From Sialis fuliginosa (Eukaryota; Arthropoda; Insecta; Megaloptera; Sialidae): a stretch of DNA of 64,000 nt. Where the stretch lies: the NCBI GenBank assembly GCA_961205875.1, contig OY540819.1:5954501-6018500 (forward strand). Direction: 5' to 3'. A program made the position numbers and the translations under genes. The notes under the pieces were generated by a model. The model was not told the origin of the DNA. It saw only the letters and a list, made by a program, of their open reading frames with translations, and searched no databases. This document shows, in pieces, positions 1 through 64,000 of this stretch (positions are counted from its first letter, which is position 1; each line of letters starts with the position of its first letter).

Positions 1-1466
1 GCCTGTAACCAACACTTGGTGCCTGTTCTAATCTATAATCTGTGTTGAGACTAGTTTACTCGACTCTATTGGTTTATGAACGTGAAAGGTGCGTATTAAA
101 TATTATTATTTAGAAATTGTACAAAATGAAATAACTTCCATGGTGTGTTGATTTTATTAAAACCATTTGATATGAATGTCACAGGATAAAAATTATATAT
201 TTATATACGTATAAAAGGGTGCTATATTTCAGAAGGGTACATCTTCCCCTTCAATTTCACACCTGCAATATGTTATTATATTGATAACAAATGATAAGGG
301 GATGTTACCATTATCTATTTGTATACCCTTCTTTTATTATTTATGTTTTTACAAAGAAAATTAGGGAATATTATATTATGATTAGTAAAATGTATAATTC
401 CAAGGGCAAGTGGTTTTGTAATTATAAATAATTTTATTATAATGTTTTTAAATAAATAAAGAATTGCGTAAAATGTAAACATAATATGACAATAGAATAA
501 AAATATTATCAGTAGTTATTAAATATAGATACGTCATGAAATAATTTATAAAAGAAAACTGTAGAAATCTACAATAGTTTTGAATAATTATATGCATATA
601 AATTTGAAAATAAAGAGAAGGTTGTAATGTACCATGTACCTATCAGAGTATGAAGAAATAAACATTACTACAGAAGTCATGAATAAAATCGCTTAATTTT
701 AATAATTCTATGATGATCACAATTCGGAAAGATCATTTTTCATAGAATTCTACCTTTATAAATAACAAAATGAGTCGTCAATAATCCGAATTCTCAAACC
801 AGTGAGAAACCATAAAAAACATGTGTAATAAAACGATGGGGCTATTTTCAATAACGGCCATATCCATAATAAACTTTATTTATAATTTGGCCAGAAAATA
901 AATCCGAAACTGATTTTTTATTTTTTTACAGTAAAAATATCTCACATGTTTCGATTTCATAAGAAGTCCTCATCAGGTGCTTAATAAAACCGTTTTTTTA
1001 GTGATTAAGAAATTCATGATAAATTTATAACAAAGGCACCTTCCTATAAAACTGAATGAGGATCAAAGATTTGTAACTATAGAACTAGAAAAAATAATAA
1101 AAAAACGATTAGAATTGTTAATAATTATTAACTGAGTCGATATGTTTACCTATTTATAGAATCGAACAAGTCGTTTAGCGGAAACAACTATATTTCACAA
1201 TACACCCACACTACCTACATATATGTAATACATTATATCTTAACAATAAGTCTTAAATATTGTTAAGCAATAGTGACTTGGAAAAATTATTTTGTATTAA
1301 ATTCAAATATTTTTATCTAAGATGTAATTATGGAACTTTGAGTTGTAATTATAGAACTTTTTACTGTTGTTCCGCAAAATTATGGAAGAAATTAACGGCT
1401 ATCCACTATTTTATTGAATTATATGACTGAGAAGTGCTTAAATTATTTAAACATATCTGCCATGAG

Positions 1467-1687
1467 TAGGGTGACTAGGTCTCCGGTTTTGCCCGGAGTC
1501 TCAGGGTTTGCAAAAAATGACGACAAAAAAATGACGTCAAAAATAGAGCAGGGGACATAACAGTGCAGATTTTGGTAACAAATTTTATGAAAATAAAAAT
1601 AAAAAGAATAAAATAGATAAGATAAAATAGAAAAGGGGTCTTCATTTACATCTCAAGGTTTACCAAAACTAAAATATGGTCACCCTA
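1467..1687. mobile_element. hAT-type MITE with 8-bp target site duplication
   Basis: A 221-bp element starts TAGGGTGACTA and ends in the near-complement TGGTCACCCTA. The flanks GCCATGAG (1459-1466) and GCCGTGAG (1688-1695) match at 7 of 8 positions, the target-duplication length of hAT transposons. It has no coding capacity, so it is a non-autonomous copy. The terminal sequence is a common type among animal hAT elements; assignment beyond the superfamily is not possible by eye. Confidence 0.7.
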
Positions 1688-4600
1688 GCCGTGAGAGCCA
1701 CGGTACTTTCTTATACGTAATCCTGACAGTGAACAGTGTACGTGCTTATTATTTTATTCAAATAATTCTGACAAACTAATAAAAGATAGAATAAATTGAA
1801 TGGGACATAAACTATAAATAATATTATTCTCTACATTATGTATCAAATGAATTTTTTTGAACGTAATAACTTAACCGAAAACGGATTACTATATCTATAC
1901 TTCATATACATGCGTATAAGAAAGTAAAAAATGATAATTTCTGAATCGTAAAAGGGGGCGAGTACTTGAAACTCCCAAAAGGCATGATTTTTCGAATGAT
2001 ATACCTAACTTGTTTACTTTTTTTCATATTCTCTTATATTATAGATCGATAATCACATAATTTGGTTATTTAAGTTCTTTCCTCCCACCGATTTATTTTT
2101 GATGTCCTTGTATTTTAAATATACGAAAATGGCCAACGTGAAGTTTAGAAAAGTGTCCCCCGGTAAAAGGTTAAAAACTACTGACAATGAGTTAATTAGA
2201 AATATTTCGTTTAAAACTAATAACACAAATATTCCATTGTTTTGTGATATAGAGTGATAGGATAAATAGATATTGGTTATCGTAATTTTTATAATTGAAT
2301 TTTACTGTATGACACTATTCTGTCCTCAGAATTATTAATCATAAGATGGAAATATTTAATCTCATTTCTTATCAGAAGGTACAACATATTTTATGCAGAT
2401 TACTATAATAAATACATATTTTATTTTATTTATAGAGAAATATATACCTATGTATACCTACATGTAGTTTTCAGTGTGTGCTGCGTTTTTTTTTTTTTTT
2501 TAAGAAGGTAAATTATTATATTATTATTTTTAAGTTGCTCAAATTTTGATTTTTTAGGTCCGATATTTATAGAAATGGCTATAATTTTTAAAAGCTGTTT
2601 ATTTTTTGTCGAGATTTTTTAAAACCCGCAAGTCGAAAATGTTGTAAATACTTTTGTAATATTTCTATATTCGACTTTGTTAAATTTTATTTTACAATAA
2701 CAAATATTGGTACTATAATAAAAATGTATACTAATTAAAAGAATGTGATTTTGATGTTATTAAGCCGCATCATCAATGTCGGGATGTTGTGCTTAAATTT
2801 ATAGAGCAGCCAGTTGTGTGGTTATTCACAAATTTTGAAGTACTTTTGAGCGAAGTCGTGGTGAAATTTTAAAAAAATATTTAGTTTTATATCACACACT
2901 TTGTAAAAAAATTGCTGTAACTCAAAACTATAAATAGCTCAGGAAAATAGTTGAAATTAAGAATTATAAATTAAAGTAAATAAATAAATAAAGTTCTGTT
3001 ATTTAGGATTCTATTTAGTAGAGGAAGTTACATTATTTTACTGTGCAATGAGAAAAATCGTTTGTATTTGTTCTTAATCCAAAATTGTAGCATTTTGACT
3101 AAAGACTGTGTTTTATTAGGTAAAAAATTGTAAATCACTAAAATTTCTGTTTTTTTAAGGGTCTATGAAAATAGCAATGTACATAAATATAGTTATTATT
3201 TTATAATTTAACATAATTATTTCTCGTAATTCCAGTGTATTTTATAAAACTTCTGTACGATGATTGTATTAATTTATTTCCGTGTTAATTTGTTGAAATT
3301 ATTTTAATTATCGTAAGAAGATACATCAGAATAAAGACTACAATTTTATTATCACAATACATGTAATCAGTTGTGAGAATTTTACAACGATTACTTTAAT
3401 ACCTTTATCAATAGATTCTTTTATTTACTGTGTATTTAAAGAAAAAATGTTAATTAATTTTTTTATAACCTGTCACTCTCATTTTCTATACTATAAAAAT
3501 TAATAGATAAATATATATGTATTATCAACGAAGAAAGTATCGATTTTCTAATATAGAGCACTTGATTAATAATGAAAGCATAACGTTGTACAATATTTAT
3601 TTTATTAAATTTAAAAATGGAAGACCTAATTGACTGTAGATTTAGTTAATTGATTTTCTGAACGACATAATAATTATAACAAATATACCCCAAAGTTACG
3701 TCACATGTTCACTAATTGGAGCATTGTTATTTTATATGTTGAGGCAATCAAGTGTAGTAAAATGCTGCTCAAAAGACGTAAATCTGGTGCACGTACTGTA
3801 TCTTTTAATTGAAAATGTATGTAACTCTAAATGCCGAAATTCATTAATTGTATTATTTTTTTTTTGTAACAAAATATGTTGACATATTTCAACAAATGTT
3901 AAAATACATGTTAATTGAAGAAAAAAATGACTTCATGTGCAAAAAATTTTCTACAAAATACACTCTGTAGGAAAATATATTTTAATAAAAAATATAGTTA
4001 ATAGAAATTGACATTTATGTGGTCTAATAAAACCATATCACCGATCTCCCCCTAAACAATTATGACAATAACAGATGTCTAACCATCCAAAAATAATATC
4101 GAACCCTTATATTACATTTCCCTAACCTTATTTACCTGTCTGTATTTTTGGATACACATGACTGCCAAACGCATCCAAAAGCCTATAGATTTCACAGTTA
4201 GATTTTAAACAAATACCATAGACAGACACAAAACAAACTGTATTGTTACATAGCGGAACTCATGGTAGTTGAACATTATCCGGAAGAATGATCTGTGCCC
4301 CCCCTCCCCCGCCGTTCGCCAACCCTTTTGTGCAACTTCCGTTTTCACCGGAACGACATTTAAATGTATACGAGACAAATGTAGAGTATCTGTGAAATGA
4401 ACGTTGTGGTTGGTATTTTAACATAATGACATTTTGTATAGGTTGTTCTAGATATTGCGACTATCGTTATACAAGTATATGTAGATAACATTTTTTGTGA
4501 ATTAGGGTTTTTAACCTTTAGTGAATGGCAACTAATAGATAGATTCTGTTACTTTGTGACTATAAATCAATTAAAAAATTGCTTATATTTTACTATAGTT

Positions 4601-6117
4601 CATTGTTAATATATTATTAACTAATTTACTAATATATTTATAAATATTAAAAAATTTATAGGTTCTATCTATAGGTGATTTTAAAATCAATAAAATTTTG
4701 ATAGTGTTGTATATGTTTGTTTATCACGAAACGAAACCTAAAACCCTAGAATTACTTTGATACTATTTATCATCACGCTATTCTATCTATGGGCTGAGCA
4801 CTTTTTACTACTGAATCGGCGAGATTTTCATTGTTACATTGTCAAATTAATTAAAAATGAAACAACTAACAACGTGTTTAGAGCAGCCGATTGCGAGGGC
4901 GTTAATTGATTTCGAAATACACGTGGATGAATGTCGGAAAAACCTTGTACTGGAAAATATTTTATTAAATACAATTTAGAAAGATTAGTCCATATTTTAT
5001 TCATGTTTAAAATATCGCTTATAATATTCTATCTTGTCTCCGCGACTTCATATCAAATCTTTTCCGTTTTTATACATTTTGTAAAAAATATCAAATATTT
5101 ATTGTCTCAATTCGTTCTTGACCTAAATTATTCAATTAACATTTTTGGTTTTATTAAATCAACATCGTAACTATCTTTAATTTTTATTATACAATTTAAT
5201 CGTTCATTTTCTCTTATATCCTATTCAATTATCATATAGCCCAAGGCATAAACTAATTATTGGCTCTTAGACTTGCAAGCATTGAAAATTCTATCAAAAT
5301 CGGTACAGTATTTTTTTGTCAAGTTGGAACAATCAGACAGATAAATCAATTTTTTTAAACTATCAAAATAGTTTATATTCTCTTAAAAAATACACGCAAA
5401 CTAAAAAAATATAAAATAATTATTTATTTTGTACAGACACACTCTACACTTTATAAATTTATATATGCATATTGATTTTATTATATAATATATCAAACCA
5501 TACTTTTCCACGTCATACGCTTTTAAAAACACAAGTACCTCTGTACATACTCTGAAAGTGTAATTATATATGGTACAACATTTTCATATTTTTATCTCCG
5601 ATAATAAATATTTATCTCGCGCTTTATTGTATTATCCCTGTAATCATTTACTGCATGAATCACCACACACCGACCCACATACGTATAGTGTTGCGGTTTA
5701 GATTCCCACGTGATCATAGTTACCTCCGATCAACCTAGGCCTTGAAAATAGTTTGAGGGAGTATAAAATAATAATAGTAGTAGATGGAATTAGCCTTAAT
5801 TAGTGCGATGTTATGTAATGTTAATGCAAATATGGATGGACTGATAAGTAGTTGCAGTAGCGTACAAAAACATAGAAAAAACTAAAAAGAATAGTCGTAT
5901 TTACCTTCTATGCTAATTTTGCAAGATAATTGTTAATACTGTCAGCATTTAATAACAATTGATACCTTAGTGAATCATTGGATCTAGCTATGAATATATG
6001 TAGATCAAGTCAATTTATGTTAAAATTCAATGACACTGTTTCTTATAGTTTTTTCTTCAAGAGTTTTTCACTGATTCAAAAAATATTTTTACTATTTTTA
6101 ATTTTATATTTAAAACC

Positions 6118-6200
6118 TTAAGGCTTTTATACACCACCCAATCTGCAGTGTCGATTTGTAAGGATTGGATGTCAAATTGGGTGGTGTATAGATGCCTTTA
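6118..6200. mobile_element. Short foldback MITE (family also at 52201-52406)
   Basis: The ends are imperfect inverted repeats of about 25 bp (TTAAGGCTTTTATACACCAC on the left, GTGGTGTATAGATGCCTTTA on the right) around a core containing AATCTGCAG and GATTTGT. The same end and the same internal CTGCAG/GATTTGTC words recur in the larger element at 52201-52406, which makes the two members of one family. It has no open frame. The superfamily is unknown; TTA/TAA at the ends would suit a 3-bp target duplication. Confidence 0.6.
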
Positions 6201-7359
6201 AATCACATTAAAAATAAAACAACTGATTTTTTTTTTGTTTATAAATAAAGCAGAATCTTACACAAGAAAAATTATTTCATAATAGTTTATAATTATACAA
6301 TACATTCTTGCAATACATACTCATTTAATAACTTCGTTGACAAATTAAATTTAATATAATACATACATACGTCAGCAGTTACAATGTTCATGAGAACTTC
6401 ATTATTCAGTTCTTGGTTAAATAGGTTATGTCATTTGTTTGTAAATATAAACGATATTTTGTTTGCTAGAATTGAAAATTTGTTATTTAAAACTTTCGAC
6501 TATTATCGTTTCTGAAAACTTTATAAAACAATAAATATTTATATTTATTTTTATTTACTTATTATCGAGAATAAAATAGGGTGAACAAATTAACCTATTT
6601 TAATCCCCTGTTTTCGGACTCTGCAGCTGTTAAATGACTTCAATTTTGGATTTTTTTTAGTAGCATGGGTAAACAACTTGTTTTATCCTACTAATACATT
6701 TAAATAATTTATTTAGCAGTTACCCAACTGTGCCTCAATTATTTATTTTACGACCAGTAATTTTTACATTTGTATCCCGACCAGAAGAATATTCGCTTAT
6801 TACAAAATCAAGTAAAAAAATCTATGTACATAAATATGTCTTTCCCAAAGTAAAGTCAATTTTATAAAAACAAATTAATATCGCCTTTTAAATCTTCAAT
6901 ACGCCAATGTTACGTCATCTTCGGTTCCAAATGCTTGCCATGTTTTCAGGCCACTTAAAAGACGTAAAACATACATAAATATATAAATCTATATAACAAT
7001 AAAAACTGTAACAGGGAATGATTGTATTCTTTATGATAATATACAAATATTCCTTAAATTATTGAAAATACATCGTAGGTCGCGAAATAGATTGCACTTG
7101 AAAATTTTTGGGAAAGGATAGTCTGTTATTAACACACCATTCTAATTGTTTCAAAATTATAACACTGTTACCCAATCTCGACATAAAATAGAAAACTGAA
7201 AAATAAACATTGTTTATTATTTTTACACATCGTATAATTTGTGGCAATAAAATTAATTTAAGTATATTTAGGTAAATTGAATTTCGCGATGTGAGATACG
7301 TATCTCCACATATGCGTATACGTGCATACATTAGCCAGATTGAATTAATTCCGTGTAGT

Positions 7360-7496
7360 GGTGTTACAATGTTCTTTCGTCATGCATTGTTCTCTCGATC
7401 GTGCTTTACTTTCTATTATTCTCTTCTCATCTAGCTGGCCGTGGTTGATGTCTTGTGTAACCTTACAGTCAGCACAAACGCGTTGGTCAACGAACT
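7360..7496 (+). promoter_or_regulatory. Candidate 5' UTR exon / promoter of myosin VI (speculative)
   Basis: This patch is visibly richer in G and C than its surroundings, pyrimidine-rich in its middle, and ends at 7496 with a usable splice donor (CGAACT|GTAAGA). Because the first coding exon of myosin VI starts at an acceptor (16571), a non-coding first exon is required, and this is one possible place. There is no homology evidence; the exon could equally lie outside the window or elsewhere in the 16-kb flank. Confidence 0.18.
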
Positions 7497-10387
7497 GTAA
7501 GAAAATCACTTGTGGTCGTTGAAAATTATATAATTTTTTGAAAATGATAAATGCTTATTTCTGACAGTATTTTATCTCCTTGTTTATAATTAGTCCAGTC
7601 GTCAGACAAGTTCGTATGTACTCCGTCAGTTTTTTCAAGAAATTGGTAAATTCTGATGATAAAAACATGGCGATAACTTTCGAAGTGCATGCACCTCAAC
7701 TTTCTAGGGGCTTACAAAGCTGTCTAAAACCAGCTGTTTAGGAATAACACTGGAACTGTCAGTTTTAGGATAAAATAGTTTTTATAAATCTTAAAGCTGA
7801 TAAAATTTCGAACAAAATAGTGTTTTTAAAAATTATATACTTACCATAAATAGTTATTGAAATAGGGCCCGTTAAAAAATCATTTAGCGATGTCGAGTTT
7901 GGAAACCACGCTTAAAATGTAGAGTTCCATTCATCCACTGTGTTTATTATGTCCTTCATTTAATTTCAAATTAAAATTTTAAGTTATAATACAGAAAATA
8001 GTGCCCTAATGCATTATATCTAATGTCGCTACCTTTAAAAAAGTTTAAGTTATAAGCTTTCAAAATTCTATGTATTACAAATATTTAAGGAAAATTATTC
8101 CTGTTTTTTGACGACCACAGAGAAGACTTTCTACGCACCGATTAAAATAAAATCCAACTAGGAATCTATGGTGAAAATGGGGGTTCTTTAAACAAATTGG
8201 TAGTAATTGAACCTACATTAAAGACTGTTATTTTGAGGTCTATAATATTTAACAAAAAATCAATGTTTTTTTATCATTATTTCACAATACTTTATTGGGC
8301 TCCACCTGCCACCTATATTTCAAAATTTATAAATTGTGTTCCCCTTCCTAGATAAGAAAACATGTTTAACTTATAACTAATTAATTCATTTTCAAACTGT
8401 GTATTTCCAATATAAGGCAAAATAAATTTGATAACATTTTCTGAATTTACTACTGAAATATCGCGAATACTCTATACAGGTATTTTTTTTAATACAACAG
8501 TTAATTTATGTAATATAAAAACTGAATAGGTACTTGTACAACAGAATAATAGCTAATATACAAACAAATTACCATATTCTCCACACAGAACATTTTTTGC
8601 ATTGAAACAAAAAGAAACTTAATTACAATACCACATTCAAGATGTACGACATATTCAGCACAAAAACATATTCTAATTCTGTGGTACGACAATTTGTGAT
8701 TAAAATAAGTAATTCATACACCAGATGCTGCACAGATAAATCTTGATATTTGTAACTGTATAATACATTTAACAGTACGTACCTATACTGTGTAACACAG
8801 AAACTGAAGAACCGTTGTTCTTATAGCGTTTGCCATCTGACGTGTCAACCTGTCAATGTTTATTGAATCTGCAATTATCGTTAATATTTTTATTGTATGG
8901 TATATTACACAGATATTTAGGTGCATTATAATTTAAATGAGGTTTGGCTTTTCTTTGTTCCATATGAATATTAAATTATACGTAAGGAATCTGAGTTCGA
9001 AGCGTGCCTTTTTGGTTTAAATTGACGTTGATAGGATCATCTGTCTGGGATAAACTGAAACTAATAGTGAACCGATTTTAATGCGGTTTTCGTTGGATAA
9101 ATGATATATTTAAGCGGGTTTGAGACTATATCAACAGTGCTCTTTATTGCACAAGTCATAAGAGTGAGTGCGCGACACAAAAAATTTGATACGCTGTATA
9201 AACTATAACATGCAGATATATCAAAATCATGGAACTCACGTAAGGTTCGATTAGTTCAACATAAGTAAACGACAGCATATCTATCTTTAATAATAAAAAA
9301 AAAAACTCACTTCAGACGTTTTTTTAGTTTAGTAATTAATATTAATTGAAATATGATTATAAAACGTTTTATAACTTTATTTATACAGATCTAATTGGGC
9401 TATATCCTTTTAAAAATGCATTGTCCATTTATTTTGGTGTTACTAAATAAATTGATAAAAATATTTTCTTGCCATTATATTATTAACACTTTACTTACTT
9501 ATTAAATAATTTAAACGAATAATCACTGAAATATATCTAATATCTTTAAAGTTATTTTTAGAGAAAATCGTATTATGTAGGTACTTCCTTTATGAATTTG
9601 CAAACATTTATAATATTTAGTATCAACATTAACTACTTCATTCTTTTATTCATTTTAAAAAATCACGCGATTCTGCCTGGGTACTAATTATATTTCATTT
9701 GAATTTAATTATGGGTAAATAAAATTAGTCGAAGTAATGTTATTTTATATTTTGAGACGTAACTCCGAAATAAGCGACATTAATTTCAAAACACTGTGTG
9801 TTTTGAGAAATCTAATTTCCTATTAATACCTGGTTTAAACTTTAAAAAAATATTTTTTGATGTTATGTATATGCAAAAACAAAACACATTCGTAGTTATT
9901 TTTTCTATTCTTAGTCATAGTGCATTATTGAATATGTGATTTTTACCATTTACTTAAACTAATAAGCGATAATGTAAGTCGAAGTGCCGTAATTCGAGGT
10001 AAGATTACAACAAAAATCCACAAGTCCAGTATTATAAAAATTTGCTCTGGGGTAAAAGCTAAGCTAACGCTATCTGCGAGGTATTAAATATAAATGACAA
10101 CCCACTGACAATTCTAATCAATGGTACGGTTTATATGAATGACCTTAAAATATACGCGTTTTGAAAGCAGTGGTTATTACCCAGTGGCGAAGCGTCCATG
10201 GAAGCAGGGGAAGCAGTGTTTCCCTTTCTTTATGGGTAAATTAATACAAATCTATGTTTTCAGTTAATAAATAATTTAAAATTATTATTAAAATATTCAT
10301 CTTTATACGCAACCCAAACATTTTAACCAAAAGTCAAAAATAACATTTAATATTAATTTACACCTTCAATTATAAAACTATAATACC

Positions 10388-10832
10388 TCTACGTCTTATT
10401 TTCTTGTATTTTAGTCGATATTTGTATGTCAAGTTGAAGTTCACTGCAAGAAATTTCACTAAATTTTTTGGAATTTTTGATTTCGTTAAAAGTATGTCTA
10501 TTGTATATAAAATGACGTGAAAAGTTGAAATTTTCAAACCGCAAGTCTGTGTCTCAAACCGTTCTTGAGATATAGCCTCTCAAAGTTTCAGTTTTTTCAA
10601 AAATTTTAAGAAAAATGGCCCTAACTTTTGAACGGATGGTCGGAATTGATTTTAATTGACGAATTTGGAAAATTTCAACTTTTCACGTCATTTTCTATAC
10701 AATAAACATTAAACTTTTAACGAAATCAAAAATTCGAAATTTTTTAGTGAAATTTCCTGCAGTGAACTGACAATGAGTGAACTTCAACTCGACATACAAA
10801 TATCGCCTAAATTCAAGAAAATAAGACGTAGA
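10388..10832. mobile_element. Foldback element with ~150-bp arms
   Basis: The left arm (10388-10535) and right arm (10668-10832) are reverse complements with scattered mismatches and one roughly 16-bp insertion in the right arm (a repeated GTGAAC-type word). Matching landmarks in order are TCTACGTCTTATTTTCTTG, GATATTTGTATGTC, AGTTGAAGTTCACTGCA, TTTTTGATTTCGTTAAAAGT and AATGACGTGAAAAGTTG. The 130-bp loop carries no gene. The structure is that of a non-autonomous MITE; transcripts through it would form a long hairpin. Confidence 0.7.
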
Positions 10833-11050
10833 ATCATTTAGGTAGTTACTATATAAATATATAAGAATTTATTTAAAAAAGTAAAAGCTTGAACTAAAGC
10901 TGTTTCATAACTAGTTTTTTTTGTTAATAGGAGGGGGAGAATTGACAAAATTTGCTTCCCTTTTAAAAATTTCAAGCCTCGCCCTGTTATTACCACTACT
11001 CTAAATTTACGAGCAGACACCTCACAGCCCAGAAAGCTTTTGCTCTAGAG

Positions 11051-11225
11051 CAGCGGTTCTTAAACTAGGGCCCGCTGAACTTTTGTCAGGGGTCCGTGAA
11101 ACATATTTGGCATAAATTAAAGTACTTTTACATTTTTATTTACCAGTGATTAATTAATATCTAACGACCTTTGTTTTTATATCCTGGGAAGGGGGTCCTT
11201 GAAAAATAATTGTTCAGAGTTCTAG
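11051..11225. mobile_element. hAT-like terminal fragment
   Basis: The sequence begins CAGCGGTTCTTAAACTAGGG, closely resembling the classic hAT end CAGNGGTTCTTAAACT, and continues with words common in such elements (GGGTCCGTGAAAC, then GGGGGTCCTTG). I could not find a clean opposite terminal repeat, so it is reported as a fragment. A similar hAT-like end (CAGTGGCGAAGCGTCC) lies at 10192-10207, also without a clear partner. Confidence 0.4.
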
Positions 11226-14200
11226 AGAGTAAATTCTTTATATTACTCGACATTAATCTTTTTGGCAGTTGAGCTATTCAATCAATAGTGAACCCTACCC
11301 TAGACTTTTGCCACCCACGCTGTCTATTCGTTACACAATTACCTAGGGTTAATAATCACACCGGTGAATTTTTTTACGTTCGTCTTTCTTTACTCTCGGA
11401 AGTGAAGCATGTTGTAGCGCCCAGTGAGTCACTCACTCATTGTTGTTGGTACTTTGCACATACACAGACTGGTCGAGCAAGTTTTTAAATTTGGTCATGA
11501 TCTTGATACCTTTTTTATCGTCTGTCTATTATTAGACATATTGGCGTTGCTGATGAACTTTAATAAAATATATACATATAAAAAATACTCTCCTTTGTTA
11601 TGTATGTTGTATGGTTGCGTAATGACTTGCTGTTATGTTTTTTTATTAAGTTTTTTGTTCTGTTTTATCATTCATATATCTGCATATAGATCAATGCCTT
11701 TAAACTTGTTGTTTTTTCCAGTAAATTGCAAATTGTTGAAAAAATCTCTATTTAAGTATTTTTTATTACTTTTAAAACCATTTATTAGTGTAAACTTCCC
11801 TTTCCTCGTATTCCTTAATCATTTCATTTTCAATACTTTTTGAGTAATTGAATCGATATCATTTTCGTTCTTATGTACATATGTATATGTATATAAATTT
11901 GTATGCTCTGTCTGTATAATGTCAAAACTTGGGGGTTTTTGAGTGCAATATATGTAATTTTCATAGTTTTCTCACCGATTTCATATCACACGCAGAAGAA
12001 ACTGATTATCCATTTAAATGTTTTTGAAAACTCATAAAAAATACATAAAAGAGCGTAACTAAAACATATTTATTATTTTTGATGAAATATTAGTTTGGTC
12101 TTCAGATATTTGTATATGTACGTAAAACATTGTCAATCAATTATTTCAAAGAAATAATATATTCTAGTATATTTCCTGTAATAAATATAAATTACAATAC
12201 ATACAAATATTCATATATGATGCATATTTAAATACCGTCTACGTGATTATGTTTTTAATATTTAAAAATTTAAAATACAAGTACACATTATCATGAAGAT
12301 AATAAAATTTAATTATTGTATATCTTTATAATATATTATCCAATAATGTATTCGACAAGATAATAAAGAGAAATACTTTTTTGATTATACTTAAAGTAAT
12401 TAATATGTATGAACATTTCTTATTTATTAAGTGGACTTGTTATCTCAATTTTCTGATAACACATAGGTACCTACTTGTTAAAAATAATTGGGTTGTAAAT
12501 TTTACTTCACAAAAATTATAACTACCTGATATCAGAATAAAAGAATTTTTTTTATTGTTTATACAAATTGATTTGTTTTATGAAATACATTTTTAAATGT
12601 GAAAAAAGTTATGTTAAAGCATATTTAATCATTAATGTATGTATGTTATGAATTGGATATTCTTGTTCTTATTCTTTTAATTACTACGATATTATTGTGG
12701 GTTCATTTCTAAGCATTAAGTTGGTAAACAAGCTATATAATATTTCATATCATAAAATAAATGTGCAATTATATTGTTATTAAGTGAAAACGGTCAGATT
12801 GATTTTTAATGGACCAGATGGGCATAACTTAAATAAATTAATACTTATGGGAACATTAAAAATATTATTGGCCGGTATATTATAAAGAATTTTATCTAGA
12901 TTAAAATCTAATCAAGGTGTCAAATCGTTATTGAATTTGGTTTGAATTTTATGGTACACCATTGCTTTAAGACCATTGATTTTTATTTAGTGTGCATACG
13001 TTAAAACCATGAGATTTTCATTTAAATATGAAACCCTGCAGAAAGTGTTTGGTCGTATACAGTTTTTATTGATCTTACTTCCGCCTCATTTAATTGGGAA
13101 CACAATTAATCACCCATTTTCTTTTTTACGTACTTTTTGGCTTCTTAACGGTTCATTTATGTACCAAGTAGTTGCTCTTTTTTAGTATCATTCTTATTTA
13201 CGATAGCGACATAAAATTGCAGTTATTTCAGTAGACCTTTAATTCTTTTATTTATTGCAATGGCTTATTTCTTACGTTGAATTTTATTTTTCTAGATTAA
13301 CGTAGCATTGCTTACTGTGGAGTAACAGTAAGTAACAGCGGGTAATGATTCATAAAAATAAATTATATACAGTTAGTTGTTCAGGTTTACCTTACTAACT
13401 CAAACAGAACACTCATACAGTGTTATTGAGATGCGTTCTGAAGAAACTATTAGTAAATCGAGTTTATTATAACCTTATTTTTTTCGTGAATGTAATTTAC
13501 GTAATTTTCTTTTGACTAAAAACAATATATATTTTAGTTTCCTTTTTATGATGCAAAAAAAGTACAAATATGTTTTGTGATAAATCTACATCGAGATAAA
13601 CGGTGATGTTTCGGTACTGAGTATTTAATTTACTAATAACCGACTTTAAAAATGAATATTTCAACAAAATGTAAAACAATGCACTATTGTTTTCAGCGTG
13701 AGATAGAATTGTCTGTACTTTTTTTACGTCAGTTTGTAATGAGATAATTGTTAACAGATTTTTGTCGCATATCTGAAAATGTATCATGACTCATTGTTGA
13801 CAACTGTATCTTTAGTCGGCATCAGATGAACTGTTCTTGATATTAAGTTTAAAAGCGTTTCATGACATTGTAAAGTTTTTATGGAAGTAAAACATCTAAT
13901 ATAGTTTTTATAGATTCTAATACGAAATGTTCAGTTTGAATGATTGAAGCTTGTTACTTAATAATATGAAACGTGTATTTTAAAAACTCTCCAGGTCAAA
14001 CAGTACCAAAATTTGAGTTTTAATAGATTCTTATAGAGCGTAATAAAGTGTACCTATTAATAATTCGACCATTTTTGTTTAAATTCCATATTTAGACTAT
14101 GTCGACAAAATTAGAACTAAAAATTATCTCTATATGTAAACGATACTCACAATTACAGGCGTAGATATATAGTTCTTTTATAGGGTGATTTTTTTCGCCC

Positions 14201-15538
14201 CCTGGGTCTTTCGCTCCCATCGGGGATCAATTTTTAAAAGTGTATGAAAACCGTAAAATTTTTCAAATTAATTTTAAATCGGTGATAGATTTTATCTGGT
14301 ATTTATATTATTTTGCATGCAAATAATGAATCTTATAATTACAATCTTCAATTAACATTATTGCCTTGTTAAGTAACAATTATAAAAATGCGTGTGTAAG
14401 TTCAAAACACACTTGATTTGTGTCTACACGGGCAAAGAACTTGAAATTATCAACAGCATTGATGCGTAACGGTTGATTATCGAGTGTTAACCACCAGTTT
14501 ACTACTAGTTTGTTGGTTAATACAGGAAAATCTAGTCAGGTAATACTTATGTAGAGCATCCAGTTAACCGTATAATTGAGTATAGGAAATTATTTTGAAA
14601 AATGATCATTACCGTAGTGACCTTATTATGAATATCTATGAAACATTCCCGTCTTAATTGTTTCAAAACTGGAGCAGCATTTTTTGGTTTTAATGTAAGG
14701 TTGGATGGAAGATGATTTATATGTAGGTAATATTTATTTATATTTTATGTGTCATGGACGATATAAGGGGAGGGGGGCAAATGGGGCACTAGTGAAAAAA
14801 ACAATTTACAAAATTTGTTGTTATAATTATTCTTCCACATAGCTTTGCATCCCCCCCCAACCCAAATGAAAAATTTTATGCGGGCGCCTTTGATGTAAGT
14901 AAATAGTTGATTTTAAGATAAGCTTACAAGTATAATATGTAATACAACAACGTCGATATGTCAATTCTTATAGTATTATTTAGTGCAATATTATATTTGT
15001 CAAAATATTAAGTTGTATTTCAGTTATCCAATTTTCAATCATTTCAATCACGCGATAGTTACTAAATCCAAGAAAACTATTATAATTTAAATGACAACAA
15101 CTATAAAATCCTGAAAAGTTATATAACATTAAACAATTTCAACATGTCTGATAATATTGATTTAGGAAACCTTACTATATATATTTTCTTTAAAAGTACC
15201 GACTCTGACTGGTACAATGTATGAAAGAAAATTTACAATTTAAGCAATTTGACATTTTCATTTCAACTATTATCGATACATTTACGTTGTAATTTTATTA
15301 ATCGTTTTAGTTGATGTTATATAAACACTGATAAAAAGTATATTATCTACGCTTTTCTGAACACAATATATACCTATGTATATAGCAATGTACATAATGT
15401 AGAAACAGTATGTAACATATTATGTACATATATGTATGCTTCAGCTTATATGTATGATGATGGTTCAGGTGTCCGTGAAGTCAGTGAAAGATTATAAATT
15501 CTATTGACTTTTTGGACAGGGTGTCCACTTTCTGGAAT

Positions 15539-16110
15539 GTCAGGGAAAAGTCAGGGAAGCCTAAAGTGGTCAGGGAAAGTCAGGGAATTTATTTAAAATT
15601 TTGAAAAGTCAGAGAATTTATTAATTTTTTTAGAAAGTCAGGGAAAAAAATGTATAAATTTAAGTTGAACAAAAAAAAAGAAAAACGTCATTGAATTGAA
15701 AAAGTAAGTAACAAGTGTAAAATTTTCAAGTTATGACCAAAAAAAAAAGTCTTCAAATTATATATTTATTTTTATTTTTTCCGAGTCAGGGAATTTTGAA
15801 TCTGTGGTCAGGGAAAAGTCAGGGAAGCCTAAAGTTGTCAGGGAAAGTCAGGGAATTTATTTAAAATTCTGAAAAGTCGGGGAATTTATTAATTTTTTTT
15901 AGAAAGTCAGGGAAAAAAATGTATAAATTTAAGTTGAACAAAAAAAAGAAAAACGTCATTGAATTGAAAGTAAGTAACAAGTGTAAAATTTTCAAGTTAT
16001 GACCAAAAAAAAAGTCTTCAAATTTTATTTCTATACATTCTTGCCCCGGGGCCCTCCGAGTCAGGGAATTTTGAATCTGTGGTCAGGGAAAAGTCAGGGA
16101 ATTTTGTTTC
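15539..16110. repeat. ~270-bp tandem repeat with GTCAGGGAA motifs
   Basis: A unit of about 268-273 bp occurs twice almost unchanged, and the start of a third follows. GTCAGGGAAAAGTCAGGGAA begins near 15539, 15808 and 16081. Each complete unit has several GTCAGGGAA(A) words, an A-run with TGTATAAATTTAAGTTGAAC, and CATTGAATTGAAA. The open frame at 15999-16226 lies in this repeat and is not a gene. GTCAGGGAA-rich repeats of this kind occur widely in invertebrate genomes; their transposon class is not clear from the sequence. Confidence 0.75.
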
Positions 16111-16153
16111 CAAAAAACAGTGGATACCCTGTTGGAGTATTTCAAATAATATA

Positions 16154-16298
16154 CAGTGGAACCTCGTTAGAAGGAACTAGGGGAAAACACGTACTAACGC
16201 AAAAACATACTAACGAAATATTTTAACATAGGGTCCTATGGAAGAATATTGGGACCTAAAAAACCGCACTAACATAAAACGTACTTGATATTCCACTG
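16154..16298. mobile_element. pogo/Tigger-type MITE upstream of myosin VI
   Basis: A 145-bp element starts CAGTGGAACCTCGTTAG, ends TATTCCACTG and is flanked by TA on both sides (16152-16153 and 16299-16300). The CAGTGGAACCTCG end and TA target duplication are typical of Tc1/mariner elements of the pogo branch. Its interior repeats TACTAACG/CACTAAC words. It lies 273 bp before the first coding exon of myosin VI, probably in the 5' intron. Confidence 0.65.
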
Positions 16299-16583
16299 TA
16301 ATAAAAAGCAAGTTTGTGACGTTGTTTTGTCAACGCTAATCTCAGAAAGTACTGAACCGATTTGGATGAAACTTTCAACAACTTGTTTCTTATAATCTCT
16401 CGAATAACATATAGGATATGTAACGACTCACTATCATAACAGCGAGTTTAACAATAAATAAAACTATGTAGAGAAGAATTTAAAAAAAGGTGCTTTATAG
16501 AATTTAGCTTTCTTCTACTGTACTTACAATTACTTATTGAATTTATTTTAATATTTTTTTTTTTTTTCAGAAATACATTAGTG

Positions 16584-19500
16584 ATGGAAAACCAGCAGGT
16601 TTGGGTTAGGGATTCCCATGAAGGGTACATCCTTGGCAAGATATATGAATTATTAGGAGATGAGGCAGAAGTGATTCCACTTGATTCACGATATCCCAAA
16701 AGGACATGTGGTTTTGATGACATCTTTCCTGCAGGGGAATACATGAAAGATGTTGATGACAATTGTAAATATTTTTTTCAATTTTTATTAGCACACTTAT
16801 AAATATGTAATGCTTATCTTTTATTTTAAGGTGAAATGATGTTTCTGAATGAAGCTACATTACTATATAATATCCGTACTAGATACAATTTAGATAAAAT
16901 TTATGTAAGTATTAATTAAATACAAAACTGAGTTAAGAGTACTATTATAAATTAATATATTTTATTTTAGTCGTATGTAGCCAACATTCTAATAGCTGTT
17001 AATCCTTATGTAGAAATAAAAGATTTATATTGTTCAAAGGCAATTAAAAGTTATCAAGGAAAATCATTGGGAGTAATGCCACCTCATGTTTTTGCCATCG
17101 GTAAGAAGTTTTATAATGATATCAATTTATGAAATTTAAATTATATAATTTTTTTATAGCTGATAAATCGTTCCGTGATATGAAGACGTTAAAACAATCT
17201 CAATCAATTATAGTTTCTGGAGAATCAGGTGCCGGGAAAACAGAATCGACAAAGTATATTTTAAAATATCTTTGTGAGTTGTTTGGTTCAGCTGCAGGAC
17301 CAATCGAACAAAAAATTTTAGATGGTATGTTTATAATTTATACAACCAGTCTACTTATTGTTAATATGTCTTTTAAATTGCAGCAAATCCTATTTTGGAA
17401 GCGTTTGGAAATGCGAAAACCACCCGCAACAATAACAGTTCTCGGTTTGGTAAATTTATCGAAGTACACTTCAACTCAAAGTATCAGGTTGTTGGTGGAC
17501 ACATATCTCATTATTTATTAGAGAAGTCACGGATATGTATTCAAGGGTCTGGAGAGAGAAACTATCATGTTTTCTATTTACTTTGTGCAGGCGCATCTAA
17601 GACGTTACGAGATAAGCTACACATAACAAAACCTGATGATTATCATGTAATTATATTTTTTGAATTCAAATTGATAGAAAATATTTTCAAATAAAAATCT
17701 AACTACCCAAAAAACATCTTAAAATATGATATTTCAAATTTGATTTTCTTTTTAGTATTTACGAAACGGTTGTACTCAATATTTCACTACACGCACTTCA
17801 GATAAGAAACTAAGTCCTGACCAAAAGAGTAAAGAATACATATCCAATGGATCCCTTAACGACCCACTCCTTGATGATGTAGAAGACTTCAATCAATTGG
17901 ACAAAGCTTTAGATCGTACTGGATTAGGAGAAAATGAACGGTTTCAAATATACTCTCTAGTAGCATCGGTTTTACATCTTGGAAATATAACGTTTGAGGA
18001 AAACCCTGAGGATGCTAAAGGTGGCTCGAGAGTTGCTGTTGGTTCTGAAAAATCATTGGTTATTGCAAGTAAATTATTAGGGGTCGATCCAATGGAATTA
18101 AGACAGGCATTAGTTTCAAGAGTGATGCAAAGTAGTAGAGGAGGAATGAAAGGAACAGTGATAATGTAAGATTGTTGTTTAATATATAAAACTTGCTTTA
18201 AGAGTATCTTTTAAGGTTTTATTATGAAATAATTAATGTGTTACAAATTATTTTTTAGGGTGCCTTTAAAAGTTTATGAAGCAAATAATGCCAGAGATGC
18301 CTTATCAAAATCACTTTATAGTAAACTGTTTGACTATGTTGTAAATCGTATAAATAAAAGTATTCCATTTCAAGCATCAAGCTATTACATCGGTGTATTA
18401 GATATTGCTGGTTTCGGTAAGATTTATAGAAACTAATTTTCATTGAAAAAACTTATTAATGTCCCATATTTATTTTATAGAATTTTTCACTGTTAATAGT
18501 TTTGAACAGTTCTGTATTAACTATTGTAATGAAAAACTACAGCAGTTCTTTAACGAAAGGATTCTTAAAGAAGAACAAGATTTATATAAGAAAGAAGGAT
18601 TGAATGTTCCTGAAATAAAATATGCAGATAATCAAGATTGTATCGGTAAATATAAATTAAAATATTTCTACTATACAATTGTTCTAATGTTTTGATTTAT
18701 TGTATAACAGATTTAATAGAATCAAAAGGAACAGGTATATTCAGTATTCTAGATGAAGAATCTAAATTACCCAAACCAAATTACATGCATTTTACATCTG
18801 AAGTCCATTCTCGATGGTTGAATCATTTCCGATTAACATTCCCACGAAGTTCCCGCTTAAAATCACACAGAACTATTCGAGATGATGAAGGATTTTTAGT
18901 CCGACATTTTGCCGGAGCAGTCTGTTATGAAACTGTATGTACATGTATATAAAATATTATAAATTATTTTATCACTAAATTGAACTATTGTTTTAGAATC
19001 AATTCATCGAAAAAAACAATGATGCTTTACATGCTTCGTTAGCATGTTTAGTTCAAGAAAGTTCAAATCCTTTCCTCAATGTTCTCTTTACAAATTCAGA
19101 AAATGCAACTCAAAAAGGAAAACTAACATTTATCAGTGTTGGTTCAAAGTTCAAGACTCAACTTACTGAATTAATGGACAAATTAAAAATCAATGTAAGT
19201 ATAATAAAAAGTGAATTTCAATATATATTACGATTAAATTAATGTATGAATAAAATTAATACAGATATAATATTCTTAGGGTACAAATTTTGTCCGCTGC
19301 ATCAAACCCAACACAAAAATGGTCAGTCATCAATTTGAAGGAGCTCTCTGCTTGACCCAATTGAAATGTTCTGGTATGACAACAGTATTGGAACTCATGG
19401 AACATGGTTACCCATCTCGTGCTCCGTTTAATGAGTTATATAACATGTATGAGTCATACTTACCTAAAGAATTAAAGAAGTTAAACCCAAAGATTTTCTG

Positions 19501-22500
19501 TGAGGCTATGTTACACAGTTTGAATTTATACGAAAAAGACTACAAGTTTGGTATAACGAGGGTGTTTTTCCGACCTGGAAAGTTTGCTGAATTTGATAGA
19601 ATTATGAAATCCGACTCTGAAAATCTAAAATCCGTAGTAGCAAATGTTAAAAAATGGTTAGTTAAATCTAGATGGTTGAAATCACAATTTGCTGCTTTAG
19701 CTGTGATAAAAAGTAAGTCAGTGGAATTTTATCTACAGAATTTATTGTTATCTCAAATTTTATTTTTTTAGTTAAAAACCGAATGAAGTATCGTGAAAAA
19801 GCTTTAGTCATAGTACAAAAAACTGTCCGTGGTTATTTAGTTAAGAAGAAGTACATGCCACGATACAAAGGTATCAAAAAAATTAAAGAACTGAATTTAA
19901 AAGTAAAAGATTTGCAAAATATTGCTGCACAAATTAAAAAAGACAGGACAGCAAGTGAGGCTGATATAAAAAACATTACAAAGGATATTGAAATTGCAAT
20001 CAGCAAAATTAAGGTAAACTATTTATTTTACTATTTAAATATGTACCATCTCCTATTTATGTTTATTATTTCTTTTAGAGTTCCGATAATATAAATGAGT
20101 CTGAAATTGAAAAAATAACTAAACAATTAGTAGACCATACAAATAAACAAATGGAGACTCTTCAAAAGAAAATGTTAGAGCAAAAGAATGCTGAAGAACA
20201 GGAACGTCTACGTAAAATTCAAGAACAGATGGAACTTGAGAGAAAACGTAAAGAAGAAGAAGAAAGAAAGAAACGTGAAGAAGAAGAAATGCGTAGAAAG
20301 TAAGAATTATTTTTTGTCATATACTGACCCAGATTAATTTTAATTATTTTATAGGAAAGCAGAAATGGAAGCAAGGAGGAAAATTGAAGAAGAATTACGT
20401 AGAAAGCAAGAAGAAGAGGATAAAAAAATGGCGGCAGCTTTGAAAGAACAACTGGAGCGTGAGGCTCTTGAAAATCGGAAAATAAAGGAACAACTTGAAC
20501 AAGAACGTCAAGACCATGAACTCGCTCTACGATTAGCTGAAGAATCTAATGGGCAGCTAGAAGATTCACCTCCATCTGTTCGTAGGTATGACAAGGACAC
20601 TTATTTTTTGTATATATTCATAAAAAAAATTATAGTTGCCCTCTTAAAATTACATAAAATTGATTAAACTTACATTTACATAAGGGGGAATAGGTAACAA
20701 AAAAATACTTATAATATTAAGTACTTACAGTATTTTTTGTGATAAAAACGACCATATTCTAGATGATTTGTAAATTTTTATTAACTGTATATATTTATGT
20801 ATAATAACATGGCATATAGATTCAAGAAACTATTTTCTATACTTCTGTAAAAAAATTCTGTGATGAAAAGTTATTCCTTTAGTAACAAAAATAAAATAAG
20901 CAAATGGCATCCTTTATAACAAAAATGAAAATAATTTTCATATAGTAAGTAGTTAAGTATAGTTGATCTTTCTTTGAAATGGATAAATCTTTTTTACAAA
21001 CTTGAAAACAATATATGTAGGTACAATTCTTAAAAATATAACTAAACAAGAAGGTTAATACATGTTTTATTACTTCTTATCTCATATTAATAAATATAGT
21101 ATGTAATTTGAGCATCAATAAATTAATGATCAGCAAAATAGGCATGTGTTTAGGTCCCTCTGAAGAAAGGAATTTGTCATTATGTATTTGTATCTCGATT
21201 TATTCAAGAAATATTACCCTTGTTCTTGTTTATATAAGAAGGATTCTAAATTTCATTTGTATGCTTAGGGTCCAAAATGATGTAACCTTATTATGTAATT
21301 TTGTATTAAACTGTACATAAACCCAAGCCCCTTGTAAATATAAGCTACAATGTGTATTATTGTCCACATAAATGAGAAGCAATGATGATAAACTATATCT
21401 GTCATCATTGCTTCCAGTGTTATGCTTTATGGGTCCCCCATCTTTTTCTGTGCTTGTTTCCATGGTAATTGTCTTACTGCACCCACAGTGGCAGCTCGGA
21501 TGTCTGCAGTTTCCCGAACCATAGGCTCATCAGGTACCTTTCTATGATTTTTCTTGGTTGCTTTGTGTGATACCGTTAATTGCTTTTTGTTCTTTCATTT
21601 TGCATGAAATCTTATATTTGAATAAAACTGGAAGTTGTTAGGTATATCAGAAATACAATGTAAACATTGATTGTCATTTAATAAGTTAGTGGATGTATTA
21701 AAACTTTGTAAACTTATTTGTTTCTGGTATATCTATTAATTCTTAACAACTAACATAATTTTGAATCTCCAGTTTTATTATATTTTTTTAACATTTTATA
21801 TTTACTGCACATTAACTTTGGGTGTTTTTATTTTTATTTCAGTCAAATTGCATGCTGTATGAATACTAACGTAACTAATGTGAAAATATTTGCTTGTTGA
21901 GGTTATAATTGTGGAATACTATTACATAATGATTTATTTTCAGATCGGAAGCAGTTCGTAATCAACAGGCAGCTCAAAACAACAAGAAATTTGACTTATC
22001 AAAATGGAAATATTCTGAGCTACGTGATACGATTAATACGTCTTGTGATATTGAATTACTAGAGGTAAAATACATACATTAATTTATAAGGTTATGAGGA
22101 TGATTAATTATGAAATAATCAGTGATTAGGGATATGATTTTGAAGCTATTCTAACTAGAGAAGAGTGAACCATTGGCATCCTCATAATTTCTAGTTTAGA
22201 AATTAAGTACCATAAGTCTAAGATGTTATGGTTAATTGATAAAATTAATAATTTTAAACTATCTATGATAAAGAACAATTTATTATACTTTTAGGCATGT
22301 CGTCATGAATTCCATCGCCGTTTGAAAGTCTATCATGCATGGAAAGCAAAGAACCGTAGGCGAACTACAATGGATGAAAACGAAAGAGCTCCTCGATCAG
22401 TAATGGATGCAGGTACATTATTATTTACATAAAATATTTAATAAAAGTTATTAATTAAATATTTTTATAGCTGCAAGAGCACCTCGCCTGCAACAGAAAA

Positions 22501-22919
22501 TCCCAATAACACAAAATTCACATAGATATTTCCGCATTCCGTTTGTGCGTCCGTCAACAACAGGAATCACTAACGGGAACGCTGATTCGGGAACAAATAA
22601 ACGTGGTTGGTGGTATGCACATTTCGATGGACAATATGTGGCCCGCCAGATGGAATTGCATCCAGATAAAGCAGCTATTTTACTTGAAGCTGGTGGGTAT
22701 TTTGTTAGCCCCTTTATTAATTAATAACGATTATTTGAAATATCTATTTTGTATACTTTTCATCTAGGTGTTGACGATATGCAGATGTGTGAGCTTAGTT
22801 TAGATGAGACAGGCTTGACTCGTAAACGAGGAGCTGAAATATTAGAGAATGAATTCAATCGTGAATGGGAGAAGAATGGGGGCAAGCCATACATTAGTGC
22901 AGGCGATCGAAAAAAATAA
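16584..22919 (+). CDS. jar: Unconventional myosin VI heavy chain
   Basis: Minus-end-directed actin motor for endocytic traffic, anchoring and cell shape. Coding exons: 16584-16764, 16831-16904, 16971-17100, 17160-17324, 17384-17646, 17756-18165, 18259-18416, 18481-18645, 18711-18934, 18997-19194, 19280-19712, 19772-20013, 20079-20299, 20355-20585, 21944-22064, 22295-22412, 22471-22692, 22768-22919. All introns are GT-AG; they join into 1235 codons, the usual family length. The ATG at 16584 follows an acceptor at 16570 and precedes the family's N-terminal segment. Visible features: P-loop GESGAGKTE (149-157), relay/actin region with [20 protein letters not shown], converter ending [10 protein letters not shown] (about 753-762), the myosin-VI-specific reverse-gear insert with a Trp-rich calmodulin site (about 762-800), one IQ motif (about 805-830), a highly charged single-helix region (about 925-1020) and the cargo-binding domain with HRRL (1079-1082) and GWWYAHFDG (1157-1165). 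C terminus GDRKK. Very secure. Confidence 0.96.
20586..21943 (+). other. Myosin VI intron 14 (1.36 kb), hosts a cassette exon
   Basis: This is by far the longest intron inside the coding region; most others are 60-110 bp. It separates the charged helix from the cargo-binding domain, the position where vertebrate MYO6 carries its alternatively spliced large insert. It contains the candidate 45-nt exon at 21489-21533. The corresponding intron of tail copy C (30009-31498) aligns along its length at roughly 90% by eye, with indels, an (AT)19 tract and a MITE insertion. Confidence 0.85.
21489..21533 (+). CDS. jar: Candidate in-frame 45-nt cassette exon of myosin VI
   Basis: A pyrimidine-rich tract runs into TTACTGCACCCACAG|TGGCAG, and 45 nt later CATCAG|GTACCT provides a donor. 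Exon 14 ends with two codon bases and exon 15 supplies one; inserting 45 nt keeps the frame and introduces no stop, adding 15 residues ([15 protein letters not shown]-type: Ser-rich, ending basic). The 45 nt are identical in tail copy C (30841-30885), and the ~140 bp around them differ at about one base, while flanking intron differs by about 10%. Vertebrate MYO6 has alternative inserts at the same tail position that change cargo choice; homology to those is not claimed. Confidence 0.6.
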
Positions 22920-23974
22920 CAAAACATTTATATTTAGTTATAAATATTACGGAAATTTTTCTTTTTTAATTGCATTTATTTATAGGTAATCATATCTAAT
23001 ATATTAAAGAATTTTGTTGTAAAAATGTTTAAGAATGGGAATTAATAATAACAATATTGTTAATTAAATATTTAACATTCCATAGAAGACTAGTCTGTAT
23101 TTATTGTCAAAGATATATCTTTTGTATTACACAAAATTGTAAATTCAATATTATATATTATTATTATCTTTCAAAAATAAATAAATTTTGATTTATATTT
23201 TGTATTGTTTATTTATAATACCTAAAACATACTATATTATAGTAAACTTTTTTAATATAACGTACAATGTTAAAATTTTTCCATATTGACCTTCAGAATT
23301 CAAATCATGTTAACAATTCAATCGTGAATTACACATCTCTAGCGTAAATGAATAAGGTGGGCACTTAAGCATTTATACAGTTTGAATTTTCAAGATCAAT
23401 ATGGTAACATTATTATTATTTGCTAAATCTATAATAATACAACAAGTGAGATTTGAAAAAATATTGTAATGAAATTTTAGATTAATCTACATAAATAGAT
23501 TGATATTATAGAACAGTTTTTATTTTATTTTATAGAATTAATAATGTATCTAAAAATATTTTACCAATAGATAATGTAGGTAGAAATGTATTTAATTTAG
23601 AACTTATAATACCTATATTATTTTTTGAGTAAAATATACATGATAGTAATAAAAAGATTAGAACTAATAATTATCGATTGATAAATTGGTGTGCTAAGAA
23701 ATGCCCCCCCCCCCCCCCCCCCCTACAGAAGCTGATAGGGTTCTAACCTGTGGACCCGAGGTTAAGGGAGGTGCAGCAAATGAATAAGCTTTTTTGTTCT
23801 TCAAAAAAAATTTATTAGATTTTTTTGGTCTTTTCTTAGATTTCTTAATATGAAGAGGCCTGCCGAAAACCCTAGCTTTGGGGTCCGCAATAGGAAGTGA
23901 TTGTACCATTATTTTATATTTAATAAAATAATTTAATTTTCATAACTCAAGAGAAATACTTAAATATAAAATTA
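22920..23974 (+). other. Myosin VI 3' UTR and spacer
   Basis: The 3' UTR follows the stop at 22917-22919. The first good poly(A) signal pair, AATAAATAAA, is at 23176-23185, giving a 3' UTR of about 280 nt. After that the sequence is AT-rich spacer with a C-run at 23704-23722 and a short GC-richer stretch (23723-23900) whose small open frame on the - strand has no recognisable similarity. No gene seen. Confidence 0.6.
23176..23185 (+). terminator. Poly(A) signal of myosin VI
   Basis: Overlapping AATAAA hexamers (AATAAATAAA) stand about 260 nt after the stop codon, followed within 40 nt by a T/G-rich stretch (TTTTGATTTATATTTTGTATTG) suited to cleavage. It is the first canonical signal after the CDS. 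Confidence 0.6.
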
Positions 23975-24276
23975 AATAGTCTCCAAAATCTCTTCGAAAG
24001 TGTTTGATTTCTTTCAAGGTAAAATGTAACAATTTGATTGCATTTTAAAACTATGTAACTTATGTTCATAAAAAAAACTTAATTCGTTTATGATGTACTG
24101 AAAAAATAATAAAGAAAAATGTATTTGTAACAAAGGAACCCTGAATTATTAAAATCATAAACCGATTTTCGTGCCACCCTGTAAATAAATAAAACAATAA
24201 CAAAAATGTTATCTACAGAATTTATCTTTATCATATTTTTTTTTAAGTTAAAAGTCTATTTGTTATTATTTATATG

Positions 24277-24421
24277 TAGTTAAGAAGAAGCAAATGTCAC
24301 GATAAAATTAAGAATTGATTGTGAATTTATGAGTGGACTTGAAATATTGTTAAACAAAACAGCGAGACGAATATCAAAAAATTCACAGAAGATATTAAAA
24401 TAGCACTTAATAAATTAAGGT
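24277..24421 (+). pseudogene. Degenerate myosin VI exon 12 (block 1)
   Basis: TAGTTAAGAAGAAGCAAATGTCACGATA matches parental exon 12 around its [10 protein letters not shown] segment with two substitutions. The 3' end, AAACAGCGAGACGAATATCA through GATATTAAAATAGC to ATTAAG|GTAAACTATTTA, matches the parental exon end and its donor. The middle has decayed and the frame is lost. It shows that the old duplication took in at least exon 12 to exon 18. Confidence 0.75.
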
Positions 24422-25128
24422 AAACTATTTAATTATGTATGTATAATACGCTTAAATTAACATTAACATGCATCACAATGGCTGCTAAAATAAACGATAT
24501 TTGGAAATCTGGACCTGTACGTGTGTTCATTTTAAATCTTATCACCTGAATATTTAATTTATTTATAAAGTTGCTTGGAGTTTAGGGAGAAACAAAATGG
24601 CGTTGTTAGTTTTTGATTTGATGGATACTTTTAACATTTTACATTTAACAAAAGAATTATAGTAGATTTAAAATTGTAAAAAATTTTCACTTTGAATCTT
24701 AGTAGTGGAAAATTATTTCAGATTTTTTATAATATTTTTAAATTATTTTTTGCTTCAATAAATTGTATAGCAAAAGATACACAAAATTCTGAAAATTATT
24801 TCAAGTTTCATTAAATCAAAATAAACATTTTGTGTTTTTTGAAATTTTTCTCAGAGTTCATGGTTTCTGAATAAAAAATTCTTGAAAAACCGAAATCTAA
24901 TTATTTTTAAAATGTCTTGTAAAATGAAATGGTGCAAAATATTTAATACAAAAGCTGCTTGTTTTTCCGATAGAATAAGATACCGTTATAAAAAATAAGT
25001 TTCAATCTAAAAAAACGTAACTTTGATTGATCTTGAAAACGTCCGCCAAATAAAAAAATTTTAGCGCTATTTTTTTATTTTTTTTACCGTAACGTGTACA
25101 ATTTGGTTCACAAAAGTGGAGATATAAC

Positions 25129-26504
25129 CAGGGCCGGATTAACAACGTAGCAGGAGTAGCAAATGCTACGGGCCCCGCGACTTTGTGGAAAAATATCTCT
25201 TATTGGACTTACCACTTATCGTCCAATGGTTGATACGGGGTGTCGAAATCTACAATAATAATTATTATTGTAGATTTGGATTTAATTATAATTAATAATT
25301 TAAATTTAGGGTTTCCGATCTCGATTCGATTTAATCGAAAAATCGATTTTTGAATCTCCGATCTTTGATTTTTTTAATCGATTTTTCTTGCTCAAATCAA
25401 ATCAAGAAAATTTTGTTTGTAAAAGTGGTGTTTTATTATACACACCTCAAAAAAAAATTAAAGGATAATTAAAAAAAGGCAAAACAAAAAATTCTAATTT
25501 TCAAATAGTTATATTTCCGCGAAAATTCATTTAATTTGCATGTTCCAAAGCAAATTTAAAAGTTTGTGCTTTCTAATTTTTGAATAAAAATTTCAACAAA
25601 TTTTATCATCCCTTTTCGTTCTTTTCCAAAGGTTAAAAGGGTTCAAAAAAATATCCCTTAATTTTTTATTAACTTATCAACTTTTTTAAGGATTGTATAT
25701 TCTAAATCAAGCAGTCAGCGGCGTAGTTAGAGGGTGGGTAGGGGGACGGAGCGGTCCGACCCGGGTGACAATCTGAAGGGGTGGCACCTGTCTTATTTGT
25801 TAAAAAGTAAAGCCTATTTACCCATAGACATAGAGCATGGACCGCGCATCTGATTTGAAAACAAAGCCGTGTCAAAAGAAATAGATGGAAAATGATTTGG
25901 GATATACTTGTCCTTATTTAATAATTCATTTATTTCATTCTTATTAGAAAAAGAGAGAGATGTATCTCGAAAAAAATGGTGTACTATTTCTTCAAAACAG
26001 TGAGATAGACACGGTGGCGTTTGGTATATATCTATCTCTTTTTCTAATAAGAAAGAAATAGTTACTTCTGTTTAAATAAGGACAAACAATTTCTATCTCT
26101 TTCTTTTGACACGGCTCTGTTTTCGAGATAGATGCGCGGTCCATACTGTTACATGTTTATGGAATAATATTTACCTCTTTTTTGGTTATTTAAAGCTTCC
26201 AATGGGAAAAATGTCTAATAAATTGAGTGAATTGACTTTTTTTATTATTGAAAGTCTATAGAGGTGATGACCATCCAATTTATTTAAAAAATAGATCCCA
26301 CTGATACTTTTATGTCATTAAAAATTCACAGGGGGTGACGCCCGCTTAATGTGCAAAAAAATCCTATTTACTTTTTTCGGGGAGAGTGGGTGAAGCTATC
26401 GATTTACTCCCCGAGTTTCACCCCCCCCCCCTCCACCGACACCACTGCCAAGGGCCTCTTTATAACATTTGCTACGGGCCCCGCGCTTGCTTAATCCGGC
26501 CCTG
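25129..26504. mobile_element. 1.4-kb TIR element, hAT-like, in block 1
   Basis: It starts CAGGGCCGGATTAA and ends with its exact complement TTAATCCGGCCCTG; just inside, CTACGGGCCCCGCG appears at both ends. No transposase was found, so it is non-autonomous. It contains a second foldback element (25823-26150), a perfect 32-bp palindrome (25246-25277) and C/G runs. It lies where exons 14-15 of tail copy B would be expected and is flanked by an unusually long 27-bp direct repeat (25100-25126 and 26505-26531) rather than a simple 8-bp duplication. Confidence 0.75.
25823..26150. mobile_element. Foldback MITE nested in the hAT-like element
   Basis: The arms are imperfect inverted repeats: CATAGACATAGAGCATGGAC, CGCGCATCT, AGCCGTGTCAAAAGAAA, TTGTCCTTATTTAA and TTCTTATTAGAAAAAGAGA on the left recur reversed on the right. 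Related sequence appears as a half copy at 26555-26645 and as a larger element at 36829-37547. There is no open frame of note. Confidence 0.7.
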
Positions 26505-26554
26505 AATTTGGTTCACAAAAGTGGAGATATAGATATAACCCAATCAATACTCTA

Positions 26555-26645
26555 TCCTTTTTACACTTTAGATCAAACGGCCACGCTCTATCTCCTTCTT
26601 TTGCGACGACTCTATTTTCGAATCAGCGGTCCATGCTCTATATCT
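26555..26645. mobile_element. Half copy of the 25823-26150 foldback family
   Basis: GCTCTATCTCCTTCTTTTG, CGACTCTATTTTCGA, ATCAGCGGTCCATGCTCTAT match the right arm of the foldback at 25823-26150 in order. The other arm is missing. It ends some 20 bp before the acceptor of tail-copy-B exon 16. Confidence 0.5.
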
Positions 26646-26667
26646 AATTTATTTATTTCATTTCTAG

Positions 26668-27298
26668 GCATTTTATCATGATTTCCATCGTCATTTGAAG
26701 ATCTGTTATATTTGGTAAACAATTAACCATTCACGATCAACAATGGACGAAAACAAAAGAGTAATGGATGCAGGTATGTAAGTTAATATTTACTGAAAAT
26801 ACTTAACAAAAAGTTATAAATTAAATATTATTATAGCTGCCAGAGCACCTAAAATACATAAGAAAATCCCCAAATCGAAAAAATCATATAGATATTTCCG
26901 TATTCCGTTTGTGCGTTCGTCAGCAATAGGAATCACTAACGAGAATTCTGATTCGGAAACAAATAAACGTGGTTGGTGGTATGCGCATTTCGAAGGACAA
27001 TATGTGATTCGCCAGATGGAACTACGTCCAGATAAAGCAGCTGTTCTACTTGTAGCCGGTTTGTGTATTTGTTAAACCCTGTAATAATTAATAACAATTT
27101 AAAGTATTTATTTGGCATTTTTTTCATCTAGGCGTTGACGATATGCAGATGTGCAAATATAGTTTAAATGAGATAGGCCTGACTTATAATCGAGATGCTG
27201 AAATTTCAGATAATGAATTCAATCTTGAATGGGAGAATAATGGAGGCAAGCCATACATTAGTGCAAAACGTTCCCGGAATTTGTGTTTTATTCTATAA
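26668..27298 (+). pseudogene. Myosin VI tail copy B (exons 16-18), partly broken
   Basis: Exons with kept splice sites: 26668-26773 (exon 16), 26837-27058 (exon 17), 27132-27298 (exon 18). Exon 16 has a TAA at 26716-26718, a 12-nt in-frame deletion, and RRL changed to RHL, so the cargo motif is damaged. Exon 17 keeps exactly 222 nt, no stop, and GWWYAHF; exon 18 is open to TAA at 27296-27298. Amino-acid divergence from the parent is clear, yet no indel occurs in exons 17-18, which hints at past or present constraint. The product ends in a basic KRSR stretch and CFIL, a CaaX-like motif. Exon 16 of the parent could splice to 26837 in phase. Either a decaying pseudogene or an alternative terminal cassette. 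Confidence 0.75.
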
Positions 27299-28719
27299 CG
27301 TAAAGAAAACACATTATAACCAGTAGTAGACTAAAAGGGAGACGAGAGGGGCGGTCTGGAAATAAAAAAAAATGTGAAGAGCTTTTAGAAGTCACCAATC
27401 AGCTGGAAGAGCCAAAAGGTCTTAAAGGATTGCAATAGCAAATGCTTTTTATATTTGTTAAAAAAATTATTTTTCTTATTCTATTTTTTTCCATAACGTG
27501 CAATTAGGAGGGGGGGGGGGGGTAACTATCATTCCGCACCGGGCTACAAACCACTTACCATAATATACCAAAATAAATTTGTTCAAAGCTGTTGAAAATT
27601 ATCAACACTATAGAAATTTCAAATTATTTAAAAATATATTATATTAAACAGGGCTTTATCAGTGAGAATATGAATTATGCAATGAAAAAGTTAACACAAT
27701 CATCATGTTTTTATTTAAACTTGGGTGGGAGTAAAAAAGTCATATTGACGCTACCAATGGGGTTATAATTATTTGCAAAAAATACATTATGTATGAATGG
27801 ATTTTCTAATTTTAGGGTGAGATAAGATTGTACCAGTAGCATGGCCCACAGAAAGGATGGAATTACATTTCTATTTTTTTCTGCTACTGTCTTATCCGTC
27901 AATAAAATGTGTAAATATTAGTATAATAAAAAAATACATCTACCTAATTCAAATTATTCATTGTTTTATTTATTTATTCAATAAAATATTATATTACAAT
28001 AAATACAATATAATTTAATTTTAATTTGTACAAATTACAAATTTTTCATCAGATAAACATATATAAATAAAATTACATTATAAAATAGTTAATCTGTCCA
28101 TTATACTTTTAAAGTGTGACACACATTTGTATAAAAATTGACTATCTAATTTTTTTACCAATTAACAATTAGTTATATAAAAGTTATATTGATATATGTA
28201 ACCTATTAGGTATTTCTCCAAAACTTACAATATATTATTTATATAAATTGTCAAATTGAAATTTTGAAATCTAAAATTAAATATTTTTTAGTCATATTTC
28301 ATGCTTCTTTCAACTTTCCATAGAAAACTCAATTTAAAAATAAGAAAATTAAAAGGAACATCATAACTTACTTTACAAATAATAATTTTCATTATTTTTC
28401 ATCTAGTTCACGTCGGATCACAATCGTGACCCGAAAAATTCAAGACCCGCACTCCTATATTCAACACAAAACATAATAAATTAAGAATATATGGCAATTA
28501 CAACGAAAATTTTTTACAACTAAAACTTTTGGTTAAGCTATAATAAGTAATACATAAATAAAACAATATTTTAAATGTTATTTTAAAGAAAACTATGGGT
28601 AAATAAAACCAGTTTCAGGCATTTTAAATAACCTGATACGTAAAATACTTAAATGAGGCGGCGGGCCGCACAAAAGAGCGCGGCGGGCCGCATGTGAATT
28701 ATATTTTATTTATTATACT
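27299..28719. other. Spacer after tail copy B
   Basis: Up to 28250 this is the 3' part of block 1, including a G-run (27507-27521) and an extra stretch (27560-27965) lacking in block 2. AATAAA signals near 27979-27989 could end a copy-B transcript. From 28250 to 28720 the sequence is not shared with block 2; it has two GC-rich GGCGGGCCGCA words (28658-28692). No gene seen. Confidence 0.5.
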
Positions 28720-29006
28720 TATAGTCTTAAAAATCTCTTTGAAAGTGCAAATAGTTTTGATTTTTTTCAGGGTAAATTGTAACAATTTGATTGCATTTTA
28801 AAACTATGTACGTAGAAAAAATAATAAAGAAAAGTGTATTTGTAACAAATAAGCTCTGAATTATTAAAATCATAAACCAATTTTCATGTCACCCTGTAAA
28901 TAAATAAAACAATAACAAAAATGTTATCTACAGAATTTATCTTTATCATATTTTTTTTTAATCTTTTTTTTTCAAGTTAAAAGTCTATTTGTTATTATTT
29001 ATATGT

Positions 29007-29104
29007 AGTTAAGAATTGATTGTGAATTTATGAGTGAAGGACTTGAAATATTGTTGCACAAAACAGCGAGACGAATATCAAAAAGATATTAAGTAAAATA
29101 AGGT
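29007..29104 (+). pseudogene. Degenerate myosin VI exon 12 (block 2)
   Basis: Shorter, more decayed version of the block-1 relic: TAGTTAAG, AATTGATTGTGAATTTATGA, ACAAAACAGCGAGACGAATA, then AAAATAAG|GTAAACCATTTAATT at the old donor. It shares the same losses as block 1, so the decay largely predates the block duplication. Confidence 0.65.
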
Positions 29105-29777
29105 AAACCATTTAATTATAATAAATTTAATATTAACGTTATAATGCTTCAAAATGGCTGCTAAAATAAACGACATTATACATGTGCAGTGTCGGGTTTA
29201 TATTTTTGCTGCGTATAGGCCCATTTATTGTGCAGATGTTGACTAAAAAAAGTTAATCGGGTATTATTTCTTGAACATTTGATAGTTGCTAACAAAAGTA
29301 TAATCGTTGAAAATATGCCCCCTTCATTTGCTGTTATATATAGGCCCAGATCTATTTGGAAATCTGGGTCTGTACGTGTGTTCATCTTAAACCTTACCAC
29401 TTGAATATTTAATTTATTTAATAGGTTGCTTGGATTTTAGGGAGAAACAAAATGGCGTTATAAGTTTTGGATTTGACTAATGTTTTTAACATTTTACATT
29501 TAACAAAATAATTATAGATTGAAAATTTTCCAGAATTTTCATTAGGAAACTTAGTAGTGGAACATTATTTAAGATTTTTTATACTATGTGCAATTGGATT
29601 TTTTAATTATTTTTTGCTTAAATAAATTGAATAGCAAAAGATAAAAAAATTCTAAAAATTATTTCAAGTTTCATTAAATCAAAATAAACATTATATTATG
29701 TTCTTTGAACTTTTTCTCAGAGGTGATGGTTTCCGAGTAAAAAATTTTTGAAAATCCAAAATCTAATTATTTTATAG

Positions 29778-30184
29778 CAAAGTAGAAATGGAAGCCAGGA
29801 GGAAAATTGAAGAAGAATTACGAAGAAAGCAAGAAGAAGAGGATAAAAAAATGGCGGCAGCTTTGAAAGAACAACTGGAGCGTGAGGCTCTTGAAAATAG
29901 GAAAATAAAGGAACAACTTGAACAAGAACGTCAAAATCATGAACTCACTCTACAATTAGCTGAAGAATCTAATGGGCAGCTAGAAGATTCACCTCCATCT
30001 GTTCGTAGGTATGACAAGGATATTTATTTTTTGTATATATTCATAAAAAAAAATTATAGTTGCCCTCTTAAAATTACACAAAATTGATTAAACTTACATT
30101 TACATAAGGGGAAATAGGTAAAAAAATGTCTTTTAATATTAAGTACTTACTAGAAATCTGTATTAGTGTTTTTTGTGATAAAAA

Positions 30185-30228
<44 letters not shown>

Positions 30229-32589
30229 GTATAATAACATGTGTATAGTATATACAGATCCAAACAATGTTTTCTATACTTTTCTGTAAAAAAAAAATTA
30301 TGTAATGAAAAGTTATTCCTTTGGTAACAAAAATAAAATAATTAAATGGTATCCTTTAAAACAAAAATTAAAATAATTTTCATATAGATTGTAAAATTGA
30401 CCCTTTCTTTGAAATGGACAAATCTTTTTTACAAACTTGAAAACAATATATGTAGGTACAATTCTTAAAAATAGAATTAAACAAGTGTTATTTGTGATAA
30501 AAAATTATTGTAGATTACAAGTTTTATTATTTTTTATCTGAACTTATCTCATATAAATAAATATAGAATGTCACTTGAATATCAATCAGGGCTACATTTA
30601 CCACTAGGCAAAATAGGCATGTTCATTATGTATTTGTAATCTTGATTTATTCAAGAAATATTACCCTTGTTCTTGTTTAAGGACCCTAAATTTCATTTGT
30701 ATGCTTAGGGTCCATAATGATGTAACCTTATTATGTAATTTTGTATTAAACTGTCATCATTGCTTCCAGTGTTATGCTTTATGGGTCCCCCATTTTTTTC
30801 TGTGCTTGTTTCCATGGTAATTGTCTTACTGCACCCACAGTGGCAGCTCGGATGTCTGCAGTTTCCCGAACCATAGGCTCATCAGGTCAGTGCCGTAGCG
30901 AGCATAATTGGCGCCCGGAGTACGATACCTTTTTGGCGCCCTCGAAAAACATAAAGTAATATAATACATCTATAGAATATCGTCGTCTTGGGGACCATTT
31001 GGCGCCCCTCTGTGAGTGGCGCCCGGGGCATGATAGACCCCCTTGCCCCCCCCCCCTCGCTACGCCACTGCATCAGGTACCTTTCTAAGATTTTTCTTGG
31101 TTGCTTTATGTGATAACATTAATTGCTTTTTGTTCTTTCATTTTACATGAAATCTTATATTCGAATAAAATTGGAAATTGTTAGGTATATCAGAAATATA
31201 CAGAATACAATGTAAAAATTGATTTTCATTTAATATGTTAGTGGATATATTAAAACTTTGTAAACTTATTTGTTTCTGGTATATCTATTTATTTTTAATA
31301 ACTAACTCAATTTTGAAACTCCAGTTTTATTATATATATTTTTAACATTTTATATTTACTGCAGATTAACTTTGGGTATTTTTATTTTTATTTCAGCCGA
31401 ATTGCATGTTGTATGAATACTAACGTAACTAATGTGAAAATATTTGCTATAATTTGCTTATAATTGTGGAATACTATTACATAATGATTTGTTTTCAGAT
31501 CGGAAACAGTTCGTAATCAACAGGCAGCTCAAAATAACAAGAATTTTGACTTGTCGAAATGGAAATATTCTGAGCTACGTGATACGATTAATACGTCTTG
31601 TGATATTGAATTACTAGAGGTAAAATACATCCATTAATTTATAAGGTTATAAGGATGATTAATTATGAAATAGTCAGTGATCCTAATTTAATTAGAGGAG
31701 ACTGAACCATCTGGCATCCTCATAGAAATTAAGTAACATAAGTCTAACATGTTATGGTTAATTGATCAAATTAATAATTTTAAACTATCTATGATAAACA
31801 ACAATTTATTATACTTCTAGGCATGTCGTCATGAATTCCATCGCCGTTTGAAGGTCTATCATGCATGGAAAGCAAAGAACCGTAAGCAAACTACAATGGA
31901 TGAAAACGAAAGAGCTCCTCGATCAGTAATGGATGCAGGTACATTATTATTTACATAAAATATTTAATAAAAGTTATTAATTAAATATTTTTATAGCTGC
32001 AAGAGCACCTCGCCTGCAACAGAAAATCCCAATAACACAAAATTCACATAGATATTTCCGCATTCCGTTTGTGCATCCTTCAACAACAGGAATCACTAAC
32101 GGGAACGCTGATTCGGGAACAAATAAACGTGGTTGGTGGTATGCGCATTTCGATGGACAATATGTGGCCCGCCAGATGGAATTGCATCCAGATAAAGCAG
32201 CTATTTTACTTGAAGCTGGTGGGTATTTTGTTAGCCCCTTTATTAATTAATAACGATTATTTGAAATATCTATTTTGTATACTTTTCATCTAGGTGTTGA
32301 CGATATGCAGATGTGTGAGCTTAGTTTAGATGAGACAGGCTTGACTCGTAAACGAGGAGCTGAAATATTAGAGAATGAATTCAATCAAGAATGGGAGAAG
32401 AATAGAGGCAAACCATACATTGGCGTTGACGGTATGCAGATGTGTAAATATAGTTTAAATGAGATAGGCTTGACTTATAATCGAGATGCTGAAAATTCAG
32501 ATAATGAATTCAATCTCGAATGGGAGAAGAATGGAGGCAAGCCATACATTAGTGAAAAACGTTCCCGGAATTTGTGTTTTATTCTATAA
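29778..32589 (+). CDS. Myosin VI tail copy C (exons 14-18, intact frame)
   Basis: Exons 29778-30008, 31499-31619, 31821-31938, 31997-32218 and 32294-32589; the first four have exactly the parental lengths and phases, all GT-AG, no stop. Exon sequence is about 97% parental by eye, introns 16-17 nearly identical, intron 14 about 90%. HRRL and GWWYAHFDG are intact. The last exon is enlarged: a parental-type terminal module runs directly, in frame, into a B-type module, ending basic KRSR plus CFIL. From the first ATG (29788) the exons give a 325-residue headless protein (charged helix plus cargo domain). Phase also allows exon 13 of the parent (donor 20300) to splice to 29778, giving full-length myosin with this tail. 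No head, no exon 12-13 copy and no promoter are visible, so expression is unproven; it may be a recent pseudogene. Confidence 0.6.
30187..30224. repeat. (AT)19 microsatellite
   Basis: Pure AT dinucleotide run of 38 nt in intron 14 of tail copy C. The parental intron has only a short TATATATTTATG at the same place, so it expanded after the copies separated. Confidence 0.95.
30841..30885 (+). CDS. Copy-C version of the 45-nt cassette exon
   Basis: Identical over 45 nt to 21489-21533, with the same CACCCACAG acceptor. The donor is now GTCAGT: GT comes from the target site and CAGT from the first bases of the MITE at 30888-31070. The frame to exon 15C stays open (with it the headless product would have 340 residues). 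Confidence 0.5.
30888..31070. mobile_element. 183-bp hAT-type MITE in tail copy C
   Basis: Ends CAGTGCCGTAGCGAG and CTCGCTACGCCACTG are near-perfect inverted repeats. The 8-bp target CATCAGGT is present on both sides (30880-30887, 31071-31078) and exactly once in the empty site of the parental gene (21528-21535). The interior holds GGCGCCC words and a C-run. Insertion therefore followed the tail duplication. Small open frames on both strands here are part of the element. Confidence 0.95.
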
Positions 32590-33434
32590 CGTAAAAAAAT
32601 CATACTATAACTAGTAGTGGACTAAAAGGGAGACGAGAGGGGCAGTCTGAATCATCAAAATATCATCAAAATAGCCGGAAGAGCCAAGAGGTCTTAAAGG
32701 ATTGCAATGGCAAATGGTTTTTAAATTTGTTAAAAAAAATTTTTTTTCTTGTTCGATTTTTTTGTAACGCGCCATTTGGAGGGGGGATAACTATCATTCT
32801 GTCACGGGCTACATCATTTTTTAGTCTGCCACTGACCATAATATTACCAAAATAAATTTAATATTCTTTTATTTATTTATTCAATAAAATATTATATTAC
32901 AATAAATACATTATAATTTAATTTTAATTTGTAAAAATTACAAATTTTTATTAGATAAACATATATAAATAAAATTACATTATAAAATAGTTATTCTTTC
33001 CATTATACTATAAAAGTGGGGCACACATTTGTATAAAAATTGACTATCTAAATTTTTTTACCAATTAACAATTATATTGATATATGAAACCTATTAGGTA
33101 TTTCTCCAAAACTTACAATATATGATTTATATAAATTGTCAGTGATAATAAATACATTGGCATGTACACTAGGTATCTCAGAATTTGATATTATAATACC
33201 TTATATTAAATAAAAATAATCTAGCTTATTTTAAAATACCCCACAACATCTATAATTACTAATAGTAATAAATATAAAAACTACTAATTGTACATATACT
33301 TTGTAACACAAAAATAATGGTCAACACTTTTGTTACAAAGAGTATAAACAATATATTCATAATTCAACTACTATATGATATAAATCACAGTAAAATTTAA
33401 AATACTTTAATATAACTTAATATGGCTTGTTTCA
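32590..33434. other. Convergent 3' region between tail copy C and FAAH2
   Basis: The 845 bp hold block-2 sequence to about 33140, then unique AT-rich DNA. Poly(A) signals for both directions sit together at 32868-32888. No gene seen. Confidence 0.6.
32868..32888. terminator. Back-to-back poly(A) signals
   Basis: TTTTATTTATTTATT reads as overlapping AATAAA hexamers on the - strand (for FAAH2) and is followed at once by CAATAAAA on the + strand (for tail copy C). The same arrangement exists in block 1 near 27970-27989. For FAAH2 it would give a 3' UTR of about 560 nt; nearer signals cannot be excluded. Confidence 0.4.
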
Positions 33435-36400
33435 TTAATTGACTGTTTCTGGAGGAGGTATCCAGCCCCCAAAGGCTTTTTCCAATTCTTCTGCGACAGC
33501 AAGACAAAGGCGATCCTGATGGGGGCCTGCGACAACCTAAGAAACAATTAAAAATATATAACAAATATCCACTGATATGATATTTTCGATTAATAAATAT
33601 TTGAGTCCAATCTTTACTATATCCTCACCTGTATTCCGTAGGGTAACCCATTTTCATCTAATCCCATAGGGACATGGGTAGAAGGAAGGCCCAAAACGTT
33701 AAATATCATGGAATACATAACGCCGGAAATTCTCATGTAAGCTTGACGATGGTAATAGGCAGGAGTTGGGAATGTTGGGTAGAAAAATACTCCATTATAC
33801 CCTAGTTCTTCCTGAAAGTAGAAATTTATTAATTATAATACGTAAACAGGTAAACATTATATTTCTGAATACAATCAATATTTTCTATTAGACTGCCTCT
33901 ACGCTATATCGAAGATACGAAAAGCTTTGTGATATATCGTTTTAAAATGAAAAAAATGGTCTCCGATTTCAATTTTTTTTATTTGGAAGTTTTTGTATTT
34001 TTTTGTTGAGGTAAATTTAGGAGACAAACAAATAAATAATAACAAAAAAATTCATTTACCTCCCTCCATTCTCATGAAATAAGTTATAGGAAATTAGAAA
34101 TTGATAAAAAACTTTTTTTTTATAAGGAACTAGTTTTTATTCAAAAGTTCTTTAGACATATTCTGACGCAAATAGAATTTATGAAACAAATAAATAAAGA
34201 CTTTGTATAAAAAAAAGTTGACCCAATAGGTCACGAAAACCCGAAAATGTGTCATACGGCTCGTAGTAGTTACTTCATAAATATAATTAATGATGATTTT
34301 ATAAAATAGAAAAATGCCTCGACATCCATACATGTTTTTATGTATGTTTTTGCAGACATTTTTTTACTTATTTTGCTTTGGGCAAATCTGCCAAACTCAT
34401 TGTCCAATTTGACAGATTGACCATTCATCAAAACCATCCAAATACGTCATAGTATTATGAATGATTTCTTTAGTACTTATACTTATTGTTTGTAAACGGA
34501 TTTGAACTTAACCTACGTAGTACATTAGACAAAATGATGAATACTTTCATACATCTTACCTTGAACTTTTGAATCACTTCAGTTCGCATTTTATTATAGT
34601 AAGGTATGTTAGATTTAGGAATAAAGCAGTTGCTTTTGTTCAAGAATTGAAAACCCAATCCTGCAAATGTTATTTGGGAAACGCCGAGCATAGATTTGAT
34701 AATTTCAGCGACGAAGTTTTTCTCTTTCTGAAAAAGTTAGACATCATTATTTTCATGAATTTTTCTACGTTAATCACAATATCTTACCTTAGGATTTTCG
34801 GGATCTTTTAATAAATTTGGGACATCAGTCATTGAGAAAAAGTTACCACAGCTTAGTTCACAAGAATATTGCATATTGATGAATTTAGCCTGAAATAAAA
34901 TATTAGTAATTATTATTAAAATCAAAGCTGTACTTGTTAGTATAGGAGAGGCTTAAACTTAAAACTCCAAAATTTCAGATGACTAACAATAAATTCAGTT
35001 TTTTACAGGGGCTTAGAAATACTTCATATTTCCCCATGATACCAAAATCCTGTTAAAAATTTTCTTTTTATGTTAAAATTATTTATATACGTACAGATTC
35101 CACAGAAGTTCCAAATTTATTTTTGAAATGTTCGGCTGCTCTGTGAACTGCTTTTTGAATATATTGTTCGACTGGTATCAACAAAATTGATTCAGCTCCC
35201 CGTTCCATTGTATGTATTTTGATTTTCGAAAGATCAACCTATTTCAAAAAAACATTTTAATTTAGTTACATTTTTAGAGGAATAATGTTAAAAATATAAG
35301 TACCTTTTCATCGAGTCTTAAGTGAGGCATATTATCAGTTCCAATTTTCATAAGCAATTTAAGATCTTCAGCATATCTTGTCATTGGACCCATAACTAAT
35401 ACTTCTTGGAAGAGTTCATCTACTGAATTTGGTAAATGTCCTTCGATTGAAATGATTCCTTTTGAAAATAAAATAAAATTTTTGTAAAATGCTATTTTAT
35501 TTTAATTCAGGGTTCTGACACTCCTATTTTTCTAAGAAAAATACTTTTTTGTAAACAAAATTGTAATTTTGTATTTCAAGATTTTTACTTTCACTTTGTA
35601 ATGTTGAAAAATAAGCTAATGTATTTTTTAAGAATTAAAAAACAATAATAAATATAACTATAATAATATGTACATATATCATAAAGTGAAAAAAAAAGTT
35701 TATTAAAAATATTTAAATATTCAAATATTGAACTAATCAATTGATTACAACATTATTTAAAATATATCTTTGAATGAATATTTATAAATGCTAGCAATTA
35801 TTGAAATACATAATATTATTAACTAAATAGTATTTTACATCACTGATTAACAGTCATAATTATTATTATTATTATTTTTTTAAATTATATTCACAATATA
35901 TGCACTAGATTCTTCTAAATAAAACTGGTTTCTTTAATTTAAGGACATAAAATATTAGTGATAAACACAGCATTCTACGAAAATCCGTTGTTTGCCTTGC
36001 GTCAAAAGTTTGTTAAATCATGACCTACACTAAATTTTATAAAATTTCAATGACCGTGTTGTATTTCTACGTAAACATTAAATATTGTAAATGTTTGCAA
36101 TTAATTATTTAAAACATTGTTTAATAACGGAGGTATTGAATCACTATATTTATGAATTTGGAAGAATATTAAAATGCATGCTTACCCCCAGACGGTTTAT
36201 GACCGAATATTCCGTTGAACATAGCAGGAAGTCGAATTGAACCAGCAATATCTGAACCTACTCCGATCACAGATGCTCCACTGCCTAATAAAGCTCCCTG
36301 AAAATAAAATTTTATTATAAAATTCGTGTATATATTAGAACAAGAAATTAAGATAAAATTATTCTTTACATTTAAGGGTACAGTATACAGTATAAAATTC

Positions 36401-39400
36401 TCTTTGTGTACAATTTTTCAAGTTTGTATATATTTGTAATATTTTTATGTTAATGGTATAATATTTTTATGTTAATGGTACTGTATTTTTTTTATATATA
36501 TTATATTTCACATTGATAATGGTCCTGTGAATGGAAATGTTGCTCGCAAATATTTTAACATTGATACAATTAATTTTTTTTTTCAAAATAATATTTCTAC
36601 TCCAGTTCGCTCTTCTATTCTATTCCGCTTGCTTTTATCGTCCGATTGAAAGCTATTAAATTGTATTATATAGTCAATCATCAAATGTTTCCTAAAAAGT
36701 AATTAAGGGGAGAAAACGACCTACAATAATTTAAAGTTTACATACATTTATTTCGAGAAAATTATATCTGAAAACCATAAACACGCTTTCTGCCATCATA
36801 AGAATATTTAAGCCATTCCCAAGGAGCCATGGGTAAACTCATAAACATAGAGAATGGACAGTGCATTCTGTATTAACTCAATGGTGTAACGTCTGTTCAA
36901 AAAGGGAGAGAGAGATGCAGTGTAGTTTGGAATATATCTACCTCTTTTTCTAAGAATCTGATTGGTAGCTTACTATAGTTCAGGGTAGTATTTCTGTCAG
37001 ATGTATTTTTGTATATCTATCGTGTGATTTTTGTGCAATAAGTTTTTTATTAGAAAGGTAAATAATATAAATAATAAACATACTATAATTGTTCATATTT
37101 CATCGAGGAAATTAAAAAAAAAAACATCAATTGATCTGATAGAAATTTGCAAAATTATGAACGGATATTCCGGGAAAATAACAATTTTGCTACCAAAAAT
37201 ATTAAATATATATTAATAAAAAATAGTTTTAAATCAATACCCACGTGGTTGCTACAAAATGATGAGGTGGATTACACTTACAAACAGCACATACAAGATT
37301 TACTTAACAAAATTTTAAATATTTTTTTGATATTAGGTTACATTACGAAGCTACGAAAAAGGAAGAACTTAACCTCTTTATATATATCTATGAATATTTA
37401 TAATATTCGGGGCCAAGAATGAAATAGTTACACTCCTGTTTAAAAAAAGGACAAGTATATTCCAAACCTGTTTCTATCTCTTTCTTTTGACACGACTCTG
37501 CTCTCGAGTCAGATGCCTGGTCCATTCTCTATGTCTATGGGTAAACTATATTTTGACTAATATATACAAGTCATAGATAACAAACGCAGAAGGTTGGTTT
37601 TTCGAATACCTATTATATTATCGTATTGTTGATAGGCCATACACTTTGCATAAAAATCTTTCTACAGTGTTGTATATTGTATATGTCTGTGACCCACGGA
37701 TGATGCTCGTGGCAGCGAAATTGTTAAATTAGTATAATAACCAAAGGTTTTATTTTCTATATATAATTAAAAACAAACTGTTTCTCATTGAAAATGATCA
37801 AGATTTAGATATACAAGCTTGGTTCTTTAATAAATCATTATGTTCGGAAAACGGTAATGACATTGAGGGACGTATAAGAGTTCATTTACTCCAGAGTCTA
37901 CGTTTTTAAAGAACGTATTTTTTATGTTCCAAGGTCTTGCCAGTTTTCCATTTAATATTATTATAGATTTGTACTTAAAACCTTTTACGTAAATATCGTT
38001 TCAAGGTACGACAGAGACTTGTGTTCTAAAAGGTTAGATTTAATGCAGAGTTTGTTCTTAAGTATCTGGTTGGCAGTGATTTTAAAACAGTTAAAGAGTG
38101 GGTGTGACTATAGCACTATTAGAATTATGTTTACTCAAAAACCAATTGTTAAAATATATATAGGTACAACAACATATTATTTCTAATCACTTTTGAATGA
38201 TTTTCGTTATTTTTGATCGAGACCAATTTCTTTACAGTATCTTTTGATATTTTTCAGCTAAAAATTATAAAATAGAAAACGTAAAATAAAAAATAAAGTT
38301 TGTACAGCACTGGGTTATTGTTCTATTATGGAGTTATTCCATCATATGTGATTAAATGAGTTTATTTGAACAAAAGCTGTCAAGAAATTGAAGTGTACCG
38401 ACATTTAATAGATATTTCACAATTTTAAAAGTCCTAATTGCGAGAGTTTTTTGTTTACATATTAAATAACGATATAGTATTGATTGGCTGGTATTATAAT
38501 TATATGTAAATATTATTTAATTAATGATGTAAATGTGTAAATATTTATATTATTTATATTATTACGCTCATGTACCATATATGTTAATAGTATTAATTTT
38601 ATTTATATGTGTCACATTATGTCCAATTTATCATATTAAAAAAAAATCATTATTTTTACTTGACTCAGAACTTTTTGGAGTGGGCGCCTAAATGATTCAT
38701 AATAATTATTTCAAAACTACAAATCACCTATTGCATCAATATTCATCTACAAAATAATAAAACGGCCAAGTACGTGTTCGGCACGCACATTATAGGGTTC
38801 CGTAGTCATTCTCACAACGATTTATAAAAAAATACTTATTTAAAAAATTTTCAGAAACTATTTTTGCCACAGTGTTCGTTATAATTTTCTTTGAAAGTAG
38901 TAATTAAAAGCTATATTCTGGAATTATTTCAGATTTTTTGAATTGATAGTTTGATAACGAGATTTAAAAGCAAAATCGTGACATTTTTTGTTGCATTTAA
39001 GGATACCTATCAAAAACCAATGGTTTAAGTGAAAATTTTTTTTTAATATAATTTTCAGTCGATGGAAAGGGTTTTTTTGGGTTATCGCTCTTCGTCCATT
39101 TACTCAATTTCATCTTAATCGGTATAAAATTTATATGAGCGAAACTATAAGGATTCCTAGTTTTCTACGGAACCCTACAAATGATTTTTGTTTATAATGT
39201 GCAACAAAAAAACAAAAAAAAAACGGAACGTGAATAACGTGATAATTTCCCTTTCATTGAAATTGTAGAAGAAAGTGGTTTAATTACCATTCATATCGAC
39301 CTTCAAAGTTTTGTGGTATTTTATACAACCGGCACGCAAAGCAATTGTTTTTTCTTATACGGGAATTGTGTATTTTTATTGAACTATTTACATTCTCAAA

Positions 39401-42400
39401 ATGCCAAGGTGTACATCCCACGAAATCAAAACTTTTATAAAATCTTGATTACTTTAAACTTTTGTGATTTATATTGAGCTCTATAAAATGAAAGTAAACA
39501 CAATACAATAATATTCCACCTTCATTTTAATTTAAATAGTTATCTTGGGTTATTTAAAAAAACAAAACGAATAAATTAATAAAAGGAACATGCTAAATTA
39601 TATATGATGTTAAATATAAAAAAATGGTTGATTTTTGTGCTGGAAAAATTAAATGTATAATAACAGAATTCAAATGATATAGACAATAGCAAGGAATTAT
39701 AGTAAATGTGATTTAGTTCAATATATTTTATGTGTACATTATACATATTTTAATAATTACTAAGAAGAAAGAAATTTAATGATTATTATAAAAGACAATC
39801 TTTTTTTCATCGAGTTAATTTTTAGAATTATCTCTTAATGTAATTTTGTTCACTAATAGATATGACTGATATAAAAATAAAATATTTTAACATATTTATT
39901 TTTTCATATAATAATGCACTTACTGCTTAAGAAAATGTTAATCATAACAAATTCGTACTCGAAATTTCTACATAATTTTGAGAGATGTTGAATCATGTAC
40001 GACCATTATCTCAATGACATTTGTGTGTCTGTCTGTAAACACTCTAAAGCCATAACAGCAAAATTTACAAATATATATAATTTAAACATAAAAGTGGGAA
40101 AAACAAATTTACTCCTATTTTCGAAGAGCATCAATTTTTTATTTTTATGTATTATAATTTTTTTTTCGGTAAAACGAACCGGTTTCAATATTCTTTAATA
40201 ATGATGTTTAAAAACAGGTGTTATATTGGTAATATCAGTTAAATTTTCAACTAATTTTGAGTATTTTAAAGTTAATTGTAATTTAATTCACAAAAGTATT
40301 CCCAGATTAGTTTACAAGTACTTCTATATTTTATTAACTTTTTTTACTTTGAGATGCATGACAAAATCAAGAATCATTTAACACTAGAAAGTCGGGAGCA
40401 GTCATTTGACGGTAATTTCAATTTCAATATTGAATAATTCAAAAACTATTTGACTTACCGTACTGAGACTTTGTGACTTTTATTAATACTAGTAGTTAAA
40501 TGATACTATGTATCAAAATAATTCACATGTCTTTTCTTTATTGTTTAAAATATTGATATACCGACAAAGACGGCGGCGGTCTTTTGACGGTTATGATCTG
40601 ATAAATGTTTTTAATTGTTGTATGTTTTTAATTGTTGTTGAGAGGGTACAACAATAAATACGTATATGAATTGCTTTTATTTTATCAGTCAAAGGAGTGG
40701 TCAGCATAGTTTCGACCGCCTGTAATTGTGGATCGATATTATTGTGAGTAATTTGTGAAAAAATGTCTCGAGGGCTTCGAGATAACGAAATACTTTCTAT
40801 TTTGCAAAATATACCCGAAGATGAAATGTAAAAATTGTGTGTTAATCATACATTAGACCTTGTTTTATTTCTTTACTTTACATTTTTTTCGCCACTCATA
40901 AAAAAAGATATTTACTAAATTTGTAGTCATTTGACCGGTCGCCGTCTTTGTAGGTAGGTAGATTTTCCCGTCTTTCTAGTGTTAAACAAAAACGAAATAT
41001 CTAACCTCCCCTCCTGACGAGCCGCCCGAGGTACGCCTTGTGTCGTAGGGGTTGTTAGTCCGGCCGGTGATAAGGTTGTCTGTCTCCCAGTTGAGACACA
41101 GCTCCGGTGTGTTTGTCACACACAACGGTATCGCTCCGGCCTTGCGAACCAGGCCCACGAACCGACCGTCTGTGTCAGCGCGTTCCCCTTGTCTTGTTAA
41201 TGAACCCACTGAATAACTGGACCCTGAAATATCAAATAAAATATATTAATTTTTATTGGTCTGTATGTTGGTTTTTTAGATTGACATATAAACTATACTA
41301 AACCGATTTTGATGAGAGTTTTACTGTTAGAAAGCTTAGCATTCTAGATTTACTTTAGGCTATATGGTATTCAAATTAGCATTAAAGAAAACTTCGAATG
41401 AATGAAGAAAAATTTGTGATGTTAGTTTAATCAAACCAACAAGGTTTAACAAATACGTCAGATATTAAAAACTAAACACAAAAATAATAAAATAAAAATT
41501 ATAAAAACTTTAGGTTAAAAAAGTGTAATTAAAATACATTTTGACCAACTATTATAGCAATGAGAGCAACGCAAAATATCTGCTTGAAAATGTTCATTCT
41601 TTATTGCGAATAAAAATCATTATAAATGTAAGTTTTTATACATATTGCAATACAATGTCTTTTTTATATTTTTATTTAAAGTATACATGGAGAAACTAAT
41701 TTTAGGGTTACAAGCTTTCTATCAGTCAAAGTTCCAACAAAATCGGTTCAACAGTTTTTTGTGTATATAAAACAACGTATCGAAAATATCTAAATTATTT
41801 TCATTGTACAGAGAGTTCTACCGATTTATACATATCATATTGGTATCGATAATTTTTGATCAAACTACACTTATGTAGGACAATGTAGGTGTTTCACATG
41901 TAAATTGTGTTGTTTTGTAATTAAACAAAATGATTCATAATCATATAGCATACATCATTATAGTGTTTCAAACTCAGATGTATCTGAAGGTTAATTCTAG
42001 TGCCCGTTAAAAATGTATTAAATATGTATTAGATCTTGTTTATATTAATTCGTTATTAGTTTACAATAATGTTTCGCTGAAAATACAAATATCAAATTCA
42101 GATTTACCTTGTCTTGAAGGTTGTTTACTAAATTTTGTTATTTATGTTATTATTGTTGTTGTGATTAATCAATATTTGAGGAAGACATTTTCTAGTTTCA
42201 ATAATAAATTGACGTATATATATTTTCGGATTTTTGCCAACTAGGTAAAAATAGACGTCATATTTTTTAGCATTATGACGCACATTGTATTATTTTTGTA
42301 CTTATTTTTCTGAATTAATTAATAATTTTTAATATTAAATTTTAATATCACAAACCATTTAAAAATATTATGACGTTATTAACGCAGATTTGAATACGAT

Positions 42401-44902
42401 TTTTATTTTTCTGAATTAGATATTTTATAATTGTATGTTATAATTTTAATTATATTCTTCGAATAATTTAGCACTAACAAGTGTCAATACATACACATAT
42501 TAAATTCAATTACCAACTATACATGTTTTTTTTTATCAATGTAGCTTTGAAATTTGAAAAAAATATTTTAAATAACACATATATTATATATATGTGTTAT
42601 AAAATATGCCTTTTAACAAAATTTCTTAAGTATAATAAAATAAATGAAAAAGCTTACCTTTTAATTTACAGCTTTCTTTAACAGTCACAGGGACTCCAAG
42701 TAAAGGTGTTTCTTTTTCTATTTGGTCTATATTTTTCGTCGTAGAACTTAAAACCTTGTCGACTTCTTTTGCCTCTTCTATCGCTTTGATAAACCGTTCC
42801 TCAACGACTGCATTTATAATAGGATTCACTTCATTAATTCGTCTTATATATGCTTTAACGACATCTTCACTTGTTACCTGTAGAATAATTACATGGCTTA
42901 AGTACTTCTGAAAATTATTTTATAATTTTTTTATATAGATAAATCATGGCTTAACGAATCCTGGTGGATTTATTTATTAATCTTTTACAACTTGATCAAT
43001 AAATTCTAGTTTAATAAATAACTTTCGAACTCTTTAGATAGAGAAATTTGCCTGAATATGTAGAAGTTTGATGCTTAAAATTAAGATCTTAGGTACTTAA
43101 ACTTAAAGTACATGGAACAATACTATTTCCTTTTAAACTTATTTTTAATGCAAAGTATATCAGTATATTTTCTACGGCTGTCAAATTGAAGGATATTTTT
43201 TAAAATATACACGTATAATCAATTCACAATTTTTCGATAATTATGTTCATCGAAATATATAGAAATAATATTACGTATAAATGCAATTTCTTAATTTAGC
43301 AAGGTCGTCTAAAAAAGAAAGAAAAGGTGAACGACACAAAACGTTGATAATTATTCTTACATTACTAAATTCGCACATAGACAAGGTTGTAGCACGTGTA
43401 TTTCAATTTTTCGGAAGTGTATGTTTAGCACCTTGGATAATATTGAGTAATATGATAATTTGCACATTCTTTTTATTGAATTTTACACATATCTATAATA
43501 AATAATACTTTATCTGCCTCTTCCTTAATTATTATTCATTTAGTTCCTTCATCTGTGTAGCTTTCTTTCTATGTAGTATTTTAGTTGACGAAATATGCTA
43601 ATTCTTCGTTTTTGGACGTAAGTAACTTTTTTTGTTTCAAATGTTTTTAGTTAATATAATGTATTTTATTTAAATCTTTATAATTAAATTCTCTATCGAT
43701 CTGTCAATAATATAAAATGTTAATAGATCATAACAATCTGTAGAAAAAGTAAAACTGTCAAATCTCTATTCAGATTTTAATCCAGCAACCCCGAAAACCT
43801 TTATTAATAATATATTTTAGTGCAAGGATTATGAGTACCTTTTCAAATTATTGATTTATCTTAATCATTTTCTTCACTTCTCATGTTTATTAATATATAT
43901 TTTTAGCAATATTTTAACAGACCAAGAGTTTAAGTAAAAAGATTTAAAAAAAATTAAGTATATTAAAAAATTGCAACCCGTAAACTAATTTGGAATATAA
44001 AAGTCACTCTTAAAAAGTTCTCAAAGATTTTACATAGAAATTGTTGCTTACATAAAATATCAAGCAGAAATAGGTTAATTGCCTTGACTTGACTTTTTAG
44101 GTATTGAAAAAGATTAGGAGATCATGGTTGAAACGTCAGGTCTACGAGTATAGAATAAATAAATAATGCAAAAAGTGGTAAGGACGAAATATACATATAT
44201 ATATGTAATATGTATGTAGGTACCTACTCGTTATTAGAATAATTGCAACATTTGCAGCCGGTCTACTTTAGTTTACTTAAATTAGTTGTTATTATGTAGT
44301 TTCTATCGTAATTACTATTTAACTCTATAAACTATTATGTCATTGAAATTTTAAATTAAATTATTAATAAGCAGTTATAAAGAAAAAAGTGATGTCCTGG
44401 CAAATTTTTAAAGAAAAATCCTGCTTCAAGAAATTTAAATTAGTTGAATTTTGTGTTCCTATAATATAACTGAATTGGAGAGGATTTTTATTGCGATTTG
44501 TAACGATATACTTGCGCAAGCTTAGACTTGCGCAAGTATACAGTAACGTATGTTGGAAGATTTTTGCGCAAATTTCTACTGTACAAGTGAAAGTAACCGT
44601 ACATGTTTCGGAATCGAAAATCGAAAACTTTTAAAAACATATACAAGTTTAAAAAAATTTCACAAAACTTACTAATACATAAATAAATGAAATACAAATA
44701 TGTAACTTACATCTCTTTCTCGTATCCGTCTAGCTAGTGTAGTCGCACTTTGAAGTAGAAGAAGATTTTCTATTTTAGGTACTGTTTTTTTCTGAGAAAA
44801 CAGTGATATGAGTTTGAAGAAGGGCCAAGTTATAAAGCTCAAAAAGATCTGCACGACGCCAATAGCTCTGACGCCGATTTCTATATGTTTAGCGCACTCC
44901 AT
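33435..44902 (-). CDS. FAAH2: Fatty-acid amide hydrolase 2-like amidase
   Basis: Membrane-bound serine hydrolase of the amidase-signature family; such enzymes cleave fatty-acid amides. Coding exons in gene order: 44902-44711, 42877-42658, 41223-41006, 36297-36186, 35458-35304, 35238-35095, 34889-34788, 34727-34560, 33811-33629, 33536-33435. All introns are GT-AG; phases close to 531 residues, the usual length. An N-terminal hydrophobic segment (about 14-35) is the expected membrane anchor. Catalytic triad by family pattern: K131 in GVPVTVKES, S206 in GGSSGGE and S230 in GSDIAGSIR. Later conserved segments are FNGIFGHKPSGG, MGPMTRYAEDL, PTFPTPAYYH and the C-terminal VVAGPHQDRLCLAVAEELE. The ATG at 44902 lies 7 nt after an acceptor, so a non-coding exon lies upstream. 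Exon 3 is strikingly GC-rich. Substrate preference cannot be read from sequence. Confidence 0.95.
36829..37547. mobile_element. Foldback-ended element with ~0.5-kb interior
   Basis: Ends related to the foldback at 25823-26150: CATAAACATAGAGAATGGAC on the left and GTCCATTCTCTATGTCTATG on the right, with TTTTGACACGACTCTG and TCTCTTTCTT words. An 11-bp direct repeat ATGGGTAAACT stands at 36829-36839 and 37537-37547. The interior (about 37030-37420) has two overlapping open frames in different phases whose Lys-rich residues (IIVHISSRKLKKK, then IRENNN-type) faintly recall ORF1-type proteins of insect retroelements; this is weak. Confidence 0.55.
38761..39177. mobile_element. Element with GGGTTCCGTAG / CTACGGAACCC ends
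   Basis: Near-terminal inverted repeats AGGGTTCCGTAG (38793-38804) and CTACGGAACCCT (39166-39177) bracket about 380 bp; the outer left sequence AACGGCCAAGTACGTGTTCGGCACGC resembles a repeat end common in insect genomes. No coding capacity seen. Confidence 0.55.
40382..40981 (+). mobile_element. piggyBac-type MITE with transposase start remnant
   Basis: Exactly flanked by TTAA (40378-40381 and 40982-40985), the piggyBac target. Ends CACTAGAAAGTCGGG and, reversed, CACTAGAAAGACGGG match at 14 of 15. Inside both ends are GTCATTTGAC words, usual in this superfamily. A start codon at 40762 opens a 22-codon frame (MSRGLRDNEILSILQNIPED then stop near 40828) that looks like the N terminus of a piggyBac transposase, so the 600-bp element is an internal-deletion derivative of an autonomous copy. 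Confidence 0.85.
44507..44540. repeat. Perfect 14-bp stem-loop in FAAH2 intron 1
   Basis: TATACTTGCGCAAG, loop CTTAGA, CTTGCGCAAGTATA. Each arm itself contains the palindrome CTTGCGCAAG. Function unknown; it could be a protein-binding double site or a small relic of a foldback. Confidence 0.8.
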
Positions 44903-45067
44903 TCGTTCCCTGAAAAAAATAAAATAAAATATTTACTTCATTAGCTACATAATATGTATCATACTGGTGGCGCCACTGATTAGAAATGTCTAGAATAATT
45001 TTATTTTTACAATTTTCTTGTTATTTCTTGTTACGAATAAACTTGTTACTTTTCGTTTAATAGTTTA

Positions 45068-45401
45068 ATGTCCGGTATTATAAAGGACCTAACAAAATTT
45101 GTTAGCTAGCAATTACATTCAAATGAGGTATTAATTCTGTACTAGTATCTATGGATTAGTTATGGAATTTAGAGCAGTGACACTTCAACTAATTGTAACA
45201 CAGTTGGCATCTTTGACCGTACAAAATAATTTTCATAACATCACCACTGTTTTAATACCGTTTGTATTTACCTACAACGCGTGCGCGAAACTTGTCAAAG
45301 TCATCAACAAACTCCAAAAGAACTGTCATATAAGTTTGATATCTCAGTTGAAAGTGCTTGCTAGCTAACAAATTTGTTAGGTCTTTTATGATACCGGACA
45401 T
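45068..45401. mobile_element. 334-bp MITE with ~44-bp terminal inverted repeats
   Basis: The left end ATGTCCGGTATTATAAAGGA, CCTAACAAAATTTGTTAGCTAGCAA is repeated inverted at the right end with three mismatches or indels. No clear target duplication. The small open frame at 45162-45368 is inside the element and unlikely to be a gene. It lies in the putative first intron of FAAH2. Confidence 0.75.
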
Positions 45402-48400
45402 AAAATAATTTAGTCAGTATTGAGTAGTATATATAGAATAACTATTCTAATAGTTTGCACCCGCTGTGCATTTAAAAGAATACCTTTTTTATTAAACCGC
45501 TGTGATATAACTATGTCTTCTTTTAATATTAAAATTTAAAGTGAATGAAATTTAAGTTATTTTTTTTGTACATTCTTTGTTTATGTGTATTGTGAAAGTG
45601 AAACTGTATGTCCATTATCCTTGTCTTATACTAACCACAAGTACAGTTCACTGGATGCAATCAAGGAATCAAACCACCAAGAAAGACAATTGGAAGTAAA
45701 ATTTTAAATAATTATAAATTTAATGTACCATTCTACTCTCGATACAGTCCACGCCCGCTGTATAGGTTAAAGGTTATATTACTTAACCCACCTGTACCAA
45801 CCACATACCTAAGATAAATATAAGGATATTTTTATTCAGAAAAAATAAACTATTTCTTAGAAATTTAATAGGTGTATTATTAAATTCGATTATAAATAAT
45901 ATACGTAAATGAGTACACCAATATGACAAGTTTAAGGTTTATGTGTTTCATGACAGTAGGAAATTAACTATTCGGGTAAGTCTCAATGGGCCGATTGTTC
46001 AAAATGGGCCATTATTGTTCTGATATTTAGTAATTTATACAAACAAAGGAATGTTTCTGTATGTATCTACAAAATCTACATATATTCGCTTCCAGTAGAC
46101 CACTGAGCCGATTTAGAATGGTTTTGAACTTAGATCCATAAAGATATGCAAATTATAATAAAACATGCTTATTTTATTTATTTATTATATTATTTAAACA
46201 AAAAAACGATCGGCATGAGTTATTTAGCCCATTACCAGAAAAGGTAGAATGTCGAAATTTGGTATTTATAATATTTTTTATTTTTCAAATGATACACTTG
46301 CATTCATATTAAAAACATTTAATTTTACTATAACAAAAAAAAAAAAAGATAATAATATAAGAAAACTTAAGTAAGGCTGTATTTACTCTTAATACATAAA
46401 TAAATCTGTGTAGCTTCATTATTCATTACATCATATAATATGTATATAGGCCAAGGAATTTAACTATCTCGCCTAATTTAAAATTATTAAAAGATTGTAT
46501 ATTAAAATTGTCCGTTAATTCGCCATAGTTATCTTTAATGAACTACGTTTTGATTTTATGTTATTTATATATTATACATATAATAGAATTTTCGATAGCA
46601 TTACTAATTTGAATCTGTGTAGAACAACCGTATAAAATTGCTGTGTCGTCAGCCAACAGTATTATATTTTCATTAACGACTTTAATGATATCGTTGATAT
46701 ACAGAATAAATAATATTGGACCGAGAATTGATCTGTATAACTTTATATAGTTGATTTTCCATGTAGACTATTTTATATTCATTTAAAATCAAAATTCTTT
46801 TGTTAAATCAAATAGAGCGGACTATAGTGACAATGAATAATTTTTTATCCCATGAAATTAAAATTAAAAAAAAACTATAAAGTTGTACTTTTCTTAAATC
46901 TGAATTATCAGTAATAATGTGGTATTTATTTATTAAATCAATTAGTCAATAAGATATAGCATAACACTGCAAAAGAAATATAGGTTTTTTCTCCTACACC
47001 TTTCATGGTCTTTTTAGACAGTTATACAAGGAATTTATAATATCTTAATTATACAGAGAAAAACTATGAAACTTTTGGAATTATATACACATCAAAAATT
47101 TATATAACATTTAGAATTAAAAATAACTTTTGTCAATATATCGATTTATTTTTAAAATACCCTACTAATACAAAACTGAACGTAGTTGTATACATTTTTT
47201 ATATAAAAGAATATTATTCTTGTCATCTGTTAAATTTTAATCACCTCTGGATAATTAAAAAAATAATTACATTTATGTATTAGTCAACAATATCATTTGC
47301 ATAAATGTCTATCTATATCGACAATGTGTGAAAATTCTAATTTATTTCATAACTATTACAATCTTTGTATGAGTTTGTTTTTCACGTTGTAGATCTAATA
47401 GAAAGTTTTTTTGACACATGTATAACGAAATAAAGAAAATCTGTTAGAACTCACACTTTTATCTAATCTGAATCATTTTAAATAATAGAAAAAGATATTA
47501 AATGACAATGTGCAAATATTTAGAATTTAGACATTTAGAAATCAATTTAGTAAAATATTCTATTAAAAAAGCTACCGAACAGTTAAAGGTAACTATTGTT
47601 ATTGAAACTGACACAAGTACTTCGAGAAAAATTCGTTAGGTGCACAAATAAACATAAAAACAAATCTTTTATAGATTAATGCAAAAAACTTTTAAAGACA
47701 TGGAAAGAATAAAAGGTATTGTTTTTCAGAACCTTGGACAGTATAAATAATATTTTATTTATTGATCGTAACTAAATTGTTTGTTTTTCCTATTTTCATA
47801 CCTCTGTTAGAAGTTCATACTTTTTGTCGATGTTGTGAATACACTTATCTAGAAGTAGATGCCTATAAATATCGATTAATACTACCTTTCTATGTAGATA
47901 ACTTATAAAACCTTTGAAGATTTAAATTTTAGATAATGCATATATCACATACCAAAGATGAAACTTCTACGAGAAATAAAATAGTAACTGATAATAAATA
48001 TCAATTTTATGAATTTATTTATTTATAATAACCATATAATTTTCAGCATGCATTATAAATTAGTGTAATTTAAATTTATGTACTTGCTAATTTATTTATT
48101 GATGAAATTATTACTAAAAGTGCAAATTTTGAATGATTATGGTTATATCTTTTATAAAAATGTGATATAGTAAATATATGCATATTAATAACAATATAAT
48201 ACGCTTTTTGGAAGGATATTTACTGCATTTATAACTCAGGATAAACAATATTTATTATTGACGGAAGAAATTAGCGTATTTGATGAAGGTAAAAAGATGT
48301 GTGGTGATATAAGAGAAATATACATATTTAATGTAACGTTGCTTGAATGTGTTTGAATAATATTATTTAATATTTTTCTTTTATTATTTTTTATAATCTT

Positions 48401-48790
48401 TAAAACGTTTCACATATTCGAACTTTAAATTCTCAAATATATGCAAATTAATAAATCAGACCTAAACAAATAGGTATCCTTAGTGCTTCGTATAAGTCCT
48501 GGATACCAAATGGAAAATTCCTACTTCCCTCAGTAATTCTGATGTTGTTAATTGTTTATTTAAACGTTTACGGAGAGAATAAAGAATAAAAACAAAATGA
48601 GTGCCGGGCACTCATCCTATGATGTATTTGATAAATATATTAGTAATATTGGTACCTTATATACATACTTTACAAGGAAACATTACAATGCATGGATGAG
48701 GGATTTCAGTCAGCTTTTGGAAGATGAAACTAGAGTAAAAATAAAATTACACATGTCATTATTAATAAAAATATTCAATTTTGAAAATTC
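45402..48790. other. AT-rich stretch, putative FAAH2 intron
   Basis: Apart from the LINE remnant at 46440-46735 I see no gene or conserved element. Base composition is uniform and no long open frame is present. Confidence 0.5.
46440..46735 (-). pseudogene. LINE reverse-transcriptase remnant
   Basis: On the - strand one frame reads SILGPILFILYINDI (around 46728-46685), then LLADDTAILYG (around 46663-46630), the conserved RT palm motifs of non-LTR retrotransposons; downstream VKFLGLY (around 46470-46450) is the next expected motif. Stops and frame breaks lie between them. It is a dead fragment of a jockey-type or related LINE; the clade is not certain. Confidence 0.8.
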
Positions 48791-48810
48791 TAATATTTCA
48801 TGTGTATTGT

Positions 48811-49493
48811 ATTATGCGGCCGAGCGGTTTTAACATGTTAGTTAACAATAAGTAACGTGTTGAACGCTGGTTCGAAATTCGGTTTGGGAATAGAACTTTT
48901 TATTTTTATTTGCAATTGTTTTTTTATTATTACTTCTTATTATTTTCTTATACATATTTTGGCTATATCTCGTTCAAACGTTGATTTTATTAAGTAGAAA
49001 ATATTATTATCGATAATGCATGTTTCTGGATTAAAATATATTAACATGTACGTAAATTTAATGGGTTTTTCGTGAGGTTAATTTCATTAATAAAATTTAT
49101 TTTATAACAATTCTTCATGAATAAATTATTAAATTTAACTATACATGATAGTATATTTATATTGAATTATCGATAAATATATTATAATGCATGTTTCTGG
49201 ATTATTAAAATATATTATCATGTAATTAAATTTAATGGTTTGAATTGTTATAAAATAAATTTTATTAATGAAATTAACTTAAATTTACGTACATGATAAT
49301 ACATTTTAATTCAGAAACATGCATTATAATATTTTCTACTTAAAAAAATTTGATATAAAAAAATATGTATAAGAAAATAATTAAAGTGAAAAACATTTGC
49401 AAATAAAAATAAAATTCCTAAACCGAGCTTCGAACCAGCGTTCACTGCGTTACTTATTGTTAGCTAGCATGTTAAAACCGCTTGGCCACATAA
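48811..49493. mobile_element. tRNA-derived inverted (tail-to-tail) SINE-like dimer
   Basis: The left end (48811-48892, + strand) and right end (49493 to about 49418, - strand) both read ATTATG(C/T)GGCC(G/A)AGCGGTTTTAACATG...TGAACGCTGGTTCGAA, with tRNA box A and box B of the Leu/Ser class. Behind each head the arms continue as inverted repeats to about 49112 and 49244 (for example a perfect 31-bp match around ATTAATAAAATTTATTTTATAACAA). The middle holds another partial copy (49183-49237) of ATAATGCATGTTTCTGG. The acceptor stem does not pair, so these are not functional tRNAs. Confidence 0.7.
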
Positions 49494-49599
49494 TGAAATA
49501 GTACAATTTTTAAAATTGGATATTTTTTATTATTAATGTCCATGAGATTCAATTCTCGGACATGTGTATTTTTGAGTTAGAAAAAAATAAGAGGGTGAA

Positions 49600-49877
49600 A
49601 TTTCGCTGGTTTGGTTATAATTTTAACGTGCCACATGCCTTGGTGCAAAATAAAATATATTTTTTACCTAGATTTAGCTCTTTGGTGCCCTCCCTCCTCC
49701 CCAGAAAAATTATTATTTTGTTCATCTTTTACTAGAGGCTATCATTTTACATATTCAGTAAAAATTTCAAGTTTTTAGCTTATATAGTTTACGAGATATT
49801 TTGTTTTGAATGAAAAGGACGGAAGGACGGACGAACGATGAAGTGAGATTAATAGGGTTTCTTTCGGAGACTGAAAA
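49600..49877 (-). repeat. Inverted partial copy of the CCGTCCGTCC element
   Basis: Read on the - strand it has CCCTATTAATCTCACTT, CGTCCGTCCTTCCGTCCTTTTCA, TCGTAAACTATATAAGCTA, AACTTGAAATTTTTACTGAA and GGCATGTGGCACGTTAAAA, the same order as the copies at 57253 and 61346. The open frame at 49810-50010 belongs to it. Confidence 0.7.
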
Positions 49878-50639
49878 AATATTTGAATCATTCAGGAGCT
49901 GGGAAAATTATACAGGTATTATACTACGTTCAACAAAATGTGAAGAAAATCAATATTTTGTTAGTAGGACTATAAGTTTTCCATTTTTTTTAATGACTAC
50001 ATTTAAATAAAATTGGGGTTTCTTTATATGCATATGGTGTCCCTATATTGGTCACGTATGTCTGTTGATTATTTTTATAATGTTTATTATATTATGTAAG
50101 AACAAAAAAATCTAAACTTTTCTTGTGTATGTATAAACCACAGATATAATTGTAAAATATAATACATAACACACATGAAAAACTAAAACCACATAAAATC
50201 AAGAGCCTTTTTTTAGAAAAAATATCGATTTACGTATACTTCTTGTACACGCTTTACATTTAAATATCTGGATATATAGGTACCTACATACTATCTTCGA
50301 TCTCTGCGGCGACCTTGGTCTTGAATAATAATTATATGTACTTATTACAGAATGTGTACGTATGTGTGTATTACAATAAATTTAATGTTTAGTAATCAGA
50401 TGTACTGTATTTACGGTTACTATCATTATAGACAGTACGTGTATCAAATTTACTGTTTAATTATTCAAGTTGCAACAGTTAGAACTTTCCCTTGTACTCA
50501 CCAATGTCAATAAATTCGTTTTCAAGTTCACTGCTTATTCTTTATAAATAACATTTATTTGTGTGTCAAGATTTGGAAAATAGGTGTAAACCAAAACACT
50601 GTAATGGAATTTTACAACTCACTTTTCACCCAATTTTAA

Positions 50640-51136
50640 TTGTCGTATCGATTTGAAATTTTGTACACGTGTATAAGTCCGGTGACAAAAAAATTCTAAA
50701 ACCAATATGACGGATGCCCCAAGATGGCAGATTACCTTTTTCGTCACAACCCCTTTGATATGGGTATCAAATGAAAGGATTTGACGAGTAGAATACGATA
50801 AGCTATGTGACGTCATTCTAAACCTAATAAGGCGGATGCCCCAAGATGGCAGATTATCTTTATCGTCACAACTCCCTTGATATGGGTATCAAGTTTTTAT
50901 TAAAAATGCACTAAAAATTAAAAAAATAACCTATAAAATGATGGGGCTTTGTCTTTCTGAAAGCCATAATTAATTTCTTCTTTGAGAAAAGCTATACATT
51001 TACCTTCATGAGCACCGCACGCTTTTATATTTTTACAGACCTGAAAATTTTGTGATAACTGAAATTTTTTTTTATTTTTAGTACATTTTTAATAAAAGCT
51101 TGATACCCATATCAAGGGAGTTGTGACGAAAAAGAT
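50640..51136. repeat. Foldback with a tandemly repeated left arm
   Basis: CGGATGCCCCAAGATGGCAG with CGTCACAAC and TTGATATGGGTATCAA occurs twice (50711 and 50833), and TTGATACCCATATCAAGGGA with GTTGTGACGAAAAAGAT occurs inverted at 51100-51136. The ATTTTTAGTGCAT/ATGCACTAAAAAT sides also pair. A non-autonomous element is likely; no gene inside. Confidence 0.65.
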
Positions 51137-51460
51137 ACATTTTTTTATTAACTTTTTTAATTTGATGGTTAACGATTTAGATTAAGATTAGTTAAAGTAT
51201 TAGAATTAATACTTTTCAATATTAATAATACTACCTATACATAGATTAAAATAAGTTGTTTTATTCAGAAGTGATTATATTTATCACTCAATTGTTAATT
51301 TGATTAAGTCCCCTATTTTTAGTACCAACATTTTTGAATATTGTATTAAGAAATATAATTCCTATAAATCATAAATTTTCTTGATTTTATTTTTATTTTT
51401 AAATTTTGTCTATTGAACTGATAGTTCAAATTTTCTTGATTATTAATACTTAAAAAGTAA

Positions 51461-51494
51461 ACATAGTCGTAAACATTTATGTTTACGACTATGT
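51461..51494. repeat. 34-bp hairpin
   Basis: ACATAGTCGTAAACAT, TT, ATGTTTACGACTATGT: a perfect 16-bp stem with a 2-nt loop, 22 bp before the larger palindrome. Confidence 0.9.
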
Positions 51495-51516
51495 AACATA
51501 AAGTCACATACATGTA

Positions 51517-51594
51517 ACATAAGTCATATGTATAATTCTAACCAGATATTATTTATAAATAATATCTGGTTAGAATTATACATATGACTTATGT
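51517..51594. repeat. Perfect 78-bp palindrome
   Basis: Thirty-nine bases beginning ACATAAGTCATATGTATAAT are followed with no spacer by their exact reverse complement; the centre is between 51555 and 51556 (ATTTA|TAAAT). No mismatch. Such perfect palindromes are unstable and usually young. No similarity to the foldback families elsewhere in the window was noticed. Confidence 0.95.
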
Positions 51595-52200
51595 AATTAT
51601 AATTTTTTAAGATTATTCTTAAATTTATTGTATGAATACACATATGTAGATTGGATATTCAAATAATAGCTATGTATTCTATAAATAGCAGTCATAGCTA
51701 TTGATCTAATGTGAAAGATACTATAGAACTTTGGTGATGGGTTGTTAGTATAAATGTTTCAAAATTGACATTTACATATGTTAGGGGAATATGAAACGCG
51801 CCGTCTACATCTATAGGTATATTCGCACATTTAGCACATAATATAAACGTTCGTTTATGTACATTAATGTGAAAGAAAGTGGGTATTTTATTCACTACGG
51901 AAATGTATGTTTGCAAATACTAAATGTGTAGAGTTATTTTTATTGTTGCATTTAAATAGTTTGTATTTTTATTATTTGGGAGTTATGCTTTTATTTTTAT
52001 ATTTTACAGTCTAAATGACTAATGAAATGTTCTATACTTTCATATATTTGTTTTTGTAAAATTATTTTATACTGTTAAAAAAATCTACTGAAACTTTTAA
52101 ATATGTACCAAACATATAAATTTTTCAATAAAACAATAATTTTTTTCAACAATATAAATATTGTCTTTTTCTAGTTAACATACTTAACTAGCAATAAGTA

Positions 52201-52406
52201 AAGGCTTCTATACACCACCTAATCTGCAGAGCCGATTTGTCGGGAAGTAGAGTTAGGGTACTGCAGATTGAGACGTGTATAGGCAAATCAAGCCGAATTT
52301 TCGGGGCATAATCGGCCCAATTTGCCTATCCACGACCTAATCTGCAGTAACCCTACTCTTCCTTCCGACAAATCGGCCCTGCAGATTGGATGGAGTATAG
52401 AGACCT
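52201..52406. mobile_element. Foldback MITE, long version of the 6118 family
   Basis: Almost the whole element is two inverted arms: AAGGCTTCTATACACCACC, AATCTGCAG, CCGATTTGTCGG, AGAGT, ACTGCAGATT, GTGTATAGGCAAAT on the left are mirrored on the right, with a short loop near 52305. The outer 20 bp match the element at 6118-6200. Confidence 0.8.
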
Positions 52407-52802
52407 TAATAATATCTAAGAAAAAATCATTACTATGCAAATAAATACATGAAGTAAAATATTATAAAATATTATACCAGACGATACTAGGTTTAGGTAA
52501 GTCTCGTCTCACCTTATATTTATAAACGAAAGATTCGTATCGGTCTCGAATTTTACAACCAATAAAAAAATTTAAGCAAAAGAATTTAATTTTTTCAAAA
52601 TATATAATATTATAACATTGTTTATATTGTATCTTACAATCATCAATTGAAATTCTAATTATTGATTAATAATATTAATTCGTTAATATCATCTCGATCT
52701 AGTTTGAGAGTTTCATCTCAGTATGAAATCCTATTCCTAATTTATAAAATATTTTCAACTAAATAAAACTAATTGTAAAAAAAATTAAAAATAACACTTA
52801 CT

Positions 52803-52990
52803 TTAAATACTTTCCAAGAATGTAATGAATAAATAAATAACCACCTGTGTAACAATAACCACAAATATCCAACAATTACAGAAGTATGTATAATATATAA
52901 ACAAACAATGAGTATAATTCACTTATAAATACACAAACGCCACTCGGAATGTACGCACTAATATCACACACTATAGCACAGTTGTCGCGG
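52803..52990 (-). promoter_or_regulatory. Candidate 5' UTR exon / promoter of FAAH2 (speculative)
   Basis: Read on the - strand, a locally GC-rich stretch (53060-52980, with GGCGTTGCGCCGGTTACCGC) leads into sequence ending in a strong donor, TATTTAAA|GTAAGTG, at 52803/52802. FAAH2 needs an upstream non-coding exon, and this is the best promoter-like place in range; it implies a first intron of about 7.9 kb. There is no direct evidence of transcription. Confidence 0.25.
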
Positions 52991-53183
52991 TAACCGGCGC
53001 AACGCCTCTGTCTTCATTCACAACAATCCGCCGTTGATTATAAACACTCCCTCCAAAAGCGCGAACCTCCAAAGCTCCACATGCGAATATACCACTTACC
53101 CATACATACATACTCAAACATGTGTAATAACATGTTTTGTTCTACCAGTGCGCGTTTGTGTGCGTGCATGTACAAATGTATAT

Positions 53184-53585
53184 TAGGCCCGGATTTAGAA
53201 ATTTGCCGCCCCTAGGCAGTTGTAAAAATTCCCCCCCCCCCCCCTCCTCGAAACTAACAGTTTAAGTCATAGATGTCAAAATATAAAACTCAGGATCTTT
53301 TTTTGTTTTGGTTGCGTCAGTTTCAAATTTTATAAATTTTTATAAAGTTACATTAGGAAACATAAAAACTGAAGACCTTTTTTTTAAGTCATGCTTGAGT
53401 TACATGTATAGAGAAATTATTGCTTATGAGTTGACATTTTTACGTCTCGATTTTCGGATGACAAAATCAAATTCAATTCTCACGAATATAACAAGTTTTC
53501 AAAGTTTCCACCAAAATTTGCCGCCCTTCAATTTTTGCCGCCCTAGGCAGCTGCGTACTTTGTCTGCATGGTAAATCCGGGCCTG
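53184..53585. mobile_element. TIR element with AGGCCCGGATTTA ends
   Basis: Starts AGGCCCGGATTTAGAAATTTG, ends GGTAAATCCGGGCCT; internal GCCGCCC(CT)AGGCAG occurs at both sides in inverse positions. TGTATATT and TGTATATA flank it. A C-run is at 53230-53243. The end type resembles hAT elements; the open frame 53308-53574 is inside it and has no recognisable product. Confidence 0.65.
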
Positions 53586-56500
53586 TGTATATATGTATTA
53601 TGTCTGAAAAGTCGTATATTAGTTTAGTAATATGTTTTTCGACTAGAAATTAAGAACTTAGTATGTATAAATTGCATATATTTACAGAAAATGGGTCAAT
53701 TTTTCACAGAAACACCCGGACCGAGATTTCCCCTTAAATCGTCTCTGAAAACATCAAATAACTATTTAATAGTGTTGATGTTATTTTTAATGGAATATCA
53801 TAATAATTTGAACATTTTCATCAATTCTGTAGTAGGAAGATATATTTTTTTGATATACACTAATATGGGGGTTAAGAATATTAACCCTCTATCCTTTACA
53901 ATTATAATAATATTTATATTTTTGGTCTTATTATACGCACAAATTTATGATATTTCATAAATATTCTATGTATATAAATTTTCGTAAAATTGAAAAGAAT
54001 GCGAAAAATTATTTTCTTAGTTTACTATGATTTTAAAAAACCGGCACTCCTTGTGTTACTTTTAAACCGATATTAACGACCTTGGACTTATTTTAAAGAA
54101 AATTTTATGTTCTACAAAAAAAGTCCTTTACAACGTATTTGTAAAATGAACGGTTTCAGAGAAAAACGCGAAAAACTATGAAAAAATGTAACCCGCCCGC
54201 CATTTTTTCAAGATGGCGGCGGTAGCACAACTCGGATCAGCTCGGACATTTTGTGGGATAATCAGGGACACTAGTAGAACGTTTCCACCAAAAATCATTT
54301 TGGTCCGAATTAGTTCCGGGTTAAAGTCTAATCTTACTGGACTATATGTTTCTCTATGTATTTTTCAGGTGTTGGCAAATAAATTTGTAAAATTCATCTA
54401 CTGTACATTTTGTAGAATCTACATTTGTTGGTATATGCATTTATAATGCACACTTGCAACAGTTTCACCTGTGTTAATTTCATTTTTATGAATAATATAA
54501 TTTATAATATCTAATACCATTTGAACTGTTAACCTTTTAACTCATATTATTATTTTAATAGTAGAATATTTTGTCGAAAATACACCTTTATAATACGTAT
54601 AAGCATATAAGGTACTGGCACCAGTCTTAAACAATACTCCAGTGTTGAACATTTTTAAATTAAATGTACAGAAATAAAAATATCTGTTGATATTTTATTA
54701 CTGCCGTTACTGGATATTAATCTAAATACATTTAACTGTCTATAACAGCGTGATTTAATGATAATTAATTGAACATTTTGTTTAAAAACAGTGGACAAAT
54801 AATTATCGCGGTTCGGTAGTATTCGACACACTATTTGTATTTTCTTATGTGAATGCTTTATATTGTTTTAAATTTTACGACTCTTTATTTTATAACTTAC
54901 GAGTATATGTAGTAGTACGTATCATTTTGTAATCATTAGCAAGTGTTCATTAATGGTTTTACTGGAAAAAACATAGACAAAATAAAAGGTTACAATTAAA
55001 AAAAAAACTATATTTGCGGATTTTGGTAATTCAATTGATTTAATGAAGATAACATGAAAATAATTGAAAAGTACCTATTTTTTTAATAATTTTTTTTCTA
55101 ATATTTATTTTATGAAGTTAATCGTTTTAAACATATGAATGACTCTTATGTGTATTTTAACATACTTGATTAAAAAGATATATTTTTAAGTAATTGAATA
55201 TATTAATCTCAATTATATAAAAATCTAGTGACCTGTTTTAAACGGTGAAGTTAACATACATAGGTGTTTTGTAAGAAAAAAAATTAAATTAGAAAAATAA
55301 CAGATTTTTCACTTTATGTATTTACACAGTAAATAATTCAATTGATTGTTCTCAGAATGATATTTGTATGTTAAAATAAATGATTAGAAAATGACGAAAC
55401 GAACAAATATATTTTCTGTATTAATTTTTATTATTTACTTGTTTAAATTCTCAAAACATGTAAATATTTATACTAGATGACATAAGTGTCGTATGTTAGA
55501 GAGATTGAACTTACGTACAAATATACATAGACACAGACTTTGCTTTGATATTTGGGTTATATATTTTCATTTTCTGATAACTACAGTATTCATTTAGATT
55601 AATTTAAATTTACAAAGTTTTTTTTAATTATTTTTTTTTGGCTGATTTAGCCAAAACACTTCCTATTTTTAGGTTGGTGATTTGAAGAAATAGCACATTA
55701 AAAAAAAGTTTATTGTGTTGTTTTTGTTTATTTATTTTAAAAAGTCTTGAAAATATAAATAAGTACATATATAAAAACAAATAATAAATAATAAAATATT
55801 AAAAATGTCTCAATTCGTACGGACAAAATAACTAATATTATTTGTAAATTATAAACATTAATTAATATATATACTTTATTTTAAACGATGCCCTTAGATT
55901 TACATCAAGGTGAAGGTTTTACAAAGCCGTAAAAAACGGAATGTAATTATTTTAATGTTTTTATAATTTGTTGACTATTTTTAAATTACTTTGCAATCAT
56001 TTAATTTTTATCTCTGCTCTATCCTGATTGGCCTATTAATAACTTTTCTATTGCCAACTAATTTTAATATACTAATTAGCTAATGAAGTAAGTTATTAAA
56101 TCATTTAATATATATATATATCATTAAACATATATGTATGTTTATTCTAAATTATCAGTTATCTTATTCGCTTAGGCTTCTCAACTACTCATATTTTCAT
56201 CTGGAACGTGTAAAACCAATTTAAAATTCACAAATAAATAAAATGTTAACAGAGAGCACTAATTATAAAGGATCATTAACACGTTCTATATCGTTTTTTA
56301 CCTTTAAATTAACAATATGAAGCATTGTGGATCCAATTTTTTTGCATTTAATTTTTTTGGCTATTTACCATATTCAATTATTAGGTTATAATTAATTTAA
56401 AGGAAAAATATTGTTACACTATTTTTTTCATCTAAAAGTAGGTAGGGTCACTATGCAAAGAGTAGAGAAAATAATTATTATAGAATCATTATTATACGTT

Positions 56501-57252
56501 ATTTATTGCTCCAATGAAGAGAATCAAGTGTGAGTTGATTTTAATCATTAATTCTTGAAGAATAATGTTTCTTATTTCATATTTTATTGTTTTTTTTTTT
56601 TAAATACGCATATCTATTACATTTTATATTGCTTAAAAAGTACAATTTTATTGCCTAAAGTTACATCATATTCTATTCCAGATATATAAATACTGTTTTC
56701 GTTAAAAATCAATAAAAAAGTGTATTTATCACATACACTGTATCAAATATTCATTCTAAACTTTAGACTGATGACTAATAATTATCGAACACCTCATAAA
56801 ATTTAGGAAATAAACAAATTATAACTAGACGCTTTATGTTTCCGTGTTCAACCGACATTAAATTTCAAGTTCATGAAATCGTATGTATTAGATTATTATT
56901 ATACTGTTGTATAATAAGATGTACATAAATTTAGAACGCCAGGTTAATTCAATCTTATCGGATATAGATATATGTATATACATATATATACCTAGTTATT
57001 TCTGAGAATTGTTTCGTATAAATGTATTTCTATTATAGTAAGGTTTCTTTTGACTTATTACCTCTTCAGGCATTGTTAGATTTATTGTTATTTTATTGGA
57101 TTGTGTGAGTTACTTATGATTTAAAATATTGATATGGTACTTTGGTTTCTACGGTTGAGTTAAATCTTTTGTAACTCAATATTATAACCAAAGATGGATA
57201 CATTTAGTCAATTCATAAAAAAATATATTAATCACCAAGGGAGTTCATTTTT
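53586..57252. other. AT-rich non-coding stretch
   Basis: Around 54000-54340 a GC-richer patch with CCCGCCCGCCATTTTTTCAA, GATGGCGGC and GGTCCGAATTAGTTCCGGGT looks like part of a repeat. Small open frames (53691-53960, 54213-54446) have no recognisable similarity. Nothing else seen. Confidence 0.5.
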
Positions 57253-57861
57253 AGGGTTCCGAAGAAACTCTATTAATCACACTTTGTCGTCCGTCCGTCC
57301 GTCCTTTTCACTCAAAGCCAAATAGCTCGTAAACTATATAAGCTAGAAACTTGAAATTTTTACTGAACATGTAAAATAACACCCTCTAGTAAAATATGTA
57401 CAAATTTATTGAATAAATAATTTTTCAGGGGGGGCAATAAGGAGCTAAAGCTAGGTAAAAAAAATATTTTTTTTATACCAAGACATGTGGCACGTTAAAA
57501 CGTATAACCAAATTTGAACATTTTTCTATTTTTTTCTAAATCAAAAATGGCGCCTGTAGGGGGCTAAAAGCAGTGTTTTATTTTACCCTGTAACTACTGG
57601 CTCAAAAAATCTGAAAAAAAATTGGTAACGAGGCTTTGGTGGGACTACCAACTACAAATACTAAAGTCAACAATATAATTTTAAATATTGGAATTAAAGG
57701 GAGGGGCGTCATTGAATTTTTTATTTTGATATCTAGGCATGTGGTATGTCAAAATATAGTTCTCAATTAGTAGAACTTGACACTTTTTTATATTTTAACT
57801 TTAACTTAAAAATGCACCTGTAAGTGGTTCCAAACATTTCACGTAGTACGTACTTCGGAAC
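57253..57861 (+). repeat. CCGTCCGTCC element, copy 1
   Basis: Begins AGGGTTCCGAAGAAACTCTA, followed by CGTCCGTCCGTCCGTCC, AACTCGTAAACTATATAAGC-like sequence, GCATGTGGCACG, CAAAAATGGCGCCTGTAGGG and GGAGGGGCGTCAT. The right side ends near CTTCGGAAC, complementary to TTCCGAAG of the left. It shares these words in order with 61346-62100. It has no open frame; probably a non-autonomous transposon. Confidence 0.7.
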
Positions 57862-58146
57862 TTTTATGGCATACACTCGTGTATGTCTTGCCCGAATTTT
57901 TTTTAAATTTATGTATCAGCAAAAAATACTATCTTGATTAGTAATTAGATGTTTGATGTACGTTTTTATACACTTTCAGTTACTCTTAAAGTTGCGGTAC
58001 TTGCTTTAGAGTTACGTCTCATTAGCTACCTTATACTACCGATGGGTATTAAAAATAGTGCTTTGATTAGCAGACATTTTCTAATTGCGTCTATAACCGA
58101 AGGTACCGGTAGATTGTAGTAGGTATAATTGTGCATTCCTATGCAA

Positions 58147-58676
58147 TATATATGTTACGGGCAAAGCCCGTAGGGTTTGCAAATTCGACACTGCCCGGAT
58201 AATGACAGCATTGCACATTGCTGCTGGGTAAAGTTAATAGAAATGGTTAATTAAGCGAACATTGTCGATAATGCTATAATAAATCGTCTAGGTCAGTAAC
58301 TACTGTATTATGATGTAAAACTGATATCAACAATCAAATAAAATTACTTGGTACAAGTTTTAAAATATATATGTTACAATGCATACACGTAAATTAATCA
58401 TTACATTAGGTACAACCTCAATATGCAAAAGAAAACTTTGTAAAAAATGTAATATACCGAGTCCAACAGCCGAAGCCGTAACTACCACCGGGGCAGTTTA
58501 GTATAGGGGGTCCTAAAAAAAGGTTTTCAATTTTAATATTTTGCATATAGTGAGAGCTCCTTAAACACTTACTGCCTCGGGGCCCCAGAGCCTATTGTTA
58601 CGGCTCTGACAGCAGCGATGTGCAATGCTGTGTCGACTCTGTACACCGCGCGGGCTTTTCCCGTAGCATATACATA
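58147..58676. mobile_element. TIR element with CGGGCAAAGCCCG ends
   Basis: Left ATATATGTTACGGGCAAAGC and right GGGCTTTTCCCGTAGCATAT are inverted repeats with a few changes; further in, GACAGCATTGCACATTGCTG pairs with CAGCGATGTGCAATGCTGTG. The interior has GAGTCCAACAGCCGAAGCCG. A non-autonomous DNA element, about 530 bp. The open frame at 58561-58743 belongs to it. Confidence 0.7.
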
Positions 58677-61345
58677 TGTACAATTCTAATTTTATAAAAA
58701 AAGAATTTATTATTCTTAATTTAATTATACTAGTAGATTGCACATTTTTATTTTAAAATTACTAAAATTGTCTTGTAATTGAGTAAAATAAAACAATTAC
58801 ATACTAATTAATAACTGCTTATAAAAATGTCATTCTTTATTATTTTAATAGTATAATTTCGTATTTCGTAACTAATAATATGAACATTTATATACATTTC
58901 GACATATCTTGGTCGAATTGTTTTAAGATATGCATTTATAATAAATACAACTAAAAAAATATACTTATAAAATCTATACATACTAATCTTTTACAAAAAT
59001 TATTTAAATGTATTATACATGAACATGAACGAATTTTGATTACAAAAAAGTCATTAGAAACACATATTTATATAACGCGATGTCGAATCTCACGAAGGAG
59101 GTCATTACTATACATCATTCAAGTTCTGATAATGATTGATAAATCGATAAAATATAATTCCATTAAAAGGAAACCACACAAATATTTTCACGTAGAAGAG
59201 CAATTACTTCAGTAGATGCTGATATCGGTATTAATAATAATTATAATAATTCTCTTTATTGTTTAGGTATATTTGAATTCAATGATATTATAATATACAT
59301 AGTTGGTGGAAACTAAATTGCTAATTTATATTAAATCGGCCTGGGATTACATTTTACAAATATTTTGTATTCCCCTTGCGAGAAAATTATTTATAATTTT
59401 ATGTATTGAAAAATTGCAAGTATAGAAAGAAAAATATAACAAAGTGTAAGTGTAGATCAAAAAAGGTCACTATAATTTGTAAGAGAGAAATATACAAAGG
59501 TAGAGATAAAAAGGTATTTGCAGTTGAAATTTTTTTTTAAAATAACCTCTGCCCTAAAAAATTTCAAAATTGAGTTTAAAAAAAAATATTATTAAGGCAT
59601 ATACGAGTACTTTTAATTTTACATTTTTTATGAAATGCTTTAACTCTTAAAGAGACGTATTTTACTGTAGATGTAGAAGAAATTTTCTTTAGGTTTTGGT
59701 ATATAAGATTATGCATACAAATTGATAACACACATTAAAAATTTTTTGGTAGCACACTTTGCAATAATAACTTCTTAAATAGTTTTTATTGTCATTATAA
59801 AATTTTCTCAATGAGAGTTACAAACAATTAAAATTAATCAATCGATATGTACTGTCCTTACATATATTTCAATATTGCACTCTGACCTATTTTCAGACCC
59901 TCATATAAATAATATTATTATGCATGTGTACCTATGTACATATATTTGTATACTGGATTCACGCAATAATGGTACAATAAGTAGACGTATTGTACATTTC
60001 AATAAGCCTATTGTGTAATAAATTATAACATCAACTAATCGTGTATTCCTGACTTACAACGAGCAAGGTCGCAAACTTGGTTGATCAACCGTTAATGTAA
60101 TTTCACTTGCATAAGAATATATCAAATGTATAGAAGATTTTCATTAAGATTAATTAATATTTAAAGTTTTGACTGTTTATTGACGTAATTGTATGTCAGA
60201 GACAGGATCTATGATTTTGATGTTTTGTTGGACTCATTTACCATAATAGGTAATTAAATCAAACGGTAGATATAGGATCTCATATTAATGTATGAAATGT
60301 AGGCTTCATAGATGTTGCTTGCCCTGATATCCCCAGGGCATATCCTAATCCTACCAATCATCCAGTTGTGACGTTAAATAACATAAGCTTGCACTGAATA
60401 TTTTAAATTAAAACCAAAAAAGAATTTAAAAAAATATGTGTAGATATTATCAAAAATGATTTATGTATATAAAACCTAATATGGACATTGCATTGAACTC
60501 TTTAAAAAAAGTTGACAGTCATTTTTTTAATTTCGATTATCCATTAATCTAGCTCATAACCTCATTGACTTTCTCATATCACTGGGAAGCCGAAAAATGC
60601 AATTGATTAGAAACTATCTGCCTATGTACATAGTACATTCTATGGACAAAATATTAATTATTATTTCATTTAAAGTAAACAAATAGGTATAGACAACTGA
60701 TTAATCATTTATTAATATATACATGAACATATTTTTAATTTGATAAATCAATGTTAGGCTTGAAGGTTATGTGATCATAGTTTAAAATATATTTATTATT
60801 ATTTTTGCTGTTTCGCGGTTCATAAAATTTTCACACTTTTTTATTCATGTTATTTTATCATACACTGTGAATATTATGCAAAAATCTATAACTGGTGATT
60901 TTTTTTCAGGATTTAATAAAAGGAAGAAGTTCAGTAACTGTGAAATATATTATATAGTTCAATTAATATGTAAGTATTATTCAAAAAGTAATTATATGTA
61001 GTTCATGATGTACCTACATGAAAATAAAGGGCAATTGAAATATTTCAAAATATAAGTAAATAAATCAAACATTTATGTACAGTTATAACCTGAGTAAGAG
61101 TTTTTCACATATATAGTTTCGAATTCTCGGAAGTTGCGATACTTGTTTCGGAGTTACGTCTATTTAGTAGAATAATGCTGCCACCTGATCAGCTTTGAAC
61201 ATATAGAAAATAAAAATGCATCGAACGCTTCATTTATCGGATATTTTTTAGTTAAAGCAACAAAAATTCAGTTTTAGGTATTAATTGACGAAACGAGATG
61301 TTTAGGTAAGTCTTGCCTCGTTTATTATTCTTGTCGCTTACTTTT
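58677..61345. other. AT-rich non-coding stretch
   Basis: No gene recognised. GTTGCGATACTTGTTTCGGAGTTACGTC at 61130-61160 resembles 57991-58018 and, inverted, 9752-9775, so a dispersed repeat fragment is present. Confidence 0.5.
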
Positions 61346-62100
61346 TAGGGTTCCGAAGAAACCCTATTAATCTCACTTTGTCGTCCGTCCGTCCGTCCGT
61401 CCTTTTCACTCAAAGCTAAATAACTCGTAAACTATATAAGCTAGAAACTTGAAATTTTTACTGAACATGTAAATGACACCCTCTAGTAAAATATGTACAA
61501 ATTTATTGAATAAATAATTTTTCAAGGGGGGAAATAAGGAGCTAAAGCTAGGTTAAAAAATATTTTTTTTTTATACCAAGGCATGTGGCACGTTAAAATG
61601 TATAATCAAACAAGCGGAATTTGACCCTTTTTCTATTTTTCTTCTAAATCAAAAATGGTGCCTGTAGGGGGCTTTAAAGCAAATCCAAAAAAAAAACAAA
61701 AAAATTGTATACCAAGACGTGTGGCATGTCAAAATGTACATCTCAATTCGTAGAACATGACCATATTTTTTATTTTTTTTCTAACTCATAAATGGCGCTT
61801 GTAGGGGGCTAAAAACAGTGTTTCATTTTGTCCTCCACCCCCCTCTAACTCTGTAACTACTGGCTCAAAAAATCTGAAAAAAATTTGGTATCGAGGTTTT
61901 TGTGAGACTACCAACGACAAATACTAAAGTCAACAATATAATTTTAAATTTTGGAATTATAGGGAGGGGCGTCATAGAATTTTTTATTTTGATATCTAGG
62001 CATGTGGTATGTCAAAATATAGATCTCAATTAGTAGAACTTGACACTTTTTTATATTTTAACTTTAACTTAAAAATGCACCTGTAAGTGGTTCCAAACAT
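61346..62100 (+). repeat. CCGTCCGTCC element, copy 2 (longer)
   Basis: Same order of landmarks as 57253-57861 with about 150 bp more in the middle (a second GGCATGTCAAAATGTACATCTC-type segment). Both copies end with the same ATGCACCTGTAAGTGGTTCC segment. No coding capacity. Confidence 0.7.
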
Positions 62101-63540
62101 TTGTCTCGGTCTCGCCTCACAGAAATTTAATATGTTAATTTTAAAAAATTGAAAAGAATATTTGAATATTCCTAACAAATAATAATAATAATAACCGACC
62201 GAAAATACTTCTTGAAAATGAGATAGAGATCTTCAAGAGTATAATAACAGAAAAAATAGAATACATTTTTCAAGTTTTCGAAATGTAACCTAATAATGGA
62301 AAAGTACGACCAATTCGACACTTATTATATTTTACAGTGTCTTTACCCCACACCAAGTCTAGACTGTATACATTCAGTAATGTAGTATCTGTATACTTTT
62401 TGGCGTATTTTGGTAAATTGTTTTTGTCAATATTTTGTCAGATAGATGTGACTTACATTTGTCAAACATTACCTTTATCAAATCAAATTTTTTACCTTGA
62501 CAAAATCGAAGACGGCGGTGAAAAGTAATGCACATAGACACTGGTGTTAATTAAACATTCATTTAGATATTAACGCTGACAGCTTATAAAAAAATATCAA
62601 TGTAATTAATTACGGAAAGCAATTAACAATGTTAAACTATTCGTTTATGGTTTGTTGTTCAAATAGTTTTTCATATCACGTGTTAACCTTTGTTGTCTGT
62701 TTTAATTTTCTCAAGTCTGAATATTTGCAATTAATAGTTTTGTAAAATTATTCTACTTTAACGCTTTTTTTGAATGCCCGTTCGACAGGCTGCTCTCAAT
62801 ACCAAATCCCTTATTTTTGAAAACTAAAATATATGCAAAACTATAATAATATGCACATAAAATTTTAATTATTTAGAATTTATAGTTCCGACACAAAAAA
62901 ATCTTTAAAATTCGCGTATTTTCGACTGCCTAAATGGACGTCGAGTTTGTCTCGACGTAAATCATTAGTTTCGATTATCCTAATTATTCAAGTAATATAA
63001 AAAAAATCTCATTTGTAACTTGTCTAAATTATAATTAAAGTTAAGACATTAATTTAATAGAGATATCAACTAATCGATCTTTTCCAGATGATGATACTAT
63101 TAATTGCATCTAAAAATTAATACAAATTAATATACTATGTATTTATTATTTAAATAAATAATGACGTGCCATGAAATATAGATAACAGTTCTGACATTGC
63201 TACATGTAATTATTTACTAAAATTCCGTAACAACTCGAATAGCCAGTCATTAAAAACGACAGGTAATCATTTCTGCATTAAACTAATGTCCTTATAAAAA
63301 TACGTGGATTTTTTTTGTAAAACATTATACACTACATTATGATATATACAAAAACATAGATATGTGTTTTCTACGGACAGTTAGAAATTTTAACAAAATA
63401 ATAAACATATGAGAAATTATTAATACAAAGGCAATCTCGTTATACTGCCTACGTTCGATCGATGGTTGATTTTGCTCTCTCATTTTCTAGATGACTTATT
63501 GAATTTTAAAGTTAATTTTTTTTTACCACAAAAATAAAAG
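62101..63540. other. AT-rich non-coding stretch
   Basis: Nothing recognisable. The 63-codon open frame at 62337-62528 shows no similarity I know. Confidence 0.5.
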
Positions 63541-63560
63541 AAAACAGTTAAATAACATGT

Positions 63561-63725
63561 CTTGAGGTTTCCGCGGTGATCTTGATATGGATCTTGGCTT
63601 CTGGGTAGAAGCCGCGTCGGTTTGATCGTCTAAAAGTGCACTGAAGATGTCTACTGCAATGTGTGACGAAACGTTGGCCGATAACACGACCAAACCGACG
63701 CGGCTTACACCCAGAAGCCAAGATC
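63561..63725. mobile_element. 165-bp hairpin insertion with 16-bp target duplication
   Basis: CAGTTAAATAACATGT flanks the insert without change at 63545-63560 and 63726-63741. Inside, GATCTTGGCTTCTGGGT with GAAGCCGCGTCGGTTT pairs with AAACCGACGCGGCTT and ACCCAGAAGCCAAGATC, around a loop with GACGAAACGTTGG. The long exact target duplication points to retroposition rather than a cut-and-paste transposon. Open frames on the - strand (63523-63816) only read through it. Confidence 0.75.
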
Positions 63726-63741
63726 CAGTTAAATAACATGT

Positions 63742-64000
63742 TTTAAAAAAGGTCATATTTGTCCATTGGTATCGGGTGTAATAAAACGGCAGGGGTATAT
63801 AAGTGGTACCTATCAAATATAATTTAATTCAATTTAAACAAAATTTTAATTAGATTTTTTTTGAGATCTATAAATTACAACTATTGCAAAATAAGTTTCG
63901 CAGTCCTTTAACATGAGCCTATTTATTGATTTAAGACATTTTTGCAAGTAAATAAACGTTCGTTTCAATGCACGAACATCTGTCTGATTCAATGGGTAAG
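63742..64000. other. Right edge, nothing recognised
   Basis: AT-rich sequence without coding, RNA or repeat signals that I can support. Confidence 0.5.

Follow-up and report, generated by a model that had tools for sequence, protein, structure and literature searches.

In Sialis fuliginosa, a complete myosin VI gene (gene A) has two partial copies of its own 3' end, B and C, downstream on the same strand. The DNA analysed here (the window) is a stretch of 64,000 nucleotides of contig OY540819.1. The best explanation of the locus is a partial tandem duplication of the 3' end of gene A, made at the DNA level and in two steps. It is reasonably probable that B and C represent a partial gene duplicate of chimeric type, whose function is most likely minor or absent. 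Most likely, no needed product comes from either copy, and C is a chimeric duplicate that is young and still unbroken. C retains what an alternative or headless tail would require.

Gene A and its partial copies

Gene A codes for myosin VI; it is intact and present in a single copy. Its 17 introns all have GT/AG ends (17/17), and a single open frame runs through the 18 exons. In the Pfam search, the product matches the motor domain over its full length (Myosin_head, positions 1-679 of 679, E 1.5e-238). It also matches the lever arm and cargo-binding domain (CBD) of class VI (MYO6_lever, 1-136 of 141; Myosin-VI_CBD, 1-90 of 90). The tail matches the PDB entries 8w41, 3h8d and 2kia. We infer that the gene is insect-like. 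In the same genome, a contig of 15.6 kb has a COX1 match that contains 11 TGA. Two AATAAA poly(A) signals are located at 23176 and 23180.

An earlier note on this DNA had described the 18-exon gene, then a same-strand copy B with exons 16-18 and a copy C with exons 14-18. Our analysis confirms this arrangement (Table 1). A search with the tail over the whole genome (392 Mb), with the best candidates scored (11/11), placed all the matches in the locus (13/13), with no tail copies beyond it. According to PMC11040104, the myosin VI gene is single in most animals examined.

Table 1. Features of the myosin VI locus, in positions of the window.
Feature	Position	Strand	Remarks
Gene A	16584-22919	+	Complete myosin VI gene of 18 exons; product of 1235 aa with motor, lever arm and cargo-binding tail
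Candidate cassette exon, intron 14 of A	21489-21533	+	45 nt, in frame (15 aa); identical in C
B unit	23976-28253	+	Pairs with the flanks of the C unit
B, 5' part	24205-24448	+	Degenerate remains of intron 11, exon 12 and the beginning of intron 12 (blastn)
Dispersed short repeat (MITE-like) in B	24678-24907	+	Also at the 5' edge of C (to 29773)
Dispersed mobile element, ~1.36 kb	25133-26490	+	Occupies the expected place of B exons 13-15
B exon 16	26668-26773	+	Broken: in-frame TAA, 106 nt vs 118 nt
B exon 17	26837-27058	+	Open, diverged
B exon 18	27132-27298	+	Open, diverged; C-terminus differs
Whole C unit	28721-33141	+	Flanks pair with the B unit
C exon 14	29778-30008	+	ATG at 29788; differs from A at 9/231 nt
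Candidate cassette exon, C copy	30841-30885	+	Same as in A
MITE-like insertion	30888-31070	+	Located in the intron, 2 nt past the C cassette; target-site duplication CATCAGGT
C exon 15	31499-31619	+	5 differences/121 nt
C exon 16	31821-31938	+	3 differences/118 nt
C exon 17 (WWY motif)	31997-32218	+	3 differences/222 nt
C exon 18	32294-32589	+	A-type unit 32294-32421, fused in frame with a B-type exon-18 unit from 32422

Copy B extends farther upstream than exon 16, where parts of intron 11 and exon 12 persist. By blastn, its 5' part aligns to 19725-19777 (81%) and 19834-20041 (65%). The RRL motif is changed to RHL in its exon 16, which carries a disabling mutation. Such mutations are absent from B exons 17-18, which match positions 2-90 of the 90 in the CBD profile, and from C.

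Several repeats are present in the copies. A 932-base query from B had 69 matches in the genome. Three are in the locus, and the others are confined to the MITE-like part. The larger element of B has at least 103 genome matches, with near full-length copies at 86-92% (best 40 of 3762 candidates scored). The insertion in C has at least 41 matches genome-wide, itself included; its ends and target-site duplication were read off the sequence.

Mosaic structure and origin

Copy C is a mosaic. It consists of a B-type 5' flank, the A-type exons 14-18, and a B-type exon 18 with its 3' flank. Two exon-18 units are fused, so the last exon is double. At the other end, the acceptor of C exon 14 sits at a junction with 10 bp of microhomology. 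A and C are 92.5% identical over 1381 columns, a likeness far beyond chance. Structure, mosaic composition, breakpoints and divergence are direct observations. Two features of a chimeric duplicate are found here: an incomplete copy that bears introns, and a derived copy that joins more than one genomic source.

We infer the order of events, with template switching and re-copying, as follows. In the first step, a region that begins in intron 11 and stops close to the end of exon 18 would have been copied downstream, producing B. This copy would then have decayed, losing exons 13-15 and acquiring mobile elements. The second step would be another copying, of the B unit, to the right of B. Exons 14-18 of A would have entered this new copy in the same event or a later one. 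The joints of the A insert, the microhomology on the left and a point inside exon 18 on the right, would have given the chimeric C with its double last exon. Later, re-copying would have homogenized the 3' part of C with A. B and C differ at 150/1555 positions in five aligned pieces (10%), which is not different from the divergence of introns 14-15 between A and C (124/1373, P=0.61). One formation time is therefore possible.

Two other origins were rejected. A retrocopy or a capture by a mobile element does not agree with the retained introns, and the genome search with the tail, with the best candidates scored, found no copy elsewhere. A second complete gene whose head was lost is also rejected. 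C has no motor domain, the best match of the head exons outside A in the window has an E of 1.6, and the 5'-most remnant is of intron 11.

Tandem near-copies are known to cause assembly errors, and this counts for reading the locus as an artefact, made of an uncollapsed haplotype or of misjoined pieces. Such an artefact is very improbable. The introns of A and C differ by 8% (124/1506), and B and C by the 10% given above. Each copy has an insertion of its own (30888-31070 in C, 25133-26490 in B), and the window is free of gaps, with 0 N bases.

Coding capacity of copy C

Translation bears out the claim of the earlier note that C exons 14-18 and B exons 17-18 are open and keep their splice sites and phases. 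The proposed junctions also preserve the frame, from exon 13 of A (last base 20299) to C exon 14, and from exon 16 (last base 22412) to exon 17 of B or C (26837/31997). The phases of A and C agree at every exon, and the splice sites of C exons 14-18 all score inside the range of gene A (9/9). Exon indels and premature stops are absent from C. The RRL and WWY motifs are retained, with one arginine fewer in the basic WKA stretch. With the motor of A and the tail of C, the tail would have 329 residues vs 281, that is, 48 more.

By itself, C has a frame of 325 residues from the ATG at 29788, as had been claimed, without a motor and with one stop, the terminal one. The product contains a complete CBD at residues 171-266 (Pfam) and a second CBD-matched stretch. 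This frame might suggest a headless tail gene. Under its own promoter, C would make a tail without a motor, in competition with full myosin VI for cargo; a precedent in nature is headless Myo10 (PMC6345916). However, the sequence directly 5' of C is a dispersed repeat, and the ATG is inherited from A. We consider this use of C quite unlikely.

Divergence and constraint on copy C

The exons of A and C differ at 25 positions in total, with exons 16-17 almost the same. The divergence between A and C is not uniform. The 3' tract presents 11 differences in 601 nt vs 138 in 1725 nt upstream (P=5e-9), and introns 16 and 17 of C equal those of A exactly (0/133 differences). The sequence comparison suggests that exons 16-18 of C were probably re-copied from A recently. 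Because of this, the openness of these exons is weak evidence. Exons 17-18 of A and C differ at 8 positions; B is like A at 5 of them, like C at 2 and like neither at 1. Nonsynonymous changes in exons 16-18 (5.5 observed vs 4.4 expected) fit the local neutral expectation.

Divergence is lower in exons 14-15 than in introns 14-15 (14/352 vs 124/1373, P=0.0013). These exons carry 7 nonsynonymous changes vs 13.6 under a neutral C branch (P=0.04, in a simulation with local rates, which were set by hand from the counts). For all exons, the simulation of nonsynonymous changes gives P=0.09 with the local rates, and P=0.0015 with one neutral rate. With 22 gap events between A and C, the probability of no indel is 0.06 for exons 14-15, and 0.0025 with all exons at a single rate. 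The rate tests on exons 14-15 give a hint of past constraint on C. The exon and indel signals would be consistent with purifying selection on C in the past, or with a re-copying from A biased to exons.

The Ka/Ks between A and C was 0.25 (bootstrap 0.115-0.566). Purifying selection should not be claimed strongly on this value, for three reasons. A constrained A alone lowers the pairwise value (to ~0.5, by our reckoning), the 3' tract seems to be a recent re-copy, and the changed sites are conserved. Amino-acid changes occur in 12/274 codons of C. For 11 of these changes, there is an aligned residue in 8w41, a solved myosin VI. At 8 of them the residue of A is that of 8w41, and at 1 the residue of C is; the background is 155/267. 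The changes in C show no avoidance of conserved sites.

The earlier note had proposed one motor with several tails. The phase-compatible structure it relied on stands. The functional part is weakened: B exon 16 is broken, and the changes in C hit conserved positions (8/11). As an alternative-tail module, C would receive exon 13, 14 or 16 of A by splicing of read-through transcripts, and the motor would carry a slightly altered CBD. The matching phases, the splice sites, the kept RRL and WWY motifs and the reduced divergence of exons 14-15 are in favor of this use. Nevertheless, the transcripts must pass both AATAAA signals and skip A's own exons, and conserved sites were not spared from change. 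Such a module is unlikely. Taken in general, that C works as a second, longer cargo-binding tail, by read-through splicing or its own promoter, can only be tentatively proposed from these features. If true, there would be one motor gene with two natural tails, or one with its own motorless competitor.

A candidate cassette exon in intron 14

Judging by its frame and position, a 45-nt stretch of intron 14 is a possible cassette exon, close to where mammals have the 'large insert'. In A, it is inside an island of 137 bp that is 99.3% identical between A and C. With 2 occurrences in the genome, the island was rejected as a mobile element. The donor is modest. The acceptor is weak, with a score of -4.9 vs 5.0-13.7 for the exons of A, a value reached by 1761/2774 AG sites of the window.

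Comparison with known systems

Partial and chimeric duplicates are reviewed in PMC3449122, which reports that 56-86% of duplicates are structurally changed in worm and fly, and 11% in yeast. Like the duplicates described there, the copies in Sialis fuliginosa are incomplete DNA-level copies of one gene, with a new end taken from the joint or the flank. Unlike them, two successive rounds and re-copying, in the direction presumed here, would have produced a mosaic of old and new copy. If C is not expressed, the locus is still a clear case of a partial duplicate rebuilt into a chimera.

Splice variants of the myosin VI tail are described as large and small inserts in mammals and as a 14-residue insert in the nematode HUM-8, and this tail diversity changes the choice of cargo (PMC6981383, PMC11040104). 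Like the large-insert variants, the candidate cassette is located N-terminal to the CBD. It would add 15 aa vs 21-31 aa in the known inserts. If used, it would extend the optional tail inserts of mammals and HUM-8 to the lineage of Sialis fuliginosa. The variants described in these works are short inserts in one tail, whereas here there is a second copy of the tail exons.

Headless myosin X, a tail without a motor, is proposed to counteract the full motor through dimerisation and competition for cargo (PMC6345916). It comes from an internal transcript of the same gene, whereas the putative headless tail here would come from a duplicated tail. Insect muscle Mhc has mutually exclusive exons, that is, alternative exons within one insect myosin gene (PMC2257972). 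Those exons are spliced within the gene and make muscle myosins; in contrast, B and C are downstream of the stop and poly(A) signals of A. If C is expressed, it would be a natural counterpart of the motorless and alternative myosin VI tails built by hand.

Gene A and its neighbourhood

The earlier note described a complete 18-exon myosin VI gene, and this description holds. Joined, the 18 exons of this gene (gene A, 16584-22919) form a single frame of 1235 residues, and 17 of 17 introns have GT/AG borders. The protein presents the Pfam domains Myosin_head (1-679 of 679), MYO6_lever (1-136 of 141), and Myosin-VI_CBD (1-90 of 90). Its tail matches the solved myosin VI chains 8w41, 3h8d, 2kia, and others (10 distinct sequences). 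Chain 8w41, our reference for conserved sites, is labelled Unconventional myosin-VI, and we take it to be a mammalian protein.

The window spans bases 5,954,501-6,018,500 of contig C11 in a genome of 392 Mb and 20 contigs; another contig, 15.6 kb long, has a COX1 match that contains 11 TGA codons. The 281-residue A tail was searched against the whole genome. All 13 matches (11 of 11 candidates scored) fall within the locus of gene A and its downstream partial duplicates, B and C, so no second tail locus was found. Upstream of the A start codon there is a short direct repeat of about 100 bp (15735-16101, 80%). Downstream of the array, amidase-family pieces lie on the minus strand (33617-42919; 3 of 16 frames submitted to Pfam). 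They are probably the next gene 3' of the array.

Positions of features in and around the duplicated tails
Feature	Position	Strand	Remark
Candidate cassette, A	21489-21533		45 nt, bordered by AG and GT; keeps the frame from exon 14 to exon 15
Candidate cassette, C	30841-30885		identical to A copy
MITE-like repeat	24678-24907		in space of B exons 13-15
Dispersed element, 1.36 kb	25133-26490		in space of B exons 13-15; genome matches
B exon 16	26668-26773	+	in-frame TAA; 12 nt shorter; RRL to RHL
B exon 17	26837-27058	+	open
B exon 18	27132-27298	+	open
C left flank	28721-29773		pairs with B 23976-24907 (blastn)
C interior	29764-32421		pairs with A 20341-22895 (blastn)
C right part	32422-33141		pairs with B exon 18 and right flank, 27131-28253 (blastn)
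Pfam PF01425	33620-33832	-	just under cut-off
Pfam PF01425	36172-36417, 42629-42919	-	above cut-off

Copy B

The earlier note was right that B exons 17-18 are open. Relative to A, their divergence amounts to Ks 0.30, Ka 0.147, and Ka/Ks 0.48, with 31 amino acid changes. Of the 29 alignable changes, 13 are at sites common to A and 8w41, against a background of 66/112 in the region (P=0.058). This sparing of shared sites gives a faint hint that B was formerly under constraint.

Copy B reaches farther 5' than was first stated. Two remnants, 24205-24253 (81%) and 24273-24448 (65%), correspond to intron 11 and exon 12 of A. Within the window, no match to exons 13-15 was seen outside A and C. The dispersed element lying in this space of B has inverted ends, AGGGCCGGATTAA, read from the sequence. 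It has at least 103 genome matches (40 of 3762 candidates scored), and its near full-length copies are 86-92% alike.

Structure and age of copy C

Copy C is a mosaic of A-type and B-type stretches. At its left joint, a 10-bp match, TAATTATTTT, occurs both in the repeat on the B side and where A intron 13 ends; the exon-14 acceptor is therefore retained. The right joint falls within exon 18. An A-type unit without its last codons is followed in frame by a B-type unit, so the last exon of C consists of two exon-18 units, and its C-terminus is that of B.

The tail motifs RRL and WWY are retained. Translation confirmed the proposed headless frame of 325 residues from ATG 29788. Spliced to A exon 13, the C tail would have 329 residues, compared with 281 in A. 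Pfam finds a complete cargo-binding domain (CBD) at residues 171-266, plus a second matched stretch of unstated extent. The extra exon-18 unit thus comes after the whole domain, whose fold it may leave intact. Just downstream of the C stop, there is an 86-codon stop-free frame (32595-32855, +).

All the parts required for reaching the C tail from gene A by read-through splicing are retained. Such read-through would have to get past the AATAAA of A at 23176 and 23180.

Between A and C, the exons differ at 25/820 sites and the introns at 124/1506 (cassette and MITE-like insertion excluded). Introns 16 and 17 present 0/133 differences. The tract from exon 16 to exon 18 has 11/601 differences, against 138/1725 upstream (Fisher 5e-9). 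This points to a later re-copying of the tract into C, most simply from A. B and C differ at 150 of 1555 sites in five aligned pieces (4.2-15.7% per piece), indistinguishable from the 124/1373 of A-C introns 14-15 (P=0.61). One template-switching event may therefore have both duplicated B and brought in the A exons.

Possible constraint on copy C

Several results count in favor of constraint on C. The A-C Ka/Ks is 0.25 (bootstrap 0.115-0.566). Exons 14-15 show 14/352 differences, against 124/1373 in neighbouring introns (P=0.0013). They carry 7 nonsynonymous changes, compared with 13.6 predicted for a neutral C branch (P=0.04), and zero indels (P=0.06). With all C exons at one rate, zero indels gives P=0.0025, a single rate that ignores the recent exon 16-18 tract.

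Other results count against it. With local rates, all C exons have 12 nonsynonymous changes observed and 18 expected (P=0.09), and exons 16-18 show no deficit of such change. Nor do conserved sites seem to be spared. Of the 12 amino acid changes, 11 are alignable to 8w41; A equals 8w41 at 8 of them and C at 1. Given overall A-8w41 agreement of 155/267, the changes strike conserved sites as freely as chance (P=0.91 for so few or fewer).

Most of these amino acid changes seem to have arisen in C. Exons 17-18 contain 8 nucleotide differences between A and C; B matches A at 5 of them, C at 2, and neither at 1. One C change, R1095Q, falls where the basic WKA stretch ends. A multi-residue change of the corresponding Drosophila WKAKNRKR is described as leaving localisation normal and not rescuing sperm actin cones; that mutant retained the last R, so the position of R1095Q was not probed there (PMC3154908).

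A candidate cassette exon in intron 14

A 137-bp island is common to intron 14 of A (21399-21535) and C (30751-30887), with 99.3% identity, and is present at 2 places in the genome. Its G+C is 48%, compared with 24% in the remainder of the intron. At the intron rate, the chance of seeing no more than one difference over the 137 bp is P=6e-5, uncorrected for the choice of place.

The island holds the candidate cassette. The splice-site scores count against it. Its acceptor is weak (-4.9, against 5.0-13.7 for A exons), a value equalled or exceeded by 1761 of 2774 AG sites in the window. For the donor, the scores are 4.5 (A) and 7.2 (C), compared with 5.8-10.5 for A exons; 425 of 3266 GT sites in the window reach 4.5. 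In C, the intron that follows the cassette is interrupted after two bases by a MITE-like element, whose target duplication is CATCAGGT. Aligned to solved myosin VI, the cassette site precedes the CBD, near the place of the mammalian large insert, given as 21-31 residues (PMC6981383). The cassette is possibly a counterpart of this insert.

Interpretation and known systems

The best reading is that B and C together are a chimeric partial duplicate, with B broken and C young and unbroken. As a class, partial and chimeric duplicates are described as common in worm and fly (PMC3449122). Among the open-licence matches listed, no title or abstract opening describes an array of duplicated myosin VI tails.

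Copy C probably has no needed product. It is possible that C is an independent headless tail, all the parts required for it being retained. Headless myosin X is presented as a natural precedent for a motorless tail (PMC6345916).
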